From Termitomyces sp. T153 (Eukaryota; Basidiomycota; Agaricomycetes; Agaricales; Lyophyllaceae), in NCBI GenBank assembly GCA_018296165.2, contig JACKQL020000001.1, forward strand, positions 2,604,001 through 2,668,000: a stretch of 64,000 bases of DNA. Direction: 5' to 3'. The notes beneath the pieces were generated by a model that saw only the letters and a list, made by a program, of their open reading frames with translations, searched no databases and was not told the origin of the DNA. The position numbers were made by a program, and so were the translations under genes. Positions 1 to 64,000 of the stretch are shown here, in pieces. Each line of letters opens with the position of its first letter. Position 1 is the stretch's first letter.

Positions 1-365
1 TGCGATCCACTTGACGCTCGCGGAGAGTCCATCAATTATTTCCTTGTCGAACATTCCGATGATATCTGCTGATCCGTTCTCTCTGTATATCCCCTTTACA
101 TCGAAATACCTTCCTCCAGGCTGAAATGCAGCTAGAAATTCCGAACGACTTTTGGAATCGAGATACTATAGTTGGTCTGTGGATTACACATTGAATCATG
201 CGTCAGATGCACTCAATCGCTTACGATCACTTCTGCGATGTCACCGAGAAGTTCTTTGATGTCGTCGTGCGCCCAGACAATGTGACCTTGATAGTATCTG
301 ATCAATGTCGAATGCCAACGGTCTCATAGAGCTTCTTTACCGCAGATGAGAACTTTGGGTGCCAT
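1..365 (-). CDS. D-2-hydroxyacid dehydrogenase, N-terminal part (runs off the window)
   Basis: Exons 341-365, 225-286 and 1-165 join in frame across introns of 54 and 59 nt with GT and AG ends. The start is the ATG at 363-365, giving MAPKVLICGHIVWAHDD. The third exon holds FQPGGRYFDVKGIYREN and then IIGMFDKEIIDGL and SVKWIA. This is how fungal glyoxylate/hydroxypyruvate reductase-like members of the D-isomer-specific 2-hydroxyacid dehydrogenase family begin, ahead of the NAD-binding fold. The family reduces 2-keto acids with NAD(P)H. The nucleotide-binding and catalytic parts lie outside the window, so substrate cannot be judged. Family call is good; exact enzyme is open. Confidence 0.85.
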
Positions 366-999
366 TTCTCTGTGTGAAGCCCAAATGAGAAGGATAGGTT
401 TGATAAAGTTCAAGTTCTCGGCATACCAGAAAGATTTCTCGAGCGTGACGTCGTTAAAGTTGATAACCTTGTTGTAAGAGCTAAAACGTTGATAATCGAT
501 AGGAGAGTGAAAACGTGTATGCCAACGGATCATCGATAATTAACCATATCTTCAGGACGAGTGAAAATGTCGGCCCGTCCAACCGGATTTGTCTCTATAT
601 CCTTCACGTAAAAAGAGCAAAACTTCAAAACACTAGCCCAACCGTTGACGCGAAAAGTCGTAATCATGTACATTAAATGATTATTTAAAGAAAACATGGC
701 AACTGTGCTTGACAATGTCAACCGACCATGTCGGTGATCATGCACTCATCAAGTTTGCACACCGGCACTGTATCGACTTCTCAAAAAAAGCAAATAAAGC
801 CTCATAAGATAAACAATGCGTACAGGTCGTACAAGTACCTATGCAGCTACGTGGACTCTGTGAGCCGTGTAATGCGCTTTCGGCCTTTGCATTCTTGAAG
901 AGCATTTACACTCTGGGTCGTATTCAAGAGACCGTGGTCATTGTACATCTTGAGGTAACTGAAAATTCGATAAGTAATAACACAGAGGACTATGATGAT
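366..999. other. intergenic, no gene seen
   Basis: This lies between the start of the dehydrogenase and the end of the GT49 gene, both on the minus strand, so it must hold the dehydrogenase promoter. Minus-strand open frames of 69 and 71 codons here match no family I know and have no splice-consistent partners. Confidence 0.5.
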
Positions 1000-2462
1000 T
1001 TAACAGAGGGACCGAAAGCATATTTCTTCTTTGAATTCGGAAAATAACTTCTTATTGTACCTTCTCTACAAGTTGATTAACCCCAAGAACTCATGATCAT
1101 GAATTTGTGATATACCTCAGTCTTTCTTGCAATTTCCTCGTACCGATGGCTTTGATGGATAATGAAATGGTCTGTCAGAACAAAAAAAGAGATTCCGGAG
1201 ATGTACATCTCGAATAAACACGCGGCTTTATTGCCTCCATAGCCTATAAATCTTTCGTCACACCTGTCAAGAGGTGATTCATGATCAACCAAAAGAACCA
1301 GTGTTCATACCATGGTGGACCCTCTCTTTTGACGATGACATACGGCTCGTAAGCTGAAGTGTATTGCGTGACCTTGTAGATGTTGCCCGGCGGCGCTGCG
1401 TAGAATCTCTTATAGTCGGTGCTGTTATGCCCCGGAGTCCATGAAGCATGAAACATTCCAAGGTGTTTAGACTTGACGAGACTGAGGAGCGCCTAATATT
1501 CTTTAGTCAGGACTAGGATGGGCAGCAGACGAGATGCCAGACCCGCTTGTCTCGAGGAAAAACAGAAGGGTCAAGGCCATCCGAATATTTGGTATATTCA
1601 AATGCTGGGACGACCAAGGCAACGTTACCTCTGCGAAGCTTGTCCATGATATGTGGTGTCTCCCTTATGGCGGTGCGGAAATCGGTACAAAGGTAGAAGT
1701 CGACATCGAGCATCATTACGTAGTCAGTTCGTGCAAACAGACGAGCAATATTACGCCAGGTGTTAAATTGTCGGTCGAAAGAGTCAATAACGAGGTGTAC
1801 GTCGACATAAGCAGCCATGTTGCGAGACGTGGCATAGAGAGATTTGAGCGATCGAAGGACGGTTCGAATATCATTAGTAGTGTTTCCGACATGGATTGTA
1901 GCTGAGATAGGTCCTACAGAGAGTGATCTAAGGCGACTGCAGTAGTTCAAAATCATGACGTACCCCGGTATCGATCAATCAGCCGACTAAATGCGCCAAA
2001 TCGACTACTGGTGACGAGAGTTGTAACCGTGATATCATCAGATTCAAACTCGCCTGACGCCCTGTAAAAGTATGGTATAATCTTGCTGGGCCTCATTGCC
2101 GTCGAAAAAGCTTTGGAGAGAGTCAACTCTTCGTCCACAACAATTGTGTCCACCTGTCCAAGGCCGTGCTCCAGAGCAAATGTAGACGATTCCCATTTTG
2201 TTTTGCCGCCCGAGAACTGCAAAAAGTGAGGGTCCAAGCCATAAGCCCGAGCGTCAATAAGGTTCAGAGACTCTTTCTTAGATTCCGTGGTTGTAAACAC
2301 TGCCCAGAGAGCGCGAGGTGACATTGGATGATTGACCAGCACTGATAAGCCGACACGCAGTGGGGAGACAAACAGGTGGTTGGTGGTGTAGAAAACCGCG
2401 ATGGCAACATAAAATGCAAAGAGAAACTTGAAGATTTGTGGAAGACGAGGCAAGGGCTTCAT
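1000..2462 (-). CDS. Glycosyltransferase family 49 (LARGE-like) type II membrane protein
   Basis: Five exons (1964-2462, 1543-1913, 1311-1492, 1116-1263, 1000-1065) with introns of 50, 50, 47 and 50 nt join without a frame break to 421 residues. The start is the first ATG after an upstream in-frame stop. Residues about 9-28 form a single hydrophobic signal anchor (FKFLFAFYVAIAVFYTTNHL), as expected for a Golgi type II enzyme. The junction YRGPISATIHVGN, the DxD-type metal site DVDFYLCTDFR (DVD about 235-237), FHASWTPGHNSTDY, and PPWCDERFIGYGGNK with FIIHQSH follow the order of GT49 domains. GT49 enzymes add glucuronic acid or GlcNAc; the fungal substrate is unknown. The first donor beyond exon 2 is GTCTGG, weak but frame-required. 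Confidence 0.88.
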
Positions 2463-3049
2463 CGAAACGAGCGCAATTTGACTAGGTATCTCAAGCTGAG
2501 ACTCTAGAACTGCTGGGCTGGGTTTGGTTGAACCGTGACGAATCGGAAAATGACCTGACACAATGCCATATCACGTACTTCAGGGTGTCCTGTTGACGTT
2601 CGCGCGCAACGGACTCCGGAGTTTGATTCTGCTGGTGGACACATCGTTTCCTCACGAAATACAAGCGCAAGCTTTGTATGGTATTCAATAAATTCGATAT
2701 CTCGAACATATTATTAAACTTGTCAGTGCGAAGTTTGTTGCCCGCCGGTGAGTTTCAGCCCTGTCTGTCATTTTCGAGTTTACTTTACTGAGTTTACTTT
2801 GCTCACTCCCTTTTTGTCAAGACACATCATTGATTTTTTTGTCTTCCCTTGAGCAAAGCTTTTGCTACGGTCTCGCGCGGACGATCAGTTAGAACTTGTT
2901 CCGAAAGGCCTAACGAGGAAAATTTCTTACATACACCCGTCATACTAACTCACCACACTAGTTGACTCGAATAAACGAACTCGAGCTCCCCTGTCAGTAT
3001 AGTATCGATAGAGCAACAAGTTTTAACGACCCCTTCCCACATGATGCAT
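2463..3049. other. intergenic, GT49 promoter side
   Basis: This gap separates the GT49 start from the stop of the FAD oxidoreductase, both on the minus strand. It is T-rich on the plus strand near 2760-2850 and holds no supported gene. A plus-strand frame of 67 codons at 2962-3165 overlaps the oxidoreductase C-terminus and is a shadow. Confidence 0.5.
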
Positions 3050-4629
3050 CTATGTCTTTGAATTTATCTGCAGGTCTTCGAGCGTGCACAGTTGGTCGAG
3101 ATCTAGTTCTGCCACCGCCATTTCCAGACGCGACTCATCGACGGCAACGTAGGACCTCTCAATAGAAAATTTGGCCGCCACCTCTGGATCTATTGTCCCA
3201 TCAACGGTGTCAGCTACTAGCCGTCCAATAACAGGCAGGAACTGAAAGAATGAAATCAAATAAGCATCTCAAAGGTAATTGATCAATTGAGGCTCTCACT
3301 TTGTACGCATGCCCACTACCCGCAGTAGCAAGGATTAGAGAAGGGTCTCCAGGAACCCGACCAATGATCCAGTTCCCATCAGGAGAGTCATTGTACCAGC
3401 AAAGTCTTGTTGCGGAGAAGGGCTTCCCAGCAAGTTCCGGGTATACCATGCGCAAATGTGTTCGGAGTTGCTGGACATTATATTTGGGAATTGCAAGCCC
3501 TCTGATGGGATCATCGATGATTGTACGTGGCCGCGAGATCTCTCCTCCATTTGAATGGGTATAGCCCGCAAGATGCATGGCCATTTTGACTATGCCCTTC
3601 CTCGTTGGCTGATGGAGTCCAATTTGATGTTAAAAAACGGGCGTAAAGACTTGTAACGTACTGGGAAAATGTAGAAACCAGTCTCGAAATCAAGAACGAC
3701 TGGAATGTCCTTATATATTTCAGCCTCTTCTTCGCTGAGCTGTATCATGGCAACACATTGCCTACTTCCTTCAGCCTAAGAGGACAAAGCATGAGTACTA
3801 CTATTGGCCTCACCCGGTTGAAAGCCCCGAAGTATGGCCAAAGGTCACATCGGGAAAAGTTGAGGGTGTCCATGAACCAGAGGCGATGATCACTGTGGCA
3901 GCTTCGTAGAATGTACCATCTTCGCACTCGACACCATTCGTTTTACCCCCAGTGTTTCTAGTGATACGCCTGACAGACTTTCCCGGAAGTACCTTACAAC
4001 CAAGGGAGACAACCGTGTCAATCATGATAGTGATACCTTGCCCGGCGTCAGCCCATCCTCCTTCCTTGTTCAGGTAACCTGATCTACTGTCAAAGGCAGC
4101 GGTAGGCACCTTTGATGGAAATGCTGAACGAATAACTGTGTCAGCCACTTGGGTCAGTGTAGCGCCCAAAGCGATGTCATTCTGATAGCCTTTATCGGCA
4201 TAAGCCTCGTTTTCAGTTAATCCGAGCACGAGCACACCAGACCTATGAGATAAGCTCAATTGGGGTGCATATATAGGTTACTATGGGAATAATATCGCCG
4301 TACTCCTTATATGTGTCGCGCCATTCACTACGATTCTTCCACGCGACAATGGCTTCACGAGCAAGTTTTGCATAGAAGACGTCAGAATACGAACTGCGGA
4401 CAACTATCCAGTGACACCCATCAGACGATGTATTTGAGTTCTGTATTTTGGTTTGACGATAATACTAACTTCGATTAATGTCATTCGATGCAGCGTCTGG
4501 GGCAGGCAAAATAGGTGATCGATCAAGAATTGTGACGTCCGTGAAGCCTCGTTTGAGAAGATGGTACGCAGAGGACACACCGAAGCATCCTGCTCCAACA
4601 ATGACTATCTTGTCGCTAAGAGTCGCCAT
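3050..4629 (-). CDS. Amadoriase-like FAD-dependent amine oxidase (fructosyl amino acid oxidase / sarcosine oxidase family)
   Basis: Six exons (4470-4629, 4304-4403, 3814-4242, 3662-3761, 3300-3608, 3050-3241), introns 52-66 nt, 429 residues. The N-terminus MATLSDKIVIVGAGCFGVSS carries the FAD-binding GxGxxG at residues 12-17. Family landmarks follow in order: LLKRGFTDVTILDRS, NRIVRSSYSD, YKESGVLVLG, GSWTPSTFPDVT, VVLDFETGFYIFPPT, RLCWYNDSPDGNWIIGR, and ATAGSGHAYKFLPVIGR. These fit enzymes that oxidise glycated or N-methyl amino acids to release H2O2. The C-terminus ends INSKT, so no classical SKL peroxisome signal is present, unlike several fungal relatives. Substrate cannot be set from sequence. 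Confidence 0.87.
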
Positions 4630-5528
4630 CCCTAGATAGGTTCAAAATCACTCAAGAGAGATCAACCGATGAGAAAACATATCAATGTTTGTCACGTGCA
4701 TCATTTTAAAGAAATCTCTAACAGTACCTTTCTGGCAGGAAAGCAACTTCGAGGGTATGTATTTCCTGAACGTACACGCAAGCAGCATATTCATCATCCT
4801 GTTTTAGAATAACCTATCACTGGACTTCCTTCAAGATCAATATTTGCTTGTGTTTTGGCAGTGGACCTGGCAAATCTAGATTTGCTTCAAGTTGATTAGT
4901 TGTTGGTAGCCAGACTTTTTTCGCCTGACCACATTGCTCAACTTTCGACGTGCTCTTTTCTGTTATCATCGAACCAATATCCTCCTATGATTGTTGAAGG
5001 AGCCAATGTGTGTACTGTAAACTTTACTAACAGTGTGGAAGTCATCTGTGATGATTCCCTGTATGATGAGTGCTCAGGAGCGGAAATGATACAAAAATCC
5101 AAGGTACCGCTCATTTACCATCATGTACCGAGGACTTGGACTCCGGTATAAGGGGTGCTAAAATTAAGATAGAACCATTCAAGGTGGTATGGCTAAGATG
5201 GTGCAATTAATTAGAAGAGGAAACAAGCCTATTTAACAAGTCAGGCCAAGCAAAGATATTGGATCTGTAGATACAGCTTCATATGATTTGTTTGGATATG
5301 CCTACCCTTTTGTCGAAGACAGCGCCCCTTGTTGTCATAGTAGACATGAGCGGGAGCTGTGATACATAGCTGTTGTAATTCACAAAAATAGGCGATATTT
5401 TGCCATGATAATTGTAACAATGCTGGCTTCCAGCTATGCCACCCTCAACATGGGCTCTTAGGGTATCATTTTGAAATAAATGGCGTTAAATGTCATAGTC
5501 AAGTAAGAAAATGCTACTGAAGAGCTGT
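4630..5528. other. intergenic, no gene seen
   Basis: Between the oxidoreductase start and the duplicated hydrophobin block. It holds an 83-codon plus-strand frame (4900-5151) without family resemblance or splice partner. The oxidoreductase promoter must lie at its left end; no clear TATA box was found. Confidence 0.45.
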
Positions 5529-5979
5529 AAACAAGTTTAGGTTCTTTCAGCTGATGTAAGCTGACAGGCAGGGAAAAGGGGCAAAACAGCGCCACATGTT
5601 ACCAAGTTAGTTTGATGTTGAGGTAAAAACGTCAATTGCGCAATCTCAAGATGGACGAAGGTCTCTCAGAGATGTAAAATATTTGATTGACTTAGATCGT
5701 TACAAGACTATCCTATGAAACATATGACATATCAAAAACATACAAGTCTGAGAGGATTGGAATGATCAAGGCAGAGTATCAATAACGTAGGAGTACTCAT
5801 TGGTCAACTTGAAGGAAGTGATCGGAAAATAAGTGATGACCAAATCACAGCCAGGGCATACACATCTGTTCTAGTGAAAATGGAAATCTTTGAATCAGCC
5901 TACTTAGGCTCTGAAGTCACAAGGACTGTCCTCGAGTCCCTATCCCAAGCAATACACAGGGTGGTATGATCTACGTCGT

Positions 5980-6464
5980 TCAGGCATTGACATTGACAGG
6001 AATGCATTGCAGAGAAACGAGGGTATTCTAAGAAAACAGAATGAAAACACTGCTCGATGCCGATAATATATACTCACGATGTTGTTCTTCGAGCAGCAGG
6101 CGACCTGACCAGTGCAAGACTGGCCATCAACACCCTCTTTAGCGGCAACTGGAACACACTGCACTATCGGGACATTGAAAGATTGTATATTATCGAAAAG
6201 ATCCTTATGCATACCATTAATCGGAAGGTTTACGCCTCCAATTAAACTGGTGAGGATACCCGCAATGCACTGAGAATTATATGGATCGACCTAACCATGA
6301 AACAGATTGGAAAATAATATCTAGAGGGTAAGAAGTCCACCCACTTTCTCAGCATTGTTGCAGCACATCACTTCACCCGTAGTGCAACTGCCAGATGGGA
6401 CACTGGTGGGGACGGCGAGGATAGGAAGAACAAAGAAGACGAGAGTGGCGAACCGAGCAAACAT
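5980..6464 (-). CDS. Class I hydrophobin, copy A
   Basis: Four exons (6345-6464, 6215-6290, 6078-6163, 5980-6027) with introns of 54, 51 and 50 nt give 109 residues. MFARFATLVFFVLPILAVPT is a signal peptide. The cysteine pattern is C, CC (EVMCCNNAEK), C (VQCVPV), C (QSCTG), CC (QVACC), C (LQC), plus one extra cysteine at NSQC in the second exon. Eight spaced cysteines with SL/GI-type hydrophobic stretches define hydrophobins, secreted proteins that assemble at air-water surfaces and coat hyphae. The splice sites match copy B exactly. The extra cysteine is unusual and could be tolerated or lower function. Next to copy B in a tandem duplication. Confidence 0.9.
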
Positions 6465-6533
6465 TGTGTAGCGAGTAGAGGATAGATGTGGTCAAAGCCG
6501 TTGAATCGATGATTTTGGATATCCCCCTGCATT

Positions 6534-6541
6534 CTTTTAAA
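6534..6541 (-). promoter_or_regulatory. TATA-like box of hydrophobin A
   Basis: TTTAAAAG on the minus strand, 70 nt before the ATG. The same element stands at the matching place before hydrophobin B, so it has survived since the duplication. Hydrophobin genes are often strongly transcribed from TATA promoters. Confidence 0.45.
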
Positions 6542-7403
6542 CCTTTTTGCAACTCACTCTAGATTCCGATCAAAAACTTCCTTGGCTTAGTTTTCCCTTT
6601 CTTGTGTTAGCTCCATATCACTTCGACGCAATGGGGTTGCTGGAGAAGCTTGCAGAGAACAAGGCATGACAGTAGTAGAGCTTCGAGTTTGCTGTCACTG
6701 GGTGACAGTCGGTATTCAACCATTTCGTAATGACTCGGATTGCGGACTGCCCCAGAAGTCTAGTTTGCCAGTATCGATGTCAATGATGGAATGTCCAGAA
6801 GCAAAACAAAACTATTATGGAAGACCCGTAAACAAGTTTAGGTCTTTTTTCGGCTGATTTAGGTTGACAAGAAGCACAATTTCAACCAGGCAAGACAGCG
6901 CCACATGTTACCAAATCGCCCAATCTCGATGGAACGAAGGCCTTCCAGAAATATAACATTGATTCGGATCCACAAAAGACCATCCGGTGATTGGAATGAT
7001 CAAGACAAAGTGACGAGATTGTAGGACCCAAGTACTCATTGGTCTCAACTTGAAGGAAGCAGTCGGCAAATAAGTACTGATGGCACACGTGCGCGTACTA
7101 ATCCGTCCGAATACATAATCTAGATCTTTGAGTAAAGGTACAAAGGTTGGATTTGGAAAGCGCCAAACGAGTCAAATTTGGATTCTACGGAGTTAATATA
7201 AACATGTCATGCCGAGACCGTCCACACGTCTTAGAACACGCGTAAAGAACCAACAGGAGGTAGTATATGTGTGTATATAGATGTATAGAATAAATGTACT
7301 TGTATAGGGAGTACATTCTGAAAAAAGAAACTGAGTATCACAGGCAACGAAATAAAGTCCTTCTTGAACCCATCAGCCTACAGGGCAGTACTGATTGTCC
7401 CGC

Positions 7404-7896
7404 TCAGGCATTGATATTAAGGGGCATGCATTGCAGAGAAACGAGGGCATTCTAATGAAGCAGAATGAATAAAATTGCTCAATATACATTGACAAATGTA
7501 TACTCACGACATTGTTATTCGCGCAGCAGGCGACCTGACCAGTGCAAGACTGGCCATTAGCACCAATAACGTTGACCGGAATACATTTTACTATGGAAAT
7601 ATTCAAACCACTGTTCGTGATTGGAAAAAAATATGTTCATGCATACCGTCAAGTGGAATGGTTATGCCAATTAAACCTTGGAGAATACCCGCGAGGCCCT
7701 GAGCCTGATTAGAGGGATCGGCCTAGCCATGAAACAGATCGAAAAAGGATATCTAAGGGAAAAGAGGTACACCCACATTGTTAGCACTGTTGCAGCACAT
7801 CACTTCACCCGTAGTGCAACTGCCAGCAGGGGCGTTGGTGGGGACAGCGAGGACAGGGAGAACGCAGAGGACGAGAGTGGCGAGGCGAGCAAACAT
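7404..7896 (-). CDS. Class I hydrophobin, copy B
   Basis: Exons 7777-7896, 7647-7722, 7508-7590 and 7404-7451, introns 54, 56 and 56 nt, 108 residues. The signal peptide is MFARLATLVLCVLPVLAVPT. Mature sequence holds the canonical eight cysteines: SCTTGEVMCC, VKCIPV, QSCTGQVACC, and LQCMPLNINA at the end. Between them LAGILQGLIGITIP is the hydrophobic core segment. The CC-to-C spacing and the ending fit class I hydrophobins of Agaricomycetes. First intron acceptor was set at CTAG before GCCGATCCC because this restores the usual residues after CC and gives a 54 nt intron as in copy A. Likely a secreted cell-wall coat protein. Confidence 0.92.
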
Positions 7897-7986
7897 TGTA
7901 CAGCGAGTAGAGGGGTAGTTGTTCAAGTAAAAAACGCAGGTAAAAAGTCGTTGAACTTGATGGTTTTGGGTACCCTCATACCTGTT

Positions 7987-7995
7987 CTTTTTAAA
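7987..7995 (-). promoter_or_regulatory. TATA-like box of hydrophobin B
   Basis: TTTAAAAAG on the minus strand, about 90 nt before the ATG, in the position that matches the element before hydrophobin A. Confidence 0.45.
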
Positions 7996-8290
7996 CCCTT
8001 TTTCGCGCCTCACTCTAGATTCCGATCAAAACTTTCTTGGCTGACAACTCAGTTTTCGCTTTGCAACAAAGTTGTGTCAGATCCAGATCACTTTGGCGCG
8101 ATGGGATTTCTGGAGAAGCTCGCTCGCAATAGAACTTGGAGGAATGGAGAACAGAGCTTTCGGAGCTTTCGCCGTTTTGCAATGAGTACCAGCTGCCACA
8201 ACTCAATCAGATCCAATAGAAGTCCAGTGTGCCGATATCAATGTCAATAATGCCGCCAGGATGGTGATGGTCCAGAAATGAAAATTTGAA

Positions 8291-11200
8291 GCGAGATGGA
8301 GTTTCTGTGCTCATGAGTACGAATATACGTAGTAGAAAGCGCTGCGGTAGAGGACTTGACTCTCAGAGTAAACAGTTACATAGATATTTACCTCTCTCGC
8401 ATTTTGTACTAGAGCAAATTTACTGAAAAGTCAGCGAATTGAGAATAGAAATCACGTACTAGCTATGCATGTGTTCTGGCTGCCGAGTAAAGCCAACGTA
8501 CTGGTTAGCTGCCAAAATGTCCAAAGCACTATGGAAGTCACCAAACTGCCGGTAGCAGTGCAGTGCTCGTAGCCGCTGTAAGATGTAAACTTGTATGTAT
8601 CTTTTGGTCTTCAGATCCAAAGAACGAAACGAACACAAAGCTGATCATCGAATCTAGACAGCACCCTGACACATCGATGATAGAGAGGGTCCGGATCTCA
8701 CTTTTCATTCCTCAGGCCACCAAATTGACTACCGAGATCATGACCTCGTGTCTTCGAGGATAAAAAGTTTTGCCAACCGCTCTTTGTGTGAACGCGCCAC
8801 AACCATCGTATCGAAGCTGATAAACGAAGCACAAAACAAGGGACGGTCACCTATCGCCGCTACTAGTACTCGCATATTGATTGCATCACCCAGTTTTAGA
8901 GTGGAATTGAAGCTGCCGACTCAGGTGATTGAAAGATGTGGAGGTTTGTCCTACAAGTTGATGAAACAACTAACCTTTCCTCTGTTGGGTTGGTTAGGTC
9001 AAAGTGTTGAGGCAACTTTAGGCTACGGACCACGGGAAGCATGTCTATAATCGTGCCAGCCTTCTCAAGATGGCAGAAATAACTTGATGGGCCATCAAGT
9101 CAAGCTCAAAACCTTCACCCGGTGGTTATTATTCGCTTCAAGTTACACTGGAAGTAGTCAAAGTCGCGATACAAATACACTCTAAGAGACTTACTCTACA
9201 TACCTCTCCCCAGCCGACGTCTGGCACGGACATTTTATGCGTTTCTTTCTCGTTCTTTTGTGAAAGCAAAGAGATGCTGAAGTATAGGTATAAGTATATG
9301 AGATGAAAGCTGTCCTTGGCCTTTCAACCACGTATATGGCAAGGACCAGGAAAGAACCCGGCAACTTGAACTCGCATGATCACTGCCAAAGAGCACGTCC
9401 GTATCGGTGTCTGCTCTGCACATTGATGAGAAGTCGAACGTCCCAAGTCGAGCTATGTAAGGTAGGTGATGTACCCCCGTAAGGTTCGAAGCAAGGATAG
9501 GATCCACAGTGGCGATTACAATGACATAGGTGTCGCCGCACTAAGTACCGTGACGACATGACAGACAGCACGGGTGTAATCAGCATAGCACGCCTCATTT
9601 ATTGATTTACCGCCGGGGTACTGACAACATCGGTCACCGTGGCTGACTGGATTCTCGCAGAACAGACAATAAGTAAGCAAAGGAATCCGTAAGGTTATTA
9701 GTTGACAAAGTCTAGCCTTGCACAAAAGGTAACTGAGCAAGCCATGCGCGTGAATTCCCGCCATTTCACACAGAAAGTAGCCATCGCGACAGGTCGAGAA
9801 GAAGACGAAGAAGGAAATCTTGCTTCTTGAACGCTATGTGTTGACCGCTAACTATCGGCCCTTGTCATCATTATCAAATCTGGCCTGCATCTAAGGCTGT
9901 CAGGCCGATTAGAACTCCCTCGGAGGGGGCGGCCTAAACTCCGAAAACCGCCGTTTGTGAGTGGTGACTTCCATCATAAATTTGAAGGATGGCACGTCGA
10001 CCGCCGCAGCAGAGGTGTTGAGTCGGAACCAGCCAATTGCAAAGAAGACTGTCCTTGAAGTCTTCGGCAGAGAACTTGAGTGAAACGCATCGGCCTTTGA
10101 ATCCGTCGGCTGAAGCCGACATCGGCGGGCTTTTTGCGTTTCGGCATTCCAGGCATTCCATCTTGCTTGCATTCTTTACCCTTCGCACAATTGCAACTCT
10201 ATGTATATATATCTTGTTCAAGCAATCTATCAAGTACTAAGTGATGACAGTGAGATATCAGAGTTAGATTCAACGAGGGACCACTAAGTTGTTGTATCAT
10301 CAAGCTGAGCAGCAGCCACAAGACCCTTGGCGCCGACATCATCTCGACATATCTAAAGACATGGCCCCTCTGCTTCAATTCGTCGATACTTTTCGATTGC
10401 CACAAGCGACCCCCCAAAGCACATGACGTTCTCCTGAGCCTTGACGGCCCCTTGGCATATGTGGATCATTGTTCTTTCCGCCTTGATACTCCCAAGCTCA
10501 CGAGCTGTTATACTGATCACTTTTCCGTCCTTGGAAAAGTGAGAATAGGCGCACTTCCTATCCTCTAGATACTGTTTTCTGATCTGTTTCATGGATAGGA
10601 CGTCTTGAATATTGTAAAGACCTCACAGAAAATCAGATACACAGATTTGCGTGGCAAATCCATACTTGGTATGCACAAAATTCTCTTCAATCACGAATAA
10701 TTGTCTGAGTGTGCGATAGCGTACTGCTCGCCGAAATTTCACGGCCGTCCAAACACAGATAGGATCATGTGCGAGTACGGCGTGAGTATCCTCGAATCTT
10801 CTTATTCATCCTGCTTTCTTAACACTCGGGCCCGGGTAAACAGCGATGCACTGAAAATGTGTTGCAGTTCTGAAATAGTCAGCCAATGCAGTCAAAGTGA
10901 TTTATTGCATCTAATTAGAAATGCGTTCGTAAACCAGCTCTGGTGATATATCCAGTCCCCCCTGGTTACATACCCACATAGTATCCATATAAACAAGTTG
11001 TAGCAGCACGTATGGGAGAGTGAATGCGACACGCGTTGTTTGATATTGTGTTTTGGAACCACCAGTCGATGCACAGAGAATGCAGATGTCCAGATTGGAG
11101 GCGCATAGGTTATACAGTTCGGGTATCCGGATTACCGATAGGATCAGTTGGGCCAGCTATACTAGCTTCAAGCTTCAAGCCATAGTTCCACTGACAAGTC

Positions 11201-11739
11201 GTTGGCCCAAGAATAGTCCTTGCAGGGTAACGACATCCAGCCTCAAGTCGAACGACGATACTGACTAGCTTCAAGACAAGTCACATTAACATCCTTTACC
11301 TGCCCTAGCCCAAATTCCCACGCCTCCCATATAAATCCCCCAAAATTTTCTTTCCTATTCTTCGTGCGGCAACACGGCCATCCTTTTTCCCCTGTTGCTC
11401 ATGACCGCTCTTTGCCCCTAGGCATCGTCCAAGCGGTCGTTCGAGTGTCAGGCCGTGTTCTGAAAAAGCTGGACGTCTTAGTACCCTATTATCGCCCCTT
11501 CTGTGTTTTCTGGGAGGCGTCGATGGGTCGGTGGTTCCCTACATTCTTTTTGGTACTGGTCGTGGTGTTGTATTGGTTGAATCAATTGAAACAAACCGGA
11601 TTGATCATATTGTGTACGAGTTATATCGTTCGATAAGTTGTATGGTATTTTTTTGTTTGATGAGAGTGATTACTGTCTTTTCCTTATGTTTGGACTTTGC
11701 TTTGCTGGATCTGTTTTCTAGATAATGCAACACATATAT
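8291..11739. other. gene-poor stretch
   Basis: No open frame here joins into a recognisable protein. A 100-codon plus-strand frame at 8748-9050 and several overlapping minus frames near 9909-10233 lack family features. The part 9840-10240 is richer in GC than its surroundings, with GGAGGGGGCGGCC and the short palindrome TCGGCTGAAGCCGA, and looks like a repeat copy. A TATA-like ATATAAATC near 11330 is followed by a stem GACCGCT/AGCGGTC (about 11402-11438), but no known small RNA signature was found. Confidence 0.4.
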
Positions 11740-11828
11740 GGCAACTTGGCCGAGTGGTCTAAGGCGCTGGAATTAGGTTCTTCTATATCCAGTCCGCAAG
11801 GGCGTGAGTTCGAACCTCACAGTTGTCA
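11740..11828 (+). tRNA. tRNA-Leu (anticodon TAG) with a 9-nt intron
   Basis: Acceptor stem GGCAACT pairs with AGTTGTC; discriminator A at 11828. D arm GCC...GGC, anticodon stem CTGGA/TCCAG, T arm GTGAG TTCGAAC CTCAC and a long variable arm mark a class II tRNA. The anticodon loop region is 16 nt; removing TTCTTCTAT after position 37 leaves the 7-nt loop ATTAGGA with anticodon TAG. Acceptor contains one G-T pair. Reads CUA and probably other CUN leucine codons. Confidence 0.88.
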
Positions 11829-12035
11829 TTCAAGATTTATTTTGTCACAAATTATTTTCATTTTTTGGAAATCGTCATTTGACTTGTCTTAATTTACGAT
11901 ACACATGAATCAAACTTTCAATATACAAGATACTCCAGGGCTCAAGCTCGAGTTATGATCACGATTAATAAACAAGGGGATAGTAGCATGGTCACAAAAA
12001 AAAAAGTACAAAGACCCAAGAGGAGGGACAATTAA

Positions 12036-12977
12036 TTAGTCAGTGTCCATACGAGTCTCGAGACCACCTCGCCTGCCCCGACGGCCTCCTCCCCTTCCGC
12101 CTCTGCCACCGCGTCTACCAGCACCGCGCGAATTAGCTGGGGCCGGGGTGTAATCTGCAGGGTTAGCGCCTGGGGGTGCGACGAGGACCTGTGCGCGAGG
12201 ATCGTCCCTCAAGGAGTCTGAGCGCATTTTGCTAGAGGAAGACGATCAGAAACATGAAAGACAAAGTGAAAAGACCAGACCCACGATCCAGAATTCCCTG
12301 CGTCCATGAGTACATCTACACTGCCTTCCTGCCTGACGAGCCCGAGACCGTCTGCACCGCCAAGTCTGACACCAAGACCGGTAGCAGCGCTCGTAGAGCC
12401 CACTATGCGCACGCTGAGGATGTTACCGTCGGCAGGCTGGTTGTTGTACCTTGTCACGGCGCCGGCTGCGTGTGCTGGGGACTTGTATGTGAGTCTGATG
12501 CGGGGTGAGTCTGCGTCTGTGGGGGTGACGAGGCGGGAGGCGGTGATTTCGCCGCAGGAGCCAAAGATGGCCGCGACGTCGTTGGGGGTGGTGCCTGGGA
12601 GGAGGTTTGCGACTTCGACGACGTTGGCGGAGGAGGAGGCGCCTTTGATGGAGAGGTCGGGGGCGCTGCGGGGGCGGGTGGAGGGCGAGGGCTCGGTGGC
12701 GTCGCGCAGGGCCTTTTGGGTGATGGCGGGGATGCTGAGGCGTGGCGCAGCGGGCTTGAGGTCGAGACGGGCGGAGAGCGCGCCAGAGTCGTAGAGGTCA
12801 TGTGTCCAGGGCGAGTCGATGTCGCCACGGGGGATGCGCTGGCGGGTCTGCGGGGAAATGAGAGGCGGACGCGGAGAAGAGCGAGAGACGGACGTAGGGA
12901 GACGCACGGCTGTGTGGTTTGTGGCGCACGGGGCCAGCAGCAGGGGCCAGGTTCATGCGCTCCAGCAGAGACGCCAT
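12036..12977 (-). CDS. RRM RNA-binding protein with glycine/arginine-rich tail
   Basis: Exons 12894-12977, 12285-12847 and 12036-12231 give 280 residues; introns are 46 and 53 nt. The start MASLLERMNL is the first ATG of the frame. An RNA recognition motif begins near residue 103 (VVEVANLLPGTT, then GSCGEITASRL and IRLTYKSPAHAAGAV). It is followed by a linker, KMRSDSLRDDPRAQVLVAPP, and a tail rich in GRGG and RRG repeats. This layout, one RRM with an RGG tail, resembles mRNA export adaptors of the ALYREF/Yra1 type, but no UAP56-binding box was recognised, so function is given only as RNA binding. The first donor (GTCCGT) is weak. Exons are much more GC-rich than flanking DNA. Confidence 0.78.
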
Positions 12978-13079
12978 GGCCGCACGAGGCAAGTTGCAAA
13001 TTAACACCGCCAAACAACGCGCGTCACGTTCACTCTCACACGTGCAAACACTACACAATCTAAGCTACTGACTGCTGAC

Positions 13080-13996
13080 TCTCTTGTCCGTGCTCGGTGA
13101 CATGTCCAAAGGAGTCCGTAGCGGAGGGGAACAGAATCGGAGATCCTCCAGGGGCTTCAGAGGCTCAAAGTATGATGGAAGAAGTTTACGACGGCACTAT
13201 ACCCCTTTTCTCTGAAAAGGTCTTCCTTGGTGTCGGCGAGCAATTTCCAACCGGCCCAGAAAAGTCGAAAGTTCAGTGACCTTAGCTCTTCGTTGTCACC
13301 ACTGTTGGATTCAGGCCTCAACTCTTGGCGCCGCGTTCCCCCTGGACCCTCTCTTGTCAGGCAGATGTAGGTCATACACCAGAATAGAGCTTCAATGTCA
13401 TGCCATGCATCGTGAGACGCTCTGACGGTGATGATCTCTGGGCCACCCTGAGATACGTTGTCCCTCTGAGGCTCGTCAAAAATTCACTTCCTCAGAATCT
13501 CGAAGATTGCAAAAGGTATGGTGGCCTGTACATCAGAATTAGAGAAATCGTGGGAGTGAAATGCAGTCAATGTACACTTCGCTCCTTGCTTTGCAGCTTG
13601 TGTTTTCTCAGATTGGGTATTTTGACGTGCTACGTATAACCAAAGTTATGTCAAGAAAGAAGGTCCGTAGAGGCAGAATCACGTACCTGCTCATCCAAGA
13701 AACCAATGTCTTCCTCTGAGAGCTAAAGCTATGGGTTAATAACTGAAAAGAGTATAGGTAAAAGAATTTATTACCTCTTCAGAAAATCAGGGCCAAGTCT
13801 TCCAAGTACTGACAAGCAATAGGATACAAAGCAAGTGCATGTGCTGCAAGGGGTGGCAGTTGTTTTCCGCAAAAACAAAGACAAGCTTGGAATAGTCTTT
13901 GCCCCTTGCTTAAGGGATCATCTTTTACCTCATTGACCAGAGTCAGCTTTGTGTCTTTTACTACCTTCGCATGGTCAAAGTCAATGAGGCAGCCTT
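13080..13996 (-). pseudogene. FunK1-like protein kinase, C-lobe fragment (third piece)
   Basis: Read on the minus strand, this piece starts at the target site of the LTR element with GCLIDFDHAK, the DFG-equivalent of the fungal FunK1 (Pkinase_fungal) family. It continues with SEEDIGFLDEQ, the activation/P+1 region ATIPFAIFEIL, and ASHDAWHDIEALFWCMTY followed by ICLTREGPGGTRR, a strong FunK1 signature. FREKGYSAVVNFFH follows near the end. Frames change several times and stop codons intervene, some of which may be introns. The 5' part of the same gene lies at 21062-21300 and 30861-32231. FunK1 kinases are expanded in mushroom genomes. Confidence 0.8.
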
Positions 13997-14124
13997 TGTC
14001 ATGACCCATCCCCTGGACCCCCGCACATCATCCAGCAACCTCCCGATTCCCCAAAACCCCCAACGCTCCGCCAAACTTCTGCCCATGCCCCGCGCCTATT
14101 TTGGTTAGCCCCAACACAACCTCG

Positions 14125-14307
14125 GCTAACTCTGACACCTCCCTGGCTAACTCCGACACCTCCCTGGCTAACTCCGACACCTCCCTGGCTAACTCCGACG
14201 CCTCCCTGGCTAACTCCGACGCCTCCCTGGCTAACTCCGATGCCTCCCCGGCTAACTCCGACGCCTCCCCGGCTAACTCCGACAGCCCCCTGGCCAACTT
14301 CGACACC
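14125..14307 (+). repeat. 21-nt tandem repeat inside the 5' LTR
   Basis: About nine units of the type GCTAACTCCGACACCTCCCTG, the last one shortened and diverged. The matching tract in the 3' LTR (about 20004-20060) has three. The loss or gain of six units, 126 nt, explains nearly all of the 128-nt LTR length difference. Confidence 0.85.
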
Positions 14308-14586
14308 TTCCCCGCAGCCACTGACACTTACCCTGGATCTCCCGAACCCTGAGAACCACCCCCACTGTTCCTGATTTTCGCCACCCATCATCAACTCAAC
14401 ACCCTGGTTCCTCTGACCCATTCCAGAGTATCACGACAACCTCAGGGTGACCCACGTTCCCAAATGATCCCATCAACGTATCAGCGCAGCCCGACCCTCG
14501 ATCACAACTGACACCCGCCCACTCTGTCGAGCTCTGCCAAGCCCCACTGCCACAGCCAACGTACCCCGAAGTTCTCTGGTAGTCAG

Positions 14587-14594
14587 TATATAAG
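14587..14594 (+). promoter_or_regulatory. LTR TATA box
   Basis: TATATAAG within the 5' LTR, repeated at 20340-20347 in the 3' LTR; likely the core promoter of the element. The chromovirus LTR also carries TATATAAGAT. Confidence 0.5.
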
Positions 14595-17500
14595 ATGTCA
14601 AGTAGCTCTTTGTACTCTAGTCTTGATATTGCTTAATGTTACCTATGGTCTGATTGTTTCCTTCTTGTGTTTTGTGTTTTGTGTTTTGTGTTTTGTGTTT
14701 TGTGTTTTGTTTTCCTTACTCTCAGTCTCCCAGTCTTATCTCAGTCTCCTGGTCTTGTCTTGTCTCCATTTTGTTATTATTCTCATCATCGTTTCATATC
14801 TCTACTCGAATCTACTCTTGTTCCATATTGACTCCATCTCATTTCATCTGACGCTGTCTTGGTGACTCCATCCAACCGTTGTGCCCAAGTCTTCCTCAAA
14901 CTTAATGACCTCATGAACTCTGCGATTATGATTATGAATCCCGACACTCTTTCACCAGGTCCGAACCTTGCTCTTTGCTCGGTCCCGGACTCCATCAATT
15001 CCAATTGATCTTCCATCAAACCCTGGCTCTGCTTCCATTGGTTGCATAGCTGCCTACTCCTTTGCATCCGCGAATCTTCCATATGGTCTTCTGCCTGAAC
15101 CCCGCCAAGCCCATCCTGTTTCCTCACAATCTGACTTCTCCAGACTTCCCCGGACCTGTCCAGATCACATCCCACCGACTATCTGCACAAGCCATCAGTG
15201 CCCAGAATGCTTTTGAGTGTTTGGTTGCCAGTGCAAGAGAATCACGCCTGCCTAGTAAGGACTTGCCCAGTGCAGCTGAGCCCCCGAGGTCAGCAGAACC
15301 TGACATAATATCAAGACTCTACCTTACCCCATCCATGATGCCCGCACTATCTCCGCACACACAATCAAATAACTCCGATGTCTATGGTCTACCCGTGCCT
15401 GGAAACCCTTATGATTCATATGGCCCTGCCCAATTTGCCAAGGCACATTGAGTCACAGATCTGACACCAAATGTCCCCTCCACTCTGGTTATATTCATAC
15501 AATGGCTCCCCCCCCACGGACACCCTCCCCAACCCACACCCAACCTCGAACCCCTCACGCAGACTGTCAAGTCATCCCCCATCCTGCCCTTACCCTCTCC
15601 GCCAACTCCATTCCCTTACACAAAGTTAACCCCAGTGTCACCCAGAGAACAGCATTCTAAAACCTGGCGACCATCCAACCAAATGAGCGACAATGTCTCT
15701 GGCACCATGCCAGCCCTCCAACAAACAATAGTGCCAACCCGCCATGAAACAGTCACCCATTGCGCAAAAGATCGCCAGCCATGATAAGACCACTGAGAAT
15801 GCGCTTCCCCGAAGCCCACCTGTGGATCCACCAACCCACTAGCAACCCCGCAGACTGACAAATGTGACTAATCACCAACAACATTACCGAACCCTACTAT
15901 TGACCACTCAACCCTCACCACGATCACTCCTGAGGAACTATGCCCTCCGACAACTAGCCCCAAAATCACTGAAATCAAGCTCAACCCAACAACAGAGCAA
16001 GAACCCCAGACCTAGGCTATGCTCCAACCCCAGAACCTGCTTCCAGACCTCAGTTGACTCGGCCGTCACCCCCACCCAACAAATAAAGGGGCCCTGACAC
16101 CTCTGACCCAACCCTGACAACTCCAGAACAAGACCAAGACATCCCTGAGCTTCTAGACGGTCAGGAAAAGAACGGCTATGCACTCTCCACCCCACCGCCT
16201 AAAGCACAGCCCCAAAGTTAACAAGGGGAACCATGGCACCACACTCTCGACAAGGGACAACTCCGGACTATGCTGCTATTTCACCACCTTCCCCCACACA
16301 ATCCGGAACCCCTGACAATGAGGACCCTGGACACCAAACCTCCTTGCATGCCACCCCCGAACCTAAACTCCACCACCAGACTCTGCCACCTCCCACGAAG
16401 GAACCCCCAGCATAGGAGCCACCCTGAGCTAACTATAGGAAAAAGGACCCTATACAAAGTAGTTCCCCGAAGTACTCTAAACTCACTGACATGTTCATAT
16501 AAGGGAGGAAGAAGCCCCACCACCATCCAGAGGATGTCGATCAGCTGCTCAAGTGACCTGACGACCCAAAGGGCACACACTCCAATATCCTTAAAGGACC
16601 TCCCCCACCTGGCTTGATGACCCAAACAACCCCGCGCCAGCCCAAAACTGCCCGACCCACCCCTCTGACTCCCTCCAAACCCCTCAACACAGCTCTGGAC
16701 CCTGGCAACATGACTCCAGGGCCTCCACTTCGACTACAACATTTGATCAAGGGGACTTATGGTGCTAACCCAACAATGATGCCCTGGTAGCCCCAACTCT
16801 GCAACATAAATCACCACCCACTCCAAATCCCACCTCTATGCCGGAAAATGTCCGTCAAACAGGGGCCACCTCAGCAGAGCACCTGGAAGCAAGCCACATA
16901 TGAAGTATCCTCTTTGGAGTACCCAGAAGCAGGCCACATGCAAAGTAATCTCTTGGAGTACCCTAAAGGTTACTGATGCCTTCCCCAAGAAGCGAGCGGT
17001 GCCTCTCCCCCCTGCCACCCCTGCATTTGCAACAATCTCTGGGCCGCTCCAGAACATGAATGAAGAGTTGCCTCAACCCTGCCACAACTCCTGGGGAGTC
17101 CCCCTCCAGTGCCTCCCTGCGACCAACTTCCCCACCACCCCCCAACAATCGTGAACAACCATCTTCCCCCATCCAAGCTCAGCTCCAGGAGCCACTGCCA
17201 CTCCTGTGCGACAACTCTGCTGCTCTGCAAAGAACCCCCACTCTGGAGCTTCCCCTCTGATTTGTGACACAACCCCAAGACCCAACCCCAACCCCCACAT
17301 TGACCCCAGACCCCTGGTACTCACACTTGGAACTGCAGACTGACAAAATGCACCTCAGACCCCTTCCTCTGCCCGCACCTCCCCCAAAGCCAACACAACC
17401 AACAAACCCCTACCGAGTGACCCTTGTGCCGACTCCAGGACTGCCCACTTCTTCCCCGATGGAGGAACCACCGACCCCCAGGAAGGAACAACCCTCGGAA

Positions 17501-18935
17501 TGAGCCTGAAGCACCTCTGCTGAGGTGAGCCATCCCCCAACCAACTCCTGTGCTGCCCCTGCCCAAAAGAAACATCCACCAACACAACTCCAACAGACCT
17601 CCAAACTTGAGGGAGTGTCAGAAATATATAAGATCCCTCTGTCCGTCTCGGGACTTATCTTTGGTCAGGAAAGCAATGTCATGTAGATGACCCAGAACCT
17701 CAGATTTTGGCTCTGGACCCAAAGGAACTGGTCGGGACTGATCACCCTGCACCCTGCCCCCTCAGTCACTGACACTCTGGAGCACACCAAAGCACCACCT
17801 GAACATGCCCACCCACAGACGCAATACTCCGGAACACAATCTCGACCCGGACCAACTATACCACGAGAACGAGCCTTGCCCCACCGACCCCCACCAATGA
17901 AGAGGGCCCCACTGCCTTCGCCACCAGCGCCGGCATAAGGGCCAGATCATAGGAAGACCTCTGTCCCCCCCGCCAACTGCACTGCCAAGGAAACCAAAGC
18001 CCTGAACCTGCTGGACACCCATGAAAGATTTGATGGTCCACCCTCTAGTACCAACACAGCACACATCCCCGCCACAGACTAAAGAAAACTCCTACACCCC
18101 TGGTTGGAAATTCCGAGAATCGAACTCAATAACACCACCCCAAAATGCCACAGAACTTCATCAGAGAACTCCCACCAACCCTGCCGAACCTCGGGAGCCC
18201 TCCCTGCAATGCCCTGCCCCATCCCGACAAACCCCGGGACTAGCCAGCACAGATGGCACTAGTGGGCATAACCCCCGCCTCTAGATTCACTAGGGATTCA
18301 ACTCCCTCTCACACCCCTGCATGTTTTGCTTACTTTGTGCTCCTATAAACTAAAACCTCACTTCACATGCCCAGGGACCAAAAAAGGGACATGTTTGCAT
18401 ACAAAAATTACATATATACAAAAAGGCAAGGGAGGCAGCAAGTCCGAAAGCAACAAGAAACGGGGCCCACACCCACCTCACCCCCTCTCCAGGCCCCCCA
18501 GCAACCCTATCCCCAGGTTAACTTCCATCTGGGCCCACACCACTGCTAAGACCTCCGCCAACCCTGGCAACGCCTCCCCCGTGTCAGCCGCCACCTCCCA
18601 CCATGACCCCAGGGCCACTGCATTGCATCGCCGATGCCCCACCAGCAACCTCTCCAATTGCACCATCCCCTGCTGCAACTCCGGAAGCTGAACTGCAGAC
18701 CCCTGTGTCAACCCATTCTGAATCAATGTGAATGCTGCGGAGGCACCATCCAAGAGGACCCGATGCTCCTGCACCCAGCCTAAACCCAGAAAATGAACTG
18801 TCAGTAACAAACAGAGGAACGGGGAGACAACTCACAGAGGATTCCCATGCGCCCCGAAGCAGCCTCGTTGGCCAACCAGTCCTCCTTCCACCTTGCTGCC
18901 TCCAGCTCTGCCCACAATGCATCCCCCTCCAGAAC

Positions 18936-19541
18936 TCATCCCCACCCCTCCACTTCCCCCGCGGGCTGCCCCTCCATCTGCATCAGATGCTCCCGCAAGC
19001 CCCGCACCTCTAATGCTCGCTCCATTGCCATGTGCACCGATGTGTTCCTTTCCTGCTCCATCGCCTCTTTCTCTGTCCGTGCCACATCACGGTCCTCCCT
19101 CGCCCATCGGAGCTCACCCTCCTGTACTGCCAATGACGTTGTCAAAGCCTCCACCTGCTTGCAAAGGAAGACCTCTGTGATCGAAGGAATAGGCATGGGG
19201 GGACTTGACGACCATTCCAAGGGAATGCCCAGGGTAGGAGAAAAGAGGAGAGACTCCAGAGGCCCTGCCAATGGCTCGCGCCCACGTGGCCTCTTGCTGA
19301 GTCCCATCTCCGAGGGCGGGGAGGTTTGACACTTCCCACAAATCACCGCCGAGGATGCCCCCTTTCCCTGACCACTCTGTGAAAGCCCCGCCTTCCCCAC
19401 AGACCGCCCCATGCTTCCCTCCTTTGGCAATGCAGGACAAAACTTGGTCCACTTCAGGACCCCTGAAAAATCCACCACCACCACCACGGATGACTCTACG
19501 AAAACCCCATCAGTCATCCCAAGAAGACAAGTCAACACCAC
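18936..19541 (-). CDS. Antisense coiled-coil open frame inside the 7.06 kb element
   Basis: On the strand opposite to the element there is a 201-codon open frame with no ATG at its left end. Its C-terminal half is a charged heptad-like stretch: LCKQVEALTTSLAVQEGEL, then WAREDRDVARTEKEAMEQER and ALEVRGLREHLMQMEG, ending at a stop at 18936. This is a convincing coiled coil and resembles structural or Gag-like proteins of Agaricomycete repeats, but I cannot name a family. It may be a captured gene fragment. Neighbouring antisense frames are broken, so the gene is probably degenerate. Confidence 0.45.
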   Translation of the reverse strand: MVLTCLLGMTDGVFVESSVVVVVDFSGVLKWTKFCPALPKEGSMGRSVGKAGLSQSGQGKGASSAVICGKCQTSPPSEMGLSKRPRGREPLAGPLESLLFSPTLGIPLEWSSSPPMPIPSITEVFLCKQVEALTTSLAVQEGELRWAREDRDVARTEKEAMEQERNTSVHMAMERALEVRGLREHLMQMEGQPAGEVEGWG

Positions 19542-19862
19542 TTATGACTCTGGTCCCTGACACTAGTGTGGCGTCGATGCTCAAACTCCTCCCCCCCACT
19601 GTTGTACACCACCACCTCATCCAAATCAGCAGAAGAAACTACTGGAATGCTGGGGGAAGACATGATGAAATTTGGGAAATCCCGGGGTATGTCCAAGGCT
19701 TTTAATTGATTGAAGAGAACCCTGATGAAGTGGCAGCCGCACTTCAACTTTGTCTCCCACGCTGCTATCACTCGCTGCGGACTGATCAATATTGCTTGGC
19801 TTTGACTCCCACACCCCACCAATCCCCATCCTGCTCCCCATGTCTCGAAGGGTCTCAATGCT

Positions 19863-19875
19863 GAAGGGGGAGTGA
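19863..19875 (+). other. Polypurine tract
   Basis: GAAGGGGGAGTGA directly before the 3' LTR start TGTCA; the usual plus-strand primer of LTR retrotransposons. It fixes the orientation of the element. Confidence 0.7.
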
Positions 19876-21056
19876 TGTCACAACCCATCCCCTGGACCCC
19901 CGCACATCGTCCAGCAACCTCCCGATTCCCCAAAACCCCTGACGCTCCGCTGAACTTCTGCCCATGCCCTGCGCCTATTTTGGTTAGCCCTGACACAACC
20001 TCGGCTAACTCCAACGCCTCCCTGGCTAACTCCAATGGCCCCCTGGCCAACTTCAATGCCTTCCCCGCAGCCACTGACACTTACCCTGGATCTCCCGAAC
20101 CCTGAGAAACACCCTCGCTGTTCCCGATCTTTGCCACCCATCATCAACTCAACACCCTGGTTCCTCTGACCCATTCTAGAGTATCATGACAACCTCAGGG
20201 CGACCCACATTCCCAAATGATCCCATCAATGTATCAGCACAGCCCGACCCTCAATCACAACTGACACCTGCCCACTCCATCGAGCTCTGCCAAGCCCCAC
20301 TGCCGCAGCCAACATACCCCGAAGTTCTCCAATAGTCAGTATATAAGATGTCGAGTAGCTCTTCATACTCTAGTCTTGATATTGCTTAATGTTACCTATG
20401 GTCTGATTGTTTCCTTCTTGTGTTTCGTGTTTTGTGTTTTGTTTTCCTTACTCTCAGTCTCCCGGTCTTATCTCAGTCTCCTAGTCTTATCTCAGTCTCC
20501 TGGTCTTGTCTTGTCTCCATTTTGTTATTATTCTCGTCATCGTTTCATATCTCCACTCGAATCTACTCTTGTTCCATATCAACTCCATCTCATTTCGTCT
20601 GATGCTGTCTTGGTGACTCCATCCAACCGTTGTGCCCAAGTCTTCCTCAAACTTAATGACCTCATGAACTCCGTGATTATGATTATGAATCCCGACACTC
20701 TTTCACCAGGTCCAGACCTTGCTCTTTGCTCGGTCCTGGACTCCATCAATTCCAATTGATCTTCCATCAAACCCTGGCTCTGCTTCCATTGGTTGCATAG
20801 CCGCCTACTCCTTTGCATCCACAAATCTTCTATACGGTCTTCTGCCTGAACCTCACCAAGCCCGTCCTGTTTCCTTGTGATCCGACTTCTCCAGACTTCC
20901 CCAGACCTGTCCAGATCACATCCCACCGACTATCCACACAAGCCATTAGTGCCCAGAATGCTTTCAAGTGTTCGGTTGCCAGTGCAAGGGGATCACCCAT
21001 GCCTAGTAAGGACTTGCCCAGTGCAGCTGAGCCCCCGAGGTCAGTGGAACCTGACA
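19876..21056 (+). repeat. 3' LTR of the 7.06 kb element (1181 bp)
   Basis: Starts TGTCACAACCCATCCCC and ends GGTCAGTGGAACCTGACA, then the target duplication GCCTT. Many differences from the 5' LTR are transitions at CG sites. Confidence 0.9.
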
Positions 21057-21061
21057 GCCTT

Positions 21062-21300
21062 CTGTATTTTCAGCACCATTGATGGAAGAGATCAAGACAT
21101 TTCCGATACTTATGTCACGCTGAAGAGTTTCCTTCTGGAAGTAGAGGAATTCAAGAGCTATTTGGTAACAAACACATCAAGGATATGGTCAAATCACTTG
21201 AAGGTCATGCAACATACCTTTCACAATATGCTTACAAACATGGCCAAGCTCTGGGAGATCACAGAAAGATTGCAAAGGCCAGCCATGGTCCATAAGTAAG
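21062..21300 (-). pseudogene. FunK1-like kinase, catalytic-loop fragment (second piece)
   Basis: On the minus strand the 240 bp between the two elements read ALEFLYFQKETL, then QRDISIGNVLIS and INGAENTEG, ending at the target site of the 7.06 kb element. RDISxGN is the catalytic loop of FunK1 kinases (usually HRDIS, here with Q for H). The residues continue directly into GCLIDFDHAK at 13996. Upstream of ALEF the frame meets a TGA; an intron ending AAATAG could remove it. The remaining bases 21301-21552 are host sequence with no clear coding signal, up to the target site TAACA of the second element. Confidence 0.75.
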
Positions 21301-21552
21301 GTCCAAGCCAACATGCAAGCAGTGATTTCGGTCGTGTTGAAGACAAATTGGATGATATCACTCACTGATCCAATAAAGATGCGGGCCTCCCATCCCTCTG
21401 CTTCATTAAAACTATCTGCGCCTCATTTGTGACCTTTACAAGAATTGCCAGCCAAGGGGGGTTGTGACTCAAGATGTTTAAGGTTGCCACAAATGAACAC
21501 GTCAGTATCAACTGTTTCCATCTTTATTCTCACGTCTTCATAAGAACTAACA

Positions 21553-21792
21553 TGTAGCGCTCGCATGACATCTACATCACTTCTGGGCTTGATGATAGCT
21601 AGAAAGCTGTACCAGAAAACTTTCTACCTATTCAGTTCACTTTTGACTTTCCCCGACACTCTAGATATATAAGATAGTAGAATTAGTTGTAGGGGACTAG
21701 TCTTTGCAAAATATAGGACTTAAAACAGTTCTATCCCACGAGACTAAGCAAGTGTGACCATATGCTACCCTAATAGGTGGTCTACCATTACA
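21553..21792 (+). repeat. 5' LTR of the chromovirus (240 bp)
   Basis: Begins TGTAGCGCTCGCATGACATC and ends GGTCTACCATTACA. Holds a TATA box TATATAAGAT at about 21665. The 3' copy has the same length. Confidence 0.92.
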
Positions 21793-21882
21793 TATTTTGA
21801 ACTCTAGAAGTCCTTAACTCTTAAAACTCAACTCTTGTACCATAGGCTACTCTTGGTCTGATCAACTGTGCTCATCCTAGTT

Positions 21883-22010
21883 ATGAGTCTCAAAAAATTT
21901 CTATGTCTACTAACTCAGAATCTAGATACAACTTCCGCCTCTAGTCATGAGTCTCAAAAAATTTCTATGTCTGCTAACTCAGAATCTAGATACAACTTCC
22001 ACCTGAGGCT
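21883..22010 (+). repeat. 64-bp tandem duplication at the gag start
   Basis: The stretch from ATGAGTCTCAAAAAATTTCT at 21883 is repeated from 21947 with period 64 and only a few changes. Since 64 is not a multiple of three it shifts the frame between the two ATGs. Confidence 0.75.
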
Positions 22011-24260
22011 GACTGCCGTGCAATACATAGGACAGGCCTCTAGAACTGGTGACTTGATGAGCAGCATATCTCGCATGGCTCCCCCACATTTACTGCCCCT
22101 GGCAGACCAGGCAGGCTACAGCCAAGGCCACCCCCAGAACCCAGACACACCTGATATCCCCACTGCCCCGGCAGTGGATTCTTCATCAAAATCTTCAGCA
22201 AACAATAGGGATTCTGCTCTGGCAGAAAGCCCCCTTACAGATTTAATTTTAGAAAAAGAATTAGACCTGAGTTCAGAGAAACTACTTGAGGAAATAGAAA
22301 ATCAGTCTAGTGATACTAGTATAGAAAATGAAGATACTTTGATAGCCAATATATATTTGACCCCATGCATTAACAATGAAAACCTGCAGGAAAATAATGT
22401 AATATGTGATAAACCTTGTCAACAGGCGAGAGCTGAGATCACTCACCAAAACCAAGCCAACTATGTTGGTCTATCTTGAGAACAATCTGAAACAGTAGAA
22501 CAGGCCATGAGTAGCCTAACAGAAGCTCAGCGTGAATTGGTGGAATCAAGGAATTGCAAACTCAACAAAAGGATTAACCAACCTGAGGGAAATGATAGAA
22601 TAATGACAGAAAAGGGCAAGGGGCCAGATCCACATGACTGGGTAGATGCTGATCTATCTGAAGATGGGTTAGATCCTGCAATCCAGCAACAGATCCTGGA
22701 AGAATGTGCTAACCATCCCAATGAAATGATGGCCACAGACAAAAGTTTGATGGAAGAGGCAAACCCAAACAGCAACAAAAGTGAGCCTGACAAGGGATGG
22801 GAAGACCATCCCACCCACAAAGAGCTCTGTGAAAGACTTCTTCTTGAACAAAAACTGGAAAAAGAAATCTATCAGTTACAGAAAAGACTGAGAAATAAAA
22901 ATAATGACAAGAAAAGTTACAAGCACGCAGGATCAGAGCCCATCTCTAATGAACTTCAAGAGATAATTAATAGGGTCACTAATAGGGCCCACAGCTCTAA
23001 AAGACCAGACCCAAAAACTAAGTCATCTAAGAAACTGAAACCAGTGAACCAGGTGTTGAAGGACAGCGCTCTGGGATGGGCATTTGACCATATGAGAGAA
23101 GGAGAGGGATCAGACCCCTCAGATTCTTCTTCAGAGTCTTCAAAATTGTCCAACTTGTCAGACAGCTTGAGCTCAGATGACAAGGACAGTCCCTATCCCT
23201 CATCTGATAATAGTGAATCCAAATCATCAGATTCCATATTTGAAGTGAATAGAAGGAAGAAAAAACCTAGAAGGAAAAGCTCTTCCAAGGAGATGAGAAA
23301 AAGGATACCTAGATCATTAATCAAGCCCACCCCTCCAGCTAAGTACTCCAGGACTCCAGACCTGCAGGCTTTCCTGCAATTCATGAGCCATTGTACATCC
23401 TATGTTAAGTACAGAATCATGCAAAAGGAACAACAAGTGCTTGTGGTGTCAGAATTCTTAACTGGCAGGGCCTGGACATTCTATTCATGAGAAGCATCTC
23501 ATGCACCAGAAGAATGGACATTGGAACAATTCTTTAAAGAACTATTTAATGATTGTTTCCCAATCAACTACTGTAATAAGCAACAAAATAAATTACAACA
23601 CTCACAACAAGAAAAGATGACTGTACATGACTATGTAGGAGAACTACAGGAACTCTTCACCATTGTAGGCTCTACAAATCGTAAGGGGAAAGTTGTCAAA
23701 TTATTCAATGGGTTCTGCACCTCAATTCAAAGGGAACTGTATTGCTCAGGATTGAACCCCCAAACTTCCAAATGGAAATGGGTGGTGTCCAAGGCAGAGT
23801 TTATTGAAATGGCTAAATCTGTAGACCTTGAATTTGGTGATGGGCAACTATCAGGGTCAGGGATATGCTACCAGAAGGATCATGACCATTGTCATGGTGA
23901 TTCTAAACAAAATCAACATTATAAAGACAAGAGGCCTGCTCAATATGAAGCTGGCCAACAAAGGAGTAAGTCACCATCCAGATTTGGAAAAGGAACAAAC
24001 CAGATGCCTGCTTACTCTGCTAAGCAAGGGACTTCTTGCAACTGGGATGTCCACTGGAAAAATAAAGAAGAGGTTACTAAAATTAAAAAACATGGGGAAT
24101 GAAAGCAACTCACTAAGAAAGAGGAAGAAGAGTATTGTGCTCAAAACAAATGTTTTAATTGTGGTCAGATAGGACACATGTCCCAAAACTGCCCAAAAGG
24201 GAGGTCTGCATCATTGTCAAACCCAGGAAAACCCCCAGGCTTGAAATCATACAGCATAAA
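21883..24260 (+). pseudogene. Chromovirus gag
   Basis: One frame runs from about 21868 to 24972, interrupted by TGA at 22477, 23488 and 24100. The N-terminal half is acidic and serine-rich with KKPRRKSSSKEMRKR. A capsid-like part follows with FLTGRAWTFYS, EEWTLEQFFKELFNDCFP and HDYVGELQELF. The zinc knuckle CFNCGQIGHMSQNC lies near 24150-24191. This is the gag layout of basidiomycete gypsy elements. Each TGA sits where CGA (arginine) is plausible. Start ATG uncertain because of the 64-bp duplication. Confidence 0.82.
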
Positions 24261-25381
24261 AGTTAATTTAGATAAAATCAATCACCTACACAAAGAAGCA
24301 TTAGGCCAAACTACCACTGGTGTATTCATTGGCATGACAGTCATACCTCTGGTAGAAGAATGCTTAAGGGAAATGGATGATATGGCACTCTGGAAAGGAA
24401 CCATACTAGCACCAGATAAGGAAGAGGAAGGTCTTTGCATTGACTTACCAGCATCAATGGAAGTGCCAGGCTTAGAGATAGCAAATCCCAGACAAGGTAG
24501 TCCTGCCTTATCCAATAGATACTCTGAAGACAGTGCAAGCTACATGGACTCTCTTCCACCCACCAACTCAGACCTGGGAAGGAGTGTGGAAGAAGATACA
24601 ATAAGCCTAGACCCCACCATTGATTACCATAATGATGTATTACTTACCACTGAACAGGATTTTGGTAGGGAAACATATGAGTTTATAGTATCAAACACTG
24701 AGGAAAGAATGGAATTAGTATGGAAAGAAGAGTTGGCCTTTGGAAGACTTCACCAGATTGGTTGCACAGCAGCACAGAAATTTGATTTCTTGCTCAAATA
24801 TCTACAACATTATCCTGGAGACTCCTTGAACATCCTTCAGCTGAAAGGCCAACAGTTCTACTCCTATGAAATTGCTAGAGGAAGTGTCTGTCTCTGGGAT
24901 TATGTATGGGATCAGGAAACAATATTACCTAAGGAAATAGTGGAACAAGAAGGATTTGCAGCCAGACTATAGTATGCCCTCAAGCAAAGTGAGAATAGTG
25001 GACTACCCATAATGAGGTTGTCCTGGTACCAAACCACAATTACAAAGAATGTATGGGCCTGGAACGCAGCAAAAGTCTTGGAACTGGGAGTGCCATATCT
25101 AGACAATGAACATGAGTATTAAGGTAATGTTACTAAAAAATTCAACCTTGTGCAATGAGAGGATGAGTCATGGGTAATTCTTGATAAATTGTTGTGCTTC
25201 ATAACCCACATAGAGGAAAACCACCTCAGGAATCCAATGTTTGACTTGTGTAATTGGTATTCTGCTAGAGTACAACAATCATTCAATTCAACTGAGGAAG
25301 ACATTGAGGGAGACCTGGAAGTAACAACTCTGAGTCTACCCCCTGAAGGGGGTCAGCATACTGGAGAAGGAATTAAGAAAA

Positions 25382-25936
25382 CTACTCAAACCTCCTTCTG
25401 ATACATGTGGTCGAAGTAAACAAGGCCCCAGGAAAGGAAGAATCACTGAATTAGAAGTCAATGGACAACAAGTAGAACAAGGAACTTACCCAGCCATACA
25501 ACGAAACAATGCAAGGAAAAAGAATATGAATTGAATGGTACCAAAACCATTGGTAGTGGTGGTGAAGCTGGATGGGCACCCTGTATGTGCCTTGATTGAC
25601 TCAGGATTGCTAGGGGACTTTGTATCAACTACAACAATGGAACAATTGAAACTGAATAAGATTGAATTGGCCAAACTGGTTCCAGTACAGCTCATGGTAC
25701 AGGGTTCAAGGTCTAGAATAAACTATGAGACAGTAGCAAAGTTTGAGTACCAACAAATTTTGGGCAATCAATATTTCAACACCATGAACCTGCAAGGATA
25801 TAATGTCATTCTTGGAACACCCTAGATATACCAATACAAGATCACCTTTGGCTTGAACCCATCCCAAGTCATGATTGGCAGCTCAGAGGCAGTACTCATA
25901 GTAGAAGGAAGTAACGTAACATGACTAAGTTCATGA
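25382..25936 (+). pseudogene. Chromovirus aspartic protease region
   Basis: After a one-base frameshift near 25340-25381 the frame reads GRITELEVNGQQVEQGTYPA, a TGA at 25532, then MVPKPLVVVVKLDGHPVCAL with IDSGLLGDFVS, where DSG is the retropepsin active site. YNVILGTP and IYQYKITFGLNPSQVMIGS follow, separated by TAG at a place where the family usually has tryptophan. Two further TGA stops lie at 25922 and 25934. Confidence 0.8.
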
Positions 25937-25939
25937 TCA

Positions 25940-27350
25940 ATGGAAGCCTATCATGACAATCTAGAACAGTTAAGAAGGGAGTTAAGTGAATATGCTGCTC
26001 CATTATGTCAAGCAGCAGGAGACACACCATTACCTCCACTAAGGGCCATTAATCATGAAATCCCATTGATTGATGAGAATAAGAAATACCCTTGGAGACC
26101 TTCATGCTGTCCAGAAGCACTAAAACCTCAATAGGATGAAAAAAGGGCTGCTTACATCAAATTAGAATGATGGGAAATCACAGCCTCAGGAAATGTGGTG
26201 CCAATAATGTTCTTAAAAAAAAACAGGGAAACCAGGCAAGCCACTGCACTTGCAAATTGTAAGTGACTTGTGAGCAAGAAATGCTAACACAATTAAGAAA
26301 TCCTCACTATTACTCAATATGGAAGAAATTTTGAGAAGAGCAGCTAGGGCAAGGTATCAATCCATTATTGATGGCCAGGATGCATATAAGCAGATCTGAA
26401 TCAAGCCAGAACACATTGGCTGCACAATGATGACAACACCTGATGGAAACATGGTGAGCCATGTCATTCAACAAGATAACTGTAATGCCCCAGCAACTTA
26501 CCAAGCATTAATGAACTACCTATTTGCAGCATACTTGGGCCAATTTATGGACATTTACCTAGATAACATAATAATCTATTCAGATACATTAAAAGAACAT
26601 GTAAAGCACGTTAATCTGGTATTGGATATTTTAAGAAAACAAAAACTGTATCTGAGTGAGTGAAAGCTACACTTCCTGTGCAAAGAAATGAAAATTCTGG
26701 GATGCATAGTGGATGATGAAGAGATCCGAATGGATCCTGAAAAAGTTGATGCCCTAATAAGATGGAAAGTCCCAACAAATAGGGACTTGCTGCAAGGGTT
26801 TTTAGGTGTGGCTGGGTATCTAGCAGATGATATTGACCAAGTAAGAGTACCTATGGGAATTTTACATGGATTAACAGAAGATACAGTGCTGTTTTGTTGG
26901 GAATTCACTCACCAGCATGCTTTTGAAGATGTAAAGAAACTGGCATCAGTCTGCTGCAAGCATCATCGGAAACCATTGGAATATGGGCCAAACAAGCCCC
27001 TAGTAAATATGGTAACTGATGGTTGTATCACAGGGATAGTGGGGGTAGTGAGTCAGGGAGAGGATTGGAAAACAGCAAGGGTGGCAGCATTTTTCTCTGC
27101 CAAGCTGAATCTGGCACAACAAAACTACCCTGTCCATGAAATAGAAATGTTAGTGGGGGTTGAGACCACATACTACAAGGTGTAAGATTCAGGTGGTTTA
27201 CAGACCATAAAGGATTAATACATTTGATGGAGCAGAAAGATTTATCAGGAAGACAAGCATGATGGCTAAAAAAGGTTTCAGAATTTGACTTTGAAATCAT
27301 TTATGTACCTGGGGCAGAGAACTTACTTTTGGATGCACTGTCTCAACTAT
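25940..27350 (+). pseudogene. Chromovirus reverse transcriptase and RNase H
   Basis: Landmarks: PLPPLRAINHEIPLIDENKK, YPWRPSCCPEALKPQ, RYQSIIDGQDAYKQI, TTPDGNMVSHVIQQDNCNAP, ATYQALMNYLF, then FMDIYLDNIIIYSDTLKEHV. The catalytic YxDD box reads YLDN (Asn codon 26565-26567). KMKILG-type thumb motif follows. RNase H follows with VTDGCITGIVGVVSQGEDW, FFSAKLNLAQQNYPVHEIEM and VRFRWFTDHKGLIHLMEQK. Stops at 26132 (TAG), 26168, 26271, 26397, 26661 and 27260 (TGA) and at least two frameshifts. At 26271 and 26397 the family has DLRARN and QIRI, so the lost residue is arginine. Confidence 0.9.
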
Positions 27351-27741
27351 ACTCAAATGATCAGCCAGGGACAGTAAGGGCACGAAGTGAATACACTTAC
27401 TTTGATGTTATAGATAATGATGGGTTGGAAAAACAGATGGTTTTGATGCCAGTTCTAGTAGGGGCAGAGGGTGAAAGCTTGACTACACCAAATGAAGCAG
27501 GTAATCCAATGATGGAAGTGGTCAGCACACAAGATCCTGTGAGAAAGAAGAGAACTTACAACAGAAAAGTAGTTGAGCCTGCCAAAACTGGACGGCCAGA
27601 AACATCGAAAGAATTTGCAGCCCACACAGCACCACATTTCATCCTGAAAGGACCTAAGGAACAAAACAAGGGGGGGAAGGTAGTCAAGCTACTTCCAACC
27701 ACTCACACAAACTTACAAATAAAGATACAGGCAGAAAAAAG

Positions 27742-29481
27742 TTGGTCATTAAGCTGCCAGCAAAAAAGAAGCAGCAGTTACCTAATGTTGGATCGACTCC
27801 ACAGCCAGGAATAGAAGCTACACCCACAACCATCATTGAATGTAGCAATGATGAAGCATTAGCAAGGAGATCCCAACAGCTGGAAAACCAATCAGAAAAC
27901 TTGACCCCACTGACACTGGAGGAATTCTTGAATGCTGGTAAGAACCCTATTGATTTATTAGAATCACTCAAGGGATGGTATCAGGAGGATAAACTGTTTG
28001 CCAGTATCCTGGACAATCCAAAGGCATTCCGGAACTTTGAAATCACAAAAGACAACATCATCTACTTAAAAAATGATGGAAGAAAGTTATTATGCATACC
28101 TGCTATTATAGTATGTGGCCAAAGCATCAGGGAAATTGTGATCTCAGAAGCTCATTCACTTTTAGCCCACTTGGGGCCACGGAAAACATTACTTTACTTA
28201 CATGACCAAGTATGGTGGAAAACTATGTCACATGATGTCCAGTTATATTGTGAAACCTGCACAACTTGTTGACAGAACAAGTACTCAAACCAGAAGCCCT
28301 ATGGGTTACTACAGTCTTTACAAGTTCTGACACAGCCATGGGAGGTGATTGGTATTGACTTTGTAGGTCCTCTGCCAGAGACAAAGGATAGAAATGGCTC
28401 GTATGATTCAATTACTGTCATTATTGACTTGCTAACAGCTATGGTACATATAGTGCCTAGTCAAACTAATTACACAACACAACAAGTGGCTGAACTGATC
28501 TTCTCTGAAGTATACAAACATCATGGGCTACCCAAAGCAATAGTTAGCAATTGTGATTCCTACTTTACTAGTACTTTCTGGACACACTTACATGAATTAA
28601 TTGGTACTCAATTAAGAATGTCTTCAGCCTACCATCCTGAATCAGATGGATCAACCAAATGAGCAAATAAAACTATAGTACAAATGATCTGACAATGTGT
28701 AGGGGACAAACTCAAGGACTGGATAACAAAACTACCAGCAATAGAATTTGCAATAAATTCTGCAAGGTCAGAGACAACCAGATACTCACCATTCTTCCTC
28801 AACACCAGAAGGTTACCCAGACCAATGATCTGGAACAATGCAAAACCTAATGAGTTTGTGGGAGTAAGGGTTTTTGCACAACAATTGAAGCTGGCCCTCA
28901 TGGCTGCACATGATTGCATTTTAGCAGCCAGAGTGAAACAGACCCGAAATGCCAATTGCCACAGACAACTAGCCCCATTTACCAAGGGAGACATGGTATA
29001 TGTCTCCACTAAGAATTTTAACTACCTGAAGGGGTTCCCAAAGAAATTCATTCCTAAATATGAGGGACCTTATAAGATAACCGAAGACTACAGAAATAGC
29101 TCTTTCCAGGTTGATATCTCCCAAAATATGAAGAGACAAGGAATACATAATGTGTTCCATGCAGCCTTACTTAGAATACACAAACCAAATGATGACTGGC
29201 TATTTCCAGGACAACTAAATAAACAGATTGAGGAGCCCAAAGTAAACAAATGGGTGGTGGAGTGCATCATGGCACATCATGGAACAAAGTCCAATGCTAT
29301 GTTTGAAGTGCTATGGAAAGCTGGAGATAAGTCTTGGATGAGTTATGAACAGGTCATTAACTTACTTGTTCCTTATTTAGAGCTCCTAGGTTTTGAAACA
29401 ATCAAGGAACTGACAAACAAAGGGATCAGGCAGCCACCTCAGGATGACTCTCAGGTTTTTCTGGGACAAGCTTCCTCCTGA
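27742..29481 (+). pseudogene. Chromovirus integrase with chromodomain-like C-terminus
   Basis: The HHCC zinc region reads EAHSLLAHLGPRKTLLYLHD and YCETCTTC. The core has WEVIGIDFVGPLPETKDRNG, then KAIVSNCDSYFTSTFW where the family has VSDRDSRF, and MSSAYHPESDGSTK. TGA stops at 28270, 28660 and 28690 fall where integrases have arginine (TERANRT, MLRQC). Further on: YVSTKNFNYLKGFPKKFIPK, FQVDISQNMKRQGIHNVFHA, then the chromodomain-like WVVECIMAHHGTKSN with MFEVLWKAGDKSWMSYEQV. The second catalytic Asp is Asn (28549-28551). Enzyme inactive. Confidence 0.9.
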
Positions 29482-29604
29482 GACTGGCGGGGAGACAAGC
29501 TAGGGGGAAACCTTTTAAAACCCCATCCTAAGCTTGATCGGCCCATCACCCACCTTCAACTTTCCTGCCTAGCTCCCTCTACTCCATCCCTTCAAACTTT
29601 CTCT

Positions 29605-30510
29605 ATGGGCCACCCCAATCCCTATGGTAACTGTGGACCTCCAATGGATGGACTAGGACATCCCAAACACCATCCCTTCCTGACTGTTGACCCCATCACT
29701 CACATGGTCACTCTTCACAATCCAGAGAATCCAGACTGTGTTGTAACCATTCACCCTCTCCAGATTCAGCTCTACCTCAAATATGACTTAGAAGTCTGTC
29801 AGTCTCATAGAAATCCCAGCTCACCCATGCCTGTCAGCTATTCCCTGTTTGCAGAGATCCTGAACCTTGCTAGTCCTGACACTGAGTGTCAATACTGACT
29901 CTCCCTATATGATCCTGAGAACCAGATCTGGTCCCGAGTCAACAAACCCTTCCCCAATGGGTACCTCTCTAGTTCTTATGTTGACCCTTGTCTTGACCTC
30001 CTAGTGACTCTTGGCTTCATATTGAAGCAAAGTAACATGGACAAACAGATGGTCAAAGATGCCGTACATGCTTGGCATGCCCCCTCTGGCCAATTAGTCC
30101 AGAGAACTAAACAGTATCACATGCGCCAATTGAGGCCTTATTTGGGACCCTGTAATTCCACCAGTTCTCAAAAACATTTTTATTCAGAGGTTCGCAAGAA
30201 CTACATGGCATCACCCAGGGTGAGCATGTCCACCACCTCTACCTCTACCAGTCACTCTGATACTCAACCAACTCTCACCTCCGCTGTGCCTACCCGAGCT
30301 CTATGTCATTCTGCTGGCACCACAGTCACTTCCAAGGGGATTGTGATCCAAGATTTGGACACCAAAGGAAAAGGGAAAGCCTGAGACAAAGAAGAGGAGA
30401 TGGTTGTGGACCCTGAGGATGTTCCACTCCCTGGAGACGATGCAGAGGGCAAGCTTGAAGATTACCCCAATGCACCAGAGCCCCATTTGGATGCTGATCC
30501 CTCTGCTTGA
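29605..30510 (+). pseudogene. Extra ORF downstream of pol, function unknown
   Basis: A single frame of 302 codons from the ATG at 29605 to TGA at 30508, broken only by TGA at 29896 and 30382. It begins MGHPNPYGNCGPPMDGLGHP, continues VTLHNPENPDCVVTIHPLQI and WSRVNKPFPNGYLSSSYVD, and has a Ser/Thr-rich then acidic tail (VVDPEDVPLPGDDAEGKLED). It has the same decay pattern as pol, so it was coding when the element was active. No family recognised; no membrane segment. Not an envelope protein by any feature I can see. Confidence 0.6.
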
Positions 30511-30615
30511 CAAATATCATTCAACTTCAAAAGTTTACAAGTTTACTTTCCTTTCCACTCCAATTTACTAATCATAAAAGCCATATGCTTCTTGCTATCC
30601 AACTTGGAAGGCATA

Positions 30616-30855
30616 TGTAGTGCTCACATGACATCTACATCACTTCTGGGCTTGATGATAGTCAGAAAGCTGTACCAGAAAACTTTCTACCTATTCAGTT
30701 CACTTCCGACTTTCCCTGACACTCTAGATATATAAGATAGTAGAATTAGTTGTAGGGGACTAGTCTTTGCAAAATATAGGACTTAAAACAGTTCTATCCC
30801 ACAAGACTAAGCAAGTGTGACTGTACACTACCCTAATAGGTGGTCTACCATTACA
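30616..30855 (+). repeat. 3' LTR of the chromovirus (240 bp)
   Basis: Begins TGTAGTGCTCACATGACATC and ends GGTCTACCATTACA, then target duplication TAACA. Differences from the 5' copy include CG to TG and CG to CA changes in the first 15 bases. Confidence 0.92.
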
Positions 30856-30860
30856 TAACA

Positions 30861-32231
30861 TGGCCAACATAGTTTGATGCTGCCTCTTCCATGGTCGGGT
30901 ACATGGCCCCTTCAGCCATCACAGTTTTTGGTCACCAGCATTGCTTCAAGATGTATATGAAGCAGAATACTAACCTGATCTAAGGCCTGAGCTCAAACAT
31001 CTTTGAGCTTATGTGCTGCCCAGACAACCATGGCGCAGCCTCACATACATTCAGCTCTCACTACACTGAGCACTTTTGTGGTAAGAAAAAGCTCCCACAT
31101 CTCACCATTCCCACTTGTATCTCGGACTGGCATCTCAATAACCCACTGCCATGTGTAGGCATTATTTGCATAGTCATTGATTGTGATCTCCTTGCTAAAG
31201 GAATGAAGATACTGAGATAAGCCATTATTTGATGGTCCCCTCCATATCCTCATGGTAATATCCCAGCCAAGCCTCTCTAGCAAGAGCATTGAGCAAGCCA
31301 AGATGACCTGAATGAATTTTTTTGGTTCCTGAAATAATGTAAACCATAATGATAATGATTAATATTCATTGTCTTTACAAACTTTGTGGATGTTGAAAGA
31401 TGTCTGTGTTCCTAAAGCACCAGAACGATCAACTACCCAGGCCGCCAGTTGCGTACTGGTAAAGAGCAGCCCAGGGACAAACCATCGGTCGAGCTGCTTC
31501 GGAGCACCTGCCGGAGATGGCTCATCAGCTGTGTTATGTGTTCCATAACACTCTTGCTATTCTTGGGTTTCACTTCGATAACGACACTAACTCTCAGCCA
31601 CCAAGCAGTGACATATTTAATCAATTCCTAGTCATGCACTCCGTCAATCAATCAATCTGTTGGCAAAGTGTATCGAAATATTTACCTCGACATTGTTTTC
31701 GAGCTCCTTGAGTTTCTTCTCCCAGAGCTGAGCCTCGTTCTCCATACCAAGAAGTAGGAACACGTCAGGGCAGATTAAGCTCGTAATTTTGTCCAGGGAT
31801 CTTGGAGCCTTATTTGGGCTCATGGACCACCTGCAGCTGTAATGTTCATTACGGCCCTCATTATGGACATGTCGGATAGCTTCACAGATAGTGATCAAAG
31901 GCAATCTAGTCTTGTTTGACAGTAAGTTGCCGAACTTCTGGTTACGATATTTCCAATGTTTCATTTTGGGATCATAGTGACAATCTTTGACCATCACTGT
32001 GTAGACGGCATCTATGACTGCTGGACAAATATTGAAATAGTGATTCAAGAATTCTGTGGTATCCACCACGCAGCAGCGGGCGCCGAGTTCGTCCTTGACC
32101 GATTTGTGAATGTCGGCCTGCATAGTTCGTCCCTGGCAAATCCTGTGCGTGAGAGAAGCCTTCAGAGGTAGAATGGTTGGGTAGTTCGATTCCATGAGGT
32201 GAAAGGGAACATTATTATGGTGCTGGGACAA
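30861..32231 (-). pseudogene. FunK1-like kinase, N-terminal fragment (first piece)
   Basis: Minus-strand reading holds the FunK1 N-terminal half. The part 31695-32212 starts at MESNYPTILPLKASL and carries FLNHYFNICPAVIDAVYTVM and SLDKITSLICPDVFLLLGME, ending with a donor after ENNVE. Then VSVVIEVKPKNSKSVMEHI follows near 31570. After a one-base loss comes DRWFVPGLLFTSTQLAAWVV with DRSGALGTQTSFNIHK. Next are MLLLERLGWDITMRIWRG (about 31280) and WVIEMPVRDTSGNGEMWELF, then KLKDVWAQALDQ up to the target site at 30861. The frameshift at DRWF and the two insertions make this a pseudogene. Confidence 0.8.
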
Positions 32232-32850
32232 AGATCAAGTAACTGACCTACTGGGGGGTTTCAAAGCTGGCGCGTATAGGACAATGTGACATTATGGAAT
32301 ATCACGCTAAATCTGATCAGACCATCGATCACACTGGGGAACAATACTCACTGAATCGCTCGCCGACACCAAGGAAAGGAAACGGGTATAGTGTCGTCGT
32401 AAACTTCCATCCATACTTCGAACCTCTGCACCCCCTGATGAGCATCCTGTATCTTGCGCACGAGTATGGGTCCATGTTCGAGACCATCCACAAGGCAGTC
32501 TTAAAACTCCAAATGACCGCTCGAAAAGACAGAAGAAGGAACAGAAGAAGTAGTAGCCACACTCGTCGGACTTGACACTCAGATCTGTTATATTAGAATA
32601 CAACTGTCGCATTGTCCATCAATAATATCTACTATAGGTCCGACGCGACGCGTCTGGTGTCCTATCGGATCCACCGATGTAGACCGGGACTCCGTGAACG
32701 CCGCGGTGTGCCTTTTGTCAAATCAAGTGATCTCTCTGCCCCGCACGTCATATGTATATCCCAATTCTAATAAAGCCACAATTCAATAGCCTCGTCTAGC
32801 CCCAACCCGCCTTCTCTTCTTCGCTTCGCTTCTTCGTCCACTTACCCAAC
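32232..32850. other. intergenic between kinase pseudogene and CoA ligase 1
   Basis: Divergent arrangement, so both promoters lie here. A minus-strand frame with FKTALWMVSNMDPYSCARYR (32329-32562) is open but has no family match and may be an upstream exon of the kinase or noise. A GC-rich patch with CGACGCGACGCGTC lies near 32641-32656. Confidence 0.4.
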
Positions 32851-35321
32851 ATGACTCCGAAGATCTACCATTCGTCCCTCCCGCCGACCCCTATCGACCC
32901 CTCGTCCGTGTTCACACACCTCTGGGGCGTCTCCCCGGCCAACCCGGGCCTTGTCGGGTCCTACCCCGGCCATCTCAAGGCGTATATCGACGCTGAGACC
33001 GGAACGACACTGACGAGGGCCCAGGTCAGGGATTTGGCACTCCGCGTGGGGTGGGCGTTGACGTCGTCAAATGATCTTGGAGCGCGGAGGGGAGAAGTGG
33101 TCATGATTTTTTCGCCGAATTCACTGAGTTGGCCTGTTGTACTGTTTGGATCTGGTATGTAACGCTTGTGGCTATGATTTTTCTTCTTAACCCGGGTTGC
33201 CGGGCGCTGACTTGGGTTTTTTTTATTTGATACGTACGTATAGTGGCCGCGGGACTCCGGTGCACGCTTGCGAATAGCGCGTATACGCCTAAAGAGCTCA
33301 AGTTTCAGTATGAAGATAGCGGTGCAAGGCTTGTTTTCGTCGCGGAAGAACTTGTTCATGTCGTTTTTGAGATGTTCCGACAGCTCGGTGTGCCGGAGCA
33401 TGAAGCAAGGAGGCGTGTAGTGGTGCTGGCGAACGGTTTAGAGTGGGTTGGAGGGCCGTCTGCAACGAGGGCCGATGCAGCGAAAGGGCTCAGGACTCTC
33501 GCGGATCTGGTTAGAGCAGGTGGAAAGTTGGATCATGAAGAGAGGTTTGATGGGGACCAAGCTAATGAAACCGTGTATCTGTGCTATAGTTCTGGTGTGT
33601 GTCCTGTCATAATCTTCTGTTTTTCGCTGACGGAAGTACTCAGGCACCACGGGAAAACCAAAGGGCGTAGAGGTGGGCATACCTGCATCTTAGCTTTTCC
33701 CGCTAAATGAATGAGACGGACAGACCACGCATCTTAACATCAACGCGGTCCAGGAGGCCGTCAAGCCTCCTTTCCCCAAGCTCTCGCCTGACAAAGATAT
33801 CATGCTCGGCATGCTGCCCTTCTACCACGTCTACGGTACCTTGTTCCCGCTTTTCAACCTTATCAATCCAAGTCATTGACTGCAAACAGGCATGGTCAAG
33901 CTCCTCCATTTTCCAATGATCTGTGGAGTCGCCGTAGTAATCATGCCGCGATTTGACCCTGTAAAGTTCTGCGCGTACATCGAGCAGTATAAGATCACCA
34001 CCGCCCTAATCGTTCCCCCCGTCCTCGTCGTGCTTGCACGCCATCCAGGTCCGTCCAGCACACCACACCCACACCTCAACTGACACACGCCCAGCGGTGG
34101 ACAAATACGACATGTCTTCACTCGAGACTCTGTTCTCTGGCGCAGCCCCGCTCGGCCCAGACCTTGTCAGAAAAGTCACGAAACGTATCCGGGACATACG
34201 TGACGGTAAAGACAACTTTGCGATCCTTCAAGGTGCATATCTTCCTTCCTTCTTTCCCTTACTTTTTTGTCGCTGATCGGTTTTGGTAATTGTAGGTTAT
34301 GGTCTAACGGAGCTTTCCCCGACGACGCATTTGCTTCCGACTCCTGACGCTATCCGCAAGGTCGGGAGCATTGGTATTTTGTTGCCTAATCTTGAGGCAC
34401 GGTTGGTCGTTGATGATACTATCGAGGCGGGCGAGGGTCAGCCAGGCGAGCTTTGGATTCGTGGGCCGATTGTTATGAAGGTACGTCAATGTCGAGTTTT
34501 GCTCACGCGTTAGTTGAGTGCTGATTGTGGGGGATACAGGGATACCTTAATAACGTCGTGGCTACGAAAGACTCGATTACCCCAGAGGGGTGGTTTAAAA
34601 CCGGTGATATTGCAATCAGAGATCCAGAGGGGTATTACTACATCGTCGATAGAAGGAAGGAGCTTATCAAGTACAAGGTCCGTTTCATGTTCTTTACCCT
34701 CGTGGTTTCCGCCCTTTTCATTTACCTACCTATTCATTTTTATCATCCACTGCAGGGCTTCCAAGGTATGTCGCAAGATCACAACCGTATTTGGACGGGT
34801 GTTTAATAAGGAACCGGGTGTGGATATGTAGTTCCTCCTGCGGAACTTGAAGGTTTGCTGTTGAGCCATCCTGATGTGGCGGACGCGGCGGTGATTGGAG
34901 TGTATAGCGAGAGTCAGGCTACTGAGCTCCCTCGGTCAGTCAATTCTTATTCTATTCTAGTTACCCTGCCTCTTTTCCTACGTGCTTATTATTACTTATT
35001 TATAGTGCATACGTCGTCCATGCGCGTCCAAATCAGCTTAGAACGGATGCGGATAAAGCCGCGTTTCAGCGGGATGTACGCAGGTGGATGCAGGAACGCG
35101 TCGCGAGGCATAAATTCCTTAGAGGTGGCGTGGTGGTGATCGATGCTGTTCCAAAAAGGTGCATTTCCTACATAGGACTGCATAGATCACTTTTATCTGA
35201 TGATGCCTTGCCTTATCTTAGTGCTGCTGGTAAGATTCTGCGTCGCGAGCTGCGTGAGAGGGCAAAGGGTGAGCTTGAGGGACAAGATATTGGGTCTGAG
35301 GAAGTTGTGGCGAAGCTTTGA
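32851..35321 (+). CDS. AMP-dependent acyl/aryl-CoA ligase 1 (4-coumarate-CoA ligase-like)
   Basis: Twelve exons: 32851-33154, 33244-33594, 33644-33672, 33724-33835, 33890-34048, 34095-34232, 34296-34480, 34540-34677, 34756-34765, 34832-34934, 35006-35158, 35222-35321; 593 residues. AMP-binding loop [13 protein letters not shown] spans an intron. Further motifs: [65 protein letters not shown], and the C-terminal lysine in [10 protein letters not shown]. The family makes CoA thioesters from carboxylic acids through an acyl-AMP. The protein ends VVAKL, a peroxisomal PTS1-type tail. Tandem with ligase 2. Substrate not predictable; phenylpropanoid- or phenylacetate-like acids are candidates. Confidence 0.93.
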
Positions 35322-35466
35322 GTTTCTGGAGTATGTATATATGTAAGTCAGTTCTTTTTTTGTGTGGACTAGCTGAAGTTGTGGGGAGCTGATTATAACA
35401 TTCTTTTTTGGCAGTTCGAGGTGGTTAGTGGACCCAGATGGTGCACAGGGTACTTGTAATTATGTT

Positions 35467-35975
35467 TTAATTCACTGAATATTTCCCTGAGTTTGTTTTT
35501 ATCAGAATGGTTATATTTACCCCAAAGGAATGATGAGCATTCCAGAACGAAAGTGAGCTCAAACAAAAACTTGGAAGATTTGGCGTGAAGTATTTTTTCT
35601 GTGCGTACGTTATTGGATGCTAGCGGGCCCCACTTCAGATAAATATCATGTCCAACTCTAATGGTATTAGCATCCGCATCTGTTATGGTGATGTAAGACC
35701 TCCATTTTTTCTGTCGCAAGTCATGGGTGAAAGAGAGATAACGGTCCGAACGGGCATATATCGGCTTTCGGGATAATGTTACCCAATTCTCTGGCTGTTC
35801 CGTTCCCACATCGACTGTGACCCCATAATGTCAAGACAAAAGTGTTCACAAGTGAACGTGAAGAGATCATTTCATTACCACTGCGTGACTTTTTTCCTGT
35901 TGATTCTGTGGCGCTAATGATGTTTGAATTGGTAATATAAGGAATCGAGAAAAGTCCATCCAGTCCAAGAAGCAT
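35467..35975 (-). CDS. Small hypothetical protein, 132 residues
   Basis: Exons 35879-35975, 35521-35814 and 35467-35474 join in frame by GT-AG introns of 64 and 46 nt. The protein starts MLLGLDGLFSIPYITNSNII, contains DRYLSFTHDLRQKKWRSYIT and ITDADANTIRVGHDIYLKWG, and ends FVLECSSFLWVN. It has no signal peptide or membrane segment and looks beta-rich. The last exon is only 8 nt and is a guess. I do not recognise the family. It is convergent with CoA ligase 1. Confidence 0.45.
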
Positions 35976-36007
35976 TGGGCCCAGGGCGTGGGGAAAAAAC
36001 TTGTAAG

Positions 36008-36107
36008 TAGTTTAGGTTGATCTGCAAGTACCTAGTTTAGGTTGATCTGCGACTACCTAGTTTAGGCTGATCTGCGACTACCTAGTTTAGGTTGATCTGA
36101 GAATATC
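36008..36107. repeat. Four tandem 25-bp repeats between the two CoA ligases
   Basis: Units of TAGTTTAGGTTGATCTGC plus GACTACC, repeated four times head to tail; the last copy diverges at its end. Period is 25 and there are no spacers. It ends about 480 bp before the start codon of ligase 2. Confidence 0.85.
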
Positions 36108-36586
36108 ATTCATTCAGGTGATGTTGTGTCCGGAGTACAGACCCTGGCTGGTCGCACGTGGACCGCCACCAACCAACCAACCATGGCCACGCGTCTTTTC
36201 ACTGAAACATAGAGATAACATTGCCGAGCCATGCAACTCAACGCGTGCGCTCGTACCCAGCTATCTGCGTACTGACGACGTTCCCTGTTTGCTAGGATAG
36301 AGAAATTTCCTTGCTAACCTCAAAGGATTTGGTCTGGTTCCCTCTCAAAGACCGCAAGAATCCTCCTGTCGTGCAGTTGAGCCGACTTTCCAAATTCAAA
36401 GTGTTACAATGGCCTATCTCAAGTTGGTTAAGGTTCAAATCCAATACATTAACGTTCCGTCAAGTCTTCAATTTTCTTGGACACGAGTCGAGCAATGCCA
36501 ATAAATTGGTACTAATCCAGCCTCCCCTTCCCAATCTCCACTTCCTCCTCATAGGCCTGTCTGTCCTTCTTTCGAAAACTGAATTC
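36108..36586. other. upstream region of CoA ligase 2
   Basis: About 480 bp without a gene. The open frame that continues upstream of the ligase ATG (36311 onward) has no family resemblance before [10 protein letters not shown] and is treated as 5' leader. Confidence 0.45.
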
Positions 36587-39046
36587 ATGCCCCTCACTGA
36601 GAAGATCTACACTTCGCCCTTCCCACCCACTCTTATCAAGGCTTCTTCCGTCTTTACGCATCTTTGGGGCGTGTCCCACGGAAAGCCGGACTTCGTCGGG
36701 CAATACCCCGGACAACTTAAGGCGTATGTGGATGCTGAGACCGGTGCAACACTCACCCGGAACCAAGTGCGAGACTTGGCACTCCGTGTGGGATGGGCAT
36801 TGAAATGGCATGAAGAGATCAAAGCGAAAAGGGGTGAGGTGGTCATGATTTTCTCGCCCAATTCGTTGAACTGGCCTGTTGCACTTTTTGGATCTGGTGA
36901 GTTGGTCCTCTTTTTTTTCTGATTTGAATGTTACATATATGATATACTGGTGACTGATTTTTTTTTTGTGTACAGTGACTGCGGGCCTCCGATGCACGCC
37001 TGCTAACAGCGCGTACATGCCCGAAAAGCTCATGCTTCAATATGAAGATAGTGGTGCAAAGATTGTTTTCGTTGCGGAGGAACTTGTTTCTGTCGCTTTG
37101 GAGATGTTCAAGCTCCTTGGTGTGGCGGAACTCGAGGCGAGGAGGCGCATCATTGTGCTGGAGAATGGACTTGAATGGGCTGGTGGCCCGCCTGCATCGA
37201 AGGTCAATGCTGCGAAAGGTTTAAAGACTCTTGCAGATCTAATGAAAGCGGGCGGAAAGTTGGATCGTGAGGAGAACTTTGACGGAGAACAGGCTAATGA
37301 AACCGTTTATTTATGTTATAGTTCTGGTATATCCCATGTCATCTTGTAACATCTGTTTTCCGGCTGATGGACGTGCACAGGCACCACGGGAAGATCAAAA
37401 GGTGTAGAGGTAAGTATACCTGGTTTTGACTCCTTGAATTCGATGCCGAATAGATGAGATGTATAGACCACACACTTCAACATCAACGCAGCCCAGGAGA
37501 TCCTCAGGCCTCCTTTTCCCAAGCTCTACCCTGGCAAAGATTTCATGCTTGGCATGCTGCCCTTCTATCACATTTACGGTACCTCTGCTCTTATCCTTCT
37601 AATGGGTCTCACTAAGTACTCGATAACGATAGGCATGGTCGAGCTCTTACACTTTCCTATTCTGTGCGGAATTCCAGTAGTAATCATGCCGCGCTTTGAC
37701 CCAGTAAAATTCTGCGCGTACATCGATCAGTACATGATCACCACCATCCTGATTGTGCCTCCCATACTCCTCGTCCTTGCCAGCCATCCAGGTCCGTCCA
37801 GTACATCTCTTTCTCTTGTACCCTGACTGGCTTGATATAAATAGCGGTGGATAATTATGTCATGTCTTCCCTCAAGACCTTGGTCTCTGGTGCAGCTCCT
37901 CTTGGCCCAGGCCTCGTTAACCAGGTCACAAAACGCCTGCGTTTCAGACGTAACAGAAAAGACGACGTTGTGATCTCTCAAGGTATATCCTACTGTGATC
38001 TACACCTTCTTTTTGTTGCTGATCTTGTGATCATAGGTTATGGTCTGACAGAGACATCTCCGTCGACACATTTTCTCCCGGTTTCTGATGCTGTTCGTAA
38101 GGTCGGAAGCATTGGTATCTTGCTTCCTAACCTCGAGGCCCGGCTAGTCGTTGACGTCGGTGCCGAGGCGAATGAGGGCGAGCCGGGCGAGCTTTGGATT
38201 CGTGGACCAACTGTCATGAAGGTATGCCTGGCTACAGTTCCAATTGGTGTATATAGTACTGATTCTGGTAAACCTAGGGCTACCTCAACAACGCAGCAGC
38301 TACGAAAGACTCCATTACCCCCGACGAATGGTTCAAAACTGGTGATATCGCCACCAGAGATTCAGAGGGGTTTTATTACGTTGTCGATCGAAAGAAGGAG
38401 CTTATCAAGTATAAGGCACGTTCATCATAGTTCTCCCAGATTCCCAGCAAGTTTGACGGTCCCGTCTTCAATTTATCTATCTATTCATTCTAGGGATTCC
38501 AAGGTACGTCATAAGATTTACGGAACAATGTACTCAGTTCAAAGGCATCTAGTTGCTCCTGCGGAACTCGAAGGCCTGCTGTTGAATCATCCTGATGTCG
38601 CGGATGCGGCGGTAATTGGAGTGTATAGCGAGAGTCGGGCTACTGAGCTCCCGCGGTGAACTCCACTCGCCACCTATCTGCTCTCGGATGCTGATGATGT
38701 ATCTTCCCTTAAATTTATAGTGCATACGTCGTCCATGCGCATCCAGAACGGCTTAAAATCCAAGCAGATAAAGTTGCGTTCCAGCAGGATGTTCTCAAAT
38801 GGACGCACGAGCGCGTCGCGAGGCATAAGTTCCTCAGAGGTGGCGTGGTAGCAATTGATATTGTTCCAAAAAGGTTCGTGTGTGGTTGATGCGGCATCAA
38901 TCATGTAGCCTTAAGCTTCCTCATTGATCCCATCTTTAAGTGCGTCTGGGAAAATCCTCCGTCGCGAGCTGCGCGAGAAGGCAAAAGTCGAGCTTAAGAG
39001 GCAAGATCTCGCGGCTGAGCAGCTTGAAGTCAAGGTGAAACTTTAA
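36587..39046 (+). CDS. AMP-dependent acyl/aryl-CoA ligase 2 (4-coumarate-CoA ligase-like)
   Basis: Twelve exons: 36587-36896, 36976-37326, 37381-37409, 37467-37578, 37633-37791, 37845-37982, 38037-38221, 38278-38415, 38494-38503, 38553-38655, 38721-38873, 38941-39046; 597 residues. All ten internal exons have the same length as in ligase 1. Motifs: [72 protein letters not shown]. Intron 8 starts GC (AAG then GCACGT) where ligase 1 has GTCCGT. The protein ends KVKL, a weaker PTS1-like tail than AKL of ligase 1, so location may differ. A recent tandem duplicate. Confidence 0.93.
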
Positions 39047-41087
39047 GAACAAGCGAGCTTTGGTTTTGGTGTACACTATACTCGTTGGTGAAGATACTGA
39101 TGGCATTTCAATATGACGAGTGGCCTTATGAGACTCTATGTTGATACCAAATGATGTCGGGCCCCAAGATCATACTCAATCTACTATCTGTTGTCGAGTG
39201 ATTCCCCGTCAGAATGCTATAGCTTCGCGCTTGTCTGAGCAAGTAACTGGATACAATGTTCATAACTCGGTATATAAATTGAATATGAAGGAACTGGATG
39301 TTCTACAGATACAAGAGGGATTGATTGTGTCACCGCATTATCACATCCTGAGGCAAGTACCACAGATGCTTTCATCAAATTACGCTATCAGCACCGCTGC
39401 CCCACATGTCGTTTTCTGTCAACGGCTAGCAATGCATCAGCTGTGGCACTGACACTGTTCAGGCCGCGAATGATATCTATCAACAATAGAGATACAACTT
39501 CAACTGGAACTTGATCAGGTTTGAGAAAATGCAGTTCATGTGTTTCCACGAGGTTTTCAATTTACTGATTCTTCCATCCAGTAGCTGGACTCACGAAGCA
39601 AATTCGGAACAATGTATTCCAGATCAGCGGTCGCGACATAACATTACAAAAACCCAATCTAGGAATACCTAGGCTCACGCGGAAGCTGTGATAGTAATAT
39701 CGAACGTCAAAATTTTTTGAGCATTGAAAGGTCTTCCTTCTCCCTTCAACATCACTGTATCGCTGTGCTGGCGGAGCCCCTAGGTCAAAGCTGTCCATCA
39801 GGCGAGGCGAGGCGAGCTGTTGCACCTTGCATGGCGGTGTGAACAGTTTCCCTGCCTGGATGTGGCTTTTTATCTTAAATCATCACCGCGTCTTTTGTAT
39901 TCATTTGTGTATTTCTTGTCATGGGGGGATAAGCCACATCGTTCAAACGTTCAAATTCAAATATAGTGAATATAACGCCCAGCTGCTGAAGTACCTCCGC
40001 AAGCACGAATAGAGCTAGGTTCGGTTACCGAGGTTGTTCAAAAATCATGTCTTCATCGATGATATAACGAAGATTTCTTAAGGGATCGTAGTAGACAATA
40101 ACCTTTGCGTCCTCGTTATTACTTAGATCAATGAAAGCTTGGGACGATTTATGTCAATGATGACAATTCAGCTCTAAGATGAAGAACAATCACCAATCGC
40201 CTGAGTGCACAGTGGAACAAGTTATCTGTCGTGCATAGATAATTACTACACCTTCGAAGTCTAATACGTGTTCTATGTAACAACATCAAAAAGGCTAGCT
40301 CATTGCCCTAGCGGGGAAAGCGAAATATGATAGTAACGCTTCATATGTCCTGAGGTTATAATTAGATTTATTGATTGAAGGAACGAACAAGAAAATCAGA
40401 AGTGTCAAATTCTGGAGCTCGCCCCATACAGGGTATTCACCATGAAGAAATTCAAAAGAAATCCAAGCATCATCGGAAAAGAATTAAGAAGGGAAAAAAA
40501 TACTCACGAGGGAGGCTTCCAAGGAAACAATACACGAACGTCAAGGTTCAAAGGAGGAAAAAATAAGCCACGCCGAACGAGAGTGAGCCCCATTGAGTTG
40601 ATGACTGAAGAGAACTTCGGTCTACAATCGTATAACTGTGTCTATGAGCAACGGGACGTCCACCTTCTGACAGGCATGTCGAGCAACAGGGTTGCTCATA
40701 TCTTCGCACCCCTGCGCCTTGGCGACCATGCTAGCCTTCAGAATGAACGACAGAGTGGCAGAGACGGAGACAAAGACTAGAGGTCTAAGCAGTACATTCT
40801 CGCCGTCCTCGATCAGTACCGTCGTGCTTAGAGCCGGTCGGTTTCCATGTGACGATCGAGGACATGCTCTGTATCTCCGGGGACTTTCCCCACAGCAGGA
40901 GAGGAGAAGCGAAAAGCTCCCTGTACGTGAGCTGCGACAACGATTCTTCGAACGGCGAGGAAGAAGTTAAACTCACTATCCAACGACTGGAAAATTTATT
41001 CGGACCAGTTTGTAACTCCGCTGGAATGCCATGCCGATATGGATTACGCATGCGCACGTGATGGACTATTGTCTCCTACATACACTC
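39047..41087. other. intergenic, no supported gene
   Basis: Two kilobases between ligase 2 and the next gene. A plus-strand frame from the ATG at 40442 (112 codons, lysine/arginine-rich start MKKFKRNPSIIGKELRRE) has no splice partner or known domain. Overlapping frames near 40692-41061 also lack features. Confidence 0.4.
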
Positions 41088-42084
41088 ATGCCCTCCAAAA
41101 ACGAAGGAAACCAGCCTGCAAAGCGGTTGCCGCCGCTTGCGTCTTGGCCCACCATCAAGATACTAGCGCCTCCCAAAGGTACAACGCTATCATCTACTCT
41201 TGCCACAACCATTTTCTGATCCTTTAGCAGGCAGATTCTCTCCTAAGACTGACGAATGGTGCTGGACATATTGCTCCCAAAGTGTCACTGGACGATACCA
41301 CGGGAAGGAGCCAACATGCCGGTCTGTTTGCATACGCAAAGTCTTCCCCCACGAAGTGAGAAATATCGTTGCCTTCAAGACCCATCGTAATCTCGGGCCA
41401 GATGGCAAGGCCAGGTATCCCTTACCCTCCGAGGGCCAGCCAGCAAATCTGCCGCGATGGTTAGGTGGTAAACTACCGATAGAAGACGAAGATGAAGACG
41501 CACCGTGGCATAAGCCACCACCTGAACCTATTAAACATTGGGACGAGGGCTGGTACCTCTGGACGTCGTCAAGTCGATACGCTATACATGAGAAACTCAA
41601 CTCAATGCGGCGGGATCTTCCTGGTCAACAGAAGGCCGACCAGCAGACGGAGTTTCGTCGAGAGGTTTGGCAAGAGTATCAGGCTCATCTAGAGAAAGGT
41701 GATCAGAGCGCGGATGCTAGTAAGTGGTGGGGTCCGATTGTTCCTCTACAGCCATTTCCAGAGTTTCGGTGGGTTGTTGACTTTCGAAGGAATCACTGCC
41801 AATCTCATGTGTATTGTAGGTCAAAATCTTTGTTGGTTCCCTTTCCATTAGAGTCACCGCTCTTCTGGGATCGGATGTCGAAAGTCTTTGCTCCAACACA
41901 CAAGGCTCTCGACATCTTTCAAGAGATGATTCAATCAGCGGAAGCACGCGAGTTTGCAGAACGCATCTGGCATAAAGCATGGACCAAAGATCCTTTTGTT
42001 CTTGTTAGCAAGACATTCTCCATGTGGTACAAGATGCTGAAGGATTCAGACACATCACCTGATGACGACAGAAAGTCTACATAG
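41088..42084 (+). CDS. Conserved-looking hypothetical protein, 298 residues
   Basis: Exons 41088-41178, 41228-41768 and 41820-42084; introns of 49 and 51 nt. Start MPSKNEGNQPAKRLPPLASW. The N-terminal half has a cysteine/histidine-rich block DEWCWTYCSQSVTGRYHGKE followed by PTCRSVCIRKVFPHEVRN, which looks like a folded metal or disulfide unit. The rest is charged and tryptophan-rich (HWDEGWYLWTSSSRYAI). No signal peptide or membrane span. It resembles uncharacterised proteins of mushroom genomes from memory; no function is claimed. The second intron is a multiple of three and could be retained. Confidence 0.7.
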
Positions 42085-42388
42085 AGATACTTCCTTACAT
42101 GACTCATACCACGACACCAATCCTTTAATATAGAATGCCACAATTTTATTAATTTACATGAAGGAATTCTCATTGCCCCGCGTTCGAGCATTAAGAACAT
42201 CAGCTATTCCTATTGAACTATGTCGCGAAATACACCAATCAAAGGGAAACTTTTCATCATGATGCTACAGCTGCTTTTGATCAACAACAGACACAATCAA
42301 GGTTTCGTTGCTTATCCAGAGTGTTTCCCAACACCACAACAGCACTCCCAAACCCCTGTACTGCGCAAAAAGGAGCACTGGTAGTAGA

Positions 42389-43123
42389 ATGGGAGCTGGT
42401 GCGTTCCCTGACATTCCAATGCGCGCTTATCTCTCACTGTGCTTCACTGCGCCTTTGCGATGTCACTGCCATTCCTTCCATCTGCTGTATTCCATCGACT
42501 CTAGGCTGGCTATTCCTGTTTGCAGTCTTTATGGCCGCAGGTCTACTCTTTGGAGGGATTTACTTCGTGAGCTTCACATTCTTATCAGCACGGCCTTCGA
42601 CCAATGTAGCTGATCGTCCTTTGCTGTGTTCAGATCATAATGTTCTCGGACCTGGAGAGTGACTATGTCAATCCTGTAGACTTATGCAATAGGCTTAACC
42701 CGGTGAGCAACACGTCGATGGAAGGAGCCCAAAACAGGCTTATGTTCCATAGCTTGTGATTCCGGAAGCTGCTGTACATGTGTTCTTGGCGTTCTTATTT
42801 CTTCTCTCGGGTCAATGGATGGCACTGGCGTGGAACGTACCATTACTGGCATATAACGCAAACAAGTAGGTGTTATTTTTCATAGCTAGGGTGTAACGCT
42901 CTTACCTGCCTAGACTAATCAACAAGAACTATACGTATGACGCGACAGAGATTTTCCGGACCATTGAGGCACACAAGAAGGAAACTTTTTTTCGCATCGG
43001 GTTTTACACGCTGTCTTTCTTCTACTACCTATATAGGTTAGTACAAAACTCTCTTCATATCATCCTATCACGCATTCAGATTCCTTCAGGATGATTGCTG
43101 CACTTGTTGAGGATAGCGATTGA
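42389..43123 (+). CDS. Cornichon family protein, divergent copy
   Basis: Six exons: 42389-42398, 42505-42566, 42634-42702, 42753-42865, 42914-43036, 43090-43123; 136 residues. The protein reads [94 protein letters not shown]. This is the three-helix cornichon/Erv14 fold, a cargo receptor that loads membrane proteins into COPII vesicles at the ER. It is intact but more diverged than the next copy (for example ECDYIN became ESDYVN). The first exon is only 10 nt. Tandem with copy 2. Confidence 0.85.
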
Positions 43124-43443
43124 GGAAAGCGATATAGTCTAGTGAATAATATAATTTCGTGTATCTAGATGCTGTGTTATATTGCTTTCGCTGCTACAGA
43201 GGGACGTGAATCGCGGATTCGCGGACGCGCCCTGACTTTCTGAGTGTGACCGGTTACAAAGTCACAGCTCCCACGTGCCTGTTGGGTACGAACGCAACGT
43301 CAGCTGAACCATCCGGATTGTCCCAACCATTCCCTCGTGTAACGACTCCTAGACCGGGCTGCTTGAAATCTTCTGGCGTGTTCTCTAGTCGAGAAAATTC
43401 TCGAACTCATTAATTCTGATACAACTTATCTGACGACTTCGAC

Positions 43444-44250
43444 ATGGGCATAGCTGGTGAGCGTATTCCAACTAACGCAAATGGACTTGCTAACAGTCTT
43501 TTATCTCCTCTTTTTCTCCCGAAAATTTGGCTGTTACCTACACCTTTCTCATCTTACCTTCTCACACAAACGCGTCTTTGGACTTTCACCAAAAAATGAC
43601 GATCTTCAATCGCGGATATTGACGGCTTATTTCGAAAGGCTGGCTATTCTTGTTTGCCGTCCTTATGGCAGCGGTTTTACTCTTCTGCATGGTGTTCTTT
43701 GTATGTTCTCTCTTTCGATTCGCACATTCCTCGTTCATATGTTTGACTTGTGCAGATCATCATGTTTTCTGACCTGGAATGCGACTATATCAACCCGATA
43801 GACCTCTGTAATAAGCTTAACCAGGTGAATATCTATATCTATCGACAACTCTGACTATACGCCTGACTTTTTATAGTTTGTGCTTCCGGAAAATGTCGCT
43901 CATGCATTCCTCACTTTACTGTTCCTGTTATCTGGTCAATGGGTGGCGTTCTTCTTGAATGCTCCGCTCGTGGCGTACAATGCAAACAAGCGAGTTTAAC
44001 CTTCTCTCGTCCCATACCTAGTAACTGATCATACTCCCAAAGAATATTTACCAAAGCGCACATGTATGACGCAACAGAGATCTTTCGGACCCTGCCTGCG
44101 CATAAAAAAGAAAGTTTCATCAAGCTTGGATTCTATCTACTTTCTTTCTTTTATTATCTCTATCGGTGGGTGGTTTTCTGGTTTCCCTTACACCTCTAAC
44201 AGTACATTGTCTGTAGAATGATTGTTGCGCTCATTGCTGATAGCGAGTAG
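43444..44250 (+). CDS. ERV14: Cornichon / Erv14 ER cargo receptor
   Basis: Six exons: 43444-43456, 43639-43700, 43756-43824, 43877-43989, 44043-44165, 44217-44250; 137 residues, the normal family length. Conserved blocks: [96 protein letters not shown], and [20 protein letters not shown]. Three membrane helices are visible. The internal exon lengths 62, 69, 113, 123 and 34 equal those of the upstream copy. Intron 4 begins GC (AACAA then GCGAGT) where the upstream copy has GTAGGT. This copy is probably the conserved housekeeping ortholog. Confidence 0.93.
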
Positions 44251-44730
44251 ATGGGTTTTGTGGCCCCTCTTAACTTTCCTTATGACACGGGTCATTCTTC
44301 ACGAGCGGTGATAGGATCTTAGAGGGATTCGAACGACTGTGTACCTCTAGGTAACACGTATGGACCTACGTCGCTACACACATTCCTCGACTCTATTCCA
44401 TCATCATGTAAAGCAGGATAGGTAAATTGGATGCTTTCGGATTTCGGCTATCTTTGGTTTGTGACCCGCCGCATACTGAAACAGAGCCAGACATCGTCAC
44501 CACGAAGAATTCTGTCATTTCTATGAACCTGTAGGTCTAGGCCTATGTGCGGCATGCGCGCATCTTGCCCCAGTTTGCGCCCTCGATTACAAATGACTAT
44601 CCATCCCCGCTTTTTTTTGTATCCGCCGCAGTTTTAAATTGTTGATCAAGGACCCTAAAAAATTTCAGGGTGCCCCCGCATCCTTCATCTTCATTCGTTT
44701 TTTTTCTGGGAATGTGCAGTGTAATGACAC
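44251..44730. other. intergenic before the expansin-like gene
   Basis: About 480 bp with no gene. A minus-strand frame that overlaps the next gene's promoter is a shadow. Confidence 0.4.
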
Positions 44731-44739
44731 TATAAAATA
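44731..44739 (+). promoter_or_regulatory. TATA box of the expansin-like gene
   Basis: TATAAAATA lies 94 nt before the ATG at 44833, a normal spacing with a short 5' leader. Matches the strong regulated promoters common for secreted proteins. Confidence 0.6.
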
Positions 44740-44832
44740 GGTGGGTTGGCGGATTTCGATTACGTCTGGACCCACCCCACACTCCTTATTCTCGACCAAT
44801 CCAACCTTGTAATTCAATCTTTCCATCCAACC

Positions 44833-45384
44833 ATGTCTTCCTCTTTCGGCTTCTACATGATCTTCGCCGCCTGTCTTGCGGCTCTTTTTTCCGTCCTTAC
44901 CCTCGCCGCCCCCGCGCCTGCGCTCGAGAAGCGCGATCATTCTGGCAAGGTCAGTGCGATCCCTGCCTACTCAGAAATCTCTTCATGTTGGCCACATTCT
45001 CAGGCGGTCTGGTTCAATGTTGGCCTTGGTAGCTGTGGTCAGACCAACGTTGACTCTGACTACATCGTCGCCCTTAACCCTAAAACCTACGCGGGTGGTG
45101 CGCACTGCGGAAAGGTGCATATTGTTCCACTGAGTTTTCTTGTACTTTGTGACTTACCGATCATACTCAGAAAATCCGAATTACCGATAAAGCCACTGGT
45201 GTCTCCGCCATTGCTACTGTCCGCGATACTTGCCCTGGTTGCGGTACCGGCGATCTTGGCACGTCTTTGTCCCTATCCTATCTTGATTGTCTGCTAAACG
45301 TATAAAGATATGTCCCCTTCTCTGTTCTCTCACTTTGAGTCCTTGGACAAGGGTACCTTCAAGGTCGAATGGAACTTCCTCTAA
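44833..45384 (+). CDS. Secreted expansin-like / double-psi beta-barrel protein
   Basis: Exons 44833-44949, 45004-45114, 45171-45258 and 45308-45384 give 130 residues. Signal peptide up to about residue 26 (FAACLAALFSVLTLAAPAPA), then a Kex2-type site LEKR at 31-34. The mature part of about 96 residues has AVWFNVGLGSCGQTNVDSDY, LNPKTYAGGAHCGK, ATVRDTCPGCGTGDLDMSPS and ends VEWNFL. This is the small RlpA/barwin-like double-psi beta-barrel found in fungal expansin-like and riboflavin-aldehyde-forming-enzyme-like proteins. It probably acts in the wall. Intron 3 starts GC (CTTG then GCACGT). Confidence 0.88.
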
Positions 45385-45884
45385 ATTTCTGTGCTCGGCC
45401 GAAGGATATATGAGAAGTTTAAAGGAAATTGTAGGGACTTCGAGATAATATGTAACTGCTGGTCTGTACACACGGGTCTCAAACCTGACTAGTGACATGT
45501 TTGTATCTATAATACCTCAGAAATATTAGAGGTTGGATTGATCTGGAATGACGTGAAAGCTGGTCGCATTGAGAAGTTTCGATATAATCCGTTTTAATAT
45601 TCCTGAATCAATTCAATGTACACGATATACGTCAGCTATCCGGTACGCCACTAGCACTAAAACTCGTGAAAAACAACTCTGACAAAAGTTCTTGAATATA
45701 GTCAATCTAACTGTACTGAACCACACATCGTGTTAACTTCGATTGATTTAAGGAATTCAACCCTATTACAATTCCACAGAGGGACGTCTAAACGCGTCGC
45801 AAGGACACGTCCAATATCACGTGCCGACTATGATTTGGTTCTCGTAAAGGAGAATTGGGACTGACACACCCTTTCCCTTTGACC
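45385..45884. other. intergenic, no gene seen
   Basis: Five hundred bases, AT-rich in the left part. Must hold the promoter of the XPG-like gene. Confidence 0.4.
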
Positions 45885-48441
45885 ATGGGTGTGCACGGTC
45901 TTACCACGTATTTGCGTGAAAACCAACGCACTCTGTCAACTATCCTGAATTTGCACTCGAGCTCCACAGACTCTACACCAATCGTTGTTGATGGTTGGTC
46001 GTGAGTTGGTTATAACCTGATGACCGACACGGACTATTTATGAGAATCAGATTCATTTACGACGTCTACCGGAATTCAAATTTACCTTGGGTATATGGCG
46101 GAGAGTATCCTGAGTTTTGCGATCTTGTCACTGCTGTGGTCAACGCTTGGATTAAAGTTGGACTCAGAATCTTTTTCGTCTTCGATGGTCTGTTCAGTGC
46201 TGTCGGGCGTGTTTGGAACTGAACGTCATATTACTAGGCCCAACACCTGAACTGAAATTTTCGACAGTGGTCTCCCGACTAGGACAGTCTCATGTCCATC
46301 CGTCACTGCTGTTTTTTCGCACGTCCTCGGCATCTCGTGGAACCGCGCGTTTTTTGAACGAGACTAGAATCATTCCGCCGTTGGCATACACAGCATGCAT
46401 AAACACTTTGAAAATTTTGCAAAATTCCGCCGACGCCGTAGAGCTACATTTCGCCGATGAAGAAGGTGATCCGTATGCTGTAGAGCTTGCCGGCAAGATC
46501 GGGGGTTACGTAGTCGGAAACGACTCTGACTTCGTCGTTCTCAACACTGAAGGATATCTTGGATATATACCTTTGGATGAGATGATGTGGTATGCGCCAA
46601 TATCTTTGGAAGTTCCCTCTTACGGAGAGGACGACAGTGGCTTCCAAGAGGTCCGAAAACCCAAGTTAAAAAGGCGCCCCGTTGCCGACACGAACATCGG
46701 TCGGGGAATCATACCACCGGACGGCGATGATTCCACGCTTTCCCTTGTTGTCTACAAGCCCGACTCCCTGGCAGCGCACCTAAATATACCGGTCACGCTA
46801 CTGCCGTTGCTTGGCGCTCTCGTTGGCAATGATTTCACAATGCAATCAGAGTCGAATCATCGAAAAGTGCAGTCTTTATTTTTTGACAGGCAGCTTTCTC
46901 TATCACAACGGATCACTCGGGTTGCCTCTACGATCCAGACCATCTTGTCACCATCTACGCAAAAGCGGAAAAGTTTGAAACATCAAGTTGGTAGTGTCAT
47001 GGATCTCATCGATAGAACTGTCAACTCGTTGCTCGCACGTCTAAATACAACCTTTGGTTCAGGGGAAATCGATAGCATCATAGAAACAATCGTGGAGGCC
47101 ACCCTACAATATGCTATACCTAAACATGAGGACGCCAACATGTCGGCAGAAAACCTTCAATCACCTCAAGTTTGTGCCCTGCATCCACATAATACATGTC
47201 CACTATTACCCTTGCTTTCTCGGCGGGTCGAAGCAGAACATTCAAACGATTTCGAAGCGAAAAGCGAAACACTACAACACACAATGAAGATACGTGCACA
47301 GTATCTGGCAGCCTTCCGAGGCGGACAATTAGCCCCCAAAATCCTTGATGTCCTTTCTTCTGGGACCTTTTGGCCTCGTATCTTCCTTGAAAATCCGGAT
47401 GCTGAAACCGTCTCTCGGAGCATTGGAAGGCCCATCCGAGAGTGGACATACTCAATCTTGGACAATGCAGTGGGTCTTCCAGGGGTGTTGGATGAGGAGA
47501 GTGAGAATCAACCTGACAAAACAGAAGACGAGGAGGGTCTTGATGACCTCATTGACGTTGTCGAGTCTGACAGTGAGACAGAGTTGGCTAAGGATGACCT
47601 ATTAGCGCCTCTTAAAGGAGAGCTCCATCGACTCCACGGCTCAGATGATGACGATCCTTCTACGGCTATACCATCCACACACTCTCCACATCCACCGAGG
47701 CCGCTGATCGTAGTTGAGTATCTTAGACGTGGAACTCGAGTGGCGCAAGAAGCTGTGGAGGTCAGACCAGTTCAAATGCTTTTTGACTCGGTTTCATTAC
47801 CGCCTTATTCTGGGTCCATTCCTGTGCCATCATTCTCTTTGACGGAAAGAGTCACTGTGCTCCTTCGGGTCCTAGACTCCGATGTTCTTCCTGTCAGGTC
47901 ACTCCCCAAGGAGCAGATAATCCCTGTCCTGGCCGTTCGTTGGGTCGTTCTTACTTTGAATTCTCGCGCAGAAGAGACGAAAAGCAAGGAACGCGAAAAG
48001 GAACGGTGGACCAAACGCGAAGCAGCGTGCTTTTTGGCGACTTTCAATTCACCAGCACAGTCTTCCTCAGCTCTTGCACCTCAGGAAACACCAGTACCAA
48101 TTCTGGATCGTAGTGTGCAGCTAACTGCACAGGTGCTCCAGTCATTTGAGAGCATAGAGCACTTGTCCCAAGCACTTCTGCTCACAGACACTTTGCCTTC
48201 ACGAGCGCATAGCTTTTCCGGACAAACCTTCCACAGGTTGTTGGCGGCACCGGGGGTCGGTCCGGAATTGATTTCTTCGGGTTTGACGGACGCCTTAAAT
48301 TTTGGACTGGAACATGCCTTCAATAAGGACCGTTCGATCCAGAAGTCGAAGAAAGCGAAGAAAGCTCCGACTCGAAATCCTCACAAGGTTATTCTAGGAG
48401 ACGGTGGCTTATTTAAAATCCTGGCAAATAACTCTGAGTAA
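45885..48441 (+). CDS. XPG-N domain protein of the asteroid (ASTE1-like) type
   Basis: Exons 45885-46000, 46051-46187 and 46238-48441 give 818 residues. The start MGVHGLTTYLRENQRTLST is the XPG/Rad2-family N-terminus. Further landmarks are PIVVDGWSFIYDVY, KVGLRIFFVFDGPTPELKFS, VELHFADEEGDPYAVELA and GGYVVGNDSDFVVLNTEGY, the acidic XPG-I part. These match asteroid-like proteins, which share the FEN1/XPG fold but often lack some catalytic acids. The long C-terminal half has an acidic stretch (EDEEGLDDLIDVVESDSETE) and no domain I know. Predicted nucleic-acid-binding or nuclease role; activity is not certain. Confidence 0.82.
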
Positions 48442-48697
48442 ATAGGGTTGATAATGCATCATGGAACAATATGTAATGGACATGCCGAGCGCTTCGAGCA
48501 TTTGCACGAAAGGCGATGAGTAAACACACGGTCGTCTGGGAACAGCCACACGACGCGTGAGAACAGCCACACGGCTGCCTTGGATGAATTTCCATCAATC
48601 AACTATATCAGGCTATGTATGCAATGACCATTATAAGCGAGACCTCGATGCATTCCTACAGCTAGCCTCGACTCAATTCAGATTTCACGTTCTCACA

Positions 48698-49229
48698 ATG
48701 CCAGCGATGACCTATCGTACTGAAGCCCCGGTCCCCACTGACATTATCACATATCGCTTGAATTCGAAACTTGTTTTCGTGAGGCCAGCAGATGACTACG
48801 AAGTGAGTTAGATACATTTCCTGCTCCATGCTCATGGAAATTTAACGTCCCATTTAGCAAGCATTGGATTATGCGCAGAAAGAATTTCCTGATGAGCTGG
48901 CAGAGATGGACCGAAGTCGCATTTCATTTTACATCAATGCGAAAATGAATGGTGACCGTCTTCAATCTGTGCGCATTTCGGCAAGCGCATGGCCCGCGGC
49001 GGTCTCGAGGTTGCTGCGTGGAGAAGTCATCGATGTGTGTGTGTACACCCCACCGACGGTCCGTCACAGCGACAGCAAGGACGTAGCACCACCTCAGTAT
49101 TTGGAAGTGCCTCAGCTATATCATTCTACATCAGTACCGTCATCACCACGCAGACGTTCCCCTTCACCATCATGCTCGGTACATTCAGAGAAAACCAAGC
49201 GTTCTTGGTTTCCTCGGCTGAGTCAATGA
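48698..49229 (+). CDS. Hypothetical protein, 158 residues
   Basis: Exons 48698-48802 and 48858-49229. The protein starts MPAMTYRTEAPVPTDIITYR, continues LVFVRPADDYEQALDYAQKE and ISFYINAKMNGDRLQSVRIS, and has a low-complexity serine/proline tail ending KRSWFPRLSQ. The ordered half looks like a small alpha/beta domain. Family not recognised. The donor GTGAGT and acceptor TTTAG are good, and the intron (55 nt) is typical. An ATG further upstream at 48557 is possible but adds residues without support. Confidence 0.65.
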
Positions 49230-49468
49230 AACTTGAAGCAGGTGTTGAATTTTGGGGATCATCCACATACCCTAGACTTCGAATAGTAATACATACCCAA
49301 CCCAACCCAATCCAACCAACTCTCGGGCTCTAAGCCTCAAAAATTTTTATTGTTCTTGCAAATTGTTGAAATATTATTAGACATCTACATAATCTGTAAT
49401 ATATAGTTCCCACATACAAGATACCCGTAATTGACGGAACATCATATACATATCAATATCAGGGAGCC

Positions 49469-50986
49469 TTAAGTGCGACTGTGCCTCAACAAAGCCTTAC
49501 TCCGAAATGTGGCGTTGTATTGAAGAAGATTGTTAATATCCCGTACCCAATCATCCTCCTTACCTGGTCCCGCTCCTTCTTGGTGTTCATCAGAACCAGT
49601 GTCTACTATAGATGAGCGGTTAATGCATGGCACTGGGAAAGGTGATGCTTGAACAAGAACTGATTCTCCTGGATTCAGTACATGCGACGTCCGCCCGTCC
49701 ATTGATACGCCGGCGGGTGCACGGCTTCGATCGCCTATCTATAGCAATGATGTTAATCAATGAAGTCCGTCAATGCCCTTTGGATGTGTTCACATACTCG
49801 CAGGGTGATGACTGATGATGAAGGGAATACAAGAGGTCGAAATGACAGGCTGCGTGGACATATGGGTGTCAATACCAGTGCACTTAGTGACGGGTGGACA
49901 ATTGGACCACCGGCGGACAAAGAGTATGCGGTCGAGCCCGTCGGGGTGGATACAATCAAGCCATCAGACTAGAGTAATTCTTGTTAGAACGTTGCGCACA
50001 TCAGTGGGTGACCCGGAACACTTACCACTGCCTCAGTGAGATGTTGTCCATCTACAAAGATATCTATCGTGTTGAGGTGAGGACTCGATCCGCGATGCAG
50101 TGCTATTTCATTCATAACCTGCCAGTCTAAAATCTGTTTCAGCACCAGATGTAAGGCTTAGACTGTTACACAGACCGTCTCCATCATTGCCTTTTTTTTC
50201 GAGATCCTTATTATAAAAAGTACATGCCAGTCGCATGCGGTTGAGAATGGTTGCTTTCCCTAAGAAAACGCTTTCCAGTGCCTTGGCAAAGTCATCAATA
50301 TCTGGCATCTCGTTTCATGTAAAATGTTGATCAATCAAGGAGGGCACTCACGAAATGGGAGAAGGAATCCCAATGTGCCCATCGAAAAACTCAGCACAGG
50401 CGGTACGGCACCAGCGCTGAAAAGGGATGACGCGTGAAGAATGGTTCCATCACCGCCCAACGTCACTACAAGGTCAATTTTTTCAGCATTGAGACCTAAA
50501 ATAGCAGAGTGTAAATGTTGTACATCGCTCAAAAGCGGTTAAATCTGACTCACCTGGTGTCCAAACCTCAGCACCATGGGGAATGTCTATTCGGTTCTCA
50601 TGAAACACTCTGACCCAAGGATATGTCGCTTGTACGTGTCTGATGGAACGTTGTGTTAAGCGACTGATCATATGAAGACTTATTTTAGGCTTACTCGAGA
50701 AAAGCGTTGATAGCCAGTATGACTGGTGGTGTTCTGAGCTTGTTCACAATGAGGATAGTGTTGGGAGCGTGATTAGACCTGTACCTCCTGAAGCGTCAAC
50801 TGTAGAAGGTTTCAGCAGACGGTCCACTAACGAAGATGACGGAGAGTTCTTCCGTGCATTTGTAGTCGAAAACGTTTGATGGGAATTGATATGAACTGTC
50901 CCTCTTCGATTTGAGCTTGATATTGGCGCGCGAAACAGAGCGCGCCTGCAACCACGCGAGCTGTTGGACAGGATCGAGGAGAACAT
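49469..50986 (-). CDS. NAD(H) kinase, mitochondrial Pos5-like
   Basis: Eight exons: 50832-50986, 50695-50778, 50554-50639, 50352-50495, 50176-50301, 50026-50126, 49798-49968, 49469-49738; introns 49-59 nt; 378 residues. The first 45 residues are rich in serine and arginine without acids, a likely mitochondrial presequence. Then [14 protein letters not shown], the ATP site [17 protein letters not shown] (GGDGT about 122-126), [60 protein letters not shown], and [18 protein letters not shown]. The enzyme phosphorylates NAD or NADH to NADP(H). Start codon is 100 bp from the divergent BRCT gene. Confidence 0.93.
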
Positions 50987-51086
50987 GGCTCGGAGAGAAC
51001 TTTGCTTGATCGGATCCGGGTATGCTTAAGTCACGTGCTACGCGCCTATTTTCAACTTGACATGACTTGGCTTGTTGCATTCGTCG
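50987..51086. promoter_or_regulatory. Short bidirectional promoter between NAD kinase and BRCT gene
   Basis: Only 100 bp separate the two divergent start codons. No TATA box was seen. It has CG-containing motifs (GGATCCGGG near 51011, CACGTGC near 51032); CACGTG is a bHLH-type site. Confidence 0.55.
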
Positions 51087-54000
51087 ATGGCGTCTGCTGA
51101 GAAACGCACACGATCACAGCTCGCCTTGTCCGATGATTTGTTGCTGCACTTATCCCAGGGATCCCCGCTGAAAGACGCCCGAACAGCCCTTCGTCATCGG
51201 ACAGAACCTGTGGGTGTTGTCGAGGAGACCGACGAGCCGTCAATCCCAACGACGCGTACGACTAAGCGGTCCGTTTCACCCCCGCCAGCAGACGAATATG
51301 CCTTCAAGCCGAAATCGTCCTCAGATGGACGTCAACTCAAACGAATGAAGCTTGATGACAACGGGCTCAATGGCCACCAGCCTACAATGCATGTCCTACC
51401 AGCTCGTCCCGCTTATACACGCAGCCTATCTCAGCCTCGATCCATTAAAGATCTAACGCGGGCACGCTCCGCTGCCTCTAGTGCATCTGGCCAGACTGAG
51501 TTGACTGTCAAAGGAAGAGCTCGATCTGTCCCTCTGTTTCCGTCATCATTATCTTCTGGCATCGTGTACATTGACTTGAGGAACCCACCGGCATCGCCTC
51601 GCCGACAGAGGTCTCGTTCTCCATCTAAAGAACGCGAGCTGTGCATTATTCCTGGACCAGCGACTACGAAGCTGGACACAATTCGAGATGAAGCAGATTC
51701 GGCAATGAATGTCGAGCAGGATTCCAATTCATTGCCCCAACCGACAACATGTGAAGATCAGAATTCAGAGTTTGATGTTCCGCCCATTGTGAATGAATCA
51801 ACCACTGGTACGATTCTAGAAGACAGACTGCCTCCACCGACACCTTCAAAGAAACCACCGCTACTTTCCGTCGTTGTAGAGCCCCCAGCCACACCAGTGA
51901 GGGAGCCATCTCCTTTATCTCCATTGACACCCATCTCGGAGACACCTTTCCCTTCAAGTCCTACCTCTGAGAACAATAGATATGTAGGAACAGGATCGAG
52001 TACCAAGGTCAGTAGTCCATTCAATGTCATTTTGTCAACTTACCATATGGTAGATTCAGGCTCCCGTTTCGCCGGCCCCACCATTGAAACCATCACTAGG
52101 CCTCGCTACAATGACGAAAAGCAGGCTGCCCCGCCCCTCAAGCTCAACAAATTTGGCACTCTCTACAACACAACCTTCAAAGGCCATTCCACCTCCCAGG
52201 AAACCTGTTGCGTCTTCCTCTACAAAACCGTCAACTACAGCCCCTCAGGTCAACAATGCCTTTGCGGTCCTAATGGCAAATGCGCGCGAAAGCAAGAACC
52301 AAGTCAAGGGTAAAGGCAAAGGAAAGGTTACTGTTCCAAAAGTCGCGTCTTCAGGCCTCAAGTCAACGAGTGGTCCATCTAGACCTCCGCGAAAAGGCAA
52401 AATCCTTGACACGGGAAAAGTTAAGGAAGTAGAAGCATCTCCACCCAAACCATCTCTCAAAAGTAAGATGAAACCTAAAACGGCGCCGAAACCAAAGCCA
52501 AAGCCTAAGCCTTCTTCGCCTGTTATACCCTCTCCACCACCTGAAGCCGGGGAGATGGAACCCAGTCCACCTCCTTCCACCTCCCTTCCACGATCGCCTT
52601 CCCCTGCTCGTTCCATTCCTTCTGCCCGCCCGACAACTCCACTTGTCCAGGATATTTCCATGGAAAGCATTGATCCCGTGATTGAACCTAACGTACCAAT
52701 GGAAGTCGATGTTTCTTTATCAGCAGAGCCTTCCTATTCTAATGAAGGCGTTGAGGCACCTGCTACTGCTCAAGAACCGCCTGTAGAATTAGTGGAACCC
52801 GGCCTTCCAGGCGTACCCAGTGCTCCGGTTGAGCCAACAGGCAGCGATATTTTTGGTGAGACGCATGTATCTGATATAGAGCGTGTAGTCAAGATTCCTT
52901 TCGCTGGAGACGTTTGTTTCGCTGTGGATAATGCAACTTCTGCCGACCGCTCTAAGACAACAATTTCTTCTGCTGAATCTACACCAGCTGATCCCTCAAT
53001 CAATTCTGCACCGGCGAAGCCTACCACGACGAAAGCTCATATATCGAAGAGGAAACCAAGCGCGATTCCAGCTCCAACTCGTATCACAAGAAGTGTCTCG
53101 TTAAAACGGAATCAGAAGGTGTCCGAGATACCAAAAGCTCTTCCTACAAAAGTGGCGGGGAAAAAAGTATTAGTGAAGCAGAAATCACTCACTGCTCTCG
53201 TTCCTGAAGTTGTTGCGTCCGGTTCTTCGAGCAAATCCAGTGATGAAGTCCCGCAGGACGCTGCACCACCAACATCTAGCTTCTCGACAGAACCCGTCAA
53301 TGTGGGATCACCAGAGAAAATGGGCTCCCCTGTGAAACCGAAAACACCAAGGAGCTCGTATGCACAACCCACCAAATCGGCCATGATCAAGCAGGTCTCC
53401 CCCAAGAAACCAAGTCTTTCAAAATTAAGAAACCCTTCGCCGACCAAACTCGCTCGATCCGTGTCCATGCACTCACGACCTCGAGGTCAGTTATCAGGAG
53501 TTCAGCATCCAAGATACTGTGACTGATTATATAATAAATATTCTACCAGCAAGCTTGTCCCGGTCATTTATTTCATACAGTACTCTTGAGGGATCATCTT
53601 TGTCTACACTCTCAAGCGCTCTAGAGAAACTCCAGCAACGACCTCCTGAGCGGCCCAATACCAGCATGGGATTCAGTAGAGACGATCCAGACTCTAGCAT
53701 TGAACTTGAGAATACGAGCAAGGATGATAATTCTATACAATCATCCGGTTCTGATGACTCAAAGACGGCATCTTCCTCGAAAGGAATGGCCAGCAGCTCT
53801 CGGCCGGTGCAGCGTACCCTATTCGGCGGGGCTCGTTCTTCGTTGACCGGAAAGTTCACAGTTGGTTCCCTTGGTTCTGGGACGCGTGGTACAAGTGGTT
53901 TCAAAGTGTCAGGACAGCCCTCGAAAACAGGACCTCGAATTTTCGGTGTTGGAGGCGGCTTATTTTCTGGTGCTATGAGGGCGAGAACAATGCAGAAGGC

Positions 54001-55181
54001 TAGTCGTAAGACGAGCTTACCAAGCGTAATGGCAAGTCCTGTCAAAGGAGGAAAGGCAGGGGATGCGATGGACATCACGGACGATGATGTCCTACGAGGT
54101 GACGCCCAGGACCCAGATGTCATACCTTTGGACACATCTACTGACAATATGGCGCCTGATAACGACAAAGGCAAGGGTAAAGAGCGAATTACGGAGCCCT
54201 GGAACTTTGAAATGTCCTTGGCCCCACAGGCGCTCTCCCAAACCCTCAATGTGTCGTCCGCGAAAGGAGTGGGCTTGATGGGCCCGCCAGCGACACCTAA
54301 AGGTCGCAAGGCCTTAAGGAGCGTTAGCAGTACTTACCCGTCAACTTCATCTGGTGCTGAAGCCAGCGGACGAGTGAGCCCGACTCGTACCAGTCTCCTG
54401 CTTGTGGACAAAACTTCTGATAATGGAGCCTCCGGAGATAAGTTGACTACGACGGTACCAACAACGAACCAACCAGAGTCCCTTCAGTTTCTCAAGGATT
54501 GCATTATCTTCGTGGATGTTAGGAATGATGATGGTGATGACGTGGGCTCTCTGTTTGTTGAAATGCTGGAGGGCGTGGGTGCTAGGGCATGTTTTGATAT
54601 CATGTTCGATTTCGTGCAAGTTCTCATTGCCGTCATATCCAGATTCTGACCCGAGTCGGTCAAACGTGTACACATATTGTGTTCAAGAACGGCTTGATGA
54701 GCACACTTAATCGTTATCGGTATGTGCTTTTTGTCTTGGGGAACACAGACTTTTATAGATGGTTGTTGTCGTGACATAGCTTACTGCGAGATCCTAAACC
54801 TTTTGTAGTGGGTATCGCATGGGTGGTCGAATGTGTGGAGCAGAGGAAGCGTATAGACGAAGCTAAATTTTTAGTTGATCTCGATGGTATTAACGTCAGT
54901 GGGACGAACAAGGTGTGTTCATAACGTCCTCAATAATTTTCAATGTAAATCTCATTCACTACCAGCGCCGCCGCTCAATTCTTCCCAAATTGATATCTCA
55001 CGAGTTTGAGGAGAGAAGTTCTTCGGATGTCGAGGGGGATGTCTCTATGGATGGCTCTACGTCATGTACGTTTGTTTTCCTTTTGCCTGTGGCTCTCCTT
55101 ACTGATTCCGATAAAGCAATGACATTAGACGACGACCTCACGCCTCTGGAAAAGGCGAGACGACGCATAGCTACTCGTTAA
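51087..55181 (+). CDS. Large protein with C-terminal BRCT domain
   Basis: Seven exons: 51087-52007, 52060-53485, 53550-54586, 54643-54719, 54780-54912, 54966-55065, 55117-55181; 1252 residues. The first 1080 or so residues are low complexity, rich in Ser, Pro and Lys, with many SP/TP sites, and look disordered. A BRCT domain follows: FLKDCIIFVDVRNDDGDDVG, EMLEGVGARILTRVGQTCTH, IVFKNGLMSTLNRYRLLRDP, and GIAWVVECVEQRKRIDEAKF. A basic tail has TNKRRRSILPKLISHEF. Likely a DNA-damage or chromatin protein whose long tail is phosphorylated; no closer name is safe. Intron 3 starts GC (GCTAGG then GCATGT). Confidence 0.85.
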
Positions 55182-55586
55182 GTGCATATAGCGGTGGCTC
55201 TCATGACGATTGGCTTCTTCAGGCATTCATAACGACATTTATGACTTGCACACTGCACAAGATCATGGATTATATCAAGATTGCATTATCATTCATTCAT
55301 CCATCATGTACCATATATCACATCCGTACTAGTACTAGCAACGTTTTTGAATGATAACAAATAAAGCTTCAGCTGCTACCCTTGAGCCGGACTTGTGGTC
55401 TGAAGCTGACCTTGTATACCGATGAGCGGCCCACCGCGACGCCTTATGCCTCTACGTTCGAGACATGTGCCAGAAATTCCGAGATAGCCTCCCATTTCGC
55501 TCGGAGACCCCGAGTATAAATTTTAGGGGTTTCATATTTATCTGATACGATCACGCTGAGTATTTATGTTTTTCATTCACAAACAT
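55182..55586. other. intergenic before tRNA-Val 1
   Basis: About 400 bp with no gene; 3' flank of the BRCT gene and 5' flank of the tRNA. Confidence 0.4.
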
Positions 55587-55660
55587 GGTTCGATGGCGTA
55601 GTTGGTTATCGCATCTGTCTAACACACAGAAGGTCCTCAGTTCGAGCCTGAGTCGAATCA
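55587..55660 (+). tRNA. tRNA-Val (anticodon AAC), copy 1
   Basis: Acceptor stem GGTTCGA/TCGAATC with one G-T pair, anticodon stem TCTGT/ACAGA, loop CTAACAC with AAC, T arm CTCAG TTCGAGC CTGAG. No intron. A TTTT Pol III stop follows at 55661. It ends 50 bp before the palC start codon. Confidence 0.93.
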
Positions 55661-55710
55661 TTTTGAGCACACAGTGAACGATTTTGAGTCGCAACAGATA
55701 GAAATCAGAG

Positions 55711-57332
55711 ATGTTTCTTTATGAACTACCAACTTCAGGGGCAATCTCCTTCTCTGATTTTTGCAACGACTTGACTGTCAATAAGCGACACGTTGTGGAT
55801 ATCCCCGCCGCCACTGAGGCACGAGCAGCTATACGATCCGTTCTCAAAGTTAGCAAACGAACAGAGCATGGGCGCAAAGATTATCTGCAGCTTGTGAAGG
55901 TGTGTCTTGCTTGCTGTTCGTTCACAGAGCGCATGAAGAGCCTTACAGAGCAAGTGCTCAGGTTCTCGAGGAGTATATACCTCAGCTACGAGGGATTATC
56001 GAGTGTATAGCTCATGATGAGATTGCCTTAAAATCAGAACCGCGTATGTGCCCTCGTCATGAACAACGACTGAGTATCTAGAGCCTTCTTAGAATTCAGC
56101 TGGCGCACGACACTCTCCGCCAATATCTTTAACACCTCGCCGCGGCTTTCGATTCCAGGCCTTCAAGCCGATCTTGTCTTCTCTTTGCTTACATATGCTT
56201 TCGCGCTGTCGAATCTTGCACGTTCAACTGTGAGTTCCTTAGGACGATACGAGTTCGACAGAGCAATCACAGAATCGGAGCGCAAGGCGAAAGATGATCA
56301 GCTGAACATCGTTGTGGACTTCCTATGCCGTGCTAGTGGAATTTTTTCATATATTGCTGATACTGTGATACCACAATGGGAGAATCAGATAAAAGGACGG
56401 TCTGCCGGTTTTGAACACCCCCCAGAATTATGCAGAGAAGTGAACAATGCTCTGGCCAAGTATGCCGTTCATCATTTAACTTGGAACCTTATCTTACCTC
56501 TGATAGGATGGCACTTGCAGATGCGCAGACCGTGGCAATTCGAAAATATCTATCTAAAGCAGCATTCGACAGTAACATCGCTCCTGGCCCACCATTGCCA
56601 TCATCACACCCTTCCCCAGGTCTCATTGCGAAAATGCATTTAGAATGCGTGTCTTTGTATTCGTCCGCACGCTCGCTCGTCAAGACAGTTGGAACGCGTA
56701 AACGCCCCCCATCTGCGCCCGACTCTACTGGAGAGGTTTCAACGGATCTGAGGCGATACCTAGCTGACCAGGAGGCATTACATTCCGCACTTGCACATAA
56801 GTGGCTCGGGGTGGAAGCTGGAGAGAAGGGAGGCACTCAAAGAGGAGGCGACGCGGTGGGATTTATGACATGGTCAAAGAAGGAGCTGCAAGAACTCAAG
56901 GACGGTAGACTCAGTATCAACATTGCAAGAGGCGGGGATAAGGGTGTCAAGGATCAACTGAAGCAAAAGATCGTAGACGAACTTGAGAGTGTCAATGTTT
57001 TCCACAAATATTACAAGAAGGCCAATGACTCGGTATTTTATATTACATTCATAGACATCGGAGCGTCATTTGACACAAGATCCATTCAGATTCATTTCCA
57101 GCCCATACCTTCTCAGGCGAACTTGCAAGCCAAGGTTCCGGCCGGCATTATGGCAATTGCAGCAAAACCATATGTACCCCGACCTCCTGCATTTGGTCCT
57201 GGATCTGTCGCTCATGTCCAGGCCCAGACTGAGTTGCTCGACCTGGATGACGACAAGCCTCGGTCATCGCCTACAGATATTCCGAGTCCGGCCACAATAG
57301 GTACCTACGCAGGGGCAGGGGCATATTTCTGA
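55711..57332 (+). CDS. palC: pH-response regulator PalC/Rim23 (BRO1 domain)
   Basis: Exons 55711-55899, 55962-56043, 56093-56459, 56507-57032 and 57090-57332; 468 residues. Start MFLYELPTSGAISFSDFCND. BRO1-type landmarks: EHGRKDYLQLVKVLEEYIPQ, EPQFSWRTTLSANIFNTSPR, LTYAFALSNLARSTVSSLGR, DFLCRASGIFSYIADTVIPQ, KMALADAQTVAIRKYLSKAA, AKMHLECVSLYSSARSLVKT, VNVFHKYYKKANDS and IHFQPIPSQANLQ. PalC links the ambient-pH (Pal/Rim) signal at the membrane to ESCRT-III. The N-terminal exon could encode a small extra region. The C-terminal 70 residues are disordered and may not be conserved. Weak GT-AG pairs at intron 2 were chosen by frame and family. Confidence 0.85.
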
Positions 57333-58583
57333 TCCAGGTCATTTTAACTATGTCAAGTGTTTAATTTATCCCAGGATCAATCTTAGTTTCACGCCACAAA
57401 ATGGGGTGTTCGAGTCTTAGCTGCCACACAGTTCAAATTCTCCCTTCTCTCTCGTTGTCAGTTATCACTTCTCTGTGATGATGTCCATTTGACATCGGTT
57501 TCTCTTTTCACACATTGTCATAAGATTCACATAAACTCCTCTAGGATTTACAAGACCTTTCTCTTGCCCCTGTCAAGTATCAAGGAATCCAATCTTAGTT
57601 AACATCATGTGGTTTCTATTGACCGCCGTGACATACATGATACCTTATACATGATACCTTGAGCATTCAGCTTCAAGCTTCAAGTTTTGGCTTTCTTTCC
57701 CCCGGCTCGTAGTAAGCACAATCTCCACCTTTTGTTGTCTCCCTTTTTGAAATGAAATAATTTCCCTGTTTCTCGAATTCACAAAAAGTTATGGTTGACA
57801 TGATTGATGCAGATGCCCTTCCACCAGGGATTCAGGATGAGATCTTACCCGTGGTTCAAAAAACTTGAGTGCCAGTGTGCTTACCTTCGAAAAATTCTGC
57901 CCAATTATTCAAAATGGCTAGCAAGTATTTTCGCTACACACGTGAAAATTTATTTCTTTCCAGCAGATAGAGGTGGGGACCATTCTATCGTGAGAACAAC
58001 AATCCTCGCGAGGTCCACTGGGATATAGCAATTAGGTTTCTTTTAGATTATGAGAGAGATTCTTGGCCTTGAGGCTTAGACAGATGTTTAGATTTGGAGT
58101 TGTATTTCCCAAACTCAATTGTGTTTCCGGCCTGTCTAAAGATAGTCGGTTGTCTTCCTGCATTGGGGACTATGGACATCTCGATGACGAACCTGGATTT
58201 ATTTATAATAGTGATACATATGTGGAAGGCGGATGAAAACTATTATACTTACAGGATCAAACTCGCAGTTCTGGCTCGTATTAGAAATTGAAAGGGGTAG
58301 CCTTGAAATTGTAGTACCATGCCAGGTGGATTCATTCGAGTTCACTACGGTCGAAGTAAGTACTGGTCTCGTGAAGCCGCTCTTGATCTAGTTTGCTACT
58401 GGTCGGGAAGCTTTCAGCAGCGTAGTCTCACACTGCCCCTGCTGCCCTCCATTCAAGCCCCGCTTTGTTTGGATGCTATTGTTGGCATATGAATCTCAAG
58501 TCGGACAGTAATTTAGGCAGTTCGTGATCACAACTAGACTCCTCGTGAGTCACCAAACATTTGCGCTTGTACTCGGGTCTAGA
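57333..58583. other. intergenic, no supported gene
   Basis: Over 1.2 kb downstream of palC. A start MVDMIDADALPPGIQDEILP at 57791 looks like an F-box-type opening but stops after 25 codons. Other frames (57804-58028, 58094-58291) lack features. Confidence 0.4.
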
Positions 58584-58645
58584 CTGAGATGATGAAGCCT
58601 CGGTCACCGCCTCTACCAAGTTCGGCTCCAATTGGTACCTATCAG
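58584..58645 (+). pseudogene. Relic of the palC 3' end
   Basis: GACTGAG, GATGATGAAGCCTCGGTCA and CCAATTGGTACCTA match in order the 3' coding part of palC at about 57226-57310 (GACTGAG, GATGACGACAAGCCTCGGTC, GGTACCTA), with small gaps. Too short and shifted to code. Suggests a former duplication of the palC region. Confidence 0.55.
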
Positions 58646-58928
58646 GCCCGATTTAAGTGTTATCAAAATGAGACGTCTGCGCCACACAGGCCCGTTATTT
58701 TAGCGGGCTCTCCAGCCTCTTTCGTCGTCATTCTTGATAGATGTTTACTAAGCGAAAGACCATCTATTGTTTATTTCTAATTATTTCCATTGCTGTGAGG
58801 CGATTTACCGTGACACTATATGGCACCGCGGTTTCTCCATCTGTTGCAATTTACAGCTATGTGCTTTATGAATCTACTGGAATCATATACAGAATCAACA
58901 GAATGTGGTTTGTAATGCTTCTTGGTAT

Positions 58929-59002
58929 GGTTCGATGGCGTAGTTGGTTATCGCATCTGTCTAACACACAGAAGGTCCCCAGTTCGAGCCTGGGTCGAAT
59001 CA
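58929..59002 (+). tRNA. tRNA-Val (anticodon AAC), copy 2
   Basis: Identical to copy 1 except in the T stem, where CCCAG/CTGGG replaces CTCAG/CTGAG, a paired change that keeps the stem. A TTTT Pol III stop follows at 59003. It ends 69 bp before the PIG-U start codon. Confidence 0.93.
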
Positions 59003-59071
59003 TTTTGTTGTATCTATTATTTATCAGATGCTATTTTTATAAGTATGCAAAGTTCTTCTCTTAAAATACTC

Positions 59072-60730
59072 ATGTCCAAAACGAAACGTTACTCACGAAG
59101 TCGTGGGCTTGCTTTTTCGGCTTTCCTAGCGGGTAGGCAACTTCTTGCATTCTCAAGCTCTTCTCGATTGCTACATGGGAACCAACAATTCTCCTCTGCC
59201 TTGACGTCCTACTCCCATTGTGGGTTATGCCATACTGTCCAGTCTAAACGCGTTGCTAATGAATCATAGTGCAGGAAGGGGTTTATCTCTTCAAGAATGG
59301 TGTCGATCCTTACTCAGGAGGAGTCTTCAGACATGTACGTGCCCTGACACTGCTCGTGCCGTCACTGAAATTTGGAATGTGTAGTCACCATTATACCTGT
59401 CGCTTTTCACCACTATTCTTCCTGTGACGGGTACAGCATCTTCGGTGTTGTGGACCTTGTCCGACGCATTGGGAGCATGGGCTTTGGTAAAGATTTGGAA
59501 TTCCCGGCAATGCGTGCCGAGTAGCAAGAGGGATACTTTGGTAGCCGCAATGTGAGTGCGACTTTGCAGTGTATGATATCTTACGTTGAGATCTTTTAGG
59601 TATCTTTTGAACCCCTACATATTTCTTCCCAGCTTAGCACAATCGACATCGTCATTTGAAAATACCTTGATGTTGTTATCTCTGATGTTTGCCAGCCAAG
59701 GTAAGGTCACCTTACCTTTCCCTTCTTATTTGTCGATGACGAACCCAACAGGCCGAGCTTCTGCTACCTTACTGTCGCTTGCGTTCCTCGTGCATCTGTC
59801 TTTATCCTCCATACTTATCCTAACGCCGCTCTTACTTCTGCTTCTCCTCGATCCTGTGTCTCGTCTGGCATCACCAAAATCATTGTTTTCTTTGGGGGTT
59901 GACTTCCGTCGGCTGATTCCATTTCTGGGCGAGTTTGTTATCTATCTCGGAACCTTCACGTTATTATCGACCTTCACCTCCGGAGGATGGTCGTGGATAA
60001 CACAGACGTGGGGTGCTAGGTCAGCCGTCTTGTCATATATCACTCATAAATGCTTGACCCAACACAGCCTTTCACTGCCTGATCTAACACCTACCACAGG
60101 TATGTGGTGGTACTTTTTCACTGAGATGTTCGACCACTTCCGGCCATTTTTCCTCATGGTCTTTTCGGTAAGGATATAAGTGAAATCTATTAGCTCACGC
60201 CTCTGAGGCTTCATCTTTTAGGTCCATCTTCTTATATACATTGCTCCAATATGTATCAAGTTTCAGTACGTTTCACGTTGATCTCATCTAGATGGGCCAA
60301 CAGAAGAATTTCTAGATATGACCCTTTGTACGCGGCATTCTTGCTTATTGGAATCTTGGGGACATTCAAAGCGTACCCCACACTTTCTGATCCTGGTTTG
60401 TTCTTATCCATGATTGCCATCTTCCCGGAGACATACCCATGTACGTCTTCTCTTTTCTGGAAGCCTTACAACTTGTATTTGTACTCATACTAATCTCAAG
60501 ATCTCCGGCATCCCATAGTCACAGCACTTTTGCATCTACACGCTTCACTCCTGATGCCGTTATTCAATCATTTGTGGCTCACTCAAGGCACCGGGAACGC
60601 CAACTTCTACTATGCTTCTACATTAGTCTTTGCCTGCTCCAATGGAGCTGCTTTATTAGATTGCATCTGGGCGGGACTCAGGATCGCCATTGGAGAAGAA
60701 AGGGAGGGCTATGCTGTTGCACAAGAGTAA
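59072..60730 (+). CDS. PIGU: GPI transamidase subunit PIG-U (Gab1/Cdc91)
   Basis: Nine exons: 59072-59219, 59270-59334, 59385-59551, 59600-59700, 59752-60019, 60068-60167, 60222-60265, 60316-60440, 60501-60730; 415 residues. Family blocks: LQEGVYLFKNGVDPYSGGVF, RHSPLYLSLFTTILPVTGT, MYLLNPYIFLPSLAQSTSSF, MWWYFFTEMFDHFRPFFLMV, PLYAAFLLIGILGTFKAYPT, and AIFPETYPYLRHPIVTALLH. At least eight hydrophobic segments are visible, as expected. PIG-U is the multi-pass ER subunit that recognises GPI anchors for transfer to proteins. The N-terminal 25 residues are basic and start is the first suitable ATG after the tRNA. Convergent with the next gene, 95 bp apart. Confidence 0.92.
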
Positions 60731-60825
60731 CTATGTATACCAATGTATTACCTATCAATGACAACGGTCTATCGAGATTTACTCGTGGAAGTAGTTGTCC
60801 TGTGAATCTGATTTTGTGGTTTCGC

Positions 60826-63074
60826 TCACAAATGAGGCTCCAAAGGAGGCACCGGCATTAACAATTCCTCGACTATGTGGGGATCTATGGGAATATTTGC
60901 CTTGTGTAGATACTCGTCGTTCCTACATGGATGCCTCGAGATGTCAACGGACTTTACGTGGGGACGGACGTGAAACCCGAAACATACCAGAACTATTGAG
61001 ATCGTTGAATTCGAGCATCGCATCATGTTGTGGGTGAATGATTGAACAGCAAAACTGACCTTGGAATAATGGCGACTACCAGAGTCACATCTGGAGATAC
61101 AGTCAGCATTGTGATGAGCATTCGGCAGAGTCCTCACAATATAGTAACCAGAGTTTGACCCTCTGCCCATCCCATTCGACGCACTAGCTTCACGCAAGCA
61201 ACAAGATTACAGGCGCTGCTAGAGCCCAAAAATAGTCCGTCGTGTTGTACAAGGAACCGAGACATTGAGACTGCTTCGGCGTCAGATATCCTATTGAAGG
61301 GCTTATTTTAGCTCGAACGACCGGAGACGAACTGAATTTAACGCGCCGGAATGCATCATCGATAATGGGCAGCGCAAGGTCAATGTTGTTTGTCAGTCTA
61401 TTGATACCACTGCAACATGTACGAGATGAGATAAAAATCCCAACGCAGGGCGTTCCGTAGTGTTGGAGAAATCGCGACGTACATTCCTTCAACTACCGTG
61501 TCGACTTGGTGCCGCCGCTTAGTACCTTCGCTTTCTTTGCGATCAAACATTACGCCATGTTTCACCTTCACGGCAGTCAGAAGTGGAAGCGCCGGAGGCA
61601 AATGTACGGACCTTGTTGTATAGACCGCTACCTTCGGGGTCAGCGAGCGCGACAACAACATTCTTGTTAAGAGATTTGATGTATTGACCGATTCCCGCAA
61701 GAGTTCCACCCGTACCTGAAAAGTGGTTAGATGTGGATGTGGTTCTCGGAGAGAAGGACGTGTCACCTGCACCACTGACAAATGCGTCAATGCGCCCATT
61801 AGTTTGTCTCCATATTTCTGGCCCGGTCCCTTCGAAATGAGCATCAAAGTTGCTTCGATTCTGGATTCGATGAGCTTCGTTGAGAATTTTCTTGACAAGG
61901 CATGGGACTTGCCTCAAACTGGTCAGCGAAGAATCCTCGGGGTTTTGTTAGATAATCCTCCTCCTCCTCAAGGTTATCTGTGTCAAAATTTACATGCAAA
62001 GATTTGGTAGACACAACAACCGACGAAGTCGGCGAGGGTATAAGGTGGGAGGGTTGCAGAAGTTCACTTTCAGTAAGAGAATCATTACGTCCGAATCTCG
62101 CAGCACGTTGTCTAGCAAGGTTCTACATATATTAGTCCTTCAACAGACAGTTGGATCCAACAAGTGACAGCGGTCGACTTACGACATACTATAAAGATAT
62201 GGATTCGCCAGACCAGAGATAAATCGATGAAGACGTACCTGCTTTTTGTCGACGATACTGGCGGGTCGGACTTGCTCGACTGTGGCACCTAGGGCCCGTA
62301 ACGCAGAAATCTTTTCCTTCGCTACATCATCGGGCATAATGATGGCTTGAGTCGGCAATGAATCACAAAGATCATATCGGAAGATTTGGAAGACGTACTG
62401 GCATCGTAGCCCCTAGTATTATGTCTTATGAGAAGAAGAATCGTCACGGTTGAAACGAGTAAACTCACTTTGCACGGGCAATAGTCGCGATGGAAATTCC
62501 AGTAGATCCAACAGTCCCTTCGAAGATTCGTGAACCTGTATGTCGTCGTAAGAGCCCCAATCGTTCAGCGTCGTTGATCACTGAAAACGAAATTTTGATC
62601 ACTTCTACATTCGAAGAACACGGGTGCTTACTGCGTAGGGCAACACGATCTTTGACACTTCCTCCAGGATTGAGAAACTACGTCACGTTTTAGGGGCATG
62701 CACAATGGAAGGCGATACGACCCACTTCAGCCTTCCCAAGTATTTCGACACCAAGAGCATCGCTTAACGAATTGATTCTGACCAGAGGTGTGTTTCCTTG
62801 GGTATTCAAATTAGGGTAGTCCTAATCGACACCCAAAATACAACACACCAATCAAGCCAGTGACACCCGAAACTACTTCGTCAATTCGCAGTTCAATCGG
62901 CCGTGGAGTAAATTTTTCCGCTATTTTCTGTCGTTTTCGCGTCTGGTAGTATAAGGCCAGAGATGTCGAGGTCAGAGAAAGCGAGAATCCGATGATGATT
63001 CCGTATAGGACGTGTCGCGTTGTTGAATGTGAGGGCCAGCGTATCCAGGAGGGTAGTTGGGGAAACCAAAGCAT
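60826..63074 (-). CDS. Membrane-anchored cysteine synthase-like PLP enzyme
   Basis: Sixteen exons: 62849-63074, 62726-62796, 62632-62677, 62469-62580, 62399-62412, 62239-62345, 62183-62188, 61913-62122, 61767-61860, 61612-61715, 61483-61565, 61347-61409, 61138-61290, 61060-61090, 60988-60992, 60826-60922; 473 residues. A membrane helix spans about 22-43. Then [30 protein letters not shown] (Lys108 for PLP), [95 protein letters not shown], and [19 protein letters not shown]. This is the fungal Cys12-like class of the OAS sulfhydrylase fold. Exons of 6 and 5 nt are required by frame. Intron 8 is GC-AG; intron 12 may be. Confidence 0.9.
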
Positions 63075-63536
63075 TTGGTCTCAATGAAGATGGAGGTCAT
63101 GAAGAACGTCCCGTCGCCCGATTTCATCATTCAAGGAGTAACTAGTGATCCCGACATAACAACGTATATATTCAACCTTTTCTCTTTATACGTAGATGCA
63201 TTTCCCTCACATATAGCGGCCGAAACTCTAGTCTTTTGTTTTCCGAAGATACTTCATCGACATTCGCTGTCAGTCTATTTCCCGTGCATTGACACGGTCG
63301 TTCATTTTGATGACTTGAACATTGGAATCCGTGCCGTAAGGGTCCTCAGTCAACAATCCCGTGCACATGCTGAAGCACCGTGCCACAGTGCCTACGTGCT
63401 TCAGAGCCCTTAATAGTATATATACCAATTGCGACATACGGACAAAATCGCAGTGGCATGTTCCCGCGAGGGTACCGAAAGATCATCTGCTAGAACCATT
63501 TCTCCGTTAACACCTTCACAGCTCACAAGACGCGCA
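63075..63536. other. intergenic, divergent promoters
   Basis: Between the divergent cysteine synthase-like and CoA-binding genes. A plus-strand frame of 118 codons starting with TTG-like codons at 63057 overlaps the enzyme start and has no features. Confidence 0.4.
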
Positions 63537-64000
63537 ATGTCTCTTGCTCACTACAACTTTGGTGCTATGACCGATGCCCAGAAGGTTGTTGGGAAGGCTT
63601 TTCTGAAGAAGTCTACCTTCGCAGTTGTTGGCGCGTCGAAAGATCAGATGAAAGTTGGGAATAAGGTAGCTTCCATCTTTGAGCATGACGAGGACTTGGA
63701 TAACTTTGAAATTTACAGGTACTTCGCTGGTACCAGGCCAGGGGTCTTGATGTTATCCCTGTCCATCCAGTTTGTTTGCTTACAGTGCCTTGCAATTTCA
63801 CCTAATCACATCCTGGTGTCATACAGAAGGAGCCCGAGCTGGAGGGGCTCAAGACTATCACCGAGATCTCTCAATTGTCCTCGCCTTCGACAACTGCACT
63901 CAGTATCATTACACCTCCCCAAGTACGCTCCACCATCACTGCGTGCCTCGAGCTACACAGCCCCTGACATCGGATTGTGGCAGATCACCCTTTTAGTCCT
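63537..64000 (+). CDS. CoA-binding (YccU-like) Rossmann protein, runs off the window
   Basis: Exons 63537-63665, 63719-63769, 63827-63922 and 63984 onward, introns 53-61 nt. Start MSLAHYNFGAMTDAQKVVGK, then STFAVVGASKDQMKVGNK, VLRWYQARGLDVIPVHP, KEPELEGLKTITEISQL, and ALSIITPPQITLLVL at the edge. The VGASKD glycine loop and PVHP strand are typical of the small CoA-binding domain proteins related to the succinyl-CoA synthetase alpha N-domain. Role unknown. The C-terminus is outside. Confidence 0.85.
   Translation, partial: MSLAHYNFGAMTDAQKVVGKAFLKKSTFAVVGASKDQMKVGNKVASIFEHDEDLDNFEIYRYFAGTRPGVLMLSLSIQFVCLQCLAISPNHILVSYRRSPSWRGSRLSPRSLNCPRLRQLHSVSLHLPKYAPPSLRASSYTAPDIGLWQITLLV

Follow-up and report, generated by a model that had tools for sequence, protein, structure and literature searches.

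Loss of CpG dinucleotides, as judged from related copies, explains most of the broken codons of an LTR retrotransposon of Termitomyces sp. T153. The same comparison indicates that this loss, rather than CpA-directed RIP, caused most of the nonsense damage in the element. It lies in a stretch of 64,000 nucleotides, which we analysed whole and refer to as the window.

In-frame stops and composition of the element

By its sequence, the window copy is a Ty3/gypsy (Metaviridae-type) LTR retrotransposon, with an LTR pair enclosed by a target-site duplication (TSD) and the order protease, reverse transcriptase, RNase H and integrase (Table 1). The label "chromovirus" in the preliminary description was not borne out: no chromodomain was matched by Pfam in positions 28825-29478 of the window (E up to 0.01) or 7490-9055 of the relative L021 (E up to 0.1), and both gave SH3_Tf2-1 only. 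A chromo-like tail after the integrase is suggested by eye only. The integrase core of L021, like that of the window copy, matched Pfam under the cut-off.

Table 1. Features of the retrotransposon and its right flank, in window coordinates
Feature	Position	Strand	Evidence
Whole Ty3/gypsy-type LTR retrotransposon, CpG-depleted (39 CpG, o/e 0.097)	21553..30855	+	
5' LTR; 4 CpG remaining (relative L021: 12 in each LTR)	21553..21794	+	
3' LTR; 1 CpG remaining	30616..30855	+	
Target-site duplication TAACA, left copy	21548..21552	.	read directly
Target-site duplication TAACA, right copy	30856..30860	.	read directly
Gag-side frame; 6 in-frame stops (4 TGA, 1 TAG, 1 TAA)	21883..25340	+	CCHC knuckle by eye at ~24150-24200
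Aspartic protease region	25535..25822	+	Pfam PF13650 E 0.0012, weak, below cut-off
Reverse transcriptase core	26400..26660	+	Pfam PF00078 E 1.9e-8
RNase H	26688..27182	+	Pfam PF17919 E 2.2e-8, PF17917 E 5.5e-7
Integrase zinc-binding domain, TGA at its end	27742..28269	+	Pfam PF17921 E 6.5e-14
Integrase core	28273..28659	+	PF00665 E 5.8e-4, 20.5 bits vs Pfam cut-off 32.6
Integrase C-terminal SH3 (Tf2-1-like) plus tail	28825..29478	+	Pfam
Right flank; CpG o/e rises with distance from the element, ~0.10-0.15 to ~0.8	30856..32000	.	

The preliminary description had remarked that CpG is rare in the element and had proposed counting CpG, TpG and CpA against the flanks. The count agrees with it and found the element unlike host sequence: CpG o/e was 0.097 over 21553-30855 (39 CpG) and 0.079 over 21883-29481 (25 CpG), compared with 0.902 to the right (30856-64000) and 0.694 to the left (1-21552). 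The deficit is accompanied by an excess of TpG (o/e 1.43) and CpA (o/e 1.22) with no increase in TpA, a pattern that nearby host sequence lacks.

About 20 in-frame stops, mostly TGA, had been reported; we counted 24, of which 18 are TGA. The reference for the codon and CpG-site comparisons was L021, a CpG-richer relative copy that is not a pristine yardstick, since its LTRs are identical yet it carries two in-frame stops and its pol CpG o/e is 0.62. Twenty-one stops (16 TGA, 3 TAG and 2 TAA) fall within the 2384 codons alignable to the L021 frame, and three further gag-side stops lie opposite gaps in that alignment (TGA at 22477, TAA at 25120 and TGA at 25156). All 16 alignable TGA codons correspond to arginine in L021 (13 CGN and 3 AGR codons) and none to tryptophan; they include all seven sites at which arginine had been named (26168, 26271, 26397, 27260, 28270, 28660 and 28690). 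L021 codons one transition away from a stop became stops in the window copy at 10/41 CGA, 0/97 CAA and CAG combined and 3/35 TGG (CGA versus the rest, Fisher p = 3.6e-5). The CGN codons of L021 were converted to CAN (47) more often than to TGA (13), as expected of strand-symmetric CpG loss.

The derivation of the TAG at 24970 and the TAA at 25120 from CGG or CGA proved wrong. At the former position L021 and L016 have tryptophan, L017 and L018 a stop; at the latter, L016, L017 and L018 have tyrosine and L021 a gap. All three alignable TAG codons are tryptophan in L021, and the TAA codons at 27502 and 27720 lie in a poorly aligned, uninformative stretch. Identical stops occur in other copies: 5 of the 21 in L016, 5 in L017 and 6 in L018. 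In addition, the reading frame shifts four times net relative to the single frame of L021, changes that are not CpG products, and 11 of the 15 indels relative to L016 in the coding span are not multiples of 3. This indicates that CpG loss was not the sole damage and that indels contributed to inactivation.

Fate of CpG sites between copies and LTRs

Of the 323 CpG sites of L021, the window copy has lost 299, and 236 of these now read TG or CA (24 kept, 127 CA, 109 TG, 8 TA and 55 other), compared with 59-71% of L021 sites kept for the control dinucleotides GC, CC, GG, TG and CA. L016, a sister copy 94% identical to the window copy, has lost CpGs independently and often on the opposite strand: 371 of the 568 mismatches between the two fall in the CpG triangle, against 64 in the control GC/AC/GT triangle. 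A total of 122 sites show opposite-strand TG and CA, which implies that CpG was present in the common ancestor of these two copies; a further 73 differences are TG/TA or CA/TA. At the CpG sites of L021, losses in the window copy and L016 are more often on the same strand (100) than on opposite strands (53), and this excess suggests that part of the sites may already have been TG or CA in their ancestor. The order of TG and CA along the element is random (115 adjacent-same pairs, 117.8 expected). The aligned copies thus show substitutions concentrated at the CpGs of relatives, strand-symmetric and without strand runs.

In five copy pairs CpG cytosines change faster than the remaining sites by factors of 66, 29, 59, 51 and 110, and a sixth pair is saturated. 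The pairs were window/L016, window/L021 over the last 1.86 kb only (a stretch picked for lowest non-CpG divergence) and the four most similar pairs among ten loci. Retention by preceding base was 6/95 for TCG, 11/87 for CCG, 6/61 for GCG and 1/80 for ACG. No TCG preference was seen among the 323 L021 CpG sites; ACG was kept least (1/80 vs 23/243, p 0.013), this being one of several contexts examined.

The two LTRs of the window copy differ at 12 of 240 positions, all by transitions, 9 of which are CG/TG/CA swaps, and retain 4 (5') and 1 (3') CpG compared with 12 and 12 in L021, whose LTRs are identical over 241 aligned bases. An LTR pair differing by CpG changes implies that the loss followed insertion. 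The aligned sequences show loss after insertion, independent between LTRs and between copies.

Decay across the copy family and into the flank

We compared 18 copies, namely the window copy and the best 17 of at least 40 matches in one search; CpG o/e in the pol stretch was 0.62 or less in all 18. Retention relative to a close sister spans about 14% to about 82% across copies. CpG o/e is lower in copies whose LTRs have diverged more outside CpG (rho -0.78, p 0.013, nine copies with values transcribed by hand), which supports, on few copies, that older copies are more decayed. TpA o/e does not rise with CpG loss (rho +0.47 with CpG o/e, p 0.057, 17 copies).

Two copies are mosaics. In L016, CpG survives over the final ~0.9 kb and in the 3' LTR (13 CpG, vs 1 in the 5' LTR), and L017 has 13 CpG in its 5' LTR vs 0 in its 3' LTR. 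A methylation boundary is one reading of these mosaics; both copies lack a matching 5-bp TSD, which makes exchange with a younger copy by ectopic recombination an equally good one. Outside CpG, L016 and L021 diverge to the same extent on either side of the break (14/1600 vs 8/873), which does not decide between the two. Cleaner evidence of grading within copies comes from L022/L024, where the outer 1.2 kb shows CpG retention of 0.99 and 0.82 and the inside 0.70 and 0.40, at non-CpG divergences of 0.0133 and 0.0134. Grading is weak in L025/L027 (0.63/0.51 outer vs 0.55/0.33 inside); the window copy (0.14/0.14) shows none, and neither do L023/L026 (0.71/0.14 vs 0.82/0.15, in an alignment starting ~2 kb into the fetched stretch); L031/L032 have no CpG in common, so that grading is not measurable there. 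Beside the element, the right flank kept 1/13 CpGs of its homologue L036 within 500 bp and 17/29 beyond (Fisher p 0.0024). This flanking sequence is, however, a low-copy repeat in its own right, and L035, the other long homologue, is CpG-depleted throughout (0.08), so that spread of decay into it is suggestive only. Grading within certain copies and the spread into this flank would be modest additions to the main result.

Explanations for the CpG loss

Deamination of methylated CpG is probably the explanation and the best of those considered. A Ty3/gypsy-type element would have inserted carrying several hundred CpGs, its 5-bp TSD being still intact; host DNMT1-RFD-like and DNMT5-like enzymes would methylate these CpGs, and methylated cytosines would be lost singly, on either strand, by C-to-T change to TpG or CpA, turning arginine codons into TGA stops or Gln/His/Cys/Trp codons. 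We infer the methylation, the enzyme responsible and the spontaneous nature of the deamination. By domain content, three PF00145 loci were found in the host genome, which may be incomplete: two carry RFD domains and are DNMT1-RFD-like, and the third carries an SNF2 domain and is DNMT5-like. Loci for putative CpG methyltransferases are thus present, and no separate RID-like candidate was seen among the three. A TET/JBP search gave no match in the host and none in the controls either, which makes it uninformative, and one UDG-family locus was found.

The relative speed of the change leaves some room for a RIP-like process with CpG preference, in which homology-recognised duplicates are actively mutated in the sexual phase. 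The mammalian CpG rate excess is usually quoted as roughly 10-15-fold. For methylated transposable elements of Zymoseptoria, the cited part of one report gives a 15-fold rise in mutation (PMC8497519). Our ratios of 29-110 exceed both figures, which makes an active CpG-directed process possible, and CpG-biased RIP is claimed for Agaricomycetes in passages on Ganoderma (PMC4457147) and Tricholoma matsutake (PMC6980582). We nevertheless consider it unlikely, given that intermediate copies exist, that decay follows age in nine copies, that strand runs are missing and that no separate RID-like candidate is among the PF00145 loci found; moreover, one LTR of L016 and L017 holds 13 CpG and the other 1 or 0 despite being equally repeated, a disparity that recombination could also explain. 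Much less probable still is an element already CpG-poor at insertion, either because its lineage was so composed or because a decayed copy transposed. The low pol CpG o/e of all 18 copies (the best 17 of at least 40 matches plus the window copy), the stops common to several copies and the same-strand excess at L021 sites would fit it. As a main cause it is contradicted by the LTR comparison, in which pairs differ by CpG changes and L021 has 12 CpG in each identical LTR, and the 122 opposite-strand losses require an ancestral CpG.

A functional frame with TGA recoded as tryptophan or arginine would fit the dominance of TGA (18/24) and is hardly credible. It is contradicted by arginine rather than tryptophan at the alignable TGA sites (tryptophan at 0/16), by the excess of CAN over TGA among former CGN codons, by the four net frame changes and by an Asn in the window copy where the YLDD box of L021 has its second Asp. 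The preliminary reading of CpG decay instead of recoding is supported by these TGA sites and by the 299/323 lost CpGs. Similarly, we give almost no credence to classical ascomycete-type RIP. The three TAG codons on tryptophan and the TG/TA and CA/TA differences from L016 are of the kind it produces; as the main process it is contradicted by the lack of a CpA-to-TpA bias, with no CAA or CAG codon among 97 turned into a stop, TpA not raised in the element and, across 17 copies, not increasing as CpG is lost.

CpG decay of such elements is already known in Agaricomycetes. The cited parts of reports on T. matsutake, Ganoderma sinense and Rhizoctonia solani AG8 (PMC6980582, PMC4457147, PMC4014442) describe C-to-T change at CpG in repeats, with Masc2-type enzymes in the first and TGA as the nonsense product in the other two. 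Our analysis differs from these cases in its Termitomyces host and in resolving the decay for each copy by means of LTR pairs, rate ratios, the independence of the two strands and where along the element CpGs were lost; in R. solani AG8, unlike here, the cited passages place CpG change also in genes. RID-dependent RIP of ascomycetes shares C-to-T repeat decay and nonsense codons with our element and differs in its CpA-to-TpA context, whereas here the context is CpG, TpA is not raised and stops are TGA rather than TAA or TAG. The RIP-like decay of Microbotryum (Pucciniomycotina) also targets CpG, with a TpCpG bias in the passage cited (PMC4352252) that the window element lacks (TCG 6/95 kept). 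Vertebrate 5mC deamination (PMC13297926, in part) likewise yields strand-symmetric CpG to TpG or CpA; unlike in vertebrates, strong depletion in the window is limited to repeats and their edges and the rate contrast is larger. Among the papers listed by our literature search, none was a closer precedent than those cited.

The TGA-rich frame is thus settled as decay, without a change of genetic code, in a mushroom lineage cultivated by termites. The copies represent several stages of decay, which makes passive and active CpG mutation testable against each other and may allow the ends of methylation domains relative to genes to be located. We also see a small chance that an active CpG-directed mutator operates besides passive deamination, with CpGs of young retrotransposons changing 30-110 times faster and loss following a domain set per copy, its ends spared or spilling about half a kb into the flank. 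If true, heterochromatin edges would be readable from sequence alone at every insertion.

Structure and composition of the element

The Ty3/gypsy-type LTR retrotransposon of the window (the window copy) has a CpG observed/expected ratio (o/e) of 0.097, compared with 0.902 over the 33 kb on its right side, which bears out the rarity of CpG noted in the preliminary description. TpG and CpA are elevated and TpA o/e is not (0.736 vs 0.717). To the left, where the sequence contains another CpG-poor repeat, CpG o/e is 0.694. The window copy is flanked on both sides by the target-site duplication TAACA. Pfam identified protease, RT, RNase H, integrase and Tf2-1-like SH3 pieces in Ty3/gypsy order, the matches for protease and integrase core being weak. 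No chromodomain was found by Pfam in the window copy or in L021, a CpG-richer relative, and the label chromovirus is not secured. L021 possesses a target-site duplication and LTRs that are identical over 241 aligned bases, with one further base differing at the outer boundary in a second alignment; two stops break its single long reading frame. The 742-aa host frame is 96% identical over its full length to a Termitomyces sp. T112 protein; among the best 120 of 492 matches listed, the next named ones belong to a further two Termitomyces, with other mushrooms of Lyophyllaceae type behind them. This places the host probably in Termitomyces or very near it.

Features of the window and their coordinates
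Feature	Window coordinates	Description
Second LTR-like element	13997-20770	~1 kb terminal direct repeats (blocks 84-96% identical) ~5.75 kb apart, 21-bp and 19-bp minisatellites within these repeats; strong C skew, TG-rich, CpG o/e mostly 0.3-0.6; no Pfam match in two frames tested
LTR retrotransposon (window copy)	21553-30855	LTRs 242 and 240 bp, 95% identical, TG...CA ends
Tandem duplication	21877-22004	64 bp (95%), start of gag-side frame
Extra stretch between CCHC knuckle and protease	24178-25340	Long, also in L021; no Pfam match (24178-24969 tested)
Region past 29481	29481-30507	L021 frame continues ~340 codons, almost to 3' LTR; no Pfam domain in this part of L021
RNase MRP RNA gene	40571-40958 (-)	
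Host frame	46213-48438	742 aa
tRNA-Val(AAC) genes, two	55586-55661, 58928-59003	

In-frame stops and the timing of CpG loss

Using the L021 frame as a reference, we counted 21 stops in the window copy over the 2384 codons that could be aligned (16 TGA, 3 TAG and 2 TAA); three further stops fall at gaps of L021 in the alignment. As had been proposed, TGA stops lie at arginine positions: all 16 that could be aligned correspond to Arg in L021. The same origin had been suggested for TAG at 24970 and TAA at 25120 (from CGG/CGA), and this did not hold: relatives present Trp and Tyr, respectively. All three TAG align to Trp, and the two alignable TAA lie in a ragged stretch of the alignment. Among L021 codons one transition away from a stop, conversion was found for 10/41 CGA, 3/35 TGG and 0/97 CAA/CAG. 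CGN codons of L021 yielded CAN more often than a TGA stop (47 vs 13), which is expected if either strand can be hit. Further damage consists of four net frame changes and an altered YLDD box.

The two LTRs of an element are identical upon insertion. Those of the window copy differ at 12/240 sites, all transitions, and five of these oppose CpG to TpG/CpA. Four other mismatches form two TG-vs-CA sites where L021 has CG, which indicates, for each of these sites, that both LTRs lost their CpG but on opposite strands. Comparison of the window copy with its 94%-identical sister L016 gives 122 sites with TG against CA, 127 CpG lost in one copy and not in the other, and 17 CpG preserved in both; 371 of 568 mismatches fall within the CG/TG/CA triangle, against 64 in the GC/AC/GT control. 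By hand arithmetic, the ancestor of both would have carried roughly 390 CpG in 9.3 kb if same-strand double losses equaled opposite-strand ones. Only 24 of the 323 CpG sites of L021 are kept in the window copy. These comparisons (LTR pair, L016 and L021) therefore indicate that the ancestor carried CpG and that each copy lost most of them separately. Where both the window copy and L016 changed at an L021 CpG, however, same-strand changes exceed opposite-strand changes (100 vs 53). This counts against a clean split: part of these sites were probably altered ahead of the divergence of the window copy from L016, or are CpG in L021 only.

Rate and mode of decay

CpG cytosines changed 66x (bootstrap 51-89), 29x (20-42), 59x (45-82) and 51x (41-65) faster than other sites in four copy pairs, and 110x (82-148) in a fifth, which covers 1.86 kb against L021 only and was picked for low divergence; a sixth pair was saturated. 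TG and CA outcomes showed no clustering into runs along the window copy, as expected under independent hits and not under a processive strand-bound deaminase. In addition, CpG o/e drops as non-CpG LTR divergence rises across nine copies with LTR pairs, a small sample (rho -0.78, p 0.013). Both the unclustered outcomes and the age trend are compatible with gradual decay. Because the rate ratio is so high, an active CpG-directed contribution alongside gradual decay is kept as a possibility.

Decay is even along the window copy and may extend ~0.5 kb into its right flank, with the caveat that this flank is itself a low-copy repeat. L022/L024 retain more CpG toward their ends than in the interior, with flat non-CpG divergence; in other pairs this grading is weak or absent. 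L016 (3' end) and L017 (5' end) kept CpG at one end, adjoining a CpG-normal flank, with 13 CpG in one LTR and 1 or 0 in the other. Since neither has a matching target-site duplication, these copies may be recombinants; alternatively, they may record a methylation boundary.

Published cases and host enzymes

CpG-biased C-to-T decay of transposable elements in Agaricomycetes is already published, and the window copy is a well-documented further case. Passages in the respective papers describe it in Tricholoma matsutake (PMC6980582, which also cites work reporting no RIP in Agaricomycotina), Rhizoctonia solani AG8 (PMC4014442) and Ganoderma sinense (PMC4457147), the last naming TGA as the CpG product. 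Deamination of methylcytosine by way of Masc2-type enzymes is put forward by Amselem et al. (PMC4352252), whose comparative study includes three basidiomycetes from outside Agaricomycetes. Among the papers listed by our literature search on Termitomyces transposable elements and methylation, none treats this decay, judging by title.

Searching the assembly that holds the window (72.4 Mb, 307 contigs) for the C5 methylase domain gave four matches at three loci (six candidates scored). One locus, L013, combines C5 methylase and SNF2 domains and matches PDB 7r76 (E 1.7e-81 and 1.3e-102; entry title 'DNA repair protein Rad8'), which we take to be Cryptococcus DNMT5. At the other two, a DNMT1-RFD match lies no more than ~2.7 kb from the methylase match and in the same orientation, and we infer that each locus represents one gene. 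For the uracil-DNA-glycosylase family, a single locus was found in the genome (G000:C53:305460-306098). If a TDG/MBD4-type mismatch glycosylase is missing, the CpG mutation rate could be raised.
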